Below are positions 1 through 64,000 of a stretch of 64,000 nucleotides of DNA, piece after piece. Under the pieces are notes generated by a model. That model saw nothing but the letters and a program-made list of their open reading frames with translations, searched no databases and was not told where the DNA came from. How positions within the stretch are numbered: the first letter of the stretch is position 1; each line of letters opens with the position of its first letter. A program made the position numbers and the translations under genes. The stretch is from Chloroflexus sp. Y-396-1 (GTDB taxonomy: Bacteria; Chloroflexota; Chloroflexia; Chloroflexales; Chloroflexaceae): positions 3,070,881-3,134,880 of the forward strand of contig NZ_KI911784.1 in the NCBI RefSeq assembly GCF_000516515.1, read 5' to 3'.

Positions 1-30
1 TGTTGCACCGCAAGAAGTGAGTGAGTAATC

Positions 31-816
31 ATGCATCAGCGATGGCTCGTATTGAGCATCTTGATCTGGCTGATCGGCTGTACGGCGGCGGCTCCGGTAC
101 CGCCGCCACCTACCATTCCACGCCTCCCAACGGTGACTCCTGAACCCCTCCTTAAAGTTACTCCTACCTCAAGGATTATACGACTGGCCGAAAACCCAAT
201 CCCTACCTTTACCCCAACCTCACGACCAACAGCAGTTCTTTCGACAGCGGGGGTCATCACTGCTGCGATGGCGCAGCTCGGTTTGAGCGCCGAACCCTAT
301 GCGGTGCTTGGCGATCCCAATGCACCGATTACCATCGTTGAGTTCACGGATTTTGGTTGCTCCTTTTGCCGTCGCCATCACCAGTTTACCTTTCGGCAAT
401 TGGTCGACGAATTTGTCGAAAGGGGACAGGTGTTCTACGTAGTTAAACAGTTCCCAGTAACCAGTCCGCAAGGAGAACTGGCGGCGCTAGCCGCGATCTG
501 TGCTGGTGAACAGGGTACTTACTGGGCGATGCACGATGCACTCTTTGCCGCGGGTGATGTCTGGGATAGTGATGCCAGCACCGCACATCGTCAAATAATG
601 ACCATCGCGGCTGATCTTGGTCTTGATCGAGCGGAATTGCAAGCCTGTATCGAGCGTCCCTCAACGCAGGACGTTATTGCGCGCCACGTAAGCGAGGCGC
701 ACGCACTGCACATCTTCGGTACACCGGTCTTCTTCGTCAATAACCAACTGCTTTCCGGCGCCCAGCCGATTGAGCGCTGGCGCGAATTATTGCAGTTTAT
801 CGCCGAGGCGGAATGA
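31..816 (+). CDS. DsbA-like thioredoxin-fold lipoprotein
   Basis: The protein is 261 aa. It begins with a lipoprotein signal ending in a lipobox (LIGC, Cys17). A Pro/Thr-rich tether of about 60 residues follows, then a thioredoxin-fold domain from about residue 85. The redox motif is CSFC (Cys110-Cys113) after EFTDFG, with the cis-Pro region near FGTPVFF. The family (DsbA/thioredoxin_4) oxidises or isomerises disulfides in exported proteins; here the domain would be anchored on the outer face of the cytoplasmic membrane. The ATG has only a weak purine-rich upstream stretch. It appears to be a single gene, with the next gene convergent. Family is well supported; whether it oxidises or reduces is not visible. 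Confidence 0.85.
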   Translation: MHQRWLVLSILIWLIGCTAAAPVPPPPTIPRLPTVTPEPLLKVTPTSRIIRLAENPIPTFTPTSRPTAVLSTAGVITAAMAQLGLSAEPYAVLGDPNAPITIVEFTDFGCSFCRRHHQFTFRQLVDEFVERGQVFYVVKQFPVTSPQGELAALAAICAGEQGTYWAMHDALFAAGDVWDSDASTAHRQIMTIAADLGLDRAELQACIERPSTQDVIARHVSEAHALHIFGTPVFFVNNQLLSGAQPIERWRELLQFIAEAE

Positions 817-1167
817 ACGTTCTCGCAATAGCCGTTGGATAACGAGATGCCTGTACTCTATCGCAAATCAGGCGAGCATTTCTGTTTACTAACTAACTGC
901 GACCAGCGTGTTAACAACTAAGGCACCTATCTCCGAATATCTCGTCATTACGTCTACGACGTGATGAACCCTGTCAGTGGCTCCCGCCTGATAGGCGACC
1001 AGCCTAGCGCCGTCGTGCCCTTTCCAATCGGACCTACCCACTAGCGCATCGAAAATGACCACGATGCCTAACCCGCATGTTCTGGAATGAGATAGTTCTC
1101 GTAGGCTCTAAGGTGCCATATAAGCAAGAGGACAATCTCATTCTTATTTGAACTGTGATTACCCCGA
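817..1167. other. Intergenic, no gene seen
   Basis: This 351-base gap separates two convergent genes. No convincing coding frame, RNA gene or T-tailed hairpin was found. Confidence 0.5.
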
Positions 1168-1872
1168 TCAACGCTCTAATTCCCACCTGATAATCGCAAG
1201 ATCGCGGATGAAGAGCATCAGACGGGCTAGAAAGTAGATTACCCGATACAATACATGACGTCGAACTTCATCGTAGTCGATTAACACAAGGCGCGGTGGT
1301 TGTTCGCTGGTAAGCATGATATTTTGTGAATGCAGGATAGTGCGTCTGACAAGAAAACTCCATAGCCGTTCGGGTAAGTAGCGTAATTGCTTACGCCGTC
1401 GCCGTTCTTCAGGGTTTGCGCTCACTCGTCCGTAAAGATCGGGTAAGTGACCGGTACGAAGCAGGCAGCCAATAGCACGTTGAATGATCTGTCGTAGGTC
1501 ATGACCGATCTGGCGTCGTTGATCACGAGGAACAGCTTTCCAATCTACGTTAGCCAAGACCTGTGCGCTATGAAGGTAAGGTTGAATTGTCAACACGTGT
1601 ACGAAACCAGCCTGGTCACGACTAAGGACGAAAAAAGTGGGGATAGAGTGCTTTGCGCCGAGACACGCGGCAAAACGTTGTGCAGCCTGCTTCATCTGCC
1701 GAGCAGCAGCGAGCGCTGCCGCTACATCGCGACTCCCCATCTCGCCTTTGAGCTTGACAACAAAGCGATAATCGTCACTCCGATACACCTCTGTCTCGTT
1801 GCCGCCTGCCACGCGCTCAAGCACATGATCGATATCGATCGGCGCAAAGACCTCATCCTGGTGTTTGTTCAT
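1168..1872 (-). CDS. Kinase-like hypothetical protein
   Basis: The 234-aa product resembles small aminoglycoside-phosphotransferase/YrbL-type kinase-like proteins. An N-terminal Lys sits in a strand-like context (RFVVKLKGE) after a Gly-rich turn (GGNETEVY), as expected for a nucleotide-binding lobe. A late segment, LVLIDYDEVRRH, resembles the metal-binding DFD/DYD element, and HSQNIML upstream resembles an H-x-x-N catalytic loop. The C-terminus is hydrophobic (FLARLMLFIRDLAII) and may pack or associate with the membrane. Start is an ATG. It is isolated from its neighbours by about 350 bases on each side. The kinase-like call is inferred from motif order; substrate unknown. Confidence 0.55.
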   Translation of the reverse strand: MNKHQDEVFAPIDIDHVLERVAGGNETEVYRSDDYRFVVKLKGEMGSRDVAAALAAARQMKQAAQRFAACLGAKHSIPTFFVLSRDQAGFVHVLTIQPYLHSAQVLANVDWKAVPRDQRRQIGHDLRQIIQRAIGCLLRTGHLPDLYGRVSANPEERRRRKQLRYLPERLWSFLVRRTILHSQNIMLTSEQPPRLVLIDYDEVRRHVLYRVIYFLARLMLFIRDLAIIRWELER

Positions 1873-2258
1873 AGTGAATTCAGATAAACGAATCTTACGT
1901 CCTCACATATCTGGTGCGCTTCTCTCAGACACACGTATATGCCGGTATAGCAGTCGAGGTGACCTCTTGCCCCATCGTCGTTGATTGTACGATTCTGAAA
2001 CCATCTTACCTCTTCAGACCGGCTCTGTCTGCGGCTGAAAGGAGGGGTTTTCAACGTGTTTCCCTCTCCGGCAGTGAGGATGGCGGACGCAAGAGGGGGC
2101 GGTAGGTGTACCCTGCTCCGATGGTGTATTGTGTTGATGCAGCGCGTGATGAGTTCTCCCTCGCATCGTCGGAGGCAGGCCAGCAGCCCGCCCCCCTTTA
2201 AGCAACCAGGAACATACCTCAAACACTTAGACTGGATTCACCAGCGTTATGTGGCAGA
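1873..2258. other. Intergenic, no gene seen
   Basis: This 386-base stretch lies upstream of the kinase-like gene and downstream of the subtilase stop. Short frames exist but have atypical composition and no ribosome-binding sites. It presumably carries the promoter for the kinase-like gene, but no clear hexamers were identified. Confidence 0.4.
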
Positions 2259-5200
2259 TTACCGATAAATAATTGGCAGTATGATCTGATACGGTGCCGG
2301 ATTTCCCTCGTTCAGACGAATCCGCGCAACTGTTACCGGACGCTGTGGATCATTACTGATGATACGGAGTCTCGCTTGCTGTGTAGCATACAGTGGCCCA
2401 ATCCAGCGACTCGCGAGTTGGACATCAATCTGTTCGCCAGTGTTGATATTCCCACTACTGGCTGAGGTGATGCTCAACCAGACCTGCGGGTTGATTTGTG
2501 GTCGCAACTCGACGACCAGACCATCGGTGAGTGTCAGTGGTAATTGCTTGGTACCGGCAATATCACAAGCAATTGATTGCGTCACCTCACCTAACTGTAG
2601 ACCAATGGCCCCCATGTCGTTCTTTTGCAGGTTGGCAACGTTGCGATAATGGAAGCGAATAATACCGTTCGATTGTAGCAGTGCCTGCACACTCAGCCTA
2701 CGGTTCGTGCCGTAGATGGGCACGTTATCCCATGTAATAAGTGCACCGGTGCTCATGCGCGCAATGTTGATCTGACCACCTTCTGCACTATTGAAATCGA
2801 CATGCAGAGGCACGATGGCTGGTGCAGTGGTTTCGGCAAGGGGTAGACATCTAGGTTCAAAGTAGAGGGTCGAGTTGCTAAACGGGGCAAAGGCGATAAT
2901 CCCGTTGGCGCTAATGTAAATAGTTCGGTAGTACGCACCACCGAAGGGAAAATCAAAGCCGAGATCAATCCCCGTACTGGTTCCATCATCGAACAGCGTT
3001 AGATTTTGCGCATCAAGTGGTGGATCAATCCAGCCTCCAGTCGGCCCATCTGGCTCATCACTTCGCCAGACACCGTATGGCTCTGGATCGATCTGTAGCG
3101 TGTAACTGAGGGGAAGATTACCATCGTTTCGCAGCGGCAATGTGACAGGTGTGGTCTGGTTGAAATCAACCGTTGCGGTCAGCAGGTCTTGGACAACAGT
3201 CAACCTGGGCCGTAACGGATCAAGGGCTGCATTAAGCGTCACTGAACTTCCCGCAGATGGTGTAACAGATTGCGTGTACGGCGCAAAACCACTGGCACTT
3301 ATCGTCAGGTGCTGCGTCACGCCGCCAGGTACCGTCATACTGTAGACGCCGGTGGCGTTGGTTGTTACGGTCAGGCCATTTGCAGTCGTTACGGTACCGC
3401 GCAGCGGGTTATCCGTCTCACTATCAGTAACTGTTCCGCTGATCGTTGCGTGGGTTGCACGAACCGGTACGGTCATGGTGACCGGTACCACAATTGGTGG
3501 ATTCGTGAGATCGTTGTCGTATATGAGTAGTCGGGCGGTATAGATACCTGGACCTGCTACGCGGCGGGCATCGAGCGTAATCTCGATATCTAGACTCCCG
3601 TTGCTAGCCAACGTTGGCGATGTTGAAGATGGTAAAACCAGCCACGGCACCGTCACGCGGGCAGCAGCAACAGCCTTAAAGATGTCAAGTCGGCCATATC
3701 CATAAATGTTATTCGGTACCGTTGTTGGCCGGCAGTTGCTGTGTGATGAACCCATATATCGGTTATCTACGGTAATCGGCAGGGCAGTACTGGTAAGGAG
3801 CGAATAGGTAGCATTGTAATCACCGATCAGCTCAGGTTTCGCCGCCCAGAGTAAGGCCACTGCACCGGCCACATGGGGGGCGGCCATCGAAGTGCCAGAG
3901 AGTGAACCGTAGAGATTTGAATTTGATACGGTAGCAACAATGCCGGCGCCAGGGGCGACCAGATCGGGCTTGATACGACCATCAGTGGTTGGTCCAATCC
4001 GGCTAAAGTACGTTACGAGATCATTTTGATCGGTAGCGCCAACCGCAACGACGTTCGGATAATCACTGGGTGAAGCAACTGAACTACAGCCGGTGAAGTT
4101 ACTATTGATATTGCCAGCGGCAAATACAACAAAGATACCGGCTGCTTGCCAGGCAGTGGCATAGCCGCTATACACCTGATTACCGCCCGTGTCAAATGCC
4201 CATGAATTGTTCAGCACGTGGGGCCGCAGACTAGGCCGCGGGTTATTACCGTTGAGATCGGTAGGCGCCAGCATCCATTGCGCGGCAGCAATAATATCAC
4301 TATCGTTGCAATTGGTCTTACTACAAGCGCGGGCCGCAATCCAGCGTGCGCCTGGCGCAACGCCCATAGCCGGTTGACCAGGCGGATCGGCAACCATGAT
4401 GCCCATCACATGCGTCCCATGGTTTCCCGAGTCGACCGGCGCCGGTTGGTTTCCAACCGGATCGAACCAGTTGTAGTTGTGATCAAAACTGCCGCCGCCG
4501 AGATTGCCACGGTACTGATTCACAAGGGCTGGATGGGTATAATTGACCCCACTATCAATATTGGCGACGGTGATTCCGCTACCGGTGACGCCAAACTCGC
4601 GCCAGACCCGGTCGGCGCCAATGCGAGCAATATTCCAGCACACGTTGTTGGAGGTAGCAGAACAGGATACCGTCGATGTTGTGACTGGCGGGGTCATCTG
4701 CAATTCGTGATCGGCGGTGAGCATTGCGACGTCGCTGTGAGCGGCCAGGGCTTGCGCCAGTGTCGCATCACCTTCGACCAGCAGTGCATTCACAATCCAG
4801 AGTGGCTGGTAACGAACGCCGAGTGCGTCAAGCATCGCCCGCACCCTTCGTTGACTCCGTTCGGCATGGCTGGTAAGTGTTTGGTACACATACTCACCGC
4901 GTGCTTCCCAATCACGGATGAGAAAGGCTGCACCTAGATCTGGACGGTCGGCAAAAAAGACGAGGAAGTGTGTCGTGCCGTTGCGCAATTCTGCTTGCAG
5001 GTCAGGATCGATCCGTTCTTGCTGCTGAGGTAGCGGCACCGGAATACTGAGCGGTGCGGCCATCATTGCCGGGGCTGCTGGTGGTGGATAGCCGGTGTAG
5101 AGGTGGATGGTTGACGGATTACTACCTGTATTGGTAACAGTGAGACTGAGCGTCGCAGTACTGCCAAGCTCGACTGTAGCCGAAAGACTGGTTGGCGTTA

Positions 5201-5306
5201 CGCTGAGATTCGGTGGATCGGCATGAACCTTTGCTGGCGGAACGAAAGGCAACAAACTGATCAGACAGGCAAGAATGACGAATGTAAATAGGCTGATTCG
5301 TTTCAT
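2259..5306 (-). CDS. Secreted subtilisin-like serine protease (S8) with C-terminal sorting-like motif
   Basis: The 1015-aa protein has a signal peptide (hydrophobic core about residues 5-22, cleavage likely after VHA). An N-terminal Ig-like and inhibitor-I9-like propeptide region is followed by a peptidase S8 domain at about 235-550. The catalytic triad is Asp251 (VANIDSG), His296 (NHGTHV) and Ser473 (GTSMAAPHVAG), so it should be active. A carboxypeptidase-regulatory-like domain follows (ATISGTVTD... GVYSMTV), then a further beta-rich region. The last residues are YQIILPIIYR, matching the C-terminal pattern of two other secreted proteins in this window. It lies 104 bases downstream of the dipeptidase gene on the same strand. 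The enzyme would hydrolyse extracellular protein; substrate unknown. Confidence 0.93.
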   Translation of the reverse strand: MKRISLFTFVILACLISLLPFVPPAKVHADPPNLSVTPTSLSATVELGSTATLSLTVTNTGSNPSTIHLYTGYPPPAAPAMMAAPLSIPVPLPQQQERIDPDLQAELRNGTTHFLVFFADRPDLGAAFLIRDWEARGEYVYQTLTSHAERSQRRVRAMLDALGVRYQPLWIVNALLVEGDATLAQALAAHSDVAMLTADHELQMTPPVTTSTVSCSATSNNVCWNIARIGADRVWREFGVTGSGITVANIDSGVNYTHPALVNQYRGNLGGGSFDHNYNWFDPVGNQPAPVDSGNHGTHVMGIMVADPPGQPAMGVAPGARWIAARACSKTNCNDSDIIAAAQWMLAPTDLNGNNPRPSLRPHVLNNSWAFDTGGNQVYSGYATAWQAAGIFVVFAAGNINSNFTGCSSVASPSDYPNVVAVGATDQNDLVTYFSRIGPTTDGRIKPDLVAPGAGIVATVSNSNLYGSLSGTSMAAPHVAGAVALLWAAKPELIGDYNATYSLLTSTALPITVDNRYMGSSHSNCRPTTVPNNIYGYGRLDIFKAVAAARVTVPWLVLPSSTSPTLASNGSLDIEITLDARRVAGPGIYTARLLIYDNDLTNPPIVVPVTMTVPVRATHATISGTVTDSETDNPLRGTVTTANGLTVTTNATGVYSMTVPGGVTQHLTISASGFAPYTQSVTPSAGSSVTLNAALDPLRPRLTVVQDLLTATVDFNQTTPVTLPLRNDGNLPLSYTLQIDPEPYGVWRSDEPDGPTGGWIDPPLDAQNLTLFDDGTSTGIDLGFDFPFGGAYYRTIYISANGIIAFAPFSNSTLYFEPRCLPLAETTAPAIVPLHVDFNSAEGGQINIARMSTGALITWDNVPIYGTNRRLSVQALLQSNGIIRFHYRNVANLQKNDMGAIGLQLGEVTQSIACDIAGTKQLPLTLTDGLVVELRPQINPQVWLSITSASSGNINTGEQIDVQLASRWIGPLYATQQARLRIISNDPQRPVTVARIRLNEGNPAPYQIILPIIYR

Positions 5307-5410
5307 ATAGCAATCCAGACCTCAGCGCTTGTTGATCCCGGAAGGTATCATAGCACAACCACGATGGTTTTTGCCTTTCAATTCCGTCAGGTTGTCGTAC
5401 CAAACACTCT

Positions 5411-6478
5411 CTATTCACCCCACGTCAGACGTAAGACACGCAGCCAGTTCTCGTAGGCCAATTTACGTAATTCAGCCGGTGTGAATCCTGCATCGGCAAG
5501 CGCCTGCAAGAGGACGGGTAAGCCACTCACATCACGGATAGCTTGCGGCATTAAGGCACCATCGAAATCTGAACCAAACCCGACCCGGTCTATACCTAAC
5601 CGTTCAACCAAATACTGCACGTGCCGAACCATCACGTCAATTGGCATACTGGCATCACGACGGCCATCAGGACGCAGAAACGTGACGGCAAAATTCAGCC
5701 CTACGATCCCATCAGAATCACGAATGGCGGCGAGTTGCCGATCGGTAAGATTGCGACTGCTTGGACAGATAGCGTGGGCATTGGAATGGGTTGCCACCAG
5801 TGGCGCATCACTCAGACGAGCGACATCCCAGAAACCGGCTTCGTTCAGATGAGAAACATCAATCAGAATGCGTAATTGATTACAGGCTTTGATCAGCTCC
5901 TTACCGGTGTCGGTCAGCCCCGGCCCGATGTCCGGTGAGGCGGGAAAGGCAAATGGAACACCATGCCCAAAGATGTTTGGTCGACTCCAGACCGGCCCTA
6001 ACGAACGTAATCCAGCCTGGTAAAGTACCTCTAGTTCATTGAGATCGGGGCCAATCGCTTCAGCACCCTCAATATGAAAGACGGCTGCGATAATGCCACT
6101 GGTAAGGCATTCATGAATCGCATTGGCTGTACGACACAGACGCACCTGACCGTTTGATTCCTGTTCTAATCGGAAGAGGCGGGCTGACATGGCCAGTGTT
6201 GTTTGCAGAGCGTAGGTGTGATCGAGGGTCGGTGGTAGTGGCAAATGATATGGAGGATCGGGCAAATGGTCTGATGGCGTCTCAGCGGTAGGTGGCGGTG
6301 GAACATAGATAGCGAAGAATCCGCCACCGAATCCACCTTTGCGGGCACGCGGGAGGTCGAGATGTCCGTGTGGGCTACTCTCGAAAAAGCTACGCTCTGT
6401 ACCGGGGCGTGGTCGATACAGATCGAGGATCACGTCGTTGTGTCCATCGAAGATTGGTGGCCACATGGTCGTTGTCAT
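5411..6478 (-). CDS. Membrane dipeptidase (peptidase M19, renal dipeptidase family)
   Basis: The zinc dipeptidase signature is complete: FDGHNDVILDLY near the N-terminus, HIEGAEAIG with the bridging Glu, ATHSNAHAI and SRNLTD in the middle, and GFGSDFDG near the C-terminus. Family members hydrolyse dipeptides with broad specificity, including D-amino-acid forms, using two zinc ions. The reading frame is open further upstream, but the ATG at 6478 is chosen because it precedes the conserved motif by 11 residues, lies 10 bases after the upstream oxidoreductase stop, and has a GAGG box overlapping that stop. No signal peptide is visible, so the enzyme is probably cytoplasmic. It sits in a five-gene minus-strand run. 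Confidence 0.9.
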   Translation of the reverse strand: MTTTMWPPIFDGHNDVILDLYRPRPGTERSFFESSPHGHLDLPRARKGGFGGGFFAIYVPPPPTAETPSDHLPDPPYHLPLPPTLDHTYALQTTLAMSARLFRLEQESNGQVRLCRTANAIHECLTSGIIAAVFHIEGAEAIGPDLNELEVLYQAGLRSLGPVWSRPNIFGHGVPFAFPASPDIGPGLTDTGKELIKACNQLRILIDVSHLNEAGFWDVARLSDAPLVATHSNAHAICPSSRNLTDRQLAAIRDSDGIVGLNFAVTFLRPDGRRDASMPIDVMVRHVQYLVERLGIDRVGFGSDFDGALMPQAIRDVSGLPVLLQALADAGFTPAELRKLAYENWLRVLRLTWGE

Positions 6479-6488
6479 AAGCACGTCC

Positions 6489-7523
6489 TCACAACAAGAG
6501 AGCACGAATCTGTTTGGCAGCCTGCCAGCCACTTTCAATCGCAAGATGGACCCGTCCCTGTCCACCGATCAGATCGCCGGCGATCACAATGCGCTCGTAG
6601 CTTCGCAAGGGGGTAGCAGTATCCGGCAGTGCGTAACGCCAGCGTTGGATATTAATCCAGGATGGTGCTCCTACATCACCGATTAACAACGTGATGTCAG
6701 CAAGTGCCTCGATAACCGGTGATGGGGCTTCGCTGAGCGTATATGTTCCTTTTTGCAACTCATCCCAATAGGTTTGAGCCCAGGCATCGCTCATCTGGGC
6801 GATCAACAGGCCGTGATCGGGTGGAGCACGGTTTGGCTTATCGTGTTCACAGGCTAGCCAACTGATTGTATGTTGACGATCAACGTTAACCAGCGCATAC
6901 CAGGGCACTGCCGGTTGCTTTGGAAAGGCGACCGTGATACTAATTGAACGACGGTATTGGACTGTTTGTAACGCCTCGACCAGCTCGTTCGCTTTGTTAA
7001 AATTGCCCGCCATCAAGATTGCTGCTGACTGTGGTGCGGGTGCCGTAAGCACGACTGCGGCAAAGTCGCCTAATACCTGACCATCGTCGGCAAACAAGCG
7101 ATAGGCGTCACCCTCACGGTTCAAGCGGGCAACTGTTGTTTCTAAGCGAACATCAATCCCGCCGGCCAGATACTTTGCCAGCCGGGTAATGCCGGTCGGC
7201 CAGGTCCATTTCTGTTCATCGGCAAAAGTGACATCGCCGGGTGCAATCGTATTTGAGCGAGTGAAGGTCCAGACCGGACGATCAATGGTTACCGCATCGC
7301 CGGTAGCCACGATCAAATCGCGGATGGCAGGAGTTGGTGCCTTAACATACTGCGCACCGTGGTCAAAGCAGAAATCGCCGATACGCCGGGTAGCAGCTCG
7401 TCCCCCAACGCCGCGACTCTTTTCAAAGACAACCGGTACAATATCGGTGTAAGTATCAACCAGCGAACGGGCAGCCGCTAATCCGGCGACACCAGCACCA
7501 ACGATTGCCACACTCTTGACCAT
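6489..7523 (-). CDS. FAD-dependent amine-oxidase/renalase-like oxidoreductase
   Basis: The 344-aa protein starts with a dinucleotide-binding Rossmann motif (VAIVGAGVAGLAAA), an acidic residue ending the second strand (VFEKSRGVGGRAATRR) and FCFDHGAQYV, typical of the NAD(P)/FAD-dependent renalase-like family. Near the C-terminus YERIVIAGDLIGGQGRVHLAIESGWQAA is the second FAD-contact segment. Substrate cannot be told; some relatives act in pigment or isoprenoid oxidation, others are uncharacterised. It is 6 bases downstream of the M16 peptidase gene and 10 bases upstream of the dipeptidase gene, suggesting one transcript. Confidence 0.85.
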   Translation of the reverse strand: MVKSVAIVGAGVAGLAAARSLVDTYTDIVPVVFEKSRGVGGRAATRRIGDFCFDHGAQYVKAPTPAIRDLIVATGDAVTIDRPVWTFTRSNTIAPGDVTFADEQKWTWPTGITRLAKYLAGGIDVRLETTVARLNREGDAYRLFADDGQVLGDFAAVVLTAPAPQSAAILMAGNFNKANELVEALQTVQYRRSISITVAFPKQPAVPWYALVNVDRQHTISWLACEHDKPNRAPPDHGLLIAQMSDAWAQTYWDELQKGTYTLSEAPSPVIEALADITLLIGDVGAPSWINIQRWRYALPDTATPLRSYERIVIAGDLIGGQGRVHLAIESGWQAAKQIRALLL

Positions 7524-7529
7524 GTGGCC

Positions 7530-8801
7530 TTACCCTTCTAGCAGTACCTGTAAATCGGCTTGATCCTCATCGTTATACGGCCCAACCACTGCCAGCCATT
7601 GTTGTTCATTACTGATCAACCGCTGTGCAGCTCGTTGTAAATCGGTCAGCGTAAGAGCATCGAACTCGGCGATAATCTGTTCAACCGGTGGTACCATCTG
7701 GTAACGCAGCAGACTGACGGCATTGCGTGAGGCAATTGACCAGGTGTCTTCAAGCGAGAGCAATAAACTACCTTTGAGTTGTTCTTTCACAGTTGCCAGT
7801 TCTTGATCGGTAGGACCATGCTCTGCCAGATCGTGGAGAACATTGCGTGTCATTACTACCGCATCACGTAGTGCTTCTGGTTCAACGCCGGCATAGATAA
7901 CCCACATGCCGGTATCGGCAAACTCGTTATGGTACGAACCAATGTTATAGCTCAGGCCATGCTCCTCGCGAATTTTCTGAAAGAGGCGTGACGACATACC
8001 ACCACCGAGGAGTGCGTCGAGCGCCTGAACAGCCCGTCGATCAGGATCGTAATACGATACACCGGGCATACCGAGGCAGAAATTCCCCTGTTCAATATCG
8101 CGTGGTAGTAAACTGAGTCTAGGCTGAGACGGTAATGGTGGCGCGGCCAAGGCCGTTGGCCGCTGACCGGTTGGCAGATCGGCGAATGCCTGTTCGATGG
8201 CCGGAATAACCTCTTCGTGATGAACGTTGCCGGCAACTGACACGACCAGATTACCGGCGTGATAGCCCTGTCTAAAGAACTGTAGGAGTTCAGTGCGGGA
8301 GATAGCGCTGACCGTGGCAATACTACCGGTAATATCACGGCCAAATGGATGATCGCCCCACATCGTATGTTGTAGTAATTCGTGAACTACCTCAGTCGGA
8401 TTGTCCTGGATGCCACGAATCTCTTCGATAATCACCCGACGTTCTTTTTCCAACTCGCTCGCTTCAAAGAGCGGTCGTTGGACCATTTCGCTCAACACAT
8501 GCAACGCACGGGCAAAATGAATTGCAGCAACCTTGGCATAGAAGACAGTCGTTTCATAACTGGTAGAAGCATTCAGGTAGCCGCCAACGCCTTCAATAGC
8601 CAGCGAGATGGCGTGTGCCGTTGGGTATGCACCAGCTCCCTTGAAAAGCATATGCTCGATAAAATGGGCAGCTCCGGCTAGCTCTGTCGGTTCGTAACGG
8701 GCGCCGATGTCGATGAAACAACCGATAGCGACCGAATGCGTATGTGGCAATTCTTCGATCAGGATACGAATTCCGTTTGGTGTTGTGTGCAGGTATGGCA
8801 T
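7530..8801 (-). CDS. M16 family zinc metallopeptidase (processing peptidase-like)
   Basis: The 423-aa protein carries the inverted zinc motif HFIEHMLFKG (HxxEH) and the distal Glu in ELEKERRVIIEEI, so the catalytic site of the M16 family is intact. Length fits the single-subunit bacterial processing-protease type (PqqL/YmxG-like, related to mitochondrial MPP beta). The N-terminus PYLHTTPNGIRI is the usual family start, so the ATG at 8801 is preferred to an upstream TTG at 8828. It lies 30 bases after the GAF/PAS gene and 6 bases before the oxidoreductase gene. It probably cleaves short peptides or leader sequences; specific substrate unknown. Confidence 0.9.
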   Translation of the reverse strand: MPYLHTTPNGIRILIEELPHTHSVAIGCFIDIGARYEPTELAGAAHFIEHMLFKGAGAYPTAHAISLAIEGVGGYLNASTSYETTVFYAKVAAIHFARALHVLSEMVQRPLFEASELEKERRVIIEEIRGIQDNPTEVVHELLQHTMWGDHPFGRDITGSIATVSAISRTELLQFFRQGYHAGNLVVSVAGNVHHEEVIPAIEQAFADLPTGQRPTALAAPPLPSQPRLSLLPRDIEQGNFCLGMPGVSYYDPDRRAVQALDALLGGGMSSRLFQKIREEHGLSYNIGSYHNEFADTGMWVIYAGVEPEALRDAVVMTRNVLHDLAEHGPTDQELATVKEQLKGSLLLSLEDTWSIASRNAVSLLRYQMVPPVEQIIAEFDALTLTDLQRAAQRLISNEQQWLAVVGPYNDEDQADLQVLLEG

Positions 8802-8831
8802 TGTGAGTATGGGCCTGTTTTCAAACAACGG

Positions 8832-10370
8832 TTACACTTCGCGACGCCAGAGTTCAAGTCGTGATGCAGGTTGCCCGTGAGAGGGCGGAATCTCCATTCG
8901 TTCGATAAGATACGAACGTTCACCTGCCGGAAAAACCTGTCGTATGCGCAGATGTTGGTGCTCTTGACGCTGGGCAAGAAATTCAATCGCTGTCGGGGCA
9001 GCTCGTTCCAGCATCCGTAGCAGTTGGGCGTATGTTTTGCCCACCAGTTCCCGCGGATGACGGCCAACAATCTGGTTGGCAAACACTGTATTGACAGCGA
9101 CTAACCGCTCTGTCTCATCGAGGAGAGCAACACCTTCTGGCAGGCTATCAAAGACGATACGGAGCAGATCGCGTGAGCGCTGCAATTGGTTGGTACGTTC
9201 GGTGACCAGCTCTTCAAGCAACTGAGTTTGCTCGCGTAATCGGGTAACTAGTTGCAAGTTAGCACAAACCGTTGCTGTCTGGCGAGCAAACAGCTCCAAC
9301 AGATTCCAATCGATCATTGATGGGTTAAGTTGCGTACCGCTGTAGCCTAGAGCCAGTCCACCAATCGCATGACCATCGTGGATCAATGGGATCGCAATAC
9401 AGGTTTGCTCATCGGTGAGCGCCATTGTCACCACACTTTGACTCTCGACCGTCAACTTGACGGCGCCACCGGCTGCCGCTACAGGCGCTTCAAGTGACAC
9501 ATTGGTAGGAGCAATCCATTCAGGCTGACCCTGTGGTGTTGGGCGTAGGAAGAGCAGGCCCCAGCGGGCAGCAAATACTTCCTTTGCAATCTGATGGCAT
9601 TGCTCAGCCACATCACCCGCTGTATGATCGCTGCCGGCCACCTGACGGAAGTTGAGCAGCGTTAACATATGCTGCTGACGGAGCCGGTGCTGCTGATGGA
9701 AACGAGCTGCACTGATAGCTATCCCGATCTGGGCAGCGATACTTTCGATCAACATCAGCTCTTGACTACCGAAAGCGTGAGTCGCCAGTCGATAGACCGT
9801 CAGTACCCCAATGGTCGCGGCTGATTGGCGGATCGGTGTGGCAATTAGGCTGCCATTGCTCGGTTCGACAGAGCTAGTTGCGGTCGCTGCTTCACGCAAC
9901 TGAAACCACTGCGTTTCACCGGCAAGATCGAGCAAGATGACACTGCTACCGTGACGCAAGGCCCAACCTGCACTTCCGTGTGTCAGAAGTTCGGCAGCCC
10001 GCTCGTTCGACAGGGGACGCGGTGTACCCAATGAGACGGTCAATGCGTGTTGTGGAGTCTGGTCAGGCCCGACGAGGATAATCGTAGCTTCATCTGCCGG
10101 TAGGTGTACGGTAATGCTCTGGAGAACCTGTTGCACGAGTGCTGTTGGATCCATATCCTCACGAAACTCGATACCGAGCCGCGTGAGCAGTGCAGTCTGT
10201 CGGATCAACTCTTCGGTCAACGCCTGGGCAGCCAGTGGTGGCCCAACCGGGCGTAGCTGCCGACGCAGTTGGGCATTTGCATGACGCAATTCACGCACGT
10301 GCTCGACTAGTTCGGCAACCGTCAGCGCAGCAAGATTGTCTGCATCCAGCATAGCGGTTCTCGTGTGCAT
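8832..10370 (-). CDS. GAF-GAF-PAS sensory protein without kinase domain
   Basis: This roughly 512-aa protein has an N-terminal short coiled coil, a GAF-like domain (about residues 60-220, with ATIGVLTVYR and IESIAAQIGIAISAARF), a second GAF-like domain (about 230-375, IPLIHDGHAIGGLALGYSG) and a coiled-coil linker. A C-terminal PAS domain follows (FDSLPEGVALLDETERLVAVN). No histidine kinase, GGDEF or output domain follows, so it is either a partner sensor or a signal-binding scaffold. The start is uncertain: ATG at 10370 and ATG at 10352 are both possible and neither has a strong ribosome-binding site. It is the first gene of the minus-strand run ending with the subtilase. Confidence 0.75.
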   Translation of the reverse strand: MHTRTAMLDADNLAALTVAELVEHVRELRHANAQLRRQLRPVGPPLAAQALTEELIRQTALLTRLGIEFREDMDPTALVQQVLQSITVHLPADEATIILVGPDQTPQHALTVSLGTPRPLSNERAAELLTHGSAGWALRHGSSVILLDLAGETQWFQLREAATATSSVEPSNGSLIATPIRQSAATIGVLTVYRLATHAFGSQELMLIESIAAQIGIAISAARFHQQHRLRQQHMLTLLNFRQVAGSDHTAGDVAEQCHQIAKEVFAARWGLLFLRPTPQGQPEWIAPTNVSLEAPVAAAGGAVKLTVESQSVVTMALTDEQTCIAIPLIHDGHAIGGLALGYSGTQLNPSMIDWNLLELFARQTATVCANLQLVTRLREQTQLLEELVTERTNQLQRSRDLLRIVFDSLPEGVALLDETERLVAVNTVFANQIVGRHPRELVGKTYAQLLRMLERAAPTAIEFLAQRQEHQHLRIRQVFPAGERSYLIERMEIPPSHGQPASRLELWRREV

Positions 10371-11012
10371 ATTAGTATCTAACCATGTAGTATAACACGA
10401 CCGGGGTGCTATCGGTCTGTTGAGAAGTGGCTCATGAGGGCTTTTCCTCGTTCTCAGTTTCAGATTCCATTCGATGACCGAATGGCTCAACAAAGAGACG
10501 ATACCGACGAACTCAAGCCCATACTGGCGGCGATCCCTGACCCGTGCGGTTTCCCTCAGATTAGAGCTGCTCGTTCACGTCCTGCGCGGGTAGCCATAGG
10601 AGCGGGTTCCCTTCCCGTCCCTATCGGTGCGGTGACGGGCATATTGGGCAAGACAATAAGAGCTTAGCCGCAGACCACTTTGCGACAGGAAGCTGCGCGC
10701 CTTTGCCCTTTCCGCATTTCCATTCCGCTCTCGTATGGGGAGCGGGAGGTGAGGATGAAACCGGTTGAGAACTACTTTCGCGACATTCTCTTTTGCGTAT
10801 CTGAACGTTCCTTTGCCGACGGTTGCTTGCTGCCACTTCTGTTCGTAGCAAGTGCTTCACGTTTCCAAGTCGTGCTGATGCTCGTCGCCACGACAGCAGG
10901 GACGGTTTCCAACCACCCGATGGTGTTCCCAGAGACAGGCACGGGTTCCATCGATACTACAGAATGCGAAGCAGAAGCATCGTTCAGACAAACTTCCACA
11001 TTCTTTAACCAA
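10371..11012. other. Intergenic, no gene seen
   Basis: About 640 bases between the response regulator stop and the GAF/PAS start. Several short frames exist on both strands but none has a recognisable product or ribosome-binding site. Sequence looks like decayed non-coding DNA; the promoter of the minus-strand run should be near 10380-10440. Confidence 0.45.
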
Positions 11013-11723
11013 CTATCCCTCAGATGACTGCGAATAGCCCATCTTAATCCAGCCCTTTTTGATCGCAACAATCACCGCCATTGTGCGATCGTTAACCTGT
11101 AGTTTGGCGAGAATTGAGGTAATATGATTTTTAACAGTTTGGCCGCTAATACTTAATTCACTGGCAATCTCCTTATTTGATAGTCCACGGGCAATACAAT
11201 CGAGGATCTCAATTTCACGTGAGGTAAGCGGTGCGAACAGATTCGCGCCGTCTTCCTCATCAGTTGCAGCCAGTTCGCGAAACTGATGTAACACGCGAGC
11301 AGCGACATTCGGGCGTGCCAGTACCGCATCATTGATCAGGTAACGACCACGTGCGACCTCACGGATCATGTGAACCAGCTCTTCAGGGCTGATGTCTTTT
11401 GACGTAAAAGCCGCAGCGCCGACCTTGATCGCCTGAAACAGTTGTTCATCGTCTTCATAGACACTCAGCACAATAATGCCGGTGCGCGGTTCACGCCGTT
11501 TGATCACCCGCGCCACTTCCAGTCCATTCAAGCCAGGGAGATTAATATCGACGAGGACAACATCGGGAAAGAGCCGTTCTGTGAGCTTAATTGCTTCTTG
11601 TCCATTCTCGGCTTCTCCCACCACTTCAATATCAGATACGTTCTCTAAGCTCCAGCGAATGCCCTGACGGAAGAGTGGATGATCGTCAATAACCAATACT
11701 TTTATTTTTGCCGATGTTGCCAC
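11013..11723 (-). CDS. NarL/FixJ-family response regulator
   Basis: The 236-aa protein has a receiver domain (VLVIDDHPLFRQG; phospho-acceptor Asp59 in VVLVDINLPG; conserved Lys in FTSKDIS) and a LuxR-type helix-turn-helix at about 165-230 (LTSREIEILDCIARGLSNKEIA... VKNHITSILAKLQV). Start is GTG, preceded by GAGGAG about 8 bases upstream. It lies 57 bases downstream of the histidine kinase gene on the same strand; the two form a DegS/DegU- or NarX/NarL-like pair. Target genes cannot be deduced. Confidence 0.93.
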   Translation of the reverse strand: MATSAKIKVLVIDDHPLFRQGIRWSLENVSDIEVVGEAENGQEAIKLTERLFPDVVLVDINLPGLNGLEVARVIKRREPRTGIIVLSVYEDDEQLFQAIKVGAAAFTSKDISPEELVHMIREVARGRYLINDAVLARPNVAARVLHQFRELAATDEEDGANLFAPLTSREIEILDCIARGLSNKEIASELSISGQTVKNHITSILAKLQVNDRTMAVIVAIKKGWIKMGYSQSSEG

Positions 11724-11780
11724 AAGCGACTCCTCTGCTGTTTATTCCATCGTAGATAATGGTTAGCATTCTATCGAATA

Positions 11781-12797
11781 TCAAGGTAAAGGCATGGTCA
11801 CCTGTACTTCAGTACCGGCACCCCGGCGAGTAATGACCGTTAGTTGTGCACCAACCAGTTCGGCACGTTCGCGCATACTGGTCAATCCCCAGCTTTCTCG
11901 ACCGGCGCGACGGCTTACTTCGCGGAGATCAAAGCCTGGCCCTTCATCACGAATCGATAGGTATAGTCGGTCTTTGCGTACCGTAAGGGTTACTCGTACC
12001 GGGGCGCCGCGTGCGTGTTTGCGTGCATTCTGCAATGCTTCCTGTACGATACGGTACAGGACAATTTCGACTTCGCCAGGGAGTCGTGGCACTGAATCTG
12101 CTTCAAAATGAACAGGATTCGTTACTGTATCCCGGTAACGGCGAATATATTCGTGAAGTGCAGCCACCAATCCCTGTTCTTCAAGTTTTCCAGGGCGGAG
12201 ATCGGCAATAAAGCTACGTACTTCACGTAACCCCTCACGCACGCTATCGCCTAATTGACTTAAGATTGAGCCTAGTCGATCAAGTTGTTGCTCTTGCAAC
12301 AGATTCTGACAGACTTCGACACCCATCATTGCATTGGCAAGCACCTGCGCCGGGCCGTCGTGCACTTCACGGGCCAGACGGAGGCGCTCTTCTTCGCGTC
12401 CCTTAATAATCTGAGCACGTAACGCCTGGACCCAGGGATCGGCTGCGACCCCCTCTGCGTTACGGGTCAGGGTTGTACTACTCATTTCGATCTGACGAAT
12501 GAGCTGGTCAAGCTGGCGCAGTGCCCGTCGCAGTTCGGATTCGGTTGTCGCAGCGGCAGTGTGCTCGGTGCGTAACTGATGAACTCGTGCTGCTGCGGCC
12601 ACGGTTGACAGACCACGTTCACGGGCAAATTGTTCTTGAATGACCGCTTCATCAAGTTGCCGTGAAAGTAGACGTACTCGTTGGACCAGGCTCTCTTGTT
12701 GTTGCAGCGCAGCCTGGTATAACTGGCGCAGTTCGGTGAGTTGGGCGTTGACGATTGCTGTAGCGCGTTCAAGCAAGACGGCTGGCTCCGTGCTCAA
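11781..12797 (-). CDS. DegS/NarX-type sensor histidine kinase
   Basis: The 338-aa protein is soluble: no membrane segment is visible. The first 135 residues are a long Gln/Arg-rich coiled coil, then a HisKA_3 dimerisation domain with phospho-acceptor His146 (REVHDGPAQVLAN), and a HATPase domain with DEGPGFDL and WGLTSMRERAEL. This layout matches cytosolic DegS-like kinases. Start is TTG at 12797 with GGGAG about 9 bases upstream; no good in-frame ATG lies nearby. It is co-oriented with and immediately upstream of its response regulator. The signal is presumably sensed through the coiled coil or a partner protein. Confidence 0.92.
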   Translation of the reverse strand: MSTEPAVLLERATAIVNAQLTELRQLYQAALQQQESLVQRVRLLSRQLDEAVIQEQFARERGLSTVAAAARVHQLRTEHTAAATTESELRRALRQLDQLIRQIEMSSTTLTRNAEGVAADPWVQALRAQIIKGREEERLRLAREVHDGPAQVLANAMMGVEVCQNLLQEQQLDRLGSILSQLGDSVREGLREVRSFIADLRPGKLEEQGLVAALHEYIRRYRDTVTNPVHFEADSVPRLPGEVEIVLYRIVQEALQNARKHARGAPVRVTLTVRKDRLYLSIRDEGPGFDLREVSRRAGRESWGLTSMRERAELVGAQLTVITRRGAGTEVQVTMPLP

Positions 12798-12898
12798 GGC
12801 CGTACTCCCTCATCTGGTCTCATTGATGGTTTAAGTATAGCACGCAACCGATCATCAATGAAGGGGCGCAAGATGATCAAAGCGTCATCTTGCTTTGA

Positions 12899-13146
12899 TG
12901 CGCGAACGTTAACGCATGCGTCTCCTCTTCGCGCCAGAACAGGGGTTCAACGGTTTCAGCACTTGTACTGCGGAGCACGCTTGGCAGCCCTCACCTTCCC
13001 CCTAGCCCCCGTCTGCTCCTCCACGAGGAGCGGACAGGGGGAATGTGAGGTGGCTGGAGCGAAAGAACGTTGGAACCCCTCACGTAATGGTCGCACGGGC
13101 ACGGTATGTGCCCGATGAGAAATCCGGATTTTTGATTAGGCTCTTA
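12899..13146 (+). repeat. Dispersed long repeat, copy 1
   Basis: This non-coding element shares a common order with copies at 23395-23560 and 23561-23790 (inverted) and 50035-50213. It starts with a TGCGTCTCC-like part, then TTCAACGG, GCCCTCACCTT, a C-rich/G-rich hairpin around CCCCTAG, AAAGAACGTTGGAACCCCTCAC, and a tail resembling ATTTTTGATTAGGCTC. It sits in the 490-base gap upstream of the histidine kinase gene, of which 13147-13287 shows nothing else. Confidence 0.7.
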
Positions 13147-13287
13147 GCACCTGCTCCTCCTGATGGGGAAGCAGTGCTCGTCGCGGAACACGTGATGTAT
13201 GAAGGTTGAGCACCCGTCCCTCCTGATGGAGTGACGGGCATGACCGGCGGTGGGGTGGGGAGACGATCGTTCTGTTAAGCCGATACC

Positions 13288-15177
13288 TTATAAGGCCGGT
13301 GTGAACCCGAGTACCTTCCCGTAGAATGCCAGTTCGCGCTCGATAGCCGTAATAATATTTTCTGCCTTACGAAAACCGTGTTGTTCATCGGGAAATGGTA
13401 CGTACTCGGTATAGATGCCTCGTGACCGTAGGGCTTCGTACATTCTTTCCGATTGATCAGGAGGGACCACCTTATCCTCCAACCCTTGAAAGAAAATAAC
13501 CGGACTAGTAATCTGATCGGCGTGGTGCAATGGCGACCTGGCCCGATACAGGTCGGCCCGTTCAGGATACGGGCCAATCAGCCGGTCGAGATAGCGTGAC
13601 TCGAACTTGTGCGTGTCACGAGCCAGCGCGGCCAGGTCTGCAACCCCGAAATGACTGGCTCCAGCCCGGAAGACACGATGAAAAGCCAGGGCTGCCAAAA
13701 CGGTAAATCCACCCGCGCTGCCACCGGTTATCAAGAGACGGTCAGGATCGGCCCGACCGCTAGCCGCGAGAAATTGAGCACCGGCAATACAGTCTTCGAC
13801 ATCTACCACACCCCACGCCCCATTGAGTAATTCGCGGTAAGCACGTCCAAATCCGGTGCTACCACCATAGTTCACATCAAGCACACCAATTCCGCGACTC
13901 GTCCAGTATTGGATCGAGAGCCGGAGCGTCGGCAGAGCAGCGGCTGTCGGCCCACCGTGGATCATCACCAGGAGTGGCGGTCGTTCATCTTCCGGTGCGG
14001 CAAAATCGGGATTGTGGGGTGGGTAGAAGATACCATAAGCGGTACGGCCGTTGGCGCTAGGGAAGCTGATCATCTCAGGCAACGAGAGATACGCTGGGTC
14101 AACCGGCAAATCACCACTGCAACGAATCGGAGAAATTGTTTGATCGGTGAGGTCAAGGAGAAACAGCGTGGTTGGAGTTGTAGGTGAACTGCCAATAAAT
14201 ACAATCCGATTATCCGATCCATTAACAATATGAATGACTGAGACCGGCAGATCAATCGGTTGTCGCTGACCGGCACGGTCAATCACAACCATATACCAGC
14301 GACCCTGCTGGAAGAACGTTGCCAGAACACGACCATCGGCCAACGGCACGTAGGTGCGCATTCCCAGTTGCCAGAGCGGTTGACCAAATTCAGCTTCGAG
14401 CGGGTATAGGGGTGTAACATAACCGTCAAGGTCAAGGCGATAAAGATTCCACCAGCCAGTACGTTCGGCTACCACCAACAGGTGACCATCGGTTGTCCAT
14501 TCAGGTTGAAAACACGAGTCACCTGGTCCACCAGCAAGCTGGCGGCCCTCGCCAAGGGAACCATCGCTCAGGATTGGCGCCACCCATAACTCGGCTGCAT
14601 CCCACGGCATATTCGGATGATCCCAAGCCAACCATGCCAGCCAGGATCCATCAGGGCTGAGGCGTGGTGCTGCGACAAAATCACGTCCGGTGAGCAGTAG
14701 GGTTATCATACCGTCGGTCAGGTCAACCGCCGCGAGGTAGTTTTGGGGTTCGCCGCGCTCGCGATGATCTTCGGCAACTGCAATCAGTCGGTTACGTTGG
14801 CGATCAACCAGCATCTCGGCAAAGCGCACTCCCGCCGGAGTACCAAGAGCAACCGGTGCTTCACCAGGTCGTTGTCGGTAGAGGCACTGATCGTTGAACT
14901 CAACAAAAAAGACCTCTCCCTGATCAACGACGAAGCTACGTCCACCGTACTCGTGCACTAATGTGCGAACATTCATCCCAACCGGTGTAACATCGCTAAT
15001 CGAGCCATCAACTGTGCGACGTACCAGCACGTTACGTCCACCTTCCTGGGGCCGACCTTCAACCCAGTAGATGTCAGTTCCGTCGATGTGCGGCCAATTC
15101 AGACTGACCTGCCGACTGACCAGCATAGCAGCCGAGATTGGTGAGCGCCAAGTACCGTATGGGGCGATCTGGACCAT
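13288..15177 (-). CDS. S9 family prolyl oligopeptidase-like peptidase
   Basis: The 629-aa protein has an N-terminal beta-propeller region (repeats such as LSPDGSWLAWLAWDHPNMPW and PEWTTDGHLLVVAERTGWWNL) and a C-terminal alpha/beta hydrolase domain. The nucleophile Ser lies in ITGGSAGGFT, the Asp in GLEDKVVPPDQ and the His in PDEQHGF, so the triad is intact. Members of this acylaminoacyl/dipeptidyl peptidase group trim oligopeptides. The ATG at 15177 is preferred because an AAAGGA box lies 8 bases upstream and the family N-terminus (APYGTWRSPIS) begins there; the frame is open for a further 29 codons. It is 37 bases downstream of the comEC-like gene. Confidence 0.9.
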   Translation of the reverse strand: MVQIAPYGTWRSPISAAMLVSRQVSLNWPHIDGTDIYWVEGRPQEGGRNVLVRRTVDGSISDVTPVGMNVRTLVHEYGGRSFVVDQGEVFFVEFNDQCLYRQRPGEAPVALGTPAGVRFAEMLVDRQRNRLIAVAEDHRERGEPQNYLAAVDLTDGMITLLLTGRDFVAAPRLSPDGSWLAWLAWDHPNMPWDAAELWVAPILSDGSLGEGRQLAGGPGDSCFQPEWTTDGHLLVVAERTGWWNLYRLDLDGYVTPLYPLEAEFGQPLWQLGMRTYVPLADGRVLATFFQQGRWYMVVIDRAGQRQPIDLPVSVIHIVNGSDNRIVFIGSSPTTPTTLFLLDLTDQTISPIRCSGDLPVDPAYLSLPEMISFPSANGRTAYGIFYPPHNPDFAAPEDERPPLLVMIHGGPTAAALPTLRLSIQYWTSRGIGVLDVNYGGSTGFGRAYRELLNGAWGVVDVEDCIAGAQFLAASGRADPDRLLITGGSAGGFTVLAALAFHRVFRAGASHFGVADLAALARDTHKFESRYLDRLIGPYPERADLYRARSPLHHADQITSPVIFFQGLEDKVVPPDQSERMYEALRSRGIYTEYVPFPDEQHGFRKAENIITAIERELAFYGKVLGFTPAL

Positions 15178-15214
15178 AGTGTATTCCTTTATTGGAAGCG
15201 GTCTGCTTCTTTCA

Positions 15215-16693
15215 TCATACCACATGACGCAGCCAGTACCACCAGGCACCGGCAATAGCGGCATAGGCGATTACCAATACTCCGAGTGGAAACGTAGGGA
15301 ACGATACAACGGCCCAGGCCGGTTGTGATAGGATGGTGGCCACGTTGTTGATCCAACTGAGCGGAAGCCAGGCCCCGAGTGCTAGCCATTGGCCCAGAGG
15401 TAACCAGATCAGACCGCCTATCAGCGCACAACCACCGAGCAACATTGCAAATGGTACTATCGGCACGATCAAGATGTTTGCCAGTGGCGCAATCAGTGAG
15501 AGATTGCCGAAGTGGTAGAGCATAAGCGGCAGGGTCAGCACTTGTGCGGCCAGCGTAGCACCGAGCGCCTCACGCATCGCCGCCGAGATCGGATGTGTCG
15601 GCCAGTGCATCTGATCTAGCCAGACATCAACCGGCTTGCCAAATGCGAAGAGACTGGCAGTTGCCAAGGCCGACAGTTGAAATCCCAAATCCCACAACGT
15701 GTAGGGATTGATCAACGTTAGCAACCAGCAGGCAGCGAGCAAGAGACGCCAGGGTTCACTCTGACGCTCCACAGTACGAGCCAGGAGGGCAAGACTGGCC
15801 ATCATTGCTGCCCGCACAACGGCTGCCGATGCGCCGGTAAATCCGGCGTAGACCCACATCACCGCCAGACTCAACCAGAAAGCTGGCCATGGTGGCAATC
15901 GTAACAGACGGGCGAGGCCGGTCAGTGCAGCGGCGGCGATGCTGAAATTCCAACCTGACACAACCAAAATATGCGAGGTACCGGTTACAGCAAAGGCATT
16001 ACGTGTCGTTTCCGGCAAGCCAGCCTGAATCCCCAGGAGAATACCGATCGCCAGTGCTGCCTGTGGTTCATGGAGAAGGCGCAACACGATCCGCCGACAA
16101 TGTTCGCGAAACCGGCTAATGGCGGAGATACCCCGGTCTCCGGCTGGAGTGTCGAGTTGCCGAATCGCGGTTGGGCGGTTCATGATCACAAAGATATTCT
16201 GGCGAGCCAGGTAAGCACGATAATCGAATTCACCTGCTCGTCGGGCAGGGTCGGGTCTACTCAAACGGCCTTCGAGCTGTAGTCGATCACCTGGAAAATA
16301 AGGCGGGTAGGGAGGCAGCCGCACCAGGATTCGACCTTCTGCTGGCGAGAGTCGTTCTGGCGTAACCGTGTGCGTGACGGCGACGACTATCTTCTGGCCG
16401 AAATCATCACGGCGCGGTTCTTCGGCCACGTATCCTATCAGAGTGCGCTCTGCTCCATCAGCCCACTGCTCGATATGCAGGGGACCAAGGAGCGGCTGTG
16501 CGATAAGAACGCGAAGACCACCTAACAGCAGACACAACGCAGACAGCGACACCCAACGTTGTGAGCTACGGTCGAACAAATAGACCACAAACCCCAACCC
16601 CGTCACCGTAGCCCACCAGTGAAAAGGTGGATTGAGCGATCCGGCGAGCGCTATCCCAACGAGCCAGCCGATTGCCAGTTGAATGAGCTTCAT
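15215..16693 (-). CDS. ComEC/Rec2 competence channel protein lacking the hydrolase domain
   Basis: The 492-aa protein is highly hydrophobic. It has two N-terminal membrane segments, a soluble OB-like part (about 60-160, RILVRLPPYPPYFPGDRLQLEGRL) typical of DUF4131, and then the competence domain. That domain has the signature TSHILVVSGWNFSI and a series of membrane helices ending at residue 490. ComEC forms the channel that passes transforming DNA across the cytoplasmic membrane. Most full-length homologues carry a further C-terminal metallo-beta-lactamase-like domain, absent here; the stop comes right after the last helix. Start ATG has AAGGAT directly upstream, and that box lies in an inverted repeat. 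Confidence 0.85.
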   Translation of the reverse strand: MKLIQLAIGWLVGIALAGSLNPPFHWWATVTGLGFVVYLFDRSSQRWVSLSALCLLLGGLRVLIAQPLLGPLHIEQWADGAERTLIGYVAEEPRRDDFGQKIVVAVTHTVTPERLSPAEGRILVRLPPYPPYFPGDRLQLEGRLSRPDPARRAGEFDYRAYLARQNIFVIMNRPTAIRQLDTPAGDRGISAISRFREHCRRIVLRLLHEPQAALAIGILLGIQAGLPETTRNAFAVTGTSHILVVSGWNFSIAAAALTGLARLLRLPPWPAFWLSLAVMWVYAGFTGASAAVVRAAMMASLALLARTVERQSEPWRLLLAACWLLTLINPYTLWDLGFQLSALATASLFAFGKPVDVWLDQMHWPTHPISAAMREALGATLAAQVLTLPLMLYHFGNLSLIAPLANILIVPIVPFAMLLGGCALIGGLIWLPLGQWLALGAWLPLSWINNVATILSQPAWAVVSFPTFPLGVLVIAYAAIAGAWWYWLRHVV

Positions 16694-16756
16694 ATCCTTG
16701 CCTATTGTTAAACATGCGGTACTATATAAAATACCGTTTAGACATAGGCAAGGATA
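16693..16756 (-). promoter_or_regulatory. Long hairpin sequestering the comEC ribosome-binding site
   Basis: A perfect 13-base inverted repeat (arm TATCCTTGCCTAT, 16693-16705 and 16744-16756) spans the leader of the comEC-like gene. An inner pairing (GGTA/TACC with a TAAAC/GTTTA extension) surrounds an AT-rich loop. In the mRNA the AAGGAT box and the first base of the start codon fall in the 3' arm, so folding would hide the ribosome-binding site. It may also end the upstream marR transcript, but no long U tract follows. Confidence 0.6.
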
Positions 16757-16777
16757 CGCCCAAATGAGGAGAACTTG

Positions 16778-17248
16778 CTATGATTCGGTCTCAACGGCCT
16801 GCTGCGCAGCCAGATCGGCAGCCAGCCCATCTCGTAACTTCAGAAGGAGGCGCGTCAACTGCTCTTGTTCCTCCTCATCGAGCAAGCTCATCCGACGTTC
16901 GACAGCGGCATTGTGCATTGCCAGCGCCTCAGCTCGTACTGCGGCTCCGCGCGGTGTCAAGATTAACCGTTGCGCCCGACGGTCATCGGGATCGGGATTA
17001 CGCCGTACCAGCCCTTCACGCTCGAGCCGATCAACCAGACGGGTGATCGTACTCTTGACGCATAGCAACTTTGCTCCGACATCAGTCAGTCGTTGACCCT
17101 GTTCAAGGTCTAACTGTAACAACAGATTAAACTCAAGCGGAGTCAGGTTCGTATGCGCTAGCGCCCGACGATCACCGTCATCCAGCAGCACATAGACATC
17201 GTGGATAAGCTGGTGTGGCAAATGAGAACGAGCTTCGTGTTGTTTCAT
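16778..17248 (-). CDS. MarR-family transcriptional regulator
   Basis: The 156-aa protein has the winged helix of the family: LTPLEFNLLLQLDLEQGQRLTDVGAKL, recognition helix VKSTITRLVDRLEREGLVRR, and the wing NPDPDDRRAQRLILTPRG. Acidic and Leu-rich helices at the C-terminus would form the dimer interface. The ATG at 17248 is chosen over upstream frames because it gives the normal family length and places the intergenic palindromes outside the gene. It is divergent from the cyclopropane synthase gene and co-oriented with comEC 85 bases downstream. Autoregulation and control of the divergent gene are likely by analogy with the family. Confidence 0.88.
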   Translation of the reverse strand: MKQHEARSHLPHQLIHDVYVLLDDGDRRALAHTNLTPLEFNLLLQLDLEQGQRLTDVGAKLLCVKSTITRLVDRLEREGLVRRNPDPDDRRAQRLILTPRGAAVRAEALAMHNAAVERRMSLLDEEEQEQLTRLLLKLRDGLAADLAAQQAVETES

Positions 17249-17259
17249 AATAGTAAACC

Positions 17260-17300
17260 TGCACATGTGCAACCGTTTTCTTTGCAAGCAGTATACTGCT
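17260..17300. promoter_or_regulatory. Two perfect palindromes in the marR/cfa divergent region (putative operators)
   Basis: TGCACATGTGCA (17260-17271) and AGCAGTATACTGCT (17287-17300) are perfect dyads of 12 and 14 bases in the 159-base gap between marR and the divergent cfa gene. Both are suitable binding sites for a homodimeric MarR protein; their centres are 28 bases apart. Binding is inferred. Confidence 0.5.
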
Positions 17301-17407
17301 CTTTCAAGGAGGTGACAAGTGATGAAGTAGTATCTTAAGTGAATTTGTGGCAAGGAAGGTTGCGAAGCAGGTTCAATTGTTTTGCAAGGACTGCGGGGGA
17401 GGTCACG

Positions 17408-18592
17408 ATGGCAGAACATGAACTGGCTTCTCTGAACACAACTTCGCAAGCACCTAAACCAACGCACCGTTATCTACACCGATGGGCGCGTGCATACGCA
17501 CGTAAGCTCCTCGATGCTGCTGGCATAACGATCAACGGCTCACATCCCTGGGATATCCACGTACACGATGAACGATTGTACCTGCGCTGTCTCCTCCACG
17601 GCTCATTGGGCTTAGGCGAAGCCTACATGGATGGTTGGTGGGATTGTGCGGCGATTGATGAGTTTATCTGTCGGCTCCTGAAAGTTCAGGCGCCACAGGG
17701 GATTGGCTGGTTCGTGCAGCTTCCACTCTGGTTCGATAGTCGCTTCATCAATCGCCAGCGTGGCAAAGGGGCATTCGTCATCGGTCAGCATCACTACGAT
17801 ATTGGGAACGACCTCTACGAAGCGATGCTCGACCGACGTATGATCTACAGTTGCGCCTACTGGGATAGTGGGGCGCGCACGCTCGACGAAGCGCAGGAAG
17901 CAAAACTTGACCTGATTGCCCGTAAGCTCGATCTCCAACCGGGCATGCGAGTTCTCGATATCGGCTGTGGTTGGGGCGGAACAGCGCAGTATCTGGCAGA
18001 ACGTTACGGGGTGCATGTTGTCGGTATTACTGTCTCGAAAGAGCAGGCTAGACTGGCGAGTGAGCGCTGCCGCGGATTGCCGGTTGAAATCAGATTAGAA
18101 GATTATCGGCAGACCACGGGGACATTTGATCGGATTATCTCAGTTGGCATGTTCGAGCATGTTGGCTACCGTAACTATCGCACGTATATGCAGGTCGTCC
18201 GTCGCTTATTAAGCAACGATGGCCTGTTCCTTTTGCACACAATTGGCACGAATGTCGCCTATCAAGGACGCGACTCGTGGATTGAACGCTATATCTTCCC
18301 GAACTCAATGCTCCCCTCGCCGCGCCTCATCACTGCCGCATTTGAAGGTCTCTTCGTACTGGAAGACTGGCACAATTTCGGGATAAACTACGTAGCAACC
18401 TTGAAAGCCTGGCATGCCAACTTCGAGCGGGCATGGCCACAACTGGCCAGCCGCTACAATGAGCGCTTTTACCGGATGTGGCGACTATACCTCCTTATGA
18501 GCGCCGGGAGCTTTATGGCGCGATCCAGTCAGCTCTGGCAACTGGTTCTCTCGCCGCGTGGGGTGAGTGGTGGGTATCGGTCGGTGCGGTAA
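17408..18592 (+). CDS. cfa: Cyclopropane-fatty-acyl-phospholipid synthase
   Basis: The 394-aa enzyme would transfer a methylene group from S-adenosylmethionine to cis double bonds of membrane phospholipid acyl chains. The N-terminal half has the LGEAYMDGWWDC segment. The central part has GNDLYEAMLDRRMIYSCAYW, the methyltransferase motif I is LDIGCGWGGTAQYLA, and ISVGMFEHVG follows, all characteristic of Cfa. Length is close to the usual 380-420 residues. The ATG at 17408 follows a strong GGGGGAGG box by 5 bases; the open frame starts 69 bases earlier without one. It is divergent from marR across palindromic sites. Confidence 0.93.
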   Translation: MAEHELASLNTTSQAPKPTHRYLHRWARAYARKLLDAAGITINGSHPWDIHVHDERLYLRCLLHGSLGLGEAYMDGWWDCAAIDEFICRLLKVQAPQGIGWFVQLPLWFDSRFINRQRGKGAFVIGQHHYDIGNDLYEAMLDRRMIYSCAYWDSGARTLDEAQEAKLDLIARKLDLQPGMRVLDIGCGWGGTAQYLAERYGVHVVGITVSKEQARLASERCRGLPVEIRLEDYRQTTGTFDRIISVGMFEHVGYRNYRTYMQVVRRLLSNDGLFLLHTIGTNVAYQGRDSWIERYIFPNSMLPSPRLITAAFEGLFVLEDWHNFGINYVATLKAWHANFERAWPQLASRYNERFYRMWRLYLLMSAGSFMARSSQLWQLVLSPRGVSGGYRSVR

Positions 18593-18616
18593 CTCACCGG
18601 ATGATCACCGGTGAGT
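18592..18616 (+). terminator. Hairpin directly after cfa
   Basis: A perfect 9-base stem (ACTCACCGG / CCGGTGAGT) with a 7-base loop begins at the stop codon of cfa. No U tract follows, so it may act as an RNA 3'-end stabiliser rather than a classic terminator. Confidence 0.4.
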
Positions 18617-18660
18617 GTCTGAAACTCGATCCAATCACATCTGTTGTGCACGCAGAAGAT

Positions 18661-18682
18661 GGGCAGGTCTGGTACCTGCCCT
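18661..18682. repeat. Short dispersed palindrome, GGGCAGGT type
   Basis: GGGCAGGT and ACCTGCCC flank a 5-base loop, followed by T. Similar elements lie at 23875-23897, near 27478 and at 55442-55465. Confidence 0.5.
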
Positions 18683-18856
18683 CATCGTGCATACAAGGGT
18701 TTGCCGGAGGTTTGTGGCGTACATCGATCATTGGCGAACACATAACTGAACACTGAGAATGTTGAAAACCCCTGCTCGTGAGAGAGCGGTCTAGATCGAT
18801 GTTGGATGTCCTCGAACGCACAACAATCCATTGCAGCGAATCTGATGAAAACTCTC

Positions 18857-18885
18857 TTGACAATCTATAGTGAAACTGCTATATT
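18857..18885 (+). promoter_or_regulatory. Sigma-70 type promoter of the initiator tRNA gene
   Basis: TTGACA at 18857-18862 and TATATT at 18880-18885 are separated by exactly 17 bases, and the -10 box ends 12 bases before the tRNA. This is the best consensus promoter seen in the window. Confidence 0.85.
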
Positions 18886-18897
18886 ATTAAATGCCAA

Positions 18898-18972
18898 CGC
18901 GGCGTGGAGCAGTGGCAGCTCGTCGGGCTCATAACCCGAAGGTCGCAGGTTCGAATCCTGCCGCCGCTACCA
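18898..18972 (+). tRNA. Initiator tRNA-fMet (CAU)
   Basis: A 75-base cloverleaf with encoded CCA: acceptor CGCGGCG/CGCCGCT, D stem GAGC/GCTC, anticodon stem TCGGG/CCCGA with loop CTCATAA (anticodon CAU), T stem GCAGG/CCTGC with TTCGAAT loop. Three features mark the initiator: no Watson-Crick pair at position 1-72 (C1 against U72), an A11-U24 pair in the D stem, and three successive G-C pairs at the base of the anticodon loop. It is transcribed alone, with its own promoter and terminator. Confidence 0.95.
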
Positions 18973-18974
18973 AT

Positions 18975-19010
18975 AGAGCGATAGAGTAATGATACTCTAT
19001 CGCTCTTTTT
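18975..19010 (+). terminator. Rho-independent terminator of the tRNA gene
   Basis: A perfect 14-base stem (AGAGCGATAGAGTA and its complement) with an ATGA loop is followed by TTTT. It begins three bases after the encoded CCA end. Confidence 0.9.
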
Positions 19011-19277
19011 ATTTATGTCTTGAAGAGCACAACACACCGTGATCATACTCCATTAAGGATGCGCGCGTATCGACTTAGATGACATTCTTCTAATGAGTCT
19101 TCAGTAAGGTGATCGATCTCACCATAAGATGTGGAAACGGTAAGTTCACGGACGTTCGACAGCGTATCGAAAGCGACTGAGAATCAGAAGAAATGTTGCC
19201 AACCCCTATCGTTCTCGCGATAGGAGTTGTGTCGCTGTATTCATCGCAGATCATTGTAGAAGATGCAATACACTAAC

Positions 19278-20327
19278 TCATCCACGCAACCGCCGCAACT
19301 CGGCCTCTAGTTCGCGCAGACGGGCTTCAAGCTCTGCCCAGGCGGCCGCTTCCTGCTGCGCTTGTGCTTCCGCCGCTCGCGCCAGGGCTTCCGCTGCGGC
19401 GCGAGCTTCTGCTTCGTGTCGGGCCTGCTCTTCTGCTTCGGCCCGCGCAGCCGCTTCCTGCTGCACTTGTGCTTCCGCCGCTCGCGCCAAGGCTTCCGCT
19501 GCGGCGCGAGCTTCAGCTTCGCGTCGGGCCTGTTCTTCCGCCTCGGCCCGTGCTACTGCTTCGCGTCGGGCCTGTTCCTCCGCCTCGGCCCGTGCTGCCG
19601 CTTCCCGTCGCGCTCGCGCCTCGGCTTCCGCCGCCTGCTGCACTACCGTCGTGTAGTCGCCAAACGCCGTGCCGTCGTCGGTGTAGCAAACCACGTGGTC
19701 GCCCTCCACCCCTAGCCACAGCCCGGCAACCTCCAGATACACCCATCCCCGCGCATCGGGCGGCTGGAGCCGGTAGGTGTCCCCCACCAGCCGGTAATCG
19801 AGCAACCGGAGCTGCCGCTCCCCCCGCCGTCCGAGGTTGTCCACAATCACGTATTGCGCCACCCCCGCCCGTGCGTAGTGCGCCACCTTCCGCACCACGT
19901 CGTTCTCCCGCGTCTCCGGCGACGTGATTTCAATAATCAGCGCCGGTTGTACCCCCTCTTCCGCCACGTCAAAGGTGCTCCAATCCCGTCGCTCACGCAG
20001 CCCCGGAATGACCATCACGTCCAGCCCGTGCGGCCGCAGGTCGGGCACGTCCCACGCTACCCGCACGTCACTCAGCACGATAGCCTGCCCGTGCGGTTCG
20101 AGCCGGGCGCGCAGCACCGCCGTGAGGTACATGCGGTCGGTTTCGTGGCGGTCACTGTGCACGATGAAGTCTCCCATTTCGGGGTGCAACACGTCTTCGA
20201 GGGTGAGCGGCACCTGTTCGAGATGGTTGGGGTCATCGGGGGTGGGGCGACGGACGTAGCGCCAGCCGTAGCGGAAGGGGTCGTCTTCGGGGAGCGGTGC
20301 AGGTGCGGTGGCAATCGGATGGGTCAT
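19278..20327 (-). CDS. Uma2-family (DUF820) protein with Ala/Glu/Arg coiled-coil tail
   Basis: The 349-aa protein has an N-terminal Uma2 domain (about residues 1-205) of the PD-(D/E)XK nuclease-like superfamily, with [16 protein letters not shown] and [33 protein letters not shown]. From about 230 to the end it is a low-complexity heptad-like coiled coil built from near-repeats of the type [13 protein letters not shown]. The ATG at 20327 has GGGAGGAA about 5 bases upstream; the frame extends 16 codons further without support. Function of Uma2 proteins is not established. High GC and repetitive codons generate long false frames on the opposite strand. Confidence 0.85.
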
Positions 20328-21315
20328 TGCAGTTCCTCCCTGGTGTGGTAGGTGGGTCTGCCGGTATTGTAGCACAGCGATGGAGGTGATGCAGGCGCGA
20401 CGGCGCCGCCTTGATGGGCTGAAGATGGTGATGATGGTGGTGGGTGCAAGCCATTGCGGGTTCCGGTGTCAGCTAAAAACGTGCTTCCGTATAAGAAACC
20501 GTTTGAGCGGCCAAAACGATACGCAGAAACATGCGGCAATGGTGGGGAAGGTGCACAGTGTATCGGTATTACCGGTATGAAAGTCTATCTGAATAACCTG
20601 GTGGTACGTTGCGATGGATGCACAAAGGATTAGGGGCACCCTGTCTCTCCTATCACTCTCTTGCCCGTCTCTCACCGCGGACTGTGATGCTCATCTGGAC
20701 CTAGAGCTGGTCTTAGAGGATAGAAGACGACACTTTTGGATGGACGCCAATCTGTTAGGAGTCGACCTTCGATAACCTCTGGCTCTTGCAAAGGGAGTTT
20801 TTTGGCGCCTAAGACCGAACTGATCAGCAAACATCCGCTGAACCCGTTGATACGATTTTTGCGCAGGCGTGCAGTGGAGGGAGGGGGTAGCTGAGATGCA
20901 AGAGCATAGACTGCTGTCTCGCGTGATTGGGCTTCCTGCCGATACAGTGACGGATACTCGAATAGGCCTGTTGCCCGTCGCGCTCAACACGGTGCGTAGG
21001 CATAGCCAGCGAGGGCGATGGTGCATTGCCCTACATGTATCCGGGGTGTTGCACACCTGTTTGCTTTGTTGTACCAGAGCGCACACTGTGGGATCAAAGG
21101 TATGGGCCGGAAGGTAAGACACAGAGACCCTCTTCGTTAAGGCGAAACCGATCTACTTCTGGCGTGAGTCTTGCTTTCGTATCCTTCCGTTTCCAACAAT
21201 ATATCTATAATATTTATGCATCTATCTTTTAATACTTTGCGGAAATTTGCACAAATTGGAATCTTTTTTTATACTATCCCACACTGTTCGTATCAAATAT
21301 CGACGGAGCCTGCCA
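20328..21315. other. Gene-poor region upstream of the winged-helix gene
   Basis: About 990 bases with no convincing gene. A TATAAT hexamer at 21206-21211 in an AT-rich stretch may be the -10 element for the following gene, but no matching -35 box is clear. Confidence 0.4.
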
Positions 21316-22080
21316 ATGTACCACGGGATTATACTGCTGCTGGAACCGGATCATACGCTGCGCTCACACTTGATGGAATGCTGCTACGCCTGGCATTGGG
21401 CCGTGTACACCATCAATGATGTGGCAAGCGCTCTGCACGCCCTCTCCCATCCGTCCGTTCGCTGGTGTCTGCTGAACGTCGCCGACCATCTGCCACGTGC
21501 TGATACCCTCGCGCACCTGCACGCGGCGCTGCGGCCTGAGCAGCGGGTGATTCTGACCGTTGCGGGCGATCAGGTAGGCTCGTCCTTGGAACCGTCCTTT
21601 CCGCAGATGGCTTGGTTGGCAGCCCCCTTTACCCGTACCGTCCTGGAACAGATGATCCGACCGCTAGGGTGGCCACAGACTGCTCAGGCTGACGAGCATG
21701 ATGTAGGAAAACCAACCGTTGGGCCACGGTTAGAGATTGATGTGGCGCGGCGTCGGGCGCGGATCAGCCAGCGCGAGATCAAGCTGAGCCGCATCGAGGT
21801 TCAGCTTCTGTCGTATCTTGCGCAATACCACGGGATGGTCTGTAGCTATGTCGATCTGGCGGTCCACCTCTACCATCGAAGCGACGCTGACCTCAGACGG
21901 CTAGTGCAATCACGGATGCAATATCTGCGGCGGAAACTAGAGCCGGACCCGCTGCATACGCGCTATTTGCACACGATTCGCGGGATTGGCTATCGGCTGA
22001 CGTTGACCCCTATCGACCCGGACACCTCGCCGGAGATACGACGGCAGTTGCAACGGGCTGTCATTATCGATGGGTGTTGA
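21316..22080 (+). CDS. Winged-helix regulator with degenerate receiver-like domain
   Basis: The 254-aa protein has a C-terminal OmpR/PhoB-type winged helix (about 145-240: LSRIEVQLLSYLAQYHGMVCSYVDLAVHL, and RYLHTIRGIGYRLTL as the wing). The N-terminal 110 residues have a receiver-like strand pattern (GIILLLEPDHTLRSHL; RWCLLNVADHL; RVILTVAGD), but the expected acidic cluster and phospho-Asp are not clear. It may therefore be phosphorylation-independent. Start ATG with GGAG about 9 bases upstream. No kinase gene is nearby. The dead sigma gene on the other strand lies 230 bases downstream. It may be an orphan atypical response regulator. Confidence 0.75.
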   Translation: MYHGIILLLEPDHTLRSHLMECCYAWHWAVYTINDVASALHALSHPSVRWCLLNVADHLPRADTLAHLHAALRPEQRVILTVAGDQVGSSLEPSFPQMAWLAAPFTRTVLEQMIRPLGWPQTAQADEHDVGKPTVGPRLEIDVARRRARISQREIKLSRIEVQLLSYLAQYHGMVCSYVDLAVHLYHRSDADLRRLVQSRMQYLRRKLEPDPLHTRYLHTIRGIGYRLTLTPIDPDTSPEIRRQLQRAVIIDGC

Positions 22081-22310
22081 TGAGGGTATTCTCCTCATCG
22101 GCAGAGTAGGTTGTTCTGCTAAGCGCACGGGCCGCTGGCCTACGGGTTGGCGGGTGCGCCGTGGGCGTCGGTGCGCGTCCGGGGAAGCACGTCGGGGTAT
22201 CGCCGTCCGTGCCTGTGGAGAGATCGTCGCAATGACCGCAAACTTCCTACCTGGCGCGTCATATCGGGGACGCCAACCAATGCCAGCAGTGTCGAACCTG
22301 ATAGGGACGC

Positions 22311-22894
22311 CTAGGCCATCGGCGGGGTAGGGGAGCGCTCCATCGCCTCAACGTTGAGGAGCAGGCGCGCCCGGAGGAGCTGAACGGCCCGCGTTTGAAG
22401 GGCTTTGGTGGCGTCTAGGCTGCGGCCGAGCTGGCGGGCAGTCTCCGCGAGGGAGAGGTTGTAGGTAAAGCGCAGTAGCAGCACCTGGCGGTAGGTCGGC
22501 GGTAGGCTCGCCAGCGCCAGCCGCAATTCCTGGCGGTCGGCCAGCACGTCAAGGGACGTTTGCCCCTCGTCATCACTGTAGGCGGTTAGGAACGTCGCAC
22601 TGAGCGGGATGGTGCGGCCACAGCGCCACCGCACATCGATAGCGAGGTTGCGAGCGAGGCGGAAGCGCTAGGCGGCAAGCGGCACGCCGCGGTCTTCACC
22701 ATCGGCGGTGCGTTCGAGGAAGCGGACAAAGCCATCGTGGTGCGCGTCGCGGGCAAGGTCGGGGTCGCCGCGCCGAGACGTTGCAGCAGATAGTGGGAGA
22801 GGCGGGGGCTGTAGGTTGCGTAGACCCAGCTCAGCACGTGAGGGTCGCGGCGGCGGATACCGGCGACCAGGTCGGGGGGTGGGGGAGATGACAT
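22311..22894 (-). pseudogene. Inactivated ECF-type RNA polymerase sigma factor, copy 1
   Basis: Read from 22894, the frame gives a region-2-like part (HVLSWVYATYSPRLSHYLLQRLG), then a frameshift. The other frame continues with DGEDRGVPLAA, an in-frame stop, RLARNLAIDVR, and a region-4-like part (LPPTYRQVLLLRFTYNLSLAETARQLGRS... ALQTRAVQLLRARLL) to a stop at 22311. The order matches a small ECF sigma factor. At least one frameshift and one stop break it. A related broken copy lies in opposite orientation at 49250-49820, and similarity extends beyond both ends of the gene. Confidence 0.75.
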
Positions 22895-23394
22895 CGTGAA
22901 CTCCAATCGGTGCGCGAACGGCGAATCCTGATATGACCTACTATGGCAGAGATGAGCGGGGAAAACGGTAACAGATTGGCGATAATTTTTACGAGGACGT
23001 GCGGCAGGGAAGGCGCGCTAGTCCGGGTCTCTAGGCCACCCGTTGGTGCCGATCCGGCGACGGCTTTGCAAGGTGTGCAACGATGTCCCAAAGAGGATGA
23101 TCCAACACGTTATCTTCACTTCGATACGATGCGCTGACATTCCTCGTACACGATGCTGACGTCATAATCGGGTGTATCGATCCAGTCATCGGAGCACAGC
23201 GATCTACTGCCGCTGGGTGCGGTGTCAATTATGTGATCGTATTGCCATCGTTAATCCCAATCGTTCCCATCCCATCGTTCGCATCAATCGGGCCAACGGA
23301 TGGACGGGACGGACGGTAGAGGCGGAACATTTTTACCCCTACCGTCCCACGTCGGCATTGCTCTGCCTCCATGATCATGCCCTCAGAGCCAGAT

Positions 23395-23790
23395 CAAACA
23401 CCCGGCTTTCTCATCAGGCACGTACCGTGCCTGTGCACCCATTGCGTGAGGGGGGGCCAGCGTTCTTTCCTTCGCCCCATGGGGAAGAGAAGGATGCTAG
23501 GGGGAAGGTGAGGGCCACCAGGCGTGCTCCACAGCACCGACGCTGAACACGTTGTAATGTTCATCAGCCACATACCGTGCCTGTGCAACTATCGCGTGAG
23601 GGGGCCAGCGTTCTTTCCTTCGCCCCGTGGGGAAGAGAAGGATGCTAGGGGGAAGGTGAGGGGCGCCAGGCGTGCGCCGCAGCACAGGCCCTAAAACCGT
23701 TAAACCTTGTCCATTGCGTAGCGGAGACGCAAGCGTTCCCCGAAACACTCCATTGCGTACCATTGTCAAGTCTCATCAAAAGCCCGGGTT
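23395..23790 (-). repeat. Dispersed long repeat, copies 2 and 3 in tandem
   Basis: Two inverted copies (about 23395-23560 and 23561-23790) of the element described at 12899-13146. Both contain CGTTCTTTCCTTCGCCCC, GGGGAAGAGAAGGATGCTAG and GGGGGAAGGTGAGG; the second also has the GGAGACGCAAGCGTTCCCC end. No coding potential. The surrounding stretch 22907-24037 carries no gene. Confidence 0.7.
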
Positions 23791-23832
23791 TATGAGCACG
23801 CTCTGAAAAGCCTTCACCCCCCGGCGCTAGCC

Positions 23833-23861
23833 TTTCACCGCTGCCAGACTTCTGCTATAAT
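23833..23861 (+). promoter_or_regulatory. Probable promoter upstream of the dus gene
   Basis: TTTCAC (23833-23838), a 17-base spacer and TATAAT (23856-23861) preceded by TG as an extended -10. Transcription would start near 23868 and leave a leader of about 170 bases. Confidence 0.5.
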
Positions 23862-23874
23862 GGTATTGGAAAAA

Positions 23875-23897
23875 GGGGCAGGCATTAGGCCTGCCCT
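23875..23897. repeat. Short dispersed palindrome in the dus leader
   Basis: GGGCAGGC and GCCTGCCC (23876-23883, 23889-23896) pair perfectly around ATTAG. It belongs to the same short palindrome class as 18661-18682 and 55442-55465. It would form a hairpin near the 5' end of the dus transcript. Confidence 0.5.
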
Positions 23898-24037
23898 ACA
23901 CATTAGCCTATTTTCTTCCTAACAGTGGCCTGCAGCACCCTCACCTTCCTTACTCTATTGAGAGAGAGGAAGAGAACTGTGGGGAATGGAAAACAACTTT
24001 TGCATGCAGACAAGCGCTAGAGAGCATCAGATTCGAC

Positions 24038-25129
24038 ATGAGCCATCAGCATCAGATCACACCTGAAGAGATTGCGCAACTCCCAACTGCCTACAACGTT
24101 GCGCATATCCGGATCGAACCAAATATCATTCTCGCCCCCATGGCGGGGGTTACTGATAGTATCTTCCGGCGTATGATCCTGCGGCTCGGCGGCTGCGGTC
24201 TGGTGAGCACTGAAATGACCAATGCGGCCAGTATCAGCCCTAAAGCCCTGCGCCGTCATCGCCTGTTGGACTATTTACCAGAAGAGCGGCCATTGACGAT
24301 GCAGATTTCGGGGAATGATCCCGACCTCGTTGCTAATGCAGCGCGCGTCGTTGAACAATTAGGTGCCGATATTATCGATATTAATTGTGGCTGTCCCTCA
24401 CCGAAAGTCACCGGTGGCGGTCATGGTTCGGCGCTGTTGCGTGATTTGCCAAAAATGGAACGACTGCTGCGGGCAGTCCGGGCAGCAGTACAGATTCCGG
24501 TCACGCTCAAATTCCGTGCCGGTTGGGATGAACAGCATCTCAACTTTATCGAAGCCGGTAAGCGGGCGGAAGCGGCAGGGGTCGCTGCCTTAACCCTTCA
24601 CCCGCGTACTCGTGAACAGGGGTACAAAGGTCAGGCCGACTGGTCGCGCGTGGCGGCACTTAAACAGGCGGTTTCTATTCCGGTGATCGGTAGTGGCGAT
24701 GTCACGACTGCCCACGATGCGCTGATCAGGCTGCGTGATAGCGGGGCTGACGGGGTGATGATCGGGCGTGGTGCAATGGCCAATCCCTGGATCTTCCGTC
24801 AGATTGCCGATCTCCGACGTGGTGTGACACCATTTGTACCAACACCAGCCGATAAGCGCGATCTGCTGATTGAATACATGATGATTTGCGCCGAGGAACT
24901 CCCCGAACGCCTGGCGCTCAATAAGATCAAGCAGTTAATCGGCCAGTTTTACATCGGTTTGCCCGGTAGTAATCATTTGCGCGTGGCCGTGCATACATCC
25001 ACCAGTCTTGAGGCCGCACGCGAGGCGATTGAACGGTTTTTTGCGCCGTGGATTGAATCCGATCAAGCTGCATCAACGCTAGAGCTATTGCATGCCCCAA
25101 CCGAGCATGATGAGGTATTGCTCCGATAG
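24038..25129 (+). CDS. dus: tRNA-dihydrouridine synthase
   Basis: The 363-aa flavoenzyme would reduce uridine to dihydrouridine in tRNA D-loops using NADPH and FMN. Family marks in order: LAPMAGVTDSIFRR near residue 33, STEMTNAASIS, DINCGCPSPKVTGGGHGSALL with the catalytic Cys119, TLKFRAGWDEQ, TLHPRTREQGYKG, and IGSGDVTTAHDALIRLRDSGADGVMIGRGAMANPWIF. Length is slightly above the DusB norm because of a short C-terminal extension. Ten bases separate it from the next gene on the same strand, so they are likely cotranscribed. Confidence 0.95.
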   Translation: MSHQHQITPEEIAQLPTAYNVAHIRIEPNIILAPMAGVTDSIFRRMILRLGGCGLVSTEMTNAASISPKALRRHRLLDYLPEERPLTMQISGNDPDLVANAARVVEQLGADIIDINCGCPSPKVTGGGHGSALLRDLPKMERLLRAVRAAVQIPVTLKFRAGWDEQHLNFIEAGKRAEAAGVAALTLHPRTREQGYKGQADWSRVAALKQAVSIPVIGSGDVTTAHDALIRLRDSGADGVMIGRGAMANPWIFRQIADLRRGVTPFVPTPADKRDLLIEYMMICAEELPERLALNKIKQLIGQFYIGLPGSNHLRVAVHTSTSLEAAREAIERFFAPWIESDQAASTLELLHAPTEHDEVLLR

Positions 25130-25138
25130 AAGGTATCT

Positions 25139-25627
25139 ATGCACGACGGCTATCTCTTTACCCTCGGCATTTGTGGTAGCGCAGAAGAGGACGATCCGGC
25201 GCCGGTGGTTCTGAACCAGCTCCTAGCTACGTTGCCGCCGGTGAAGCGGGCGGCATTCCTGGGCAGATTGCCATCAGATCAGCCTGACCAGCTTCTTGCC
25301 GACGTTGTTGCCGATATGCGCGATGCAGAGCTGATCATTATTGTGGCACCGGCAACCACACCGCAATTACCGAACCGCCTCGACAACCTCTTGCGCGCCA
25401 CTTACACCGCTGGCATCAGCGGTCGTTATGCGCTGCTGGTCACTATTGGTCGGCATGCGCCCGCCGTCCTTCAGCAGCTCCAGGCGGTAACAGCAACCTG
25501 TGGACTGATTATAACCGCCGCCCACGCGCTCGCTGATCACGACCCGCCACCGGTAACGTCTGCGCAGGCAGCATACGCCACCGCCCGCACCAATCTCGCA
25601 CCAAACGCATTACCTCGTTCGCATTGA
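25139..25627 (+). CDS. Small flavodoxin-like/NADPH-reductase-like protein
   Basis: The 162-aa protein resembles the NADPH-dependent FMN reductase or flavodoxin-like fold: an N-terminal strand with LGICGSAEE, a central AELIIIVAPATTPQLPNRLDNLLRA matching the loop that contacts flavin, and GRYALLVTIGRHAP. The usual G-S-x-R phosphate loop is only partly recognisable, so activity is uncertain. It lies between dus and the acyltransferase gene with gaps of 9 and 8 bases, suggesting an operon. Confidence 0.55.
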   Translation: MHDGYLFTLGICGSAEEDDPAPVVLNQLLATLPPVKRAAFLGRLPSDQPDQLLADVVADMRDAELIIIVAPATTPQLPNRLDNLLRATYTAGISGRYALLVTIGRHAPAVLQQLQAVTATCGLIITAAHALADHDPPPVTSAQAAYATARTNLAPNALPRSH

Positions 25628-25635
25628 CTGTTGCT

Positions 25636-26442
25636 ATGATCACGCCACGGATTCCTGCCAACAAAATCTGGATCGCCGATGAAGCGATCTACTACACCCT
25701 CGCCCGACCGGCACTCAAACGGAGCTTTGATCACGTCTGGTTTGCTCAATACGGTCCTCGTCCTGATCCACGTCGTGGCCCATATATCTTTTACCTTAAT
25801 CATTCAGCGTGGTGGGATGGGTACATGTTGATGCTGATTCATCGTGCGATCATGCGTCGCGCCTTCGATAGCTACCTGATGATGGAAGAACGCCAACTGC
25901 GTGCTTACCGCTTCTTTACCTGGTGCGGTGCATTTTCTATCGAACGGCGTGATCCCGACGATGCCCAGCGTGCGCAGATCTATGCCGCAAATCTGTTGCG
26001 CGAACGGCGTGATCGCGCCCTCTACATCTTTCCGCAGGGGCGAATCGAAGCAAACGACTACCGCCCCCTCACCATTTACCCAGGCATTGCCCGGATTGCG
26101 GCGCTAGTTGGCGATGTAACCCTCTGCCCAATTGCGCTGCGCTATGAATTCCTCGGTCAGCAATGGCCGCACGCCTTTGTTCAAGTTGGCCCACCTCACC
26201 CACCGGCCAGCCGGGACGATATTGAAGCGATCCGGAGTGATGTGGCTGCCCGCCTGACGGCTGCGGTTGACAAACTGCGAGCCGATGTGATTGAGCAGCG
26301 GTTGGGACGATTCCAGCCGCTGCTCAACGGACGCTGGGGGATTGACCGCACCTGGGATGCGGTTAGAGGTTGGTTTCGACGACGCGGCGCAGACGACGGG
26401 CCAGCCGCGGCAGCAGCCAATCGCCTGCGAGCACGAGCATAA
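25636..26442 (+). CDS. PlsC-like lysophospholipid/carotenoid acyltransferase
   Basis: The 268-aa protein has the acyltransferase motif I NHSAWWD (H-x4-D), a downstream ERRDP segment and an FPQGRI segment equivalent to motif III (FPEGT-like), so it should transfer acyl groups to a hydroxyl. The start is ATG 25636; an earlier TTG overlaps the previous stop. The 3' end overlaps the convergent cruF gene by 80 bases. Carotenoid glucoside esters of green bacteria need a CruD-type acyltransferase; the neighbourhood makes that possible, but ordinary phospholipid synthesis fits equally well. Confidence 0.8.
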   Translation: MITPRIPANKIWIADEAIYYTLARPALKRSFDHVWFAQYGPRPDPRRGPYIFYLNHSAWWDGYMLMLIHRAIMRRAFDSYLMMEERQLRAYRFFTWCGAFSIERRDPDDAQRAQIYAANLLRERRDRALYIFPQGRIEANDYRPLTIYPGIARIAALVGDVTLCPIALRYEFLGQQWPHAFVQVGPPHPPASRDDIEAIRSDVAARLTAAVDKLRADVIEQRLGRFQPLLNGRWGIDRTWDAVRGWFRRRGADDGPAAAAANRLRARA

Positions 26443-27250
26443 TGAGACCACCAATGAACGCCGGCAGAACCTGACCACGGGCCAGATTGACTACCACAAA
26501 CATCGTGAGGTTGGTGAGATAAAGCATCGGTGGCAGCCAATTCATGAACGGTTGAGGCGTATGACCACGGCGAGCGGCTATCCGGCGCTGATGTAACAGT
26601 ATCCACGACAGAATCAGGCTGGTGATCCACCAGGCAACAAAATTCGATGCCGGGATACCGTAATAAAAACCACTTTCGGCATTCGACCAGACCCAGTAAC
26701 GATTGATGTAGACGGCAAATGGTTCAATGGTGACATCAAGCAAGAGTGCGAATGAGGCTGCAGTTAGCACTCGTGTTGAATGAAGCTGACGGTCATCTAT
26801 CGGCTTCCCATCACGGTTGAGAATACGTTCGGCCACACCGACTGCCGCCACCACGATAAGCAACCATGCGAACGGAATAGCCAGTGGAACAACACCCAGC
26901 ACTTGCGGTTGGAGCACATCGGTGTAGGTGTAGCTTCCAAACGGGAAACCGGTTGTTGCTCCAATATGTTCTACGGCCCACGAGATCACCAGAATCAAAC
27001 CGGCAGCCGTTGCCCCCCACCAGCGATACCGTACCGTCAACCAAAACCCCATCAGCGCTCCCTGTAAAATCAGGAGCGCGCCGCCCATCCATGTGCCCCA
27101 TACTGGCACTTTATCAAGTGCTACCAAGACAATCGCAAACGGATAAATGAAGAGATACAGCGTAAATAATGCAACAACAGTTCGACGTAAGTTCTGCAGA
27201 ACAGACTGATCGGAAAGCATAGAGTAACAGACCCCAGACAAAAGGGTCAT
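26363..27250 (-). CDS. cruF: Carotenoid biosynthesis protein, CruF-like 1',2'-hydratase
   Basis: The protein is up to 295 aa and has about seven hydrophobic helices. The signature EHIGATTGFPFGSYTYTD and the later DVTIEPFAVYINRYWVW and GIPASNFVAWW match the CruF/DUF422 family, which adds water across the end double bond of gamma-carotene-type carotenoids. In Chloroflexus-type organisms this would lead to hydroxy-gamma-carotene and its glucoside ester. A second in-frame ATG at 27220 is equally plausible; neither start has a strong ribosome-binding site. The gene is convergent with the acyltransferase and their ends overlap. Confidence 0.85.
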   Translation of the reverse strand: MTLLSGVCYSMLSDQSVLQNLRRTVVALFTLYLFIYPFAIVLVALDKVPVWGTWMGGALLILQGALMGFWLTVRYRWWGATAAGLILVISWAVEHIGATTGFPFGSYTYTDVLQPQVLGVVPLAIPFAWLLIVVAAVGVAERILNRDGKPIDDRQLHSTRVLTAASFALLLDVTIEPFAVYINRYWVWSNAESGFYYGIPASNFVAWWITSLILSWILLHQRRIAARRGHTPQPFMNWLPPMLYLTNLTMFVVVNLARGQVLPAFIGGLIMLVLAGDWLLPRLARRLRRVVETNL

Positions 27251-27878
27251 ACCATTCGGTAGCCCCTATAGTTGATTATAGATTCGCTTTCATGGCCTGT
27301 CAAAGCCATAGCACATAGCCGTTCAGGTCGAAGAACAAAAGAGAGAGGAGAGGAACGGGAGCAGCAGAGGCGAGACTCTACCTTCTCAGTGCGTGCAGCG
27401 GTGCACAGCTTCCCGTTCCGCCAGCGGTCTTCCTATGCCACACTTCGCACGTCGTTCATGTCGTCAGCGTATCGTGGGGCGGGTTCTCAACCCGTCCGCC
27501 GCCTCGCCGTAGTCTGAAGCACCTGCCTTTTGCCCCACACGTAGGAACGGGTTTTCAACCCAGACCCTGCAAGCGTTAGGTCAAAAGGTGATGATGGCTC
27601 GATGCGCCAACCGGAAGATTCTACCCGCATATCGAAGAACGCGGGCCGGAGGCCTGCGCACCCAGGCGTTCGAGGAAGACCCGAAGCTGAAAACTCCTTC
27701 TCCGACCCGCATCAGTGTCCCCCTGGGAACGCAGGCTCCGGTATGCACTCTGCGCTCGGCCCATTAGCATGCCGGTGAGGGAGGGCTGGTGCCGACCGCT
27801 GCTTCACACCTCTCTTCACTCTGCAAAATCACCGTATAATTGCTTTCACATCTCATTTCTCATTCAGGATGTTCACGT
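27251..27878. other. Intergenic with short repeat fragments and a possible -10 box
   Basis: About 630 bases between divergent genes. It includes a GGCGGGTTCTCAACCCG palindrome near 27478 and a segment near 27637-27667 (AACGCGGGCC... GCGCACCCAG) shared with the tandem repeat at 55571-55852. TATAAT at 27835-27840 lies 38 bases upstream of the CARF gene, but no clear -35 box is visible. Confidence 0.45.
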
Positions 27879-29330
27879 ATGAACGCAATCTTGATCTGTA
27901 ATGTCGGCGGACGTGACGTTGCAAGTGAGGTCTTCCCAAAAGACAACATCGGCGAACGGACATGGGCAGAAACTATTCTGACCCGCTACCACGAACTGTA
28001 CGCCACGTTGCGGTTGCCAATCATCGGCAAAGCCCTGCATTACCTAGCCGAACGTCGGATAGCCCTTGATCACGTGATTCTGATCGCGTCCGATCAACCG
28101 CCACCGCCTGACAGAAATGCCCAATTCTGGCAGAGCGACACCATCCACTCGGCAGCGATCATTCGTCGCCTACTCAGTGATGGGCATACGCCCTACCCGG
28201 CATTACCCACCGATCGGATCACCATCTGGACTATTCGCGACGAGCGTGACCGCGGCTGTGACCCATCAGATTACGACCTGACACTGCGCTTCCTTGAACG
28301 TCAGTTGACCAAATTACAGCACCAATACCCTCAACACACTGCTTTCTTAGAGGTAACCGGCGGCACACCGGCAATGACAACCGGTCTACTGATTGCCGGC
28401 ACCGAAGTGTTTGGCAGTCGCGCTGAGGTTCTCTCCATCCACCCCGCGCAAGAAACACCGATTGCCCTCAACACCGGCAAAAGATTGCTGGCAACGCCAC
28501 TCCGTGCTACCCTGCGCTCAAACGCAGCTACCTATGCCTATGCTGCCGCTGCCCGTACCTTCCTCGAACAAGAGGCAATTATTACCGACCGTCTCGATCC
28601 GATTGCAGCTAGCCTGATCGCTCCCCTGCTAGATTATGCCCATCATCGCTTCAATTTCGCCTTTGCCAACGCCCGTAAGGCATTGGAAAAGATACACGAT
28701 GCTGGGCCGTGGCAAACCGAACTGGACGCACTACGAGCCCAGGTTACCAGCCCCGACCGTTGCTCACTCCTGGCGGAAGTCGTGCATGGCGCTGCTGCCC
28801 GCTATGAGATTGGCCTCTACGCCGATTTTCTCGTTCAGGTCGTGCGGTTTGAAGAGAATCTGCTCCGCTATCTCTGCCTGTTACAAGGCGTCGAATTTCG
28901 CAACCGACGCCGAAATACCGACCCCGATGGCCCCTATCTCACCCGTGAATGGCTGCAACAACAGCCGTTCACTTTGTCTCGCGACCGTGACCGGCAACGC
29001 GATTTGCCGGTCGACCGCTCGGTTTTGCGTGAACTGATCGGCCAGCTTCTTAATCCATCTGATCTCCACCAACAAGCATTACTCCAGGCGATTGATAAGC
29101 TCGGCGCGCTGGTTAAACGGCGGAACGAACTGATCCATCACCTGGAAGGCGTCCAGAAGATCGGGTTAGCGCGGGCCTTCGCCGGGCCGCATGCCAGTTC
29201 GACCGCTGCCGACCAGATCGTACCTCATCTACAACAGCTCTACAAAGCGGTCTGCAAGCAACCACTACCGCCATCACCGTACCAACAGATCAATCACCTG
29301 CTAGATCGCTTGCTGCGAAGCAAGGGGTGA
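27879..29330 (+). CDS. CRISPR-associated CARF-HEPN ribonuclease (Csm6/Csx1-like)
   Basis: The 483-aa protein has an N-terminal Rossmann-like CARF domain (about 1-185). Its ring-nucleotide-binding signature is LEVTGGTPAM (Thr160-Gly-Gly-Thr163). The C-terminal alpha-helical HEPN region contains KRRNELIH, an R-x4-H RNase motif near residues 415-420. Proteins of this plan bind cyclic oligoadenylate made by Cas10 of type III systems and then degrade RNA. The ATG at 27879 follows AGGATG by 7 bases. It precedes cas6-cas1-cas2 on the same strand by about 400 bases. No cas10 is in the window, so the activator must come from another locus. Confidence 0.8.
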   Translation: MNAILICNVGGRDVASEVFPKDNIGERTWAETILTRYHELYATLRLPIIGKALHYLAERRIALDHVILIASDQPPPPDRNAQFWQSDTIHSAAIIRRLLSDGHTPYPALPTDRITIWTIRDERDRGCDPSDYDLTLRFLERQLTKLQHQYPQHTAFLEVTGGTPAMTTGLLIAGTEVFGSRAEVLSIHPAQETPIALNTGKRLLATPLRATLRSNAATYAYAAAARTFLEQEAIITDRLDPIAASLIAPLLDYAHHRFNFAFANARKALEKIHDAGPWQTELDALRAQVTSPDRCSLLAEVVHGAAARYEIGLYADFLVQVVRFEENLLRYLCLLQGVEFRNRRRNTDPDGPYLTREWLQQQPFTLSRDRDRQRDLPVDRSVLRELIGQLLNPSDLHQQALLQAIDKLGALVKRRNELIHHLEGVQKIGLARAFAGPHASSTAADQIVPHLQQLYKAVCKQPLPPSPYQQINHLLDRLLRSKG

Positions 29331-29587
29331 GCGGCAAGAGCCGACCCGAAAAATTCTGTTGTAGGAACCGGCGATCAGCAAAGCTCGGCGTCCATCCGGT
29401 CGGGGGGCGCAGCGCTGCCATGCCCCGACCGTTCCACCGGGTAAGATTGCAAGAGGATTCGAGATTCCCAGCAAACAAACGATAGACACGAGCGATAAAC
29501 ATCATCCAGATGCGTAAAATCCCATTGCCCATATCCCTCAGACCCCTACAAGCACTACTCCCCTTAGCCCTCCGCTTGCGCTACCCC

Positions 29588-29634
29588 TTTCCCCCACTTC
29601 CCCCCTGCAAGCGGGGGGGAGGGAAGGGGGGGAA
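29588..29634. repeat. C-run/G-run hairpin
   Basis: C-rich (CCCCCACTTCCCCCC) and G-rich (GGGGGGGAGGGAAGGGGGGG) arms pair around TGCAAGC. The G-rich strand could also fold as a quadruplex. It lies between the CARF gene and the cas6 promoter; the CTCCGCTTGCGCTACCCC start recurs near 55540. Confidence 0.55.
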
Positions 29635-29637
29635 CAA

Positions 29638-29666
29638 TTGCCTCGCCGGTTTATATCGCATATACT
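29638..29666 (+). promoter_or_regulatory. Probable promoter of cas6-cas1-cas2
   Basis: TTGCCT (29638-29643), a 17-base spacer and TATACT (29661-29666) lie 63 bases before the cas6 start. Spacing and hexamers fit the main sigma factor. Confidence 0.5.
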
Positions 29667-29728
29667 ATACTCTCGTAACAGGAATATGGTACCTTAACAA
29701 CGTAGACACTATCGATAGGGGATTCGCA

Positions 29729-30592
29729 ATGCCACAGGCCATCGTTTTCACTATTCGCCCACTTGCCACTGCCCAAGTAGCCGGTTATCTCAATCGGGCT
29801 GCCTACGCCGCCATTCTTCGCCTCATTCAGCGTGCCGATCCAGCACTGGCAGCCCGCATCCACGACGACAATGGACGTAAACCACTTACCGTCTCAAACG
29901 TCTGGGAACTCGGTGGCGAACCAAAGGTGATCGTTGAACCTGAGCGGAACTACCACTTGCGGGTAACCCTGCTCAGCCCCGAACTCGAACACATCGCTGC
30001 CGGATGGACACCGGCTGCACTTGAGCCACTCGATCTCGATGGCATTCCCTGGCGGGTCATTGCTCGCGCTGACCGCCACACCGACCATACATGGGCCGGA
30101 AGCACCACCTACCAAGAGCTGGTCATGCCGCTTCTCAGCCGGCCTGACCATCTGCCCACCGTCTGGACCTTTCAATTCGCATCGCCAACCACCTTTCGCC
30201 AGCGTGGTATCAACATTCCTATTCCCTTACCAGACCTGGTCTTCGGCAGCCTGCTCGACCAGTGGAATGCTTCATCAGAGCTGGCGCTACCAGAGGAAGT
30301 ACGCCGATACGCTGCTGAATGTCTGGTCATCAACCGGTACGAGCTACGCAGTGTTGCCAGTCCAACTAGTGGTGGCGTCATTCAAATCGGCGCTGTTGGC
30401 CGATGCAGCTTTCGCAGCATCAATCACGACCGCTATTGGCGAGCCTGCATCGACGTCCTGGCCCGCTTTGCCTTTTACAGCGGTATCGGCGCCGGTACCA
30501 CCCGTGGCTTTGGACAGGCCCGTCTCCTCACCAAACCAACCGACCAGCACCACCGTGAGGCGAACAACGATGGCAACACTTTATCTGATTGA
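29729..30592 (+). CDS. cas6: CRISPR repeat endoribonuclease Cas6
   Basis: The 287-aa protein ends in the glycine-rich RNA-binding loop typical of Cas6 (FYSGIGAGTTRGFGQARLL). The N-terminal ferredoxin-like half includes RPLATAQVAGYLNRAAYAAIL, followed by YHLRVTLLSPE and PSPTTFRQRG-like strand segments. Cas6 cuts the CRISPR transcript below the repeat hairpin, leaving the 8-base ATTGAAAC handle. The ATG at 29729 has GGGG about 8 bases upstream; the frame is open for 73 more codons without homology. Its end overlaps cas1 by 23 bases. Confidence 0.9.
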   Translation: MPQAIVFTIRPLATAQVAGYLNRAAYAAILRLIQRADPALAARIHDDNGRKPLTVSNVWELGGEPKVIVEPERNYHLRVTLLSPELEHIAAGWTPAALEPLDLDGIPWRVIARADRHTDHTWAGSTTYQELVMPLLSRPDHLPTVWTFQFASPTTFRQRGINIPIPLPDLVFGSLLDQWNASSELALPEEVRRYAAECLVINRYELRSVASPTSGGVIQIGAVGRCSFRSINHDRYWRACIDVLARFAFYSGIGAGTTRGFGQARLLTKPTDQHHREANNDGNTLSD

Positions 30593-31589
30593 ACAGGGCG
30601 CAGAAATCGGCTGTGACGGCGAACGGATCATCGTTCGCCGTACCGGTGAAATCATCGGCAGCGTGCCGCTTGTCAAAATTGAAGACATTGTGATCTTCGG
30701 CAACATCGGCATTAGCACACCTGCCATCAAACGACTATTAGATCGCGGTATTGAAGTCACCTTTATGACGATCGATGGTGCATATCAGGGACGGCTGATT
30801 GGGCAGACCACTGCCCACGTTGCGTTGCGCCAGGCCCAATACACTTACGCCACCGACAGCGAACGATCGCTCAGACTTGCGCAGAGCTTCGTTGAAGGCA
30901 AACTCCGCAACCAGCGCGTACTCCTGCAACGCTTCAGCCGCAACCGCGCCTCACCGCCACCGGAAGCTATTGCCGCGGCTGACGACCTCGACGCTTACAT
31001 CAAGCGTGTCGGACGCACCACCCGTCACAGTGCGCTGCTTGGTGTGGAGGGCAGCGCTACCGCCCGTTACTTCGCCGGCTTACGCAGTTTAATCGGGCCA
31101 GAATGGAATTTTCGCAGTCGGCAGCGGCGCCCGCCACCCGATCCGGTCAACCTATTGCTGTCCTTCGGCTACACACTTCTTGCCCACAAAGTTCTCGGCG
31201 CCGTGCAGGCAGCCGGGTTCGATCCCTACTTGGGATTCCTACACAGCCTCGACTATGGACGGCCCTCGCTGGCCCTCGATCTCATGGAAGAGTTCCGGCC
31301 ACTGCTCGTCGACTCACTAGTCGTGCGCGTCTGCAATGACGGTCGGCTGCGGCCCGAACACTTTCAGCCTGGCGACGAAGAGCGTCCGGTGACCATCACC
31401 GACGAAGGCAAGCGTGCTTTTCTCACCGCCTTTGAAGAGCGGATGCACACCGAATCCACCCATCCCGAAGGTGCCGACAGTGGGCCGGGAAAAGTTCCCT
31501 ACAGTCGCTGCATTATCTTGCAAGCCCGTCGCCTTGCGCGCGTCATTCGCGGCCAACAAGAGCGTTATGAACCGTTCACGGCACGTTGA
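30570..31589 (+). CDS. cas1: CRISPR integrase Cas1
   Basis: The 339-aa protein has all Cas1 marks: N-terminal beta domain with LVKIEDIVIFGNIGIS, the metal ligand Glu160 in LLGVEGSATARYF, His225 in LGFLHSLDYGRPSLALDLMEEFRP, and acidic Asp237/Glu240. It integrates new spacers with Cas2. The start ATG overlaps the end of cas6 and the stop is 20 bases before cas2, so the three genes are translationally close. No reverse transcriptase fusion is present. Confidence 0.97.
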   Translation: MATLYLIEQGAEIGCDGERIIVRRTGEIIGSVPLVKIEDIVIFGNIGISTPAIKRLLDRGIEVTFMTIDGAYQGRLIGQTTAHVALRQAQYTYATDSERSLRLAQSFVEGKLRNQRVLLQRFSRNRASPPPEAIAAADDLDAYIKRVGRTTRHSALLGVEGSATARYFAGLRSLIGPEWNFRSRQRRPPPDPVNLLLSFGYTLLAHKVLGAVQAAGFDPYLGFLHSLDYGRPSLALDLMEEFRPLLVDSLVVRVCNDGRLRPEHFQPGDEERPVTITDEGKRAFLTAFEERMHTESTHPEGADSGPGKVPYSRCIILQARRLARVIRGQQERYEPFTAR

Positions 31590-31609
31590 GCAGACAGTGG
31601 AGCGACACA

Positions 31610-31891
31610 ATGTTCTACCTCATCAGCTACGACATAAGTATCGATCAACGGCGACTCAAAGTTGCCCACCTTCTTGAAGGCTACGGACAGCGTGTGCTTG
31701 AGAGCGTCTTTGAATGCGATCTCGAACCGACAGCCTATCGTCAGCTCCGCCAGAAACTCAGCCGCCTGATCAAAACAGACGAAGGTGACCGCCTGCGCAT
31801 CTACCAAATCTGCAACACCTGTCGATGCCAAATAGAAGTCATCGGTGAGGGACCGCCACCAGAAACGAGTCCAGACATCTACATCTTCTAA
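31610..31891 (+). CDS. cas2: CRISPR adaptation protein Cas2
   Basis: The 93-aa protein starts MFYLISYDI, with the conserved early Asp after a beta strand, and has LLEGYGQRVLESVFECDL and DRLRIYQICNTC, all typical of Cas2. The ATG at 31610 has GGAG 6-9 bases upstream. It is followed by a 173-base leader and then the first repeat, the usual order for adaptation genes next to the leader end of an array. Confidence 0.95.
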   Translation: MFYLISYDISIDQRRLKVAHLLEGYGQRVLESVFECDLEPTAYRQLRQKLSRLIKTDEGDRLRIYQICNTCRCQIEVIGEGPPPETSPDIYIF

Positions 31892-32064
31892 GCGCAGCGC
31901 GAGGTTCCGGCTCACAAACGGCGCGGGATCGTATCAGAATGCAGAAAAACGGCACTTTTCCATTTGCCAATCCGCGAAAACTCTTTACACATTCACGTTA
32001 ACAGACCCTCGCCGCGCAAACAGCACGATATAGCCGCTTGCAAAGCGGTCGCAGATGTGGTATC
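31892..32064 (+). promoter_or_regulatory. CRISPR leader
   Basis: This 173-base non-coding segment separates cas2 from the first repeat. It includes an A-rich part (GCAGAAAAACGG) and a GATATAGCC stretch. Repeat orientation (ATTGAAAC at the 3' end) and repeat decay at the far end both place the leader here. No unambiguous promoter hexamers were found. Confidence 0.65.
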
Positions 32065-35000
32065 TTCAAAAAACCAAAATCCCCGAGAGGGGATTGAAAC
32101 CGGTCTGTTCGCTCCAACAGACCGGCAAGGAAGGAGAACAACAGCTTCAAAAAACCAAAATCCCCGAGAGGGGATTGAAACATGGAAACACCGTCGATGG
32201 GCTGATCGGGTGCATGGGTGCTTCAAAAAACCAAAATCCCCGAGAGGGGATTGAAACGACCACTGGGAGTGCCTCCGTGCCGCTCCCGGTTGTCAGAACT
32301 TCAAAAAACCAAAATCCCCGAGAGGGGATTGAAACCGATAACTGCTCTTCCACTTGACCGCTACCATCCTCAGCTTCAAAAAACCAAAATCCCCGAGAGG
32401 GGATTGAAACTCACCTCGTACCATCCGACGGCCGGGCCGGTGATGGTATACTTCAAAAAACCAAAATCCCCGAGAGGGGATTGAAACCCGAGGCCATCCG
32501 GTCGGTTGTGAAGGGGGATACAACCATGCTGCTTCAAAAAACCAAAATCCCCGAGAGGGGATTGAAACTCCCACCCTTGCCAAGTGAGGTACCGGCGACC
32601 ACGCGAACCTTCAAAAAACCAAAATCCCCGAGAGGGGATTGAAACCCCATCGTTCTTCCCGTAGTACTGCCACTCACATGCTTCCACTTCAAAAAACCAA
32701 AATCCCCGAGAGGGGATTGAAACCCGCCACCACCGATAGCGCAGCACCCAGATGATGAGTGCTTCAAAAAACCAAAATCCCCGAGAGGGGATTGAAACGG
32801 GTACTGATCGAATGCCCGGACGGCTCATTGATCGATTACTTCAAAAAACCAAAATCCCCGAGAGGGGATTGAAACTCGCAACGGGCATTGTCCCAGGCGC
32901 AACAATTGCAATTACTTCAAAAAACCAAAATCCCCGAGAGGGGATTGAAACGGACAAGTGACAGTAAAAACTCGAAATCGTCAAATGTTGTCACTTCAAA
33001 AAACCAAAATCCCCGAGAGGGGATTGAAACTCTGATCTAGCAGTGCCTGCAACACCGAACGTTGGTAATCGCTTCAAAAAACCAAAATCCCCGAGAGGGG
33101 ATTGAAACCTACAATGAGGACACCGACCTGTCGCTGCGGTGTCTGAAGGCTTCAAAAAACCAAAATCCCCGAGAGGGGATTGAAACATCATGACTTCCGG
33201 GTGGTGACCGGCACGACCGGCTGCCCCCCTTCAAAAAACCAAAATCCCCGAGAGGGGATTGAAACGCTTCGAGATGGAACTTATGGGCATTCCCGGTTAC
33301 GACCGCAGCTTCAAAAAACCAAAATCCCCGAGAGGGGATTGAAACGCTTGCGCATACAGCTCACGTGCAAGCCGGACGGGGTCGATGAGCTTTCAAAAAA
33401 CCAAAATCCCCGAGAGGGGATTGAAACGAAGGCAGACGATGAACGATCCGCCGACGCCATCGCGGTCGAGCCTTCAAAAAACCAAAATCCCCGAGAGGGG
33501 ATTGAAACACTTCCGTCTGCGCAACGCACCCCTATCCTCCGCTTAATGCTTTCAAAAAACCAAAATCCCCGAGAGGGGATTGAAACACTACTTGCATTGC
33601 TGCCTCCTATCTTTGGTATGCTATCCTTCAAAAAACCAAAATCCCCGAGAGGGGATTGAAACTCGATGACGACTGCGACGACTCGCGCGGGCCGTTTGTC
33701 AGTTACTTCAAAAAACCAAAATCCCCGAGAGGGGATTGAAACGCTTGCGCATACAGCTCACGTGCAAGCCGGACGGGGTCGATGAGCTTTCAAAAAACCA
33801 AAATCCCCGAGAGGGGATTGAAACGAAGGCAGACGATGAACGATCCGCCGACGCCATCGCGGTCGAGCCTTCAAAAAACCAAAATCCCCGAGAGGGGATT
33901 GAAACACTTCCGTCTGCGCAACGCACCCCTATCCTCCGCTTAATGCTTTCAAAAAACCAAAATCCCCGAGAGGGGATTGAAACATATGGCCGGTATATCC
34001 GCTGCTCAAACGTCGGCTCACTTGTTTCAAAAAACCAAAATCCCCGAGAGGGGATTGAAACAAGAATAATATTGTTTCAGTGCTCAACGATGAGCCGATT
34101 GCTTTCAAAAAACCAAAATCCCCGAGAGGGGATTGAAACTCGGGAGCAATGCGCCATAGGGTCATGTCGATGATCGATTTCAAAAAACCAAAATCCCCGA
34201 GAGGGGATTGAAACTGGAACACCGCACGAATAAAAGGGGGAAGAGACTTTGATTTTTTTCAAAAAACCAAAATCCCCGAGAGGGGATTGAAACCCATTTC
34301 TCGTGGCGGTGCTGGAGTACATCGAGTCGGAGCCTTTCAAAAAACCAAAATCCCCGAGAGGGGATTGAAACTGGTAAATCCTGCCCGCTCGACGAGCACG
34401 TAGTAGCTCAGATTTTCAAAAAACCAAAATCCCCGAGAGGGGATTGAAACTCATCGTACCCATCGCCATCCGCGATGTAGAGTGCGCCTTTGTTTTCAAA
34501 AAACCAAAATCCCCGAGAGGGGATTGAAACAGCCAAAACCCGCACGTGTGCGGCTGAGGAAACTCGTCCAATTTCAAAAAACCAAAATCCCCGAGAGGGG
34601 ATTGAAACTTAACCTTGCCGCGTTCATCCCCAACTTTTTGTTGTTGTGTTTCAAAAAACCAAAATCCCCGAGAGGGGATTGAAACGCTCCGGTGCCGGCC
34701 GATTCACCAGCGGGATATACCGCTCTACTTTCAAAAAACCAAAATCCCCGAGAGGGGATTGAAACGAGTACGAACCGACCCCCCCTATCATGCATCTCCC
34801 TTCCTTTCAAAAAACCAAAATCCCCGAGAGGGGATTGAAACTCCCTGATGAGCGCGACGCCGGTAATGATGATGAGCAGTGCGCTTTCAAAAAACCAAAA
34901 TCCCCGAGAGGGGATTGAAACCACGCTTCCGCAACGCTGCCGTCTGCGCAGCGTACCCCTATCCGCTTCAAAAAACCAAAATCCCCGAGAGGGGATTGAA

Positions 35001-38000
35001 ACTTCAGGCGGCATTGGATTCTTGACGACAACATTTTGAAATTCTTCAAAAAACCAAAATCCCCGAGAGGGGATTGAAACTGTTCACGATTGTTGTTGCT
35101 CTGTGTTTGTTTGTTTTGCTTCAAAAAACCAAAATCCCCGAGAGGGGATTGAAACGCGCAGGAACTGCTCCCACGCAGGCAACATGTGTTTATACGTCGC
35201 TTCAAAAAACCAAAATCCCCGAGAGGGGATTGAAACTTACGATCTCACGACTCTACGCAGGCGCAGCCTTCCGCACTTCAAAAAACCAAAATCCCCGAGA
35301 GGGGATTGAAACTTCTTTGTGCAACCGTGTTCCTAAATACGATTGCGCGCGCCTTCAAAAAACCAAAATCCCCGAGAGGGGATTGAAACTTCTTTGTGCA
35401 ACCGTGTTCCTAAATACGATTGCGCGCGCCTTCAAAAAACCAAAATCCCCGAGAGGGGATTGAAACGGGCCATGTCACGGTAGGGCAGGTGGAGTATGTG
35501 GGCAGCGCTTCAAAAAACCAAAATCCCCGAGAGGGGATTGAAACCCGTTTCATTGCGCCTCCTTACCTGACCTGCAATGCAGCGCTTCAAAAAACCAAAA
35601 TCCCCGAGAGGGGATTGAAACTCGGTCTGGTCAACGATAATGATGCGCAGCTCCCCTTGTGCCGCTTCAAAAAACCAAAATCCCCGAGAGGGGATTGAAA
35701 CTTGTATCATACGCAAACACTCCTGGAGTACAACCAATTATATCTTCAAAAAACCAAAATCCCCGAGAGGGGATTGAAACTTGTATCATACGCAAACACT
35801 CCTGGAGTACAACCAATTATATCTTCAAAAAACCAAAATCCCCGAGAGGGGATTGAAACGGAGCAGATCGGAATTGCCGGTGCCGTCATTGCCTACCGCA
35901 CTTCAAAAAACCAAAATCCCCGAGAGGGGATTGAAACTTTGATCCAGCCCGCAGTTTGGCAACCGGAATACACATTTCACTTCAAAAAACCAAAATCCCC
36001 GAGAGGGGATTGAAACAAGGAACACCATCCCCATCCGGTAGGAGGGATCGACCAGGAACTTCAAAAAACCAAAATCCCCGAGAGGGGATTGAAACTCAGG
36101 ATGTTGCCTCGGCGGGCCGAGGTCGGCTCGATGACGGGCTTCAAAAAACCAAAATCCCCGAGAGGGGATTGAAACACACACTCCCAGTCGTGTTGTTGCG
36201 TAACCGGTGGGACTTCACGCTTCAAAAAACCAAAATCCCCGAGAGGGGATTGAAACTGAGATAGTGGCGGGTAATCTTGCGGCAAAGTACGATCTCCTTC
36301 AAAAAACCAAAATCCCCGAGAGGGGATTGAAACTGCCGGTACAGCACTGCAAGAGGCCGGGCTGTCGTTTGACTTCAAAAAACTAAAATCCCCGAGAGGG
36401 GATTGAAACGTGTCTTAACCGCTGACACCAGCCCCCCGATGACGGTTTGGCTTCAAAAAACCAAAATCCCCGAGAGGGGATTGAAACTCATGTACTCATG
36501 GCGTGTGACACATTGCCATTCCAACCCATCTTCAAAAAACCAAAATCCCCGAGAGGGGATTGAAACAGATCGGATCATCCCCTGGTCACTATGCCACGGC
36601 AATGGTTTCTTCAAAAAACCAAAATCCCCGAGAGGGGATTGAAACCAACGGCATACACCGACAATACAACTGCAAGTGCAACTGTGCTTACTTCAAAAAA
36701 CCAAAATCCCCGAGAGGGGATTGAAACAGATCGGATCATCCCCTGGTCACTATGCCACGGCAATGGTTTCTTCAAAAAACCAAAATCCCCGAGAGGGGAT
36801 TGAAACACACTCCCTCATACCACAGTTCGACGGCCTGGCCGTCGAACCTTCAAAAAACCAAAATCCCCGAGAGGGGATTGAAACGTCGTCGTGCCCGGAA
36901 GGTCGTCGTGTCAGGGATGGCTTATTGCTTCAAAAAACCAAAATCCCCGAGAGGGGATTGAAACCGGTACACTCTTTTCCTGGAACTCGACTACAATCGC
37001 TGCCGTACCGCTTCAAAAAACCAAAATCCCCGAGAGGGGATTGAAACGTGGATAATTGTGGATAGCGTGTGGATAACGTATGGGATGAATGTGCTTCAAA
37101 AAACCAAAATCCCCGAGAGGGGATTGAAACTTACTTGAGACGGGGTATTTCAATAGCTGGTGGGCGAGTCCGCCCACTTCAAAAAACCAAAATCCCCGAG
37201 AGGGGATTGAAACACAATGATAACACTCATCATGACTATCCTTCCTTGATACGCAGCGCTTCAAAAAACCAAAATCCCCGAGAGGGGATTGAAACAGATA
37301 TCGATGTCGTTGAGCAGCTCAGCAGCGTCATCGAGCACCTTCAAAAAACCAAAATCCCCGAGAGGGGATTGAAACTCTGCTGCTCCATCGGCGGTGGAGG
37401 ATTGGCGAGCAATCTCGCTTCAAAAAACCAAAATCCCCGAGAGGGGATTGAAACAAGATCGGAGATGAGGGAAGAGCTGTACACGATAATGATGTCCATC
37501 ACTTCAAAAAACCAAAATCCCCGAGAGGGGATTGAAACTCGAGTAGTACTCTTCGTGCAATAGTGAGTTCACTGCTTGTCCACTTCAAAAAACCAAAATC
37601 CCCGAGAGGGGATTGAAACCAACTACTGATGGCTCGCCATTACACAGCACCAGCGGGGCATTGGCTTCAAAAAACCAAAATCTCCGAGAGGGGATTGAAA
37701 CCGGTGAACGAACGTCTACCACCGGCACAGACGTCCGGCCAGCTTCAAAAAACCAAAATCCCCGAGAGGGGATTGAAACAAAAAAATCCTGCCGTGCACT
37801 ATGCACGGCAGGGAGGTCATAGCTTCAAAAAACCAAAATCCCCGAGAGGGGATTGAAACACGCATCAACGATTCTTGTCCACCGGACGCGACATACGTCC
37901 ACTTCAAAAAACCAAAATCCCCGAGAGGGGATTGAAACTCACCATGGTCTTCCGCCATTCCGAACCCACTGCTCTTTTTGGCTCTTCAAAAAACCAAAAT

Positions 38001-40793
38001 CCCCGAGAGGGGATTGAAACAACAAGCAGTGCAGCGCCGTCTGCCTATACCGAGTTGGTGCTGTCTTCAAAAAACCAAAATCCCCGAGAGGGGATTGAAA
38101 CCACGACCATCAACGAAAACGCCATGCCGTCGCTCACATATCCAACTTCAAAAAACCAAAATCCCCGAGAGGGGATTGAAACACACTCCCTCATACCACA
38201 GTTCGACGGCCTGGCCGTCGAACCTTCAAAAAACCAAAATCCCCGAGAGGGGATTGAAACTTAATCCCGATACGCCGCCGGATCCGATGATACACATCGC
38301 CGCTTCAAAAAACCAAAATCCCCGAGAGGGGATTGAAACCTGTGTGACCTCGAGTTGTACGAGCACATTGTGCACGTGCAACTTCAAAAAACCAAAATCC
38401 CCGAGAGGGGATTGAAACTCAACATCAGACGCATTCATCCGGAGAAAAACCTTTTGGAGGCTTCAAAAAACCAAAATCCCCGAGAGGGGATTGAAACCGA
38501 TACTCGACGGGGTTGCCAACCGGATGTCGAACACAGATCGCTTCAAAAAACCAAAATCCCCGAGAGGGGATTGAAACTCGGGAGATACGCGCACACAACC
38601 TGGACAACAGGCGGATCACTTCAAAAAACCAAAATCCCCGAGAGGGGATTGAAACTGAAGGTCAAAAGCAGCCGATACCAAAGTACGGTATAAGGCTTCA
38701 AAAAACCAAAATCCCCGAGAGGGGATTGAAACGCCGTGTCCAGCAGCACAAGGCTGCCTGACACAGCTCCATTGCTTCAAAAAACCAAAATCCCCGAGAG
38801 GGGATTGAAACCTCTTACTATCCTATCCTCCTAACTACCGACGCTCACGAGCCACTTCAAAAAACCAAAATCCCCGAGAGGGGATTGAAACCTGGGTACG
38901 ATTGTAACAGGGTTGTTGCGTAATTACCAACCCGACTCCCTTCAAAAAACCAAAATCCCCGAGAGGGGATTGAAACTTCGACGGGTACGGGTCGAGAGAG
39001 GATATAGCTTCAAATACCGCCTTCAAAAAAACAAAATCCCCGAGAGGGGATTGAAACGCTTGTCCCTCATCCTTCTTTTCCAGACGCATTACAGCATCTG
39101 GCTTCAAAAAACCAAAATCCCCGAGAGGGGATTGAAACTGGATGGCTTGGAATGTACTCAACCCGTATCCTGCTGATACGGCTTCAAAAAACCAAAATCC
39201 CCGAGAGGGGATTGAAACCCCAAAATGTGCACCTTTCGCCCCGCGTAAGCAGAAATCGCTTCAAAAAACCAAAATCCCCGAGAGGGGATTGAAACTTGGG
39301 TTTCTCCGAGTAACATTCGTGATAGTGGTCAGATGGCTTCAAAAAACCAAAATCCCCGAGAGGGGATTGAAACCCCTTACCGTCGATAATGGCCCATCTT
39401 ATTGATTGCTGATCCGCTTCAAAAAACCAAAATCCCCGAGAGGGGATTGAAACCCCTATCGCCATCCGGATATATCGCGGATGCGCACAGGTGTTGCTTC
39501 AAAAAACCAAAATCCCCGAGAGGGGATTGAAACAGCATGACATTCTTGCTCAATACCTCTCCTATTTGCATGACGGCTTCAAAAAACCAAAATCCCCGAG
39601 AGGGGATTGAAACTAACAGCCTGTACCGGCAAGCCCATCTGGCCGAGCCGTTCGACTTCAAAAAACCAAAATCCCCGAGAGGGGATTGAAACCCAAATCG
39701 GGGCTGAACGTTGACGAACTCATACAGTTGCTTCAAAAAACCAAAATCCCCGAGAGGGGATTGAAACCGGTTGGTTGCGGGAGCGGTTCAATGCGGCTCT
39801 GCGTATCACTTTTCAAAAAACCAAAATCCCCGAGAGGGGATTGAAACCACATTGTGCACGTGCAGCTCAGTTTGGAGCTTGCCCAGTTTTTTCAAAAAAC
39901 CAAAATCCCCGAGAGGGGATTGAAACGCGCAGCTCGGCAATCTGCTTTGTGAGCATTGTCGTATCCCTTTCAAAAAACCAAAATCCCCGAGAGGGGATTG
40001 AAACGGGGTTGGTGATCGACCCGATTACCCTGCTCGATCCGATGCACATTTCAAAAAACCAAAATCCCCGAGAGGGGATTGAAACTGATGCAGTCAGGCG
40101 GCGTTCCAGTTCGGCAAGGTATTCATCGTTTTCAAAAAACCAAAATCCCCGAGAGGGGATTGAAACATATGTACGCCTGGCTCGACCGATATGGCGTCCG
40201 CAGACCGCTCATTTCAAAAAACCAAAATCCCCGAGAGGGGATTGAAATTCCAACCCAACACCCGACCTCGCCGCGTCCGCGATGATCCGCTTTCAAAAAA
40301 CCAAAATCCCCGAGAGGGGATTGAAACTTAGTCGCAAAGTTGCGACCGAAATATGCCACTGTTGTTGACTTCAAAAAACCAAAATCCCCGAGAGGGGATT
40401 GAAACGAATGAACAGACACCGGCACCGAGGTCTTCCCGTGGCATCTGTTCAAAAAACCAAAATCCCCGAGAGGGGATTGAAACTTCTTGACGGCGGCTGT
40501 TGCCGACTTGAATCAGAAATCGCTTCAAAAAACCAAAATCCCCGAGAGGGGATTGAAACCGCACCATTATCTGACCATTGTGCATACCGTTCTCCGGTCT
40601 CTTCAAAAAACCAAAATCCTCGAGAGGGGATTGAAACATCAGCGCCGCGACATCGACGCAGTCGTAGCTGTGTACGCCTTCAAAAAACCAAAATCCCCGA
40701 GAGGGGATTGAAACGTTGCCATCTCAGGTACGGTGATGAAGATCGCCGGATCATGGCTTCAAAAAACCAAAATCCCCGAGAGGGGATTGAAAC
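32065..40793 (+). CRISPR. Large CRISPR array, 111 repeats counted
   Basis: The 36-base repeat begins TTCAAAAAACC, folds as AATCCCC-GAGA-GGGGATT with a GAGA tetraloop, and ends ATTGAAAC. This is the type I/III-like Cas6 handle, so transcription runs left to right. Manual counting gives 111 repeats and 110 spacers of about 41-46 bases (mean period 79). The base before the repeat is mostly C in the first part and often T elsewhere. Variant repeats occur near 36375, 37680, 39025, 40245 and 40618, mostly in the leader-distal half. Several spacers are duplicated. Confidence 0.98.
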
Positions 40794-41346
40794 GAGCGAG
40801 TATACACGTATCCCTTATATGGTATCCGTCGGTGATGGTTCTGTGCCCACTGTCGCGTCAATGTACTCCTTCCGCTGTGGCGGAAAGGGCCAGGAGGACC
40901 ACGATCTCCAGTTGGGCTTGGTCATGCGGGGACCTGGTGGCTTCACGATACCTGCTTCCTCCCCATGTCTGGTGGATCGACAATACCTGATTGTCGGAGG
41001 GAAGAGAAGGAATTCGCCGAAGATGACACAGCCAACAACGACATAGGGATGGGTGGCAGGAAGGAACGTTCTCACCGTGGACCGATTCACCGATGCGTCG
41101 GGATGGGAGGCACACGGGGAGGAAAGAAGGAACACACGGCGATGGTGGATATCTTGCCGCCTCCGGTGCTCACCGATATGATCCATCGCCGTGCCTATCT
41201 GCCGGTGATCTGCTGGTACGGAAGGAGCGATGGATGGCAGGATGTCGCATAGGGGTGTTGGTACAATACGGATCGAGAAGTCCGATGTGGGCATGGTATG
41301 ATACAACAGAAAGCGCCATAATGAGATTCACCGTGGAGGGTATGTT
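40794..41346. other. Start of the inter-array island, non-coding
   Basis: About 550 bases after the last repeat of array 1. No recognisable gene. TATGAT with an upstream TG (41297-41302) may be the -10 element for the lipoprotein gene; the -35 region is poor. Confidence 0.4.
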
Positions 41347-42090
41347 ATGCGACACATCAGGATGTTGTACGTGGTCTTGCTCGTTGTCCTCGTTGTCCTG
41401 GCCGGATGTAGTACCGGGATATCAGCACCGGTACCGTCACCAGCACCCGATCAATCGTCGTTGGCGGTACCATCCGACAGCAGTCTGCCGTCGGTAACGG
41501 TCACTGCTGTGGTTCGCGAAACGACATCTGCAACGGTACCGACGGAGATCGTTCCTGTACCATCGGTGGCGACCGATACGGCTGTTGACGATTCGTATCT
41601 ACCCACGGGAACACCGACGACAACATCGGATACGGTGGTCGGTCGTCGTCCAACCCCGATCCCTACGGTTTCTGTACTCTATGCTCCTCCGGTTCCCAAC
41701 GATGTGGTACTTCCGGAATACGATCCCGATGTCAAACAAATGATGGAGACTATGGTGCGATGTCACTTTCCTACCGCGACCTATGATCCCCAACTCCATC
41801 GAGATGTCATGGAGGATATAGCCCGTCGTTTTCTGCACGGAATGACCTCGGATGAATACCTGTTGGCCGTTCCGTACTACGTCGATCGTGGGCTGAAGAT
41901 GGAATTTATATCCATCGACGGCGAGAAGCTGCGTAAGGCTGTTCAACAGCGATGGTCATGCGATGAGATTCTATCCCAAGATGCGATACAGGTGGACGAC
42001 ACGGTGACGAAGGAAGAGCCGTCGGTCATTGCGCTGTTTCCCCTAGATGAAGTATACGGAACGATCCTCGCCATGCTTGCCTACGAATAG
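41347..42090 (+). CDS. Putative lipoprotein with Ser/Thr/Pro-rich tether
   Basis: The 247-aa protein has a signal peptide with a lipobox (VVLAGCS, Cys about residue 20). A region of about 90 residues rich in Ser, Thr, Val and Pro follows, then a globular C-terminal part (about 120-247) with EYDPDVKQMMETMVRCHFP and MTSDEYLLAVPYYVDRGL. GGAGGG lies about 6 bases upstream of the ATG. No family is recognised. It lies between the two CRISPR arrays and is followed by two strong inverted repeats. Its job in relation to CRISPR, if any, is unknown. Confidence 0.7.
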   Translation: MRHIRMLYVVLLVVLVVLAGCSTGISAPVPSPAPDQSSLAVPSDSSLPSVTVTAVVRETTSATVPTEIVPVPSVATDTAVDDSYLPTGTPTTTSDTVVGRRPTPIPTVSVLYAPPVPNDVVLPEYDPDVKQMMETMVRCHFPTATYDPQLHRDVMEDIARRFLHGMTSDEYLLAVPYYVDRGLKMEFISIDGEKLRKAVQQRWSCDEILSQDAIQVDDTVTKEEPSVIALFPLDEVYGTILAMLAYE

Positions 42091-42097
42091 CAGTGGT

Positions 42098-42171
42098 GGT
42101 GATCGCCATCCTGCCGAAGGGGGATACGGTATTGTACATCGGCTTGCGGGATGGGGAGGATGGCGATCACC
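42098..42171. repeat. 15-base inverted repeat after the lipoprotein gene
   Basis: GGTGATCGCCATCCT (42098-42112) and its exact complement (42157-42171) flank 44 bases. It begins 8 bases after the stop codon. Confidence 0.6.
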
Positions 42172-42198
42172 GATGCCAACCGATGGGAGACGCCCGAT

Positions 42199-42229
42199 CC
42201 AACGGCGCTGCACGGTGCAGCGCCGTTGG
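42199..42229. terminator. Perfect GC-rich hairpin
   Basis: CCAACGGCGCTGCAC pairs perfectly with its complement around a single G, a 31-base near-cruciform. Probably a transcription end for the lipoprotein gene, although only a short T-rich stretch follows. It could also be a protein-binding palindrome. Confidence 0.5.
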
Positions 42230-42465
42230 TATTCCGGATGTTTATCGTGAGAAGACGAGATTCCTTCGGTATCGCTAATAGATCGATTCCCGTGATGCCT
42301 CGTGTGGAGGATCGTGTTCGTCGGATGTCTACAATAGCCGATTCGGGAAGGTTCTGAGGATCCTGTCCGGATCATGTAGAGGTACAACCTTCTGGTTGGA
42401 ATGGTGTGTGTGTCGATACCCATGTTCGGTGTGCCGGTAGGGAATGATGTCGGTGCAGCGAGAAG

Positions 42466-42665
42466 GTGCGCAACAGACCGTCGGTTCTCCTGGGAGAAGA
42501 GGAACGTATCCGTACTGCGGTCATCCTACAAGCAGCTATGCAGTGGCGGGATACTGCCGAGATGGTACGCCCATACCTACGGATGGTGCACACCGATCCC
42601 ACCATCCCGGATGAGGTACTCCACCTTCTGAGCAAAACCAGATACCCCCTAGCCTGACCGAGGAC
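42466..42665 (+). pseudogene. Frameshifted 5' part of the HEAT-like gene
   Basis: This frame encodes EEERIRTAVILQAAMQWRD and PDEVLHLLSKTRYP, helix-pair segments like those of the gene that follows, and ends in a stop just after a CCCCC run (42645-42649). Re-reading one C, or one extra C, would join it to PSLTEDMIAFARSLL in the next frame. It may be a true mutation, a sequencing miss or a programmed shift. Confidence 0.5.
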
Positions 42666-44027
42666 ATGATAGCGTTCGCTCGGTCGCTCCTACGAACCCA
42701 CCATGAGTCGCATGCCATTCCCATCTTGGTCCGGGCGTGGGGAAACGGCTACGATGACCGGATTCTCAATACCATATCTGCCATTGCCGATCCCAACGAC
42801 CGGATTGCCGTATTGCTTCCCGGTCTGTATGGACCCGATACGGGAGCACGGGTTGTTGCGCTCCTCTCTTCCATCGATCCGACCAATGCAGGGGTCCACA
42901 TCCTTGACGGTATTGCCAGATACCGGAAACCGAACCGTCCGATTCCTCCGGAGGTCGTACCGGCGGTTGTCCAAGCATGGTTGGATTCCCCACCAACACC
43001 ATTGGTTCGGGACCGTATCGCCGATGTCCTAGAAGTCATTGCAGCGACCGATCTCGATATGGCGCTGATGGTTATCCAGAACCTCGTGATACGCGACCAT
43101 CCGGAATGGCACGATATCCGTATTGCCGCCATCCGGTCGGTCGGATCCACATGGGGGAAGGGTGGCGACCAGATGGTGGCAGCATGCATCCGGTCGCTTA
43201 TCCGGTCTATCCCCGTGGGGGCATCATCGGTGCTGGTGCCATATCTGGTAGATGGAGTCCTGGATGGCTTTCAGGATGGCGGTGACCATACGGTTCTGTT
43301 GGACGTATTTCATCATCTGGTTGATCACGTGTCATGGAACCACGCTATCGATATTGCCAAGGCCTTCGCAGCTCGTCAGCAATCGATATGGCATGATGCC
43401 GGTCCTCGGACAACCGTGGAGATGCTACGGATCATCGCTTCCCGATGGCAGAAGAGCGAGCCGACGACGCAGACGATCGAGAGAACGATCTCCATCCTTC
43501 GGAGTGTGCGGGATGGATGGAGGTATCACGACACCGGAGTCGTCCTGGATCTGTTCGATGACATCATGCGTGACACACTGAGCCGATTTCCGGTACACCC
43601 GACAGCAGCGCATATCCGCGAGGTGGTGGAGATGGTGCAGTGTCTCTGTGACGGGTGGGGATGGGGGTGTGATCACGCCGTCGGACGGCGACTGTACCAT
43701 CTCATGCATTGGCTTGACACCCACATCCCGGACCGGATGACCGACCCCTCCATTGGTCCTATCGTCCTCTTGAGCATCACGTCTGGTGGTGGAAAGCAAG
43801 ACGATGCGTCATTGGGTCATACGAGTATTGCCAATCCACCCGTGTGGGCACGAGTACGGGCGGTGCTCGAACGATGGCTCGATCAGCACAACGATTCATA
43901 CCATATTGGCAGTGGGGCGATCCTCGTAGGGACGACACGAACCAAGAGGTCCGCGTTGATGATGCCGGATATCCACGAGCGCCAGAACCGTCGATCGGTG
44001 GTCGATACGGCATCACCGGGTGCATGA
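42666..44027 (+). CDS. HEAT-like helical-repeat protein of unknown function
   Basis: The 453-aa reading frame is mostly helix pairs of about 35-40 residues with patterns such as PEVVPAVVQAWLDSPPTPLVRDRIADVLEVIA and VAACIRSLIRSIPVGASSVLVPYLVDGVLDGF, similar to HEAT or armadillo repeats. The last 80 residues are less regular. There is no ribosome-binding site near the ATG, which agrees with the true start lying upstream in another frame. The gene fills most of the island between the arrays. Codon use (many CGG, CCG, GAT, ATC) is like the neighbouring 41-49 kb genes. It may serve as a scaffold; nothing more can be said. Confidence 0.5.
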   Translation: MIAFARSLLRTHHESHAIPILVRAWGNGYDDRILNTISAIADPNDRIAVLLPGLYGPDTGARVVALLSSIDPTNAGVHILDGIARYRKPNRPIPPEVVPAVVQAWLDSPPTPLVRDRIADVLEVIAATDLDMALMVIQNLVIRDHPEWHDIRIAAIRSVGSTWGKGGDQMVAACIRSLIRSIPVGASSVLVPYLVDGVLDGFQDGGDHTVLLDVFHHLVDHVSWNHAIDIAKAFAARQQSIWHDAGPRTTVEMLRIIASRWQKSEPTTQTIERTISILRSVRDGWRYHDTGVVLDLFDDIMRDTLSRFPVHPTAAHIREVVEMVQCLCDGWGWGCDHAVGRRLYHLMHWLDTHIPDRMTDPSIGPIVLLSITSGGGKQDDASLGHTSIANPPVWARVRAVLERWLDQHNDSYHIGSGAILVGTTRTKRSALMMPDIHERQNRRSVVDTASPGA

Positions 44028-44168
44028 CCGGATAGCGTACCGGTCGGTGTGGCCAGCACATGATGATTTGGATCGGTGAATCGCATCGTTCCGGATTGCG
44101 AAGGAACGCACGAGCGTGCACAAGACGGTACCGTGCGCGTCGGACCGCTCCCCCTATCCTCTAGACTC

Positions 44169-44835
44169 TTCAAAAAACCAAAATCCCCGAGAGGGGATTG
44201 AAACTCATCTGTGAGGCAATCTGTGGCGTATAGATTCCGGGAAGCTTCAAAAAACCAAAATCCCCGAGAGGGGATTGAAACCAAAAATAAGCGACAGCAG
44301 CGCCCCAACGTGTAAGTTGTTTGCCTTCAAAAAACCAAAATCCCCGAGAGGGGATTGAAACCCGGAGATCGAGTGTGGATTCCCAACTGTCACAGCGACA
44401 CGTTCCCTTCAAAAAACCAAAATCCCCGAGAGGGGATTGAAACTTGAGATGTTGGTGGTTCGCGGGGCAATAGTTGCGCTCCACTTCAAAAAACCAAAAT
44501 CCCCGAGAGGGGATTGAAACGTATCGGGAACGATCTGCGCCAACGCATCGGATACGACGGAACCTTCAAAAAACCAAAATCCCCGAGAGGGGATTGAAAC
44601 AAGGCATGCACGGCGTGTCGGCGTACGGCAACGGATGGTGATGAGAGCTTCAAAAAACCAAAATCCCCGAGAGGGGATTGAAACCGATGCGCATCCCTGC
44701 GCATCCCCAATGCGCCCATGCGCATCCGCTTCAAAAAACCAAAATCCCCGAGAGGGGATTGAAACCCTCTTTCTCACGACGATCCGTCACCGTCACGCAT
44801 CCCTTCAAAAAACCAAAATCCCCGAGAGGGGATTG
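44169..44835 (+). CRISPR. Second CRISPR array, 9 repeats, last one truncated
   Basis: Repeat sequence and orientation are identical to the large array. Nine repeats and eight spacers were counted; there is no leader-like A-rich segment before the first repeat. The last repeat keeps the hairpin but ends at GATTG, losing AAAC, and runs straight into the truncated pilin-like gene. It is best read as a detached trailing part of the same ancestral array. Confidence 0.95.
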
Positions 44836-44838
44836 TGA

Positions 44839-45279
44839 GGTTGGAAGTTGGTCATCGGGATCTTTCTCTCGCTTGCCATCCTGACCATCGGGATGTTCCA
44901 AATGATCCTGGTGGCCAACGATACCCACCGCATTGCCGCCCGCGTCGCCGAGTACGTCTCGGTCACCGGAACGGCACCGCAGACGATCACGATCACCGTC
45001 GGATCGGACCGATCATCATGCCAACAATCGCACTGCATGACCATTACCGACATCGTCCAAAAATATGCCCGACAATCGGCAACATTGCGTAGTCGCGATC
45101 AAACGATCCGTGTTGCCATTAACTGCACGGCAAACCAGCGGGGCTACTGCCAGCGCTATACCGTTGCAACCGTCGTGGTGCAGGCCGATGTTCGGTTATG
45201 GGTTCCCCCGCTCCTCCCCCTGCGCGACCCCATTGCCGGTGTCGCCCGGGTCGGAACGGTGATGCAACAAGAGCGCTGA
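44839..45279 (+). pseudogene. 5'-truncated TadE-like pilin gene at the array border
   Basis: The frame reads WKLVIGIFLSLAILTIGMFQM, a partly complete membrane segment, then NDTHRIAARVAEYVS and a small soluble domain with paired Cys, like TadE-type minor pilins. In-frame upstream there is a stop (44836-44838) directly after the truncated CRISPR repeat, so the normal N-terminus is missing. A TTG at 44848 could start translation. Followed after 36 bases by a second Tad-like gene, suggesting the remains of an operon. Confidence 0.6.
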
Positions 45280-45315
45280 GGACGAACCTCAGACACACCA
45301 TCGGAGAAACACACT

Positions 45316-45930
45316 ATGCGGCAATGGGTATGGACACGACACCGAGGACAACTTCTGCCATGGGCGGCAGTCCTGATTGCCGCCGTCCTCGTCCCGTTTT
45401 CCTTCTTCTCCATCGAATGGCTCTATCGCCAACGGTATACCGAGGTGGTACGGGAAGCGATGAAAGCAACGGCCCAGATCATCGCTACCACACCGGACTA
45501 TGCCGACCTATCCCGAGGAACGGCCGTCCGGCTGAACCCCGCCGTCCTGCGCACCATCGACGACCTCATCGTGGTCAATCTCGGTGATGCGGTCTCGGAA
45601 CCGGCCCGACGCCACCTCGCCAACAGCCTCGTGGTGATGATGCGCCCCATCCGCTGGAAACCTCGGCAGTACGATGATATGGATCCTCGCCAACGCGAGC
45701 TATTCCCCATCATCACCATGTATGGAAACGGCTCCAACGCCGCACTGAGATCGGCCGTTGAAGAGGAGCTGATGTTTTGGACAAATGAACTTACCCCTAC
45801 GGCACAATGGAAGGGCGGGGTAGGGACTACGGTGTGTATTGGGGGGATCGTTACGTTCGAGGGACCCCTGGCACACCTGTTCGGCAAAGAGCAACCGGTC
45901 GTCGGCTGTGCAACCGTGGTCTCCTTCTAA
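45316..45930 (+). CDS. TadG/TadE-like membrane-anchored protein
   Basis: The 204-aa protein has RHRGQLLPWAAVLIAAVLVPF near the N-terminus, the single transmembrane and RGQxLP-like signature of TadG/TadE pilus-assembly proteins, followed by a soluble exterior domain. Such proteins are minor pilins or secreted components of Flp/Tad pili. No TadA ATPase or TadB/C is in the window. Ribosome-binding site is GGAGAA about 8 bases before the ATG. The gene lies convergent to the 923-aa secreted protein. Confidence 0.65.
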   Translation: MRQWVWTRHRGQLLPWAAVLIAAVLVPFSFFSIEWLYRQRYTEVVREAMKATAQIIATTPDYADLSRGTAVRLNPAVLRTIDDLIVVNLGDAVSEPARRHLANSLVVMMRPIRWKPRQYDDMDPRQRELFPIITMYGNGSNAALRSAVEEELMFWTNELTPTAQWKGGVGTTVCIGGIVTFEGPLAHLFGKEQPVVGCATVVSF

Positions 45931-45957
45931 CCCCTCTCCCCGCCTACATCGGGAGGG

Positions 45958-48729
45958 CTAGGGACGGTGTACCAACGGAACGTACACCGTCCTATTCCCA
46001 TCGGATGGAAGACCGGATGTCGGTGGCGGAGTCGGTGATGGCGTGACCGTCCCCGTCGGTGGCGGAGTCGGTGATGGCGTGACCGTCCCCGTCGGTGGCG
46101 GAGTCGGTTGCGCAGTGGACGATTCGGGATCGACGATCCATACGACCCATACGACCTTTCCCCTATGGAAAAAGACCTCGTCATGACGCAGCCCCGCATC
46201 CACCGTGACATCCGTTGTAGTACAGGACCAGGGAATCCGAACTTCAGCCACCTGCCACTCTGCCCGATCCCACACCCAGCCGATGGTACAGCCGGGGACA
46301 TTGCTGAACGTCGTCCTGGTTCCGATCGCGACGTAGCGCTTGCCGATGGCAACATCGGTCACCCGACCGGACAGCGTCACCCGATTGACGCGACCGGTCG
46401 CGGTATGCCAGAGGAACAGCATGGGCGGGTCGGTCTCGGTCTGGACGGTAGTAAGGGCAACCAGCCCATCGTGCCGCGCATCACGGGCGATGATCTCCTG
46501 TGGGAGCGATTCCGGGAGGCCGAGGTCACGGTAGGAGATCGTCCACACCCGATCCCGCTCCCAATCCCAGAGTGCTACCGTATACGCCGGCAGCGCCTGC
46601 GACCCGTTGCGCCGCAACAACGTCGCATCGTATGCCCCGGTCGTCACGACGAGGTACGGATACTCGAAGAGCGATACCCACCCCTTGTTCTCGACACCCG
46701 ACCCGATGATGGCAATCGGCACCCACTCTAACCGCGTCCGATCCCAGAGTTCCCATCGTGCTGTCGATACCCCGTTCTCTGCCCGCCACGTTGCACCGAC
46801 CTCGATCAACGACGGTGCTTCGAGCAGTGGATAAACACCTGATGTCTTCCTGGGATGGCGCTTCATCGGCACCCACTGCCCGGTATCGGCATACCAGACG
46901 GCATCGGTAACAGGGCCTTCCCACCCCGGTGGGGTCGGTAGCTCGATCACGGCCCGTGGACATCCCGGACGTGGTGAACAATCCGGATCCCTTGGTGGGT
47001 GGTTCGGAAGCCGAATGGTGACAAACCCGATCCGGAAGGCAGTGTTAACCACCGGGGCGAGCGGTGTTCGGCGTGGGATCGACTGATACTTCACCGTCCA
47101 CAGATCGCGGATCGGAGGGTAGGTAAACGCCGCACCGGTGTCCGCCCGCAACGGCAGATACGACCGAGACGGTGGGTCGTAGAACGAGAACCCCGGCGTG
47201 CTCAGATCGGAAGGAAGGCGGACGATGGGAACCTCAAACCGATGATCCAGGCTATAGGCACTCGGACCAAAGTCATCGGCCGGTGGTGCGTGATACCGAC
47301 CGACCGGCCACGGGCACGACCAGGTATCGGTACGGGGGTCCCATTTGGCCACCGCGATACACGACGGTTGCTGTAGCAGGATGGAGTCGTAGGTAGTATC
47401 CGGGAACACGACCGTCCCGTCGGCGGCGGGCGAGACCTTCAACGGTTCGTCGATGAGCAAATCATCCCGATGGCGCATGGCCGGTTCCCACCGACGGGCT
47501 TGCCGATTGTAGCGGGAGATCGGAATATCTCGCGGGTCGTAGCTCAGATTCCCGATGGCATGCAGCGTGTCGTCAACAACGAACAGGATACTATCCGGCA
47601 AGTGCCCCCAAAGGTCATAGATGGGAAATGCCCGTTGGACGTCGACGGTCATCTCCTCGAACATCTCCAGGCGCGGCGGCATGACGGTCGTGTCCAGACG
47701 GCCATATACCAGCTCGCAGGTCAGCAAGCCCTGGCATTCTCCACGAAACCACGACATCCAGAGACCACCGTGGGCATCGGGCGTCACCCCTGCGGTCGTC
47801 TGAAACGGCCGATCCGACGGTACGGCCTCGATATTCTGCACCAACGGGCATATCCATTGCCGGGTGGAGAGGTCAAAGGCGATCAACCGTTGGTCGAGGT
47901 TATCCCGACAGGGGACGGGGACGTGATGATAACGCGGATCGACATACGTCCGAAACGGAATCAGATACCGACCGACCCGGAGGAGATGGGTCTCGGGTTG
48001 TGATGCGAAGGTAAAGACCTCGGCGGGAATATACGGTGGGCGAGTCGTGTTGAAGCTGACCGGTTCCAGGGAATGCGGCCAACGGAACACGCCGTGCTCC
48101 CGATCCCAGAGAAAGAGGAACATTCCGTCGGTAACAATCCCTTGCACCATTGTCATGACGTACACATCGGACCTATCGACCGCATTCACCTCGGCGAGAA
48201 CCTCTTGGTATTGCACCATGTCTCTCGGACCAAAGGGGGTCGGGATGACGGCCCATGTGATCGGGATGGTCGGATAAGGGAGCCACTCGCCGGTATGCAG
48301 GTCAACGGCACCGGCAAGACGGTTGGTGTTGGGAATGTACTTGCGGACGTGACTGAAGACGGCAACCGTGCCGATCTCCCATACCTGATGATTGATACGG
48401 TCGAGGGGATTGCCCACGTAGACCCGATCATCGGCCGAGGTCAGGCGACGCCATTGCTGCGTCGCCCGATCCCAGTAGGTAACGTAGGAGAGGACGTTCT
48501 CGGCTCCCAGACGGGTATCGAGGATACGATGTCCGTCGGGATCGAGATTGGCCACGACGTAGATGCGGTGCGGGTGTTCAATCCACGCTTCGATCGAACC
48601 ACTGACATACGGAATCGGCGATCCCGTCATCAGTTCGGGGTGAACGGACGGGATACCACCGGACGCCGCCGGATGCGGGATACCGGCAAGGACAAGGATG
48701 ATGATACAGAACCAGAGAACCGATCGCAT
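45958..48729 (-). CDS. Large secreted propeller-like protein with Pro/Thr linker and C-terminal motif
   Basis: The 923-aa protein has a signal peptide (core WFCIIILVLAGIP, cleavage near AASG). The body repeats strand-turn units with W-D-x-x-x-x-x-W (for example YWDRATQQW, LWDREHGVF, KWDPRTDTW, LWDWERDRVW), suggesting a beta-propeller of Kelch- or WD-like type. The C-terminus has a Pro/Thr linker of repeated TPPPTGTVTPSP and ends VYVPLVHRP, matching two other secreted proteins here. GGAGG lies 3-7 bases before the ATG. Function is unknown; surface binding is plausible. Confidence 0.75.
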   Translation of the reverse strand: MRSVLWFCIIILVLAGIPHPAASGGIPSVHPELMTGSPIPYVSGSIEAWIEHPHRIYVVANLDPDGHRILDTRLGAENVLSYVTYWDRATQQWRRLTSADDRVYVGNPLDRINHQVWEIGTVAVFSHVRKYIPNTNRLAGAVDLHTGEWLPYPTIPITWAVIPTPFGPRDMVQYQEVLAEVNAVDRSDVYVMTMVQGIVTDGMFLFLWDREHGVFRWPHSLEPVSFNTTRPPYIPAEVFTFASQPETHLLRVGRYLIPFRTYVDPRYHHVPVPCRDNLDQRLIAFDLSTRQWICPLVQNIEAVPSDRPFQTTAGVTPDAHGGLWMSWFRGECQGLLTCELVYGRLDTTVMPPRLEMFEEMTVDVQRAFPIYDLWGHLPDSILFVVDDTLHAIGNLSYDPRDIPISRYNRQARRWEPAMRHRDDLLIDEPLKVSPAADGTVVFPDTTYDSILLQQPSCIAVAKWDPRTDTWSCPWPVGRYHAPPADDFGPSAYSLDHRFEVPIVRLPSDLSTPGFSFYDPPSRSYLPLRADTGAAFTYPPIRDLWTVKYQSIPRRTPLAPVVNTAFRIGFVTIRLPNHPPRDPDCSPRPGCPRAVIELPTPPGWEGPVTDAVWYADTGQWVPMKRHPRKTSGVYPLLEAPSLIEVGATWRAENGVSTARWELWDRTRLEWVPIAIIGSGVENKGWVSLFEYPYLVVTTGAYDATLLRRNGSQALPAYTVALWDWERDRVWTISYRDLGLPESLPQEIIARDARHDGLVALTTVQTETDPPMLFLWHTATGRVNRVTLSGRVTDVAIGKRYVAIGTRTTFSNVPGCTIGWVWDRAEWQVAEVRIPWSCTTTDVTVDAGLRHDEVFFHRGKVVWVVWIVDPESSTAQPTPPPTGTVTPSPTPPPTGTVTPSPTPPPTSGLPSDGNRTVYVPLVHRP
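46019..46108 (-). repeat. 36-base tandem repeat coding for Pro/Thr linker
   Basis: Two full 36-base units (46019-46054, 46055-46090) and a partial third, encoding 12-residue TPPPTGTVTPSP units near the C-terminus of the secreted protein. Confidence 0.8.
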
Positions 48730-48767
48730 ATATCCTCCTTTGTCGTGTCTACTGCAACATAATACGT

Positions 48768-48935
48768 TCAGAATTCCGGGATCGGGGAGTTGGTCATCAA
48801 CTCGGCGCGGTATGGAAACGTAGGATCAGGATAGGACGCGGTTGCACGAGCGGGTGGGACGGTGGGGATGAGAGCCGTCCCTAAGACCAATACCAGGGTG
48901 GTCATGGTGAGGAGTGCGGTTAGACGGCTGATCAT
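48768..48935 (-). CDS. 55-aa secreted peptide resembling the N-terminus of the 923-aa protein
   Basis: The frame starts with ATG at 48935 (MISRLTALLTMTTLVLVLG), a clear signal peptide, and ends RAELMTNSPIPEF before a TGA at 48768. The downstream 923-aa protein has PELMTGSPIPYV at the same distance from its signal peptide, so the two N-termini look related. It lies 38 bases upstream of that gene on the same strand. It may be a short secreted paralogue, a remnant of a duplicated gene, or a leader peptide. The ribosome-binding site is weak. Confidence 0.55.
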   Translation of the reverse strand: MISRLTALLTMTTLVLVLGTALIPTVPPARATASYPDPTFPYRAELMTNSPIPEF

Positions 48936-49249
48936 TGTACTACTCACTCATTCAGGGTTCTTAACTGTTATCATAATAATAGCTGCTTGTTTCCAAGTTG
49001 AAACAGTAGCCTTTAAAATAGTAATAACATCGTGATATATCCTTACAACACACGTCTAACTAGGTGCTCAGTCAACAGTATTCACTTATCAGGACACCAG
49101 AAAGCGCTCTCACACTACCAGGTAGAAGTATTGTTTGCCTACGGTCGCATTCCAAAAAATCGCGCCAGTCTGTTACCGTTTTCCCTTCGCCGTCCTGCTA
49201 CAGTAGGTCGTATCGGGATTCGCCGTTCGTGCACCGCTTGGAGTTCACG
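48936..49249. other. AT-rich intergenic region
   Basis: About 310 bases. From about 49150 it resembles the flank of the other sigma pseudogene (CTGTTACCGTTTTCCC, then ATTCGCCGTTCG). No gene seen. Confidence 0.45.
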
Positions 49250-49820
49250 ATGTTACCTCCCCTATTCCCCTGACCTGATTGCCGGTATCCGCCGCGACCC
49301 TCACGTGCTGAGCCGGGGCTACGAAACCTATAGCCCTCGCCTCTCCCACTATCTGCTGCAACGCCTCGGCGACCCCGACCTTGCTCGCGATGCTCGGCAC
49401 AGTGTCTTCATCCGCTTCCGCGAACGCGCCGCCGATGGTGAAGACCGCGGCGTGCCGCTTGCCGCCTCGCTCTTCCGCCTCGCTCGCAACCTGACCATTG
49501 ATCTGCGGTGACGCCGCGGGCGTACCATTCCGTTCAGTGCGATGGTCTCGGCCGACTATAGCGCGGACGACGGTCAGGCCCATCTCACTCTGCTGGCCGA
49601 TAGCCAGGAATTGCGGCTGGCGCTGGCGAGCCTGCCGCCGACCTACCGCTAGGTGCTGCGCTTTACCTACAACCTCTCCCTCGCGGAGACTACCCGCCAG
49701 CTCGGCCGCAGCCTAGGCGCCACCAAAGCCCTCCAAACGCGGGCCGTTCAGCTCCTCCGGGCGTGTCTGCTCCTCAACGTCCAGGTGGTGGAGCGCTCCC
49801 CTACCCCACCGATGGCCTAG
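49250..49820 (+). pseudogene. Inactivated ECF-type sigma factor, copy 2
   Basis: The frame from ATG 49250 gives LIAGIRRDPHVLSRGYETYSPRLSHYLL and DLARDARHSVFIRFRERA up to RLARNLTIDLR and a TGA. After it, another frame resumes with DGQAHLTLLADSQELRLALASLPPTYR, an in-frame TAG where the other copy has Gln, and LRFTYNLSLAETTRQLGRS. It ends with SPTPPMA and a stop at 49820. It is the inverted partner of the 22311-22894 copy, with different disabling changes. Confidence 0.75.
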
Positions 49821-50034
49821 GCGTCCCCGTTTGGTTCGACACCGCTGGTCACGCCAGCGGTTTCAATTGGTTGGCGTCCCCGCTACGATGCACCGGGTGG
49901 GGTGCGGTCATTGCGACAATCTCTCACCGGCAAGGATAGGTAGGCCCCAAACCTGCTTCCGCAGACGAGCACCGACGCCCACAGCGCACCCGCCAACCCG
50001 TAGGCCAGCGGTCTGCGCTCTGAAGGCATGATCA

Positions 50035-50213
50035 CGTTGCAACGGGTTCAACGTCGGTGCTGTGGAGCATGGCTGGCAGCCCTCACCTTGCCCCTGGCCC
50101 CCTTCTCTTCCCCACGGGGCGAAGGAAAGAACGCTGGAACCCCCTCACACAATGGGTGCACAGGAACGGTACGTGACTGATGAGCAAGCCGAGTTTTTGA
50201 TCAGGCGCTCAGA
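50035..50213 (+). repeat. Dispersed long repeat, copy 4
   Basis: Same order of blocks as at 12899-13146: GGGTTCAACG, GCCCTCACCTTGCCCC, GGGGCGAAGGAAAGAACGC, AACCCCCTCAC, then a tail ending GATCAGGCGCTCAGAG. It directly follows the sigma pseudogene region, just as the inverted copies lie close to the other sigma pseudogene. Confidence 0.65.
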
Positions 50214-50323
50214 GTTTGCAGTTTTCGGTCGTGTTTGCTCTGGTGTGCGGCTGGAATCCATCGGTCATCGCCCCCTGCAAGTGGGGGCGAAGAGGGGCCC
50301 GCTCGCGGGGTATCCTCGCAACA

Positions 50324-51505
50324 TTACACAAAATGTGCGAATACTTGATTACCAAGCATCCGTCCTCGCGGTGTCAACCGTACCCGTTGCTCATCACACT
50401 CGATCAATCCCTGTGCGCTGAGCTGGTCGAGCGTTGAGCCGTACATTTCACGTAATGATCGACCAACACGGGCAGCAAAATGGGCAAAGCCGACCCCGAT
50501 GTCGAGGCGCAGGCCCATAAACATTGTCTCGGCCGCTAGATCGTCGGTGGTAAGCTGAATTGTCTCTGCGATGGGGCGGCGGCCAGCCTGCACTGCGGCG
50601 ATATAGCTGTCGATTGACCGTAGATTGGCGTAGCGCTGCGGAAAGACGTGGCCATGCGCCCCCGCACCGGCAGCGAGATAATCACTGTTGAGCCAGTACG
50701 CCAGGTTGTGCTGACAGGCTAATGCTGGAGGTGCATCTGGCCGATCGGTACCAACGGGCCGTACCCAGTTTGAAATTTCGTAGTGACGATAACCTGCTTT
50801 ACCGAGCATCTCTATCGCCAGCTCATACATCGCGCCGGTCAGGTCATCGTCAGGTACGCGCAAGCGTCCTGCAGTAACCTGGGCATAGAGCGGTGTATTC
50901 TCTTCCAGAATAAGCGAGTAAAGTGCGATGTGATCGACATCCCACGCGATAATCTCGTTGAGTGTCGCTCGCCATTGGGCCAAATCCTGCCCCGGCAAGC
51001 CGAAGATGAAATCCAGGTTAATCGAATCGAAACCAACTGCCCGAGCATCCTCAAAGCTGACCCGCGCTTCGGCAGCGGTGTGAATGCGACCGAGCATGCG
51101 CAACGTTGGGTCGTGCAAGCTCTGCACGCCCATACTCAGCCGATTCACACCGAGACTGCGCAAATCGCGGAGGTAGTCACGTCCGAGGACGGTGCCAGGG
51201 TTGGCTTCGAGTGAGATTTCGGCGATGTTGAGCGGAACAATCGCGGCTGCTGCCTGTAGAATGCGTTCGATCTGCGCGACAGACAGCATACTTGGCGTGC
51301 CGCCACCGAAGAAGATACTGGGACGCAATGCAGCAGCTTCGGGCGAGACCGGTGGCGGTGGCAGGTGATCGCGCAACATTGCCAGCTCGTGGCAAAGTGC
51401 GTCAACATACGCCGCAATTCGGTGCTCCATATTGGCGTAAGTGTTGAAATCGCAGTAGGAGCAACGCCGATGGCAAAAGGGAATATGGAGATAAAGATGT
51501 CGCAT
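50324..51505 (-). CDS. hemW: Radical SAM heme chaperone HemW (HemN-like)
   Basis: The 393-aa protein starts MRHLYLHIPFCHRRCSYCDF, with the CxxxCxxC motif that holds the 4Fe-4S cluster, followed by FFGGGTPSML and EANPGT segments. The C-terminal part (FMGLRLDIGVGFAHFAARVG... GLIECDEQRVRLTPRGRMLGNQVF) is the HemN_C-type domain. The family was long called oxygen-independent coproporphyrinogen oxidase; this short form, without HemN's N-terminal extension, matches HemW, which delivers heme. The start is 3 bases after the ktrB stop. Confidence 0.9.
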   Translation of the reverse strand: MRHLYLHIPFCHRRCSYCDFNTYANMEHRIAAYVDALCHELAMLRDHLPPPPVSPEAAALRPSIFFGGGTPSMLSVAQIERILQAAAAIVPLNIAEISLEANPGTVLGRDYLRDLRSLGVNRLSMGVQSLHDPTLRMLGRIHTAAEARVSFEDARAVGFDSINLDFIFGLPGQDLAQWRATLNEIIAWDVDHIALYSLILEENTPLYAQVTAGRLRVPDDDLTGAMYELAIEMLGKAGYRHYEISNWVRPVGTDRPDAPPALACQHNLAYWLNSDYLAAGAGAHGHVFPQRYANLRSIDSYIAAVQAGRRPIAETIQLTTDDLAAETMFMGLRLDIGVGFAHFAARVGRSLREMYGSTLDQLSAQGLIECDEQRVRLTPRGRMLGNQVFAHFV

Positions 51506-51508
51506 GTG

Positions 51509-52885
51509 TTATCCGATCAGAATTTGCTCTTCGGGATACGTTACCGGTTGCGGTGCAGTACTCTGGCGGGCGATGGCGGTAATAATCGTTAACGCTCCCA
51601 ACCGCCCCCAAAACATGACTGCGATGATAATCAACTGCCCGAAGGTATTCAGTTCACCGGTGAATCCCAATGTAAGACCGCAGGTAGCAAATGCTGAAAC
51701 TACTTCAAAGACAACCTGATCGAGAGTGGCATCGTGGGTTGCCACTATCAGCCACGAAGCGAACAAGACAACGAACAGCGAAATGGTTAAGACCGCAGAC
51801 GCACGGCGCACCATTCCGGTTGCCAGACTCCTCCCTCCGAACTGTGCAGTAGGTAAGCCGCGCGCATAACTCCACAACGAGATGGAAAGCACGGCAAAAG
51901 TACCGGTTGTAATCCCACCGCCCATCGATGCCGGGGCACAGCCGATAAACATGAGGGTAATCAACAGTAACTGACTAGCCGGTGTTAACGACTCAAAGTT
52001 ATCTATCCCGGAAAAACCAGCAGTGCGGGCCGAGATAGACTGAAACAGTGACACAAAAATCTGTCGGTCGAGCGGTTGACCGTGGAGCCTACCATCACTA
52101 TCGAATCCTTCACTAAGCCAGAGACCTAGTGCTCCTAAACCCACCAGCAAGCCGACTACAATCAGCGTAATACGTGTGTGCAGCGATACTTTACGTTCAC
52201 GAGCGTAAGAGATAAGATCGGCGATCACGGGGATGCCGAGGCCGCCGGTGAAGATCAGAACACCCATAATAAAGAGCGTGATGCTGTCGCGCGGGATACC
52301 GTTTTCAAAGCCAGGAGTACCGGTGAAAAGGTCAAATCCAGCGTTACAGAAGGCCGATACTGCGTGAAAAAGTGCAAAGAAGAATGCCTGTCCTTCACTC
52401 AGGCGCGGATCGGTCCGCCAATGCAGGTAGAGGAGCAGTGCGCCAATCGCTTCGATGGTCACGACCGTAATCAATACTCGCCGTGTCAGAGTAACAATAG
52501 CTGCTGGTGAGAGCAGACCAAGCGAATCGCTGAGCGCAATCCGGTCGGTGAAACTGATCCGGCGACCGAGGAGGCGGAAGACAATCACGGCGACGACCAT
52601 GAATCCGACGCCACCAATCTGGATCAGCAGCATCAGAAAGATTTGCCCCGTCAGCGAAAGGTCACGTACTGGCGTAATGATCGACAATCCGGTGACGCTA
52701 AGCGCTGAAGCCGCTGTGAACAATGCCTCCATAAAGGTCAGCGGTCGTGTACTGCTGACAGGGAGGAGGAGTAGGAGGGTGCCAATTGCGATTAGCAAGG
52801 CCAGACCACCAACCAGTCGAATTGGTGGCGGAATCGGTTTCCGCCGCAGTCTGGTCAGATTGCGGCTGGTTGCAAGCGTAGTCAT
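51509..52885 (-). CDS. ktrB: KtrB/TrkH-type potassium transporter
   Basis: The 458-aa membrane protein has four pore-loop repeats whose selectivity-filter glycines are visible in SVTGLS, CNAGFD, RTAGFS and TCGLTLG, as in KtrB/TrkH channels for K+ (with Na+). About eight to ten hydrophobic helices are present. The first 20 residues are basic and cytoplasmic. It overlaps the ktrA stop by 4 bases (ATGA), so the two are translationally coupled. Confidence 0.93.
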   Translation of the reverse strand: MTTLATSRNLTRLRRKPIPPPIRLVGGLALLIAIGTLLLLLPVSSTRPLTFMEALFTAASALSVTGLSIITPVRDLSLTGQIFLMLLIQIGGVGFMVVAVIVFRLLGRRISFTDRIALSDSLGLLSPAAIVTLTRRVLITVVTIEAIGALLLYLHWRTDPRLSEGQAFFFALFHAVSAFCNAGFDLFTGTPGFENGIPRDSITLFIMGVLIFTGGLGIPVIADLISYARERKVSLHTRITLIVVGLLVGLGALGLWLSEGFDSDGRLHGQPLDRQIFVSLFQSISARTAGFSGIDNFESLTPASQLLLITLMFIGCAPASMGGGITTGTFAVLSISLWSYARGLPTAQFGGRSLATGMVRRASAVLTISLFVVLFASWLIVATHDATLDQVVFEVVSAFATCGLTLGFTGELNTFGQLIIIAVMFWGRLGALTIITAIARQSTAPQPVTYPEEQILIG

Positions 52886-53553
52886 GACGACAAATCGCAG
52901 AATGTGCTGATACTCGAATCGGCGCCGATGATCAAAATCCGGTCATCACGGCTGAACACGTAGTCTGGTGGTGGGGTCACGATCATTTTCCCGTTATGCT
53001 TCACGGCCAGAACATTAATCCCGTAACGCCGACGCAGGCCACTCTGCATCAGCGTTTGCCCGACGAGCGGTGCAGGTACTCGCACTTCCGCCACGCTAAA
53101 CCCAGAGCCGAGGTTGAGATGTTCAAGGACGTGTGGTTCCGAGAGTTGCCAGGCCAGACGGGCGCCGGCTTCGTGTTCAGGCAGTACCACCATATCGGCA
53201 CCGACTCGGGTTAGGATGTATTTCTGCCGTTCATTGAGGGCCTTGCAAACGACCCGCTTGACCCCAAGGCTCTTAAGGGCAACCGTCGTCATCAGATTCG
53301 CTTCAAATTGCGAACCGATGGCAACCACAACCGTATCAAATGACATAATGTCAACTGCACGCAGTGCATCCTCATTGCTCGAATCAAGTGCTACGACCTG
53401 GGTCATCTGATCGGCTAGTTGCTGCACGATGTTCGGATCACGATCAATTCCCAGCACTGTGTGCCCGCGCTCGATTAAACTAAGCGCCACACTGCGTCCA
53501 AAACGGCCAAGACCAATAACAGCAAATTCGAGCCGACTTGGCTTACGTGCCAT
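52882..53553 (-). CDS. ktrA: KtrA/TrkA-type NAD(P)-binding potassium channel regulator
   Basis: The 223-aa protein has an RCK N-terminal Rossmann domain (VIGLGRFGRSVALSLIERGHTVLGID, with acidic Asp at the end of strand 2) and a C-terminal TrkA_C domain (VPAPLVGQTLMQSGLRRRYGINVLAVKH, ILIIGADSSI). It gates KtrB in response to nucleotides. It is the first gene of the ktrA-ktrB-hemW run. Divergent from a Uma2 gene. Confidence 0.93.
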   Translation of the reverse strand: MARKPSRLEFAVIGLGRFGRSVALSLIERGHTVLGIDRDPNIVQQLADQMTQVVALDSSNEDALRAVDIMSFDTVVVAIGSQFEANLMTTVALKSLGVKRVVCKALNERQKYILTRVGADMVVLPEHEAGARLAWQLSEPHVLEHLNLGSGFSVAEVRVPAPLVGQTLMQSGLRRRYGINVLAVKHNGKMIVTPPPDYVFSRDDRILIIGADSSISTFCDLSS

Positions 53554-53722
53554 CGACTCTTCCTCCTGTATGTAATTGTGCCAGCCAGTAGTGGCTATCA
53601 GCTATATTGTACCGCAGATGTCGGGTAGGATAGAATAATGTTGCTCTATTCGCTCGATCTTGCGTAGCATGAACTGACCGTTTATACTTGCCATAACGTA
53701 ATAACCAGGGAAAGAGCTTGGT

Positions 53723-54457
53723 ATGAGCGTGGATACGACAAACGCCACCAGCCCTGTTGCACCCATCCCGCCCGACGAGCGACCGCCGCTCAATTCTGGC
53801 GACCGCTTGACGCGGGCCGAGTTTGCCCGGCGCTATCAGATGCACCCTGAAATCAAGAAGGCTGAATTGATCGATGGAGTTGTTTACGTGGCTTCACCAA
53901 CTCGTCACCGACAGCACGGCAAGCCACATGGCCTGCTCGTGGGATGGATCATCACCTATGCAGCAGCAACTCCGGGAGTGGATTTCAGCAACAACGCGAC
54001 GGTGCGGCTCGACCTGGAGAACGAGCATCAACCCGATGCCCTCTTGCGCCTTGAACCACGCTACGGCGGGCGTTCACACGTCACCCCCGACGACTACATC
54101 GAGGGGCCGCCCGAACTGATTGTCGAAGTTGCAGCCAGCAGTGCTGCTTACGACCTGCACGACAAGAAGCGCGTCTACGCTCGCAGCGGTGTACGCGAGT
54201 ATCTGGTCGCGCAGGCGTATGAGCGTCGGGTGGACTGGTGGGAACTGCGGGAGGGAGTGTTTACCCCGCTGCCGCTCGAAGCCGATGGTACGCTGCGCAG
54301 TCGCGTCTTTCCTGGTTTGTGGCTCGACCCAGCGGCATTGTGGGCAGGTGACACTGCTGCGCTGCTCGCTGCACTCCAGCGCGGTTTAACCGATCCCGCG
54401 CACGCCGCATTTGTCGAGTGGCTGCTTACAACCTTCGGGAGCGATCCGGTATCGTGA
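53723..54457 (+). CDS. Uma2-family protein, tandem copy 1
   Basis: The 244-aa protein has a Uma2 (DUF820) domain with TRAEFARRYQMHPEIKKAEL, YIEGPPELIVEVAASSAAYDLHDKKRVYARSGVREYLV and RVFPGLWLDPAALW. Ribosome-binding site GGAAAGAG lies about 8 bases before the ATG. The second copy starts 11 bases after this stop. Between copies, most of the sequence is nearly identical; differences concentrate at the N-terminal tag, a 25-residue segment after QHG, and the C-terminus. Confidence 0.88.
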   Translation: MSVDTTNATSPVAPIPPDERPPLNSGDRLTRAEFARRYQMHPEIKKAELIDGVVYVASPTRHRQHGKPHGLLVGWIITYAAATPGVDFSNNATVRLDLENEHQPDALLRLEPRYGGRSHVTPDDYIEGPPELIVEVAASSAAYDLHDKKRVYARSGVREYLVAQAYERRVDWWELREGVFTPLPLEADGTLRSRVFPGLWLDPAALWAGDTAALLAALQRGLTDPAHAAFVEWLLTTFGSDPVS

Positions 54458-54468
54458 AGGGAGAGACG

Positions 54469-55218
54469 ATGAGTGTAGAAACGGCAACTGCAACTGGCGC
54501 TGCTGCACCCACCCCGCCCGACGAGCGACCGCCGCTCAATTCTGGCGACCGTTTGACCCGTGCCGAGTTCGCCCGGCGCTATCAGATGCACCCTGAAATC
54601 AAGAAGGCTGAATTGATCGATGGAGTTGTTTACGTGGCTTCACCAACTCGTCACCGACAGCACGGCAGACTGCACCTACTTCTGGTTACATGGCTGGGTG
54701 TGTACAGTTCCGCCACACTGGGTGTTGATGGCAGTAATAACGCGACGGTGCGGCTCGACCTGGAGAACGAGCATCAACCCGATGCTCTCTTGCGCCTTGA
54801 ACCGCGCTACGGCGGGCGTTCACACGTCACTCCCGACGACTACATCGAGGGGCCACCCGAACTGATCGTCGAAGTTGCTGCCAGCAGTGCTGCTTACGAC
54901 CTGCACGACAAGAAGCGCGTCTACGCGCGCAGCGGTGTGCGCGAGTATCTGGTCGCGCAGGCGTATGAGCGTCGAGTGGACTGGTGGGAACTGCGGGAGG
55001 GGGTGTTTACCCCGCTGCCGCTCGAAGCCGATGGTACGCTGCGCAGTCGCGTCTTTCCTGGTTTATGGCTCGACCCAGCGGCATTGTGGGCAGGTGACGC
55101 CGCTGCGCTGCTCGCTGCGCTCCAGCGCGGTTTAACCGATCCCGCGCACGCCGCATTTGTCGAGCGGCTGCGCAGTGTAAACGCGGAGGATCGTCAGAGG
55201 GGCAGTGAAGGTCGCTAG
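54469..55218 (+). CDS. Uma2-family protein, tandem copy 2
   Basis: The 249-aa protein is a near duplicate of the gene 11 bases upstream. The start ATG at 54469 follows GGGAGAG by 5 bases; an open frame before it has no support. The first block, the GGRSHVTPDDYIEGPP block and the C-terminal block are almost base-for-base identical to copy 1. In contrast, RLHLLLVTWLGVYSSATLGV replaces KPHGLLVGWIITYAAATPGV. The last 20 residues differ. The pair looks recent, with local divergence or conversion. Confidence 0.88.
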   Translation: MSVETATATGAAAPTPPDERPPLNSGDRLTRAEFARRYQMHPEIKKAELIDGVVYVASPTRHRQHGRLHLLLVTWLGVYSSATLGVDGSNNATVRLDLENEHQPDALLRLEPRYGGRSHVTPDDYIEGPPELIVEVAASSAAYDLHDKKRVYARSGVREYLVAQAYERRVDWWELREGVFTPLPLEADGTLRSRVFPGLWLDPAALWAGDAAALLAALQRGLTDPAHAAFVERLRSVNAEDRQRGSEGR

Positions 55219-55441
55219 ATATATTCTGTGTACGCCATCTGGGGTGCGTTCGCTCTTATACCAATCCTGTCTGCGATAAGCGGGTATCATTTCTCCCAAA
55301 TACCTGCGTCGGCTCATGGTACGACGGATGCCTTGCAGCGATGAATGAACCCCGATGGCCGATCCGCTGAATGCCGACGGGATCACCTGATAGGGTACGG
55401 CGGTGCTGTGTTCCTACCACGCGCACCCATTGTCTCTCAGA

Positions 55442-55465
55442 AGGGGCGGTTCACGAACCGCCCCT
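55442..55465. repeat. Short dispersed palindrome, GGGGCGG type
   Basis: AGGGGCGGTTC and its complement surround AC with no mismatch. Same class as 18661-18682, 23875-23897 and the one near 27478. Confidence 0.6.
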
Positions 55466-55570
55466 ACCCCATTGACGGCTATGCGGGAGTCGCATCATTC
55501 GGACGCACCGCTTCCCGTTCCATCGGTGGGCTATGCCCTCCGCTTACGCTACCCCCCGCTTGCGGGGGGG

Positions 55571-55852
55571 TAATTCTAGCCCCACACCGCACAACGCGGG
55601 CCAGAGGCCCGCGCACCCAGGTGATTGTGGGGGTAATTCCAGCCCCACACCGTACAACGCGGGCCAGAGGCCCGCGCACCCAGGTGATTGTGGGGGGATT
55701 GCACAATAGGACGCAAACGTTCAACGGCCCGCGCACCCAGGTGATTGTGGGGGGGATCGCACAACAGGACGCAGACGCTCAACGGCCCGCGCACCCAGGT
55801 GATTGTGGGGGAATTGCACAACAGGACGCAAACGTTCAACGGCCCGCGCACC
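55571..55852. repeat. GC-rich tandem repeat, about five units of 57-63 bases
   Basis: Units contain GGCCCGCGCACCCAGGTGAT and end TTGTGGGG; the first two also share CCAGAGGCCCGC. The GTGATTGTGG mark occurs at 55621, 55684, 55741 and 55799. A single diverged unit fragment is present near 27637-27667. Confidence 0.8.
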
Positions 55853-56126
55853 GGATGATCGTACCGGTCGGGGGTCATCTTTAGCGGATGCGTGATGTTC
55901 ATTGGTTTCACTCTGCTATTGCATCGTCCGATCATCTGATGTGACCCGAAGCTGAGCGTGCTGAAAACCGCTACCCCGCCACCCGTACTGTTTCCTGCCT
56001 TATCTTATCCGGCGCCCTTCACCCGCCTGTGATCCGCTAATCGTGGTATCATTTGTGATAGCAGATGTTACCTGCGACTGCGTTTCTGCATCATAATAGT
56101 GTGGATAATCTGGAACTGCCCTAATT

Positions 56127-56876
56127 ATGACATCAACAACCTTTGGTGGGCATCATCTCTTACGGGGCTGGTGGCTTGTAAAGCACCTGTTTGCGCTAGT
56201 TATTTTCGTTACCCTCATGAGCCTTGGCTTCTGGCAGCTTGATCGGCTTGGTCAACGGCGCGCAGCGAATGCGGCTCGTCTTGCCGCGCTTGAGCAACCG
56301 GCGATTCCACTTACTCCTGCGACCAATCCGGCTACCGTCATTGGGCGGCGGGTGGTGGTCAGCGGTACGTTCCGCAACGAAGAGAGCGTGGTCTTACGAG
56401 GGCGTCGTTCAGATAATGGTGTTGATGGTGTACATTTACTCACACCTTTGCAAATTGCCGGGAGCGAACAGGCGGTACTGGTAGATCGGGGATGGATTCC
56501 ATCCGCACAAGGAGCAGCGACCGCCTATGCCGTGACACGCCAGGTAACGATTGAAGGAATCGCCCGTGCTCCGCAGGTGCGGCCTGATAGCCTGTTGGCT
56601 GGGCGCGATCTGCCACTACCGGGTGAAACGCGCATCAATGCCTGGCTGCGAGTCGATGTACCGGCCATTCAGCGTCAGGTTGGTGTGCCGTTGTTACCAC
56701 TCTTTATCGAGCAACTTCCCGACGGTAGCAGCGGTTTGCCGCGACCGCCTGATCCGTACCGTCTGGATGAAGGGCCACACCTTGGTTATGCGCTACAATG
56801 GTTTACGTTTGCCGGAATTGTTGGGGTGGGTTATATCTTACTGTTGCGTCAGGAATTACGACGCAGGAAAGATTGA
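56127..56876 (+). CDS. SURF1-family cytochrome oxidase assembly protein
   Basis: The 249-aa membrane protein has the SURF1 signature GFWQLDRLGQRRAAN near the first membrane segment (about residues 20-40). The interior domain follows with VVVSGTFRNEESVVLRGR, VDRGWIPS and GYALQWFTFAGIV before the C-terminal membrane segment and RQELRRRKD. SURF1 helps insert heme a in aa3-type oxidases. An adjacent oxidase operon is not present. Start ATG is at 56127. Confidence 0.88.
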   Translation: MTSTTFGGHHLLRGWWLVKHLFALVIFVTLMSLGFWQLDRLGQRRAANAARLAALEQPAIPLTPATNPATVIGRRVVVSGTFRNEESVVLRGRRSDNGVDGVHLLTPLQIAGSEQAVLVDRGWIPSAQGAATAYAVTRQVTIEGIARAPQVRPDSLLAGRDLPLPGETRINAWLRVDVPAIQRQVGVPLLPLFIEQLPDGSSGLPRPPDPYRLDEGPHLGYALQWFTFAGIVGVGYILLLRQELRRRKD

Positions 56877-56966
56877 CAATCTTCTTACATATTACAGATA
56901 CATCTTCAACAGCTTTTCTGGTACACTACAACGCGGTGATACAATATCGGTGCAAGGAGAGAAACA

Positions 56967-57818
56967 ATGGCCATCGGAGTCTCGAATAAAGTTGGTGTAA
57001 ACGCCGTCCAAACTGCCGTGATTGATGTGAGCGAAGCTACCTTCGAGCGTGAGGTATTGCAACGCTCACAAACGGTGCCGGTTGTAATTGACTTCTGGGC
57101 GCCGTGGTGTGGGCCTTGCCGGGTCTTGGGGCCAACACTCGAACGGCTGGCACGCGAGGCTGATGGCGCCTGGATTCTGGCGAAGATTAATGTTGATGAA
57201 AATCCGCGCCTGGCCCAGATGTTTCGGGTACAGGGTATTCCGGCAGTCAAGGCCGTTTATCAGGGGAAAATCGTCGATGAGTTTACCGGTGCTCTCCCAG
57301 AAAGTCAGGTGCGAGCATGGTTGAAGCGTATCGTCCCGGATCGCAATGCCGATCTGCTGGCGATGGCGCAGGCGCTCGAAGCGACAAATCCGGCTGAGGC
57401 GATTGCTCGTTATCGCCTGATCTTGGGTCAAGACCCAAAGAACGAGACGGCCTTGTTCAATTTGGGTCGGCTGCTCACGTTGCGCGGCGATCCTGAGGGG
57501 ATTGCCACGCTCAAACAAGTACCGGCAGGGAGTCCTTTTGGTGGGCGAGCCATTGCCGGATTAGCCATTGCCGATCTGGTGAGTGCACCGACCGAACCGG
57601 CTGAAGGGAGTGAAGGCCTCTATCGGCAAGCGGCGGTAGCGGTACGCAATGGTGATTACGCTACCGCGATTGAACATCTGCTAACGTTAGTCGGTCGTGA
57701 TCGGGCATTCCGCGACGATGGTGCTCGGAAGGCATTGCTGGGTCTTTTTGCGTTGCTTGGCGATGATCATCCGCTGGTAGGCCCGGCCCGACGGCGTCTG
57801 GCAAATCTGTTGTTCTAA
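56967..57818 (+). CDS. Thioredoxin-TPR co-chaperone (CnoX/YbbN-like)
   Basis: The 283-aa protein has an N-terminal thioredoxin domain with an intact WCGPC (Cys48, Cys51) and a cis-Pro segment VQGIPAVKAV. From about residue 130 to the end it has tetratricopeptide-like helix pairs (AEAIARYRLILGQDPKNETALFNLG, AAVAVRNGDYATAIEHLLTLVG). This is the layout of YbbN/CnoX, a chaperone and redox holdase. Unlike E. coli YbbN, both Cys are present. AAGGAGAG lies about 5 bases before the ATG. A hairpin and U-rich tract follow. Confidence 0.88.
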   Translation: MAIGVSNKVGVNAVQTAVIDVSEATFEREVLQRSQTVPVVIDFWAPWCGPCRVLGPTLERLAREADGAWILAKINVDENPRLAQMFRVQGIPAVKAVYQGKIVDEFTGALPESQVRAWLKRIVPDRNADLLAMAQALEATNPAEAIARYRLILGQDPKNETALFNLGRLLTLRGDPEGIATLKQVPAGSPFGGRAIAGLAIADLVSAPTEPAEGSEGLYRQAAVAVRNGDYATAIEHLLTLVGRDRAFRDDGARKALLGLFALLGDDHPLVGPARRRLANLLF

Positions 57819-57827
57819 CACTTTCCT

Positions 57828-57861
57828 AAGCCGGTGTGTTGTGTACATACCGGCTTGTTTT
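57828..57861 (+). terminator. Terminator between trx-TPR and cofD
   Basis: AAGCCGGTGTG and CATACCGGCTT form an 11-base stem with one wobble pair, followed by GTTTT. It ends the upstream transcript 15 bases before the cofD start. Confidence 0.7.
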
Positions 57862-57875
57862 GATAAGTCTTACCT

Positions 57876-58820
57876 ATGATTGTTGTCCTCGCCGGTGGTG
57901 TAGGTGCCGCTCGTTTTTTGGAAGGACTGGCTGCGATTATTGCGCCAGAGCGGATCGTCGCTGTTGTGAATACCGGCGACGATATGATCATGCATGGGTT
58001 GCACATTTCACCCGATCTGGATATTGTGACCTGCACCTTGGCCGGTGTCATTGACCGTAATCAGGGTTGGGGAATTGCCGGTGACACCGACGAGTGTATG
58101 CAGTGGCTGGGGCGATTGGGGGCTCCTACCTGGTTTAAGCTTGGTGATCGTGATCTCGCATTACACATTTACCGCACTGCCCGCTTGCGCGCCGGCGCCA
58201 CCCTCTCACAAGTCACCGACGAGATACGACGAGCGCTGGGGGTTGGAGTGAGAATCGTCCCGATGAGTGATGAACCGGCGCCAACACATGTGATAACCGA
58301 TCAAGGTGAGTTGCACTTTGAAGAGTACTTCGTCCGTGAACGGTGCCAACCGACGGTACGCGCCATTCGTCTCCACGCTGCCGGTCCTGTTCAACCGGCG
58401 CCTGAATTATTGCCATTGTTGACCAGCGCCGAGGCCATTATCATTGCACCGAGTAATCCGGTGGTCAGCATTGGGCCCATTCTGGCGATCGCTGAGTTAC
58501 GCACAGCCATTGCCTCCAGTCACGCGCCGGTTGTTGCCATCAGCCCGATTGTTGGTGGTGCGGCGATCAAAGGGCCGGCAGTGCCACTGATGCGGGCGGT
58601 CGGTCTCGAACCAACCGCGTTGGGGGTTGCCGAAGCGTACATAGACGTCATCGATGGGATTGTGATCGACACCGTTGATGCGCACCTGGCACCGGCAATT
58701 GAAGCGCGTGGGATTAAAACGCTGGTAACTGACACCATTATGCGAGGGATGCCGGAGAAGATGGCGCTCGCACGGGCAACGATCGAACTGGCGGGCCTTG
58801 CTGCAATGACGCCCTGCTAG
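57876..58820 (+). CDS. cofD: CofD-type phospho-lactate transferase (coenzyme F420)
   Basis: The 314-aa enzyme attaches the activated phospho-lactate or phosphoenolpyruvate group to Fo in coenzyme F420 synthesis. Motifs: AGGVGAARFLEGL at the N-terminus, VNTGDDMIMHGLHISPDLD with the paired Asp that bind metal, GWGIAGDTDECMQWL and WFKLGDRDLALHIYRT. APSNPVVSIGPIL and KGPAVPLM occur in the C-terminal half. It is 18 bases upstream of cofC. Together they cover two steps; the glutamate ligase and Fo synthase genes are not in this window. Confidence 0.93.
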   Translation: MIVVLAGGVGAARFLEGLAAIIAPERIVAVVNTGDDMIMHGLHISPDLDIVTCTLAGVIDRNQGWGIAGDTDECMQWLGRLGAPTWFKLGDRDLALHIYRTARLRAGATLSQVTDEIRRALGVGVRIVPMSDEPAPTHVITDQGELHFEEYFVRERCQPTVRAIRLHAAGPVQPAPELLPLLTSAEAIIIAPSNPVVSIGPILAIAELRTAIASSHAPVVAISPIVGGAAIKGPAVPLMRAVGLEPTALGVAEAYIDVIDGIVIDTVDAHLAPAIEARGIKTLVTDTIMRGMPEKMALARATIELAGLAAMTPC

Positions 58821-58838
58821 ACAGCAAAGGTAGCGTGC

Positions 58839-59441
58839 GTGATCGGGATTGTTGTTCCTGTCAAACGCTTACAACAGGCTAAATCGCGTTTGAGCGGGTT
58901 TCTGGAACCGGCAGCACGACAGCAACTTGTGATAACCCTGGTGCGTCACGTGATCAATACCGTTTACCGTTCCATCGTTTCGCAGTCCATTCCGGCACGA
59001 ATCTGGTTGGTCAGTCCTGATCCGGTCCTACGTGACGTTACTGATAATAAGGATGTGGAATGGTTTCCTGATCCGGTTGAGGAACTGAATGCGGCGCTTA
59101 CTGTGGCACGTCATCATCTACAGCAGTGTGGTTGTTCGTCAATGATGATTCTGGCCGGCGATCTTCCTTTTTTGACCGTCGATGATGTACGTTTACTCAT
59201 AGCAGCACTCACCAATTATGATGTAGTACTGGCGCCCGATCAGGAACAACGCGGCACCAATGCGCTGGGGGTACGATTGCCTTCTCCGCTTCCGTTCGGA
59301 TTTGGGACGGATAGCGCTGCGTATCATCTGCGCAGCGCAGCGCGTCTCGGCCTTCGTGTTCATCTGGTACACACACCGACCCTGGCCTTCGATCTCGACG
59401 ATGGTGAACGGCTCCAACAGTACTACCGCAGTCTGGCTTGA
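58839..59441 (+). CDS. cofC: CofC-type phospho-lactate guanylyltransferase (coenzyme F420)
   Basis: The 200-aa enzyme activates phospho-lactate or phosphoenolpyruvate with GTP for CofD. It starts with GTG, read as [19 protein letters not shown], the nucleotide-binding N-terminus of the family; AAAGG lies 8 bases before it. Later [17 protein letters not shown] and the RGTNALGV and FGTDSAAYH motifs are typical. Same strand as cofD and 18 bases downstream. Confidence 0.92.
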
Positions 59442-59538
59442 TGGTAGCGAGATGAGCTGACTGTCCGTACATCCAGGTTGTATGAATCGCGATGCACGTT
59501 CATCAGCGTTTATCTGACCCATCGTGAACAGAACAGAT

Positions 59539-60450
59539 TTATCCCCGCTTCTGTTCTGGCGGTGTGATCGGCCGATAGCGACGAGCGGCCAGGATGCTGT
59601 CTCCCGTATAGATGACCAACGCGGTCCAGATTGCGCTGAAACCGATCAGTTGGACAGTAGAAAATGGTTCGTTATACACCAACACCCCCAATAAGAGTTG
59701 CAGCGTTGGGGCAAGATACTGCAAAATACCAATGGTCGTGAGGGGAATACGTTGGGTTGCGGCACCAAAAAAGAGCAGTGGCGCAGCGGTCACCACACCG
59801 GTACTGATCAACAAAAGCCATAAACCGGGATCGTGATGGATACCGCCGTTATGACCGGCCAGCCAGCTCAGCCAGAGAACCGCTGGCGGAAACATCCAGA
59901 GTGTCTCGACGGTAAGAGCCTCAAATGATCCAAGAGGTGTCTGCTTGCGTAGGAGGCCGTAGAAGCCAAACGATAAAGCCAGTGCCAGTGCGATCCACGG
60001 CAACGAACCGGCATTGTAAGTCAACCAGGCGACGCCGGTTGCGGCAATTAAAATTGCTAACCACTGCGCTAGACGCAATCGTTCACGCAGCACAATGACT
60101 CCAAGCGCAATACTTACCAGCGGATTAATGAAATACCCTAGGCTGGCCTCAACGACGCGATTAATCTGTACAGCCCACACATAGACTCCCCAGTTCACCG
60201 CCAGAAGTGTTGCACTGGCCAGGTACGTTAGCCGCAAGCGGCGCTGTTGCCGTATAATCTGCAACCAGTTCCATTGCCGTCGCACTGCCAGCACTCCCAG
60301 CAAGAACAGCAGTGACCAAATCATCCGATGAGCCAGAATCTCGGTGGCTGATGCCCCATTCAGAGCTTTCCAATACACCGGCAATAATCCCCAAAGTGTG
60401 TAGGCGGCGATAGCAGCACCAATGCCTTGTAACGTTGTTCTGTGGGTCAT
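59539..60450 (-). CDS. rarD: RarD-type EamA membrane transporter
   Basis: The 303-aa protein has ten hydrophobic segments in two EamA halves. RarD marks are AAIAAYTLWGLLPVYWKAL at the N-terminus, ILAHRMIWSLLFLL, SLGYFINPLVSIALGV in the first half, and GILQYLAPTLQLLLGVLVYNEPF in the second. Substrate is unknown; the name derives from chloramphenicol-sensitive phenotypes in other bacteria. Ribosome-binding site AAGGAA is about 6 bases upstream of the ATG. Confidence 0.88.
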   Translation of the reverse strand: MTHRTTLQGIGAAIAAYTLWGLLPVYWKALNGASATEILAHRMIWSLLFLLGVLAVRRQWNWLQIIRQQRRLRLTYLASATLLAVNWGVYVWAVQINRVVEASLGYFINPLVSIALGVIVLRERLRLAQWLAILIAATGVAWLTYNAGSLPWIALALALSFGFYGLLRKQTPLGSFEALTVETLWMFPPAVLWLSWLAGHNGGIHHDPGLWLLLISTGVVTAAPLLFFGAATQRIPLTTIGILQYLAPTLQLLLGVLVYNEPFSTVQLIGFSAIWTALVIYTGDSILAARRYRPITPPEQKRG

Positions 60451-60470
60451 CGTTATTCCTTACAATAGAA

Positions 60471-60482
60471 TGTAGTACTACA
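60471..60482. promoter_or_regulatory. Perfect 12-base palindrome upstream of rarD
   Basis: TGTAGTACTACA lies about 21 bases upstream of the rarD start, a position suitable for a repressor site. It overlaps a TTG-containing stretch that may be a -35 element. No regulator is identified. Confidence 0.4.
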
Positions 60483-60764
60483 ATTTTTAGTGAAACGGTT
60501 CTTCTCTCATTTCTGACAAAATATTCAGATTGAGGATGAAATATTCTTAATGTTGTTCCACTCTTGACACCTCCGTCTAATGATTGATCTCATATCCAAG
60601 GGATGATTCACCCAATCCTCTCATGATACGTTTTCTGTTGATAACACTTTTCTCATCTTAGGGATAAACAGGCGATCATCTGGCTCTTCGGTAATGCTTC
60701 GGTACGGAGTTCGGTTAAGATTCGGTTTAATCGAAGCTCTACATTGTTGTTTTGGAGAGGAGCT

Positions 60765-63700
60765 ATGAAACGCCCAATACTGCGAGCAATGCTCTCACTG
60801 ATGCCCGTTGTCTCTTTGCTCGTCATTTGGTCGCTCACGACGCTGCCGGCCCTGGCTGCCAGTAGCACCTGGATTGGTGGAAATGGCGACTGGAACGATC
60901 CGGCTAATTGGAGCAATGGCGTGCCCCAAAGCCGAAATGATGTTGCGATTTTTCCGAATGCCTCATCACCACGCATCGTTACTATTAATGGTAGTCGAAT
61001 CGAGATTGGTGAGATTCGATTTGATAGTTTCAACACATACTACCTCAATGATAGTAATGGTGGTAGTCTCTTCTTTCCACCTAGTGGCACAGGTACTATC
61101 CGAGTGTTGAAGGGCTATCATATCATCAATGCTGAAATTGAGCTACAAAAAACAGTCTCCTTTGAAGTCACCACGAGTAGCGCACTCTTTGTTGCAAGCC
61201 CCAACAATCTGCTCCGTGGCAGTGGAGGTATTACCAAAACCGGCGAAGGCGATCTCTACCTTTTGACTGCCAACGAGCATCAAGGCAAAACGATCATCAA
61301 CGGCGGTGCGCTCATCTTTGCCCACGATCAGGCCTTCGGCACATCAAAACTCGACCTGCTCAGTGGGAAACTGGTTGCTACCGGCGGTCATCGCCTGGTT
61401 GCAAATCAAATCAACTCGCTCAATAATGGCTTCACTTTTGATAGCACCGACTATCGACTCAGTTTCACTACCCCTCTTTCGCTACCGGGTAACCGTGAGA
61501 TTACTGTTGAAGGTGATGTCATATTCGCAAAAATTACCGATCCGGCTGGCTCGCGGAATCTGCGCAAGAATGGAACGGGTAATCTCACAATCAACCTGAC
61601 TGCAAGCGGCAACAATATTGGCTCCTTTGTGCGCAATCAGGGCAGTGGTCAGCTCAACCTCTACGGATCGGGAACCGTAGGGGCGATTGTGTATAATCCC
61701 ACTTCTGGCGGTGGAGAGATCGGTATCGGCGATTACCGCGATCTTACTACCGGCACAGTCATTCGTGGCCGTGGCGAACTCTTTGTGGAGGGTGATGGCA
61801 GCGGTGTGCGCCTCCATAGCCCAAACATCAGTCTGCACTTTGAAGTCGGTCCTGGCGGTGACAGATTAGTGCTGAATAATACCTCGAACAATCGTACCAA
61901 CAACGCCAATATTGAACTGATAGGCTCAAGTAATCCGGCAGGGGCCACCCTCACGCTAGCTCTTGTTCCAGGTTACACTCCTACTTCCGGAGATTCGTGG
62001 ACGATCATCGAACATCTGAGCGCCGGTTCAGGCGGGATTGTTGGTACTTTCCGCGATTTGCCCAACGGTGCGGTAATTAATGTCGGTGGTTATCCGTTCC
62101 AGATTGTCTATACGACGAAACAGGTCTACCTGGTAGCATTACCGCCAGTAGTCTTGGAAATACGTGGTGGCAATGACCAAAGTGCCCCGGTTAATACCGA
62201 TTTTGCCCAGCCGTTGCAGGTCTGGGTTGGCGATGAGCACGGTAATCCACAGCCGGGTGTTTACGTAGGCTTTATCGCGCCTACCGGTGGCGCGAGTGCA
62301 ACCTTCCCAGGAGGCAACGGTGCAGTAAGCGGTGCGAATGGCATAGCTCAGGTACCGGTGCGTGCTAACAACATTGCTGGAACATATACTGTCACGGCCA
62401 GGGTTGGCAGTGCTGAGGTGTATTTCACACTGACTAACAGTGACCCGACAGCAACCGCCACCGCAACGGCAACGCCGGAGCCGACCGCCACCGCAACGGC
62501 GACGCCGGAGCCGACCGCCACCGCAACGGCAACGCCGGAGCCGACCGCCACCGCAACGGCAACGCCGGAGCCGACCGCCACCGCAACGGCGACACCGGAG
62601 CCGACCGCCACTGCGACGGCGACGCCGGTGCCGACGGCGACCGCTTCGCCGGTCCCGACGGCGACCGTTTCACCGGTGCCGACGGCAACCACGTCACCGG
62701 TGCCGACGGCGACCACGTCACCGGTCCCGACGGCGACCGCTTCACCGGTGCCGACGGCAACCACGTCGCCGGTCCCGACGGCGACCGTTTCACCGGTGCC
62801 GACGGCAACCACGTCACTGGTGCCGACGGCAACCACGTCACCGGTGCCGACGGCAACCACGTCGCCGGTACCAACGGCGACCGTTTCACCGGTGCCGACG
62901 GCAACCACGTCGCCGGTACCGACGGCAACCACGTCACCGGTGCCGACGGCAACCACGTCACCGGTGCCGACGGCAACCACGTCACCGGTGCCGACGGCAA
63001 CCACGTCACCGGAGCCGACGGCAACCACGTCACCGGAGCCGACGGCGACCACGTCACCGGAGCCGACGGCGACCACGTCACCGGTGCCGACGGCAACCAC
63101 GTCGCCGGTGCCGACGGCGACCACGTCACCGGTGCCGACGGCAACCACGTCGCCGGTGCCGACGGCAATCACGTCACCGGTGCCGACGGCGACCGCTTCA
63201 CCGGTGCCGACGGCGACCGCTTCACCGGTCCCGACGGCAACCACGTCGCCGGTGCCGACGGCGACCACGTCACCGGTGCCGACGGCGACCGCTTCACCGG
63301 TGCCGACGGCAACCACGTCGCCGGTACCAACGGCGACCACGTCGCCGGTGCCGACGGCGACCACGTCACCGGTGCCGACGGCGACCGCTTCACCGGTGCC
63401 GACGGCAACCACGTCGCCGGTACCAACGGCGACCACGTCGCCGGTGCCGACGGCAACCACGTCACCGGTGCCGACGGCGACCGTTTCACCGGTGCCGACG
63501 GCAACCACGTCACCGGTCCCGACGGCGACACCTTCAGCCACGCCTGAACCAACACCCGGTGAAGCGCCTCGCCTGGAGTTACGTCTGCCATCATCCATCG
63601 CCGTGGGTAGTGTCGTTCAAGCCCAACTGAACGTCTCAGGCGGTAACGGTAGCTACACCTATCAGGTCAGCGGAAATCTGCCGACCGGTCTCGTGATGAC

Positions 63701-63860
63701 AGAAGATGGCCGACTGGAGGGTCGTGTAACTCAAGTTGGAACCTACAACTTCACGATTACTGTCACTGATGGCAACGGTCAAAGCGCCAGCTTCACCTAC
63801 GAAATTGTCGTAGAGCCGATGCGGATTTTCGTGCCGGTCATTATGAGAGTTGCGCCGTAG
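60765..63860 (+). CDS. Large secreted protein: beta-repeat domain, Ig-like domain, Pro/Thr stalk, C-terminal motif
   Basis: The 1031-aa protein has a signal peptide (ALA/AS cleavage near residue 32). A beta-helix-like domain of autotransporter-associated strand repeats follows (GNGDWNDPANWSNG, then GITKTGEGDLYL), about 35-450. Next come a bacterial Ig-like domain (about 470-560), about 360 residues of Pro-Val/Glu-Pro-Thr-Ala repeats, and a final Ig-like domain. It ends MRIFVPVIMRVAP, close to the C-terminal motif of two other secreted proteins here. GGAGAGGAG lies 2-3 bases before the ATG at 60765; the longer TTG frame is not needed. A surface adhesin or sheath role is inferred. Confidence 0.85.
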   Translation: MKRPILRAMLSLMPVVSLLVIWSLTTLPALAASSTWIGGNGDWNDPANWSNGVPQSRNDVAIFPNASSPRIVTINGSRIEIGEIRFDSFNTYYLNDSNGGSLFFPPSGTGTIRVLKGYHIINAEIELQKTVSFEVTTSSALFVASPNNLLRGSGGITKTGEGDLYLLTANEHQGKTIINGGALIFAHDQAFGTSKLDLLSGKLVATGGHRLVANQINSLNNGFTFDSTDYRLSFTTPLSLPGNREITVEGDVIFAKITDPAGSRNLRKNGTGNLTINLTASGNNIGSFVRNQGSGQLNLYGSGTVGAIVYNPTSGGGEIGIGDYRDLTTGTVIRGRGELFVEGDGSGVRLHSPNISLHFEVGPGGDRLVLNNTSNNRTNNANIELIGSSNPAGATLTLALVPGYTPTSGDSWTIIEHLSAGSGGIVGTFRDLPNGAVINVGGYPFQIVYTTKQVYLVALPPVVLEIRGGNDQSAPVNTDFAQPLQVWVGDEHGNPQPGVYVGFIAPTGGASATFPGGNGAVSGANGIAQVPVRANNIAGTYTVTARVGSAEVYFTLTNSDPTATATATATPEPTATATATPEPTATATATPEPTATATATPEPTATATATPEPTATATATPVPTATASPVPTATVSPVPTATTSPVPTATTSPVPTATASPVPTATTSPVPTATVSPVPTATTSLVPTATTSPVPTATTSPVPTATVSPVPTATTSPVPTATTSPVPTATTSPVPTATTSPVPTATTSPEPTATTSPEPTATTSPEPTATTSPVPTATTSPVPTATTSPVPTATTSPVPTAITSPVPTATASPVPTATASPVPTATTSPVPTATTSPVPTATASPVPTATTSPVPTATTSPVPTATTSPVPTATASPVPTATTSPVPTATTSPVPTATTSPVPTATVSPVPTATTSPVPTATPSATPEPTPGEAPRLELRLPSSIAVGSVVQAQLNVSGGNGSYTYQVSGNLPTGLVMTEDGRLEGRVTQVGTYNFTITVTDGNGQSASFTYEIVVEPMRIFVPVIMRVAP
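62449..63535 (+). repeat. Tandem 30-base then 24-base repeats encoding a Pro/Thr stalk
   Basis: About six 30-base units (PTATATATPE) are followed by about 38 units of 24 bases (mostly PVPTATTS, with A, V or I substitutions and three PEPTATTS). Identity is high, so copy number is likely to vary between strains. The repeat also creates long frames on the other strands with no independent meaning. Confidence 0.9.
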
Positions 63861-63870
63861 CTTGCTATCC

Positions 63871-63907
63871 CCTGCCGGTACTGTCTCCTAGTACTGGCAG
63901 GTGTTTT
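63871..63907 (+). terminator. Terminator of the 1031-aa secreted protein gene
   Basis: CCTGCCGGTACT and AGTACTGGCAGG form a stem with one mismatch and a 7-base loop, followed by TGTTTT. It starts 11 bases after the stop codon. Confidence 0.7.
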
Positions 63908-63927
63908 ACCCTACGGCTATACTACGC

Positions 63928-63960
63928 AAAGACACCATGGCGTACTGCCCTGGTGTCTTT
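63928..63960. terminator. Second hairpin near the window end
   Basis: AAAGACACCA and TGGTGTCTTT pair perfectly around 13 bases. A- and T-rich ends on both sides would let it work in either direction. Confidence 0.5.
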
Positions 63961-64000
63961 GTGTTGTTGTGTAGAAGATCAGGAAACCGCATGTACAAAA

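What the first reader, a model, noticed from the sequence alone, without database searches (positions are those of the whole stretch)
27879..31891. CARF-HEPN nuclease paired with adaptation genes but no interference complex
A Csm6/Csx1-like protein (TGGT CARF signature, R-x4-H HEPN motif) sits with cas6-cas1-cas2 and over 100 spacers, yet no cas10, cas7, cas5, cas8 or cas3 lies in 64 kb. CARF-HEPN effectors are known to need cyclic oligoadenylate from Cas10. Either a type III complex elsewhere serves this array, or this protein responds to another signal.
Basis: partly seen in the sequence, partly recalled or inferred. Interest (0 to 1): 0.65.

Follow-up and report, generated by a model that had tools for sequence, protein, structure and literature searches.

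The report
Inversion-split type III-A CRISPR locus
The 'missing' CRISPR interference complex is not missing: a complete type III-A complex starts 223 bases past the end of the window, and relatives carry both halves as one contiguous operon that a chromosomal inversion most likely broke apart in this Chloroflexus genome, so the finding is essentially ordinary.

Summary
The genes are as described. A CARF-HEPN protein of the Csm6/Csx1 kind (27879-29330) precedes cas6-cas1-cas2 and 120 CRISPR repeats, and no cas10 or RAMP (cas5/cas7-type) gene lies inside the 64 kb. The puzzle is a window-edge effect. In the same chromosome a complete type III-A operon (cas10 with intact GGDD, csm2, csm3, csm4, csm5 and a second CARF-HEPN gene) begins 223 bp past the window end (window coordinates 64223-71699), on the same strand, with no cas1, cas2, cas6 or array of its own. 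In seven relatives the order cas10-csm2-3-4-5-csm6-csx1-cas6-cas1-cas2 is unbroken on one contig. Where the array could be read, it follows cas2 with nearly the same repeat. Here the operon is cut exactly between csm6 and csx1. The C. aurantiacus-like intergenic spacer between two housekeeping genes is found here as two halves, one left of csx1 and one right of csm6. That is the footprint of a reciprocal exchange (inversion). The protein is therefore most likely an ordinary cyclic-oligoadenylate-activated RNase served by that Cas10. A III-D complex with GGDD elsewhere could also signal. Low interest.

The parts
27220..27312 (.). Left half of an ancestral intergenic spacer (left side of the inversion breakpoint), next to the carotenoid-synthesis gene at 26363-27250
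   Evidence: 91% identical to the left end of the G003 intergenic region whose right end matches window-extrapolated 71740-71851, just after csm6; G005 shows the same
27879..29330 (+). csx1: CARF-HEPN protein of the Csm6/Csx1 kind, VTGGTPAM CARF motif, R415-x4-H420 HEPN motif
29729..30592 (+). cas6, CRISPR RNA-processing endoribonuclease
   Evidence: TIGR01877 4e-20 and PF10040 4e-17, both above cut-off
30570..31589 (+). cas1
   Evidence: PF01867 1e-96; TIGR00287 4e-87
31610..31891 (+). cas2
   Evidence: PF09827 1e-20; TIGR01573 2e-16
31892..32063 (+). Probable leader between cas2 and the first repeat
   Evidence: position and repeat orientation (ATTGAAAC at the repeat 3' end); inferred
32064..40793 (+). 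CRISPR array 1: 111 repeats of CTTCAAAAAACCAAAATCCCCGAGAGGGGATTGAAAC
44168..44839 (+). CRISPR array 2: 9 repeats of the same sequence, same orientation
63861..64000 (+). Upstream region of the type III-A effector operon, which lies just outside the window at extrapolated coordinates: cas10 64223-66367 (GGDD), csm2 66393-66842, csm3 66862-67680, csm4 67681-68793, csm5 68815-70227, csm6 (second CARF-HEPN) 70224-71699
   Evidence: a 27-bp stretch upstream of cas10, starting beyond this window part at about 64045, is 96% identical upstream of cas10 in G001

Best explanation
[quoted passage not shown] Inferred mechanism: the array beside cas2 is transcribed and cut by Cas6, and the crRNAs load the Csm complex encoded just past the window. 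On binding target RNA its Cas10 palm domain (GGDD) makes cyclic oligoadenylates. These bind the CARF domains of both csm6 (outside) and csx1 (inside) and switch on their HEPN RNase sites. Cas1-Cas2 add new spacers. The operon was contiguous (cas10-csm2-3-4-5-csm6-csx1-cas6-cas1-cas2-array) and was broken between csm6 and csx1 by an inversion with its other breakpoint between the carotenoid-synthesis gene and a response-regulator gene. A second inversion would account for the present orientation. Shown: gene content, contiguity in relatives, breakpoint halves. Inferred: biochemistry, expression, number of inversions.
For: Cas10/Csm1 (TIGR02578, 8e-118), Csm2, Csm3, Csm4 and Csm5 all score above their cut-offs in one operon starting 223 bp past the window. 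GGDD is intact. That operon lacks its own array, cas1, cas2 and cas6, while the window half lacks effector genes, so the two are complementary. Seven relatives carry the full cas10-to-cas2 order on one contig and three more carry part of it; in five others cas10 and csx1 hits lie within 8 kb. Relatives' arrays read after cas2 in the genus use repeats one to three bases different. The single G003/G005 intergenic spacer is found here as two halves flanking csx1 and csm6.
Against: No expression or biochemical data. A sigma-70 consensus scan found no promoter upstream of csx1 on the + strand, so its expression after the split is unproven. The structure model was poor (mean pLDDT 45.7), and the HEPN half alone matched no solved HEPN structure by sequence. 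The Cas10 lacks an HD motif, so DNA cleavage by Cas10 is not expected.
Confidence: 0.93

Rival explanations
1. The array and Csx1 are served mainly or additionally by other type III complexes of the same genome (III-D at 498-504 kb, with GGDD; III-C at 1930-1938 kb and 2556-2564 kb), the III-A complex being one of several users.
For: Those loci showed no cas1, cas2 or clear CRISPR array in the stretches read. Thermus thermophilus HB27 is reported to share six arrays between III-A and III-B (PMC7515739). The III-D Cas10 has GGDD.
Against: The III-D locus has its own CARF proteins (a CARF-PDDEXK and a CARF). The contiguous ancestral operon ties this array and Csx1 to the III-A genes. This rival adds to, and does not exclude, the main explanation.
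Confidence: 0.3
2. The adaptation module and Csx1 form a stand-alone unit that answers a signal other than Cas10-made cyclic oligoadenylate.
For: Only the physical separation, and that no shared transcript with cas10 is likely in this genome.
Against: A GGDD-bearing Cas10 of the ancestral partner operon is intact 35 kb away. Every relative with Csx1 examined gene by gene with enough contig has it in the III-A operon.
Confidence: 0.02
3. The split is an assembly error and the locus is really contiguous.
For: Contiguity in all relatives examined with enough contig.
Against: The genome is one 4.89-Mb contig. Both breakpoint junctions carry reciprocal halves of an ancestral spacer, and unrelated genes lie between them. 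Raw reads were not available.
Confidence: 0.05

Closest known systems
Type III-A (Csm) CRISPR-Cas system of Chloroflexus relatives (G003, 5,258,541 bp, a length I recall as that of C. aurantiacus J-10-fl; G005, 4,684,931 bp, as that of C. aggregans DSM 9485; genome names not given by the tool)
   Same: Same genes in the same order within each half, 64-90% protein identity, repeat differing by one to three bases
   Different: In the window's genome the operon is cut between csm6 and csx1, with the two halves exchanged in order and about 35 kb apart
Csm6/Csx1 CARF-HEPN ribonucleases (PADLOC PDLC01814, PDLC01509; TIGR02672)
   Same: N-terminal CARF motif and C-terminal R-x4-H HEPN motif over the full length
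   Different: Scores below the NCBIfam Csm6 cut-off (39 against 150 bits); a lineage-specific subfamily that sits beside a second CARF-HEPN with R-x6-H
Thermus thermophilus HB27 CRISPR set (I-B, I-C, III-A, III-B; PMC7515739)
   Same: Several type I and III systems in one thermophile, with six arrays shared by the two type III systems
   Different: Here the additional type III modules are III-C (two) and III-D, and sharing of the array is untested

Membership tests
[quoted passage not shown]
   TIGR02578 8e-118 (cut-off 170, score 395 bits); YSGGDDLF
[quoted passage not shown]
   All four above NCBIfam cut-offs, consecutive and same strand
[quoted passage not shown]
   No HD in the protein; the profile match starts at position 94 of the Csm1 model
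[quoted passage not shown]
   Split by about 35 kb here; contiguous in seven relatives
Csm6/Csx1 CARF-HEPN ribonuclease | CARF domain with its signature | tested here: met
   VTGGTPAM, V159 and G161-M166 invariant in 13 orthologues; Csm6_CARF Pfam 2e-4, below its cut-off; solved Csm6 6tug 7e-5
Csm6/Csx1 CARF-HEPN ribonuclease | HEPN domain with R-x4-6-H | tested here: met
   R415-x4-H420 invariant; full-length CARF_HEPN profiles. Sequence level only
Csm6/Csx1 CARF-HEPN ribonuclease | HEPN fold in a structure | tested here: inconclusive
   AlphaFold2 with 4 sequences gave mean pLDDT 45.7, C-terminal half mostly below 50
Csm6/Csx1 CARF-HEPN ribonuclease | Cyclic-oligoadenylate-activated RNase | not testable with these tools
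   needs biochemistry

The most novel reading that the evidence does not exclude
After the split, csx1 and the adaptation genes are transcribed independently of cas10 and have become a shared module for several type III complexes (III-A, III-D, III-C) in this genome, changing when the RNase arm is available relative to the Cas10 complex.
Probability: 0.12. Interest if true: 0.35.

Novelty: new member of a known kind. Interest (0 to 1): 0.1.

Why it matters
It removes an apparent exception to the rule that CARF-HEPN effectors depend on Cas10-made cyclic oligoadenylates, and shows how a window edge plus a chromosomal inversion can imitate an orphan effector. It also gives a natural case of a type III operon cut between two CARF-HEPN genes, where independent expression of effector and RNase modules could be studied.

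Tried and rejected
Orphan Csx1 with another signal: rejected once the III-A operon was found and contiguity in relatives was seen. Service by a type I system: rejected as the first choice because the I-C and I-B loci have their own cas1 genes and arrays with different repeats. The HEPN half alone found no solved HEPN structure by sequence. Spacer targets: megablast of the arrays against phage records gave nothing. Relatives in viral contigs: none. The single genome-contig scan gave three Chloroflexus or Chloroflexota contigs already seen among the relatives. The paper search for Chloroflexus with CRISPR, type III and Csm6 gave nothing.

Full report
What was checked. The finding describes a Csm6/Csx1-like gene with cas6, cas1 and cas2 and more than 100 spacers, and no interference genes in 64 kb. 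All of this is in the sequence. The protein at 27879-29330 (483 aa) matches PADLOC CARF_HEPN and Csx1 profiles over its full length (6e-295 and 3e-166) and NCBIfam Csm6 only weakly (5e-10, below cut-off). Its CARF motif VTGGTPAM (residues 159-166) has V159 and G161-M166 invariant, and its HEPN motif R415-N-E-L-I-H420 has R415, N416 and H420 invariant, among 13 orthologues. cas6, cas1 and cas2 are clear by profile. There are 120 repeats in two blocks, 111 at 32064-40793 and 9 at 44168-44839; 91 copies are exactly CTTCAAAAAACCAAAATCCCCGAGAGGGGATTGAAAC and 22 carry one change at the first base. Spacers are 37-48 nt and seven occur twice. The repeat occurs nowhere else in the 4.89-Mb single-contig genome.

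What the window hid. A search of the whole genome for the Cas10 palm2 domain found its best hit 1.5 kb past the window end. Reading on shows a complete type III-A operon on the same strand: cas10 (window-extrapolated 64223-66367), csm2, csm3, csm4, csm5 and a second CARF-HEPN gene (70224-71699). The five Csm subunits score above their NCBIfam cut-offs. Cas10 has YSGGDDLF and no HD motif, and the relatives of the genus that were read also lack an HD motif near the N-terminus. That stretch holds no CRISPR array, cas1, cas2 or cas6. The statement that no interference complex accompanies the array is therefore true only of the 64-kb frame.

Are the two halves one system? In 60 related genomes, csx1 was found in 17 (18 with the window's own) and cas10 in 20. 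Gene-by-gene maps show the unbroken order cas10-csm2-csm3-csm4-csm5-csm6-csx1-cas6-cas1-cas2 on one contig in seven of them: G003, G005, G004, G034, G020, G045 and G053 (in G003 and G005 the stretch spans two fetched pieces of one contig). In the more distant ones the gene in the csm6 position is recognised only as a second CARF-HEPN. Partial runs of the same order lie on short contigs in G001, G002 and G006. In five more (G038, G044, G047, G050, G055) the cas10 and csx1 hits lie within 8 kb of each other, not mapped gene by gene. Where the repeats after cas2 could be read in the genus, they differ from the window's by one to three bases. Genome names are not given; the lengths of G003 (5,258,541 bp) and G005 (4,684,931 bp) are those I recall for C. 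aurantiacus and C. aggregans.

How it came apart. In G003 the housekeeping genes run: orthologues of window 60744 down to 50324, reversed; then 24038, 25139, 25624, 26363; then the response regulator that follows csm6 here (71871). G005 also has 26363 next to 71871. In the window's genome 26363 is followed by csx1, and csm6 is followed by 71871. At DNA level, the one intergenic spacer of G003 is found here in two halves: its left 93 bp at 27220-27312 (91% identity) and its right part at 71740-71851 (80%). G005 shows the same, on the other strand. Both products of one exchange, with breakpoints csm6|csx1 and 26363|71871, are thus present. A second inversion of the block 24038-to-array would give the present orientation; that step is inferred.

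Other CRISPR loci in the genome. Type I-C at about 4.35 Mb and type I-B at about 4.46 Mb have their own cas1 and arrays with different repeats. A III-D locus at 498-504 kb has a GGDD Cas10, a CARF-PDDEXK and another CARF protein. Two III-C loci with csx11 lie at 1930-1938 kb and 2556-2564 kb. No cas1 or clear CRISPR array was seen near the III-C and III-D loci in the stretches read, so they may borrow crRNAs from this array; in Thermus thermophilus HB27 six arrays are shared by III-A and III-B (PMC7515739). This was not tested.

Mechanism. By established knowledge of Csm6 and Csx1 (review PMC9704534), crRNA-guided type III complexes make cyclic oligoadenylates on target RNA, and these activate CARF-HEPN RNases that do not physically associate with the complex. 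Nothing in that scheme requires csx1 to sit beside cas10. The most likely reading is that csx1 here works as in the intact relatives. Not shown: its expression after the split (no sigma-70 consensus promoter on its strand), which cyclic oligoadenylate it binds, and its RNase activity. The structure model was too poor to test the HEPN fold.

Verdict.

Noticed in passing
L036 1-19501 (genome 1922000-1941500): III-C locus whose csx11 (Cas10) appears split into a 226-aa HD part and a 649-aa open frame; a HEPN-domain gene lies inside the operon, and a small gene that looks like a nucleotidyltransferase (by eye, not scanned) lies at its end.
   Followed up: partly
L034 14517-18056 (genome about 502-506 kb): III-D locus with a GGDD Cas10 next to a CARF-PDDEXK (Can2/Card1-like) and a further CARF protein; a third kind of likely cyclic-oligoadenylate effector in this genome.
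   Followed up: partly
40794-44167: The array is interrupted by about 3.4 kb holding a lipoprotein-like ORF (41347-42090) and a 453-aa ORF (42666-44027); neither matches PADLOC, and Pfam gives no significant match.
   Followed up: partly
33228-33984, 35276-35466, 35665-35859, 36451-36884, 38183-38223: Seven spacers occur twice, three of them in a 397-bp tandem duplication, suggesting rearrangement within the array.
   Followed up: no
62454-63529: Long run of 24- and 30-base repeats coding a Pro/Thr/Ser-rich linker in a 1038-aa ORF with a weak autotransporter-like (PATR) repeat match below its cut-off.
   Followed up: no
L093, L094, L096: The intact III-A locus has different neighbouring genes in three Chloroflexus genomes, suggesting it moves within the genus.
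   Followed up: partly
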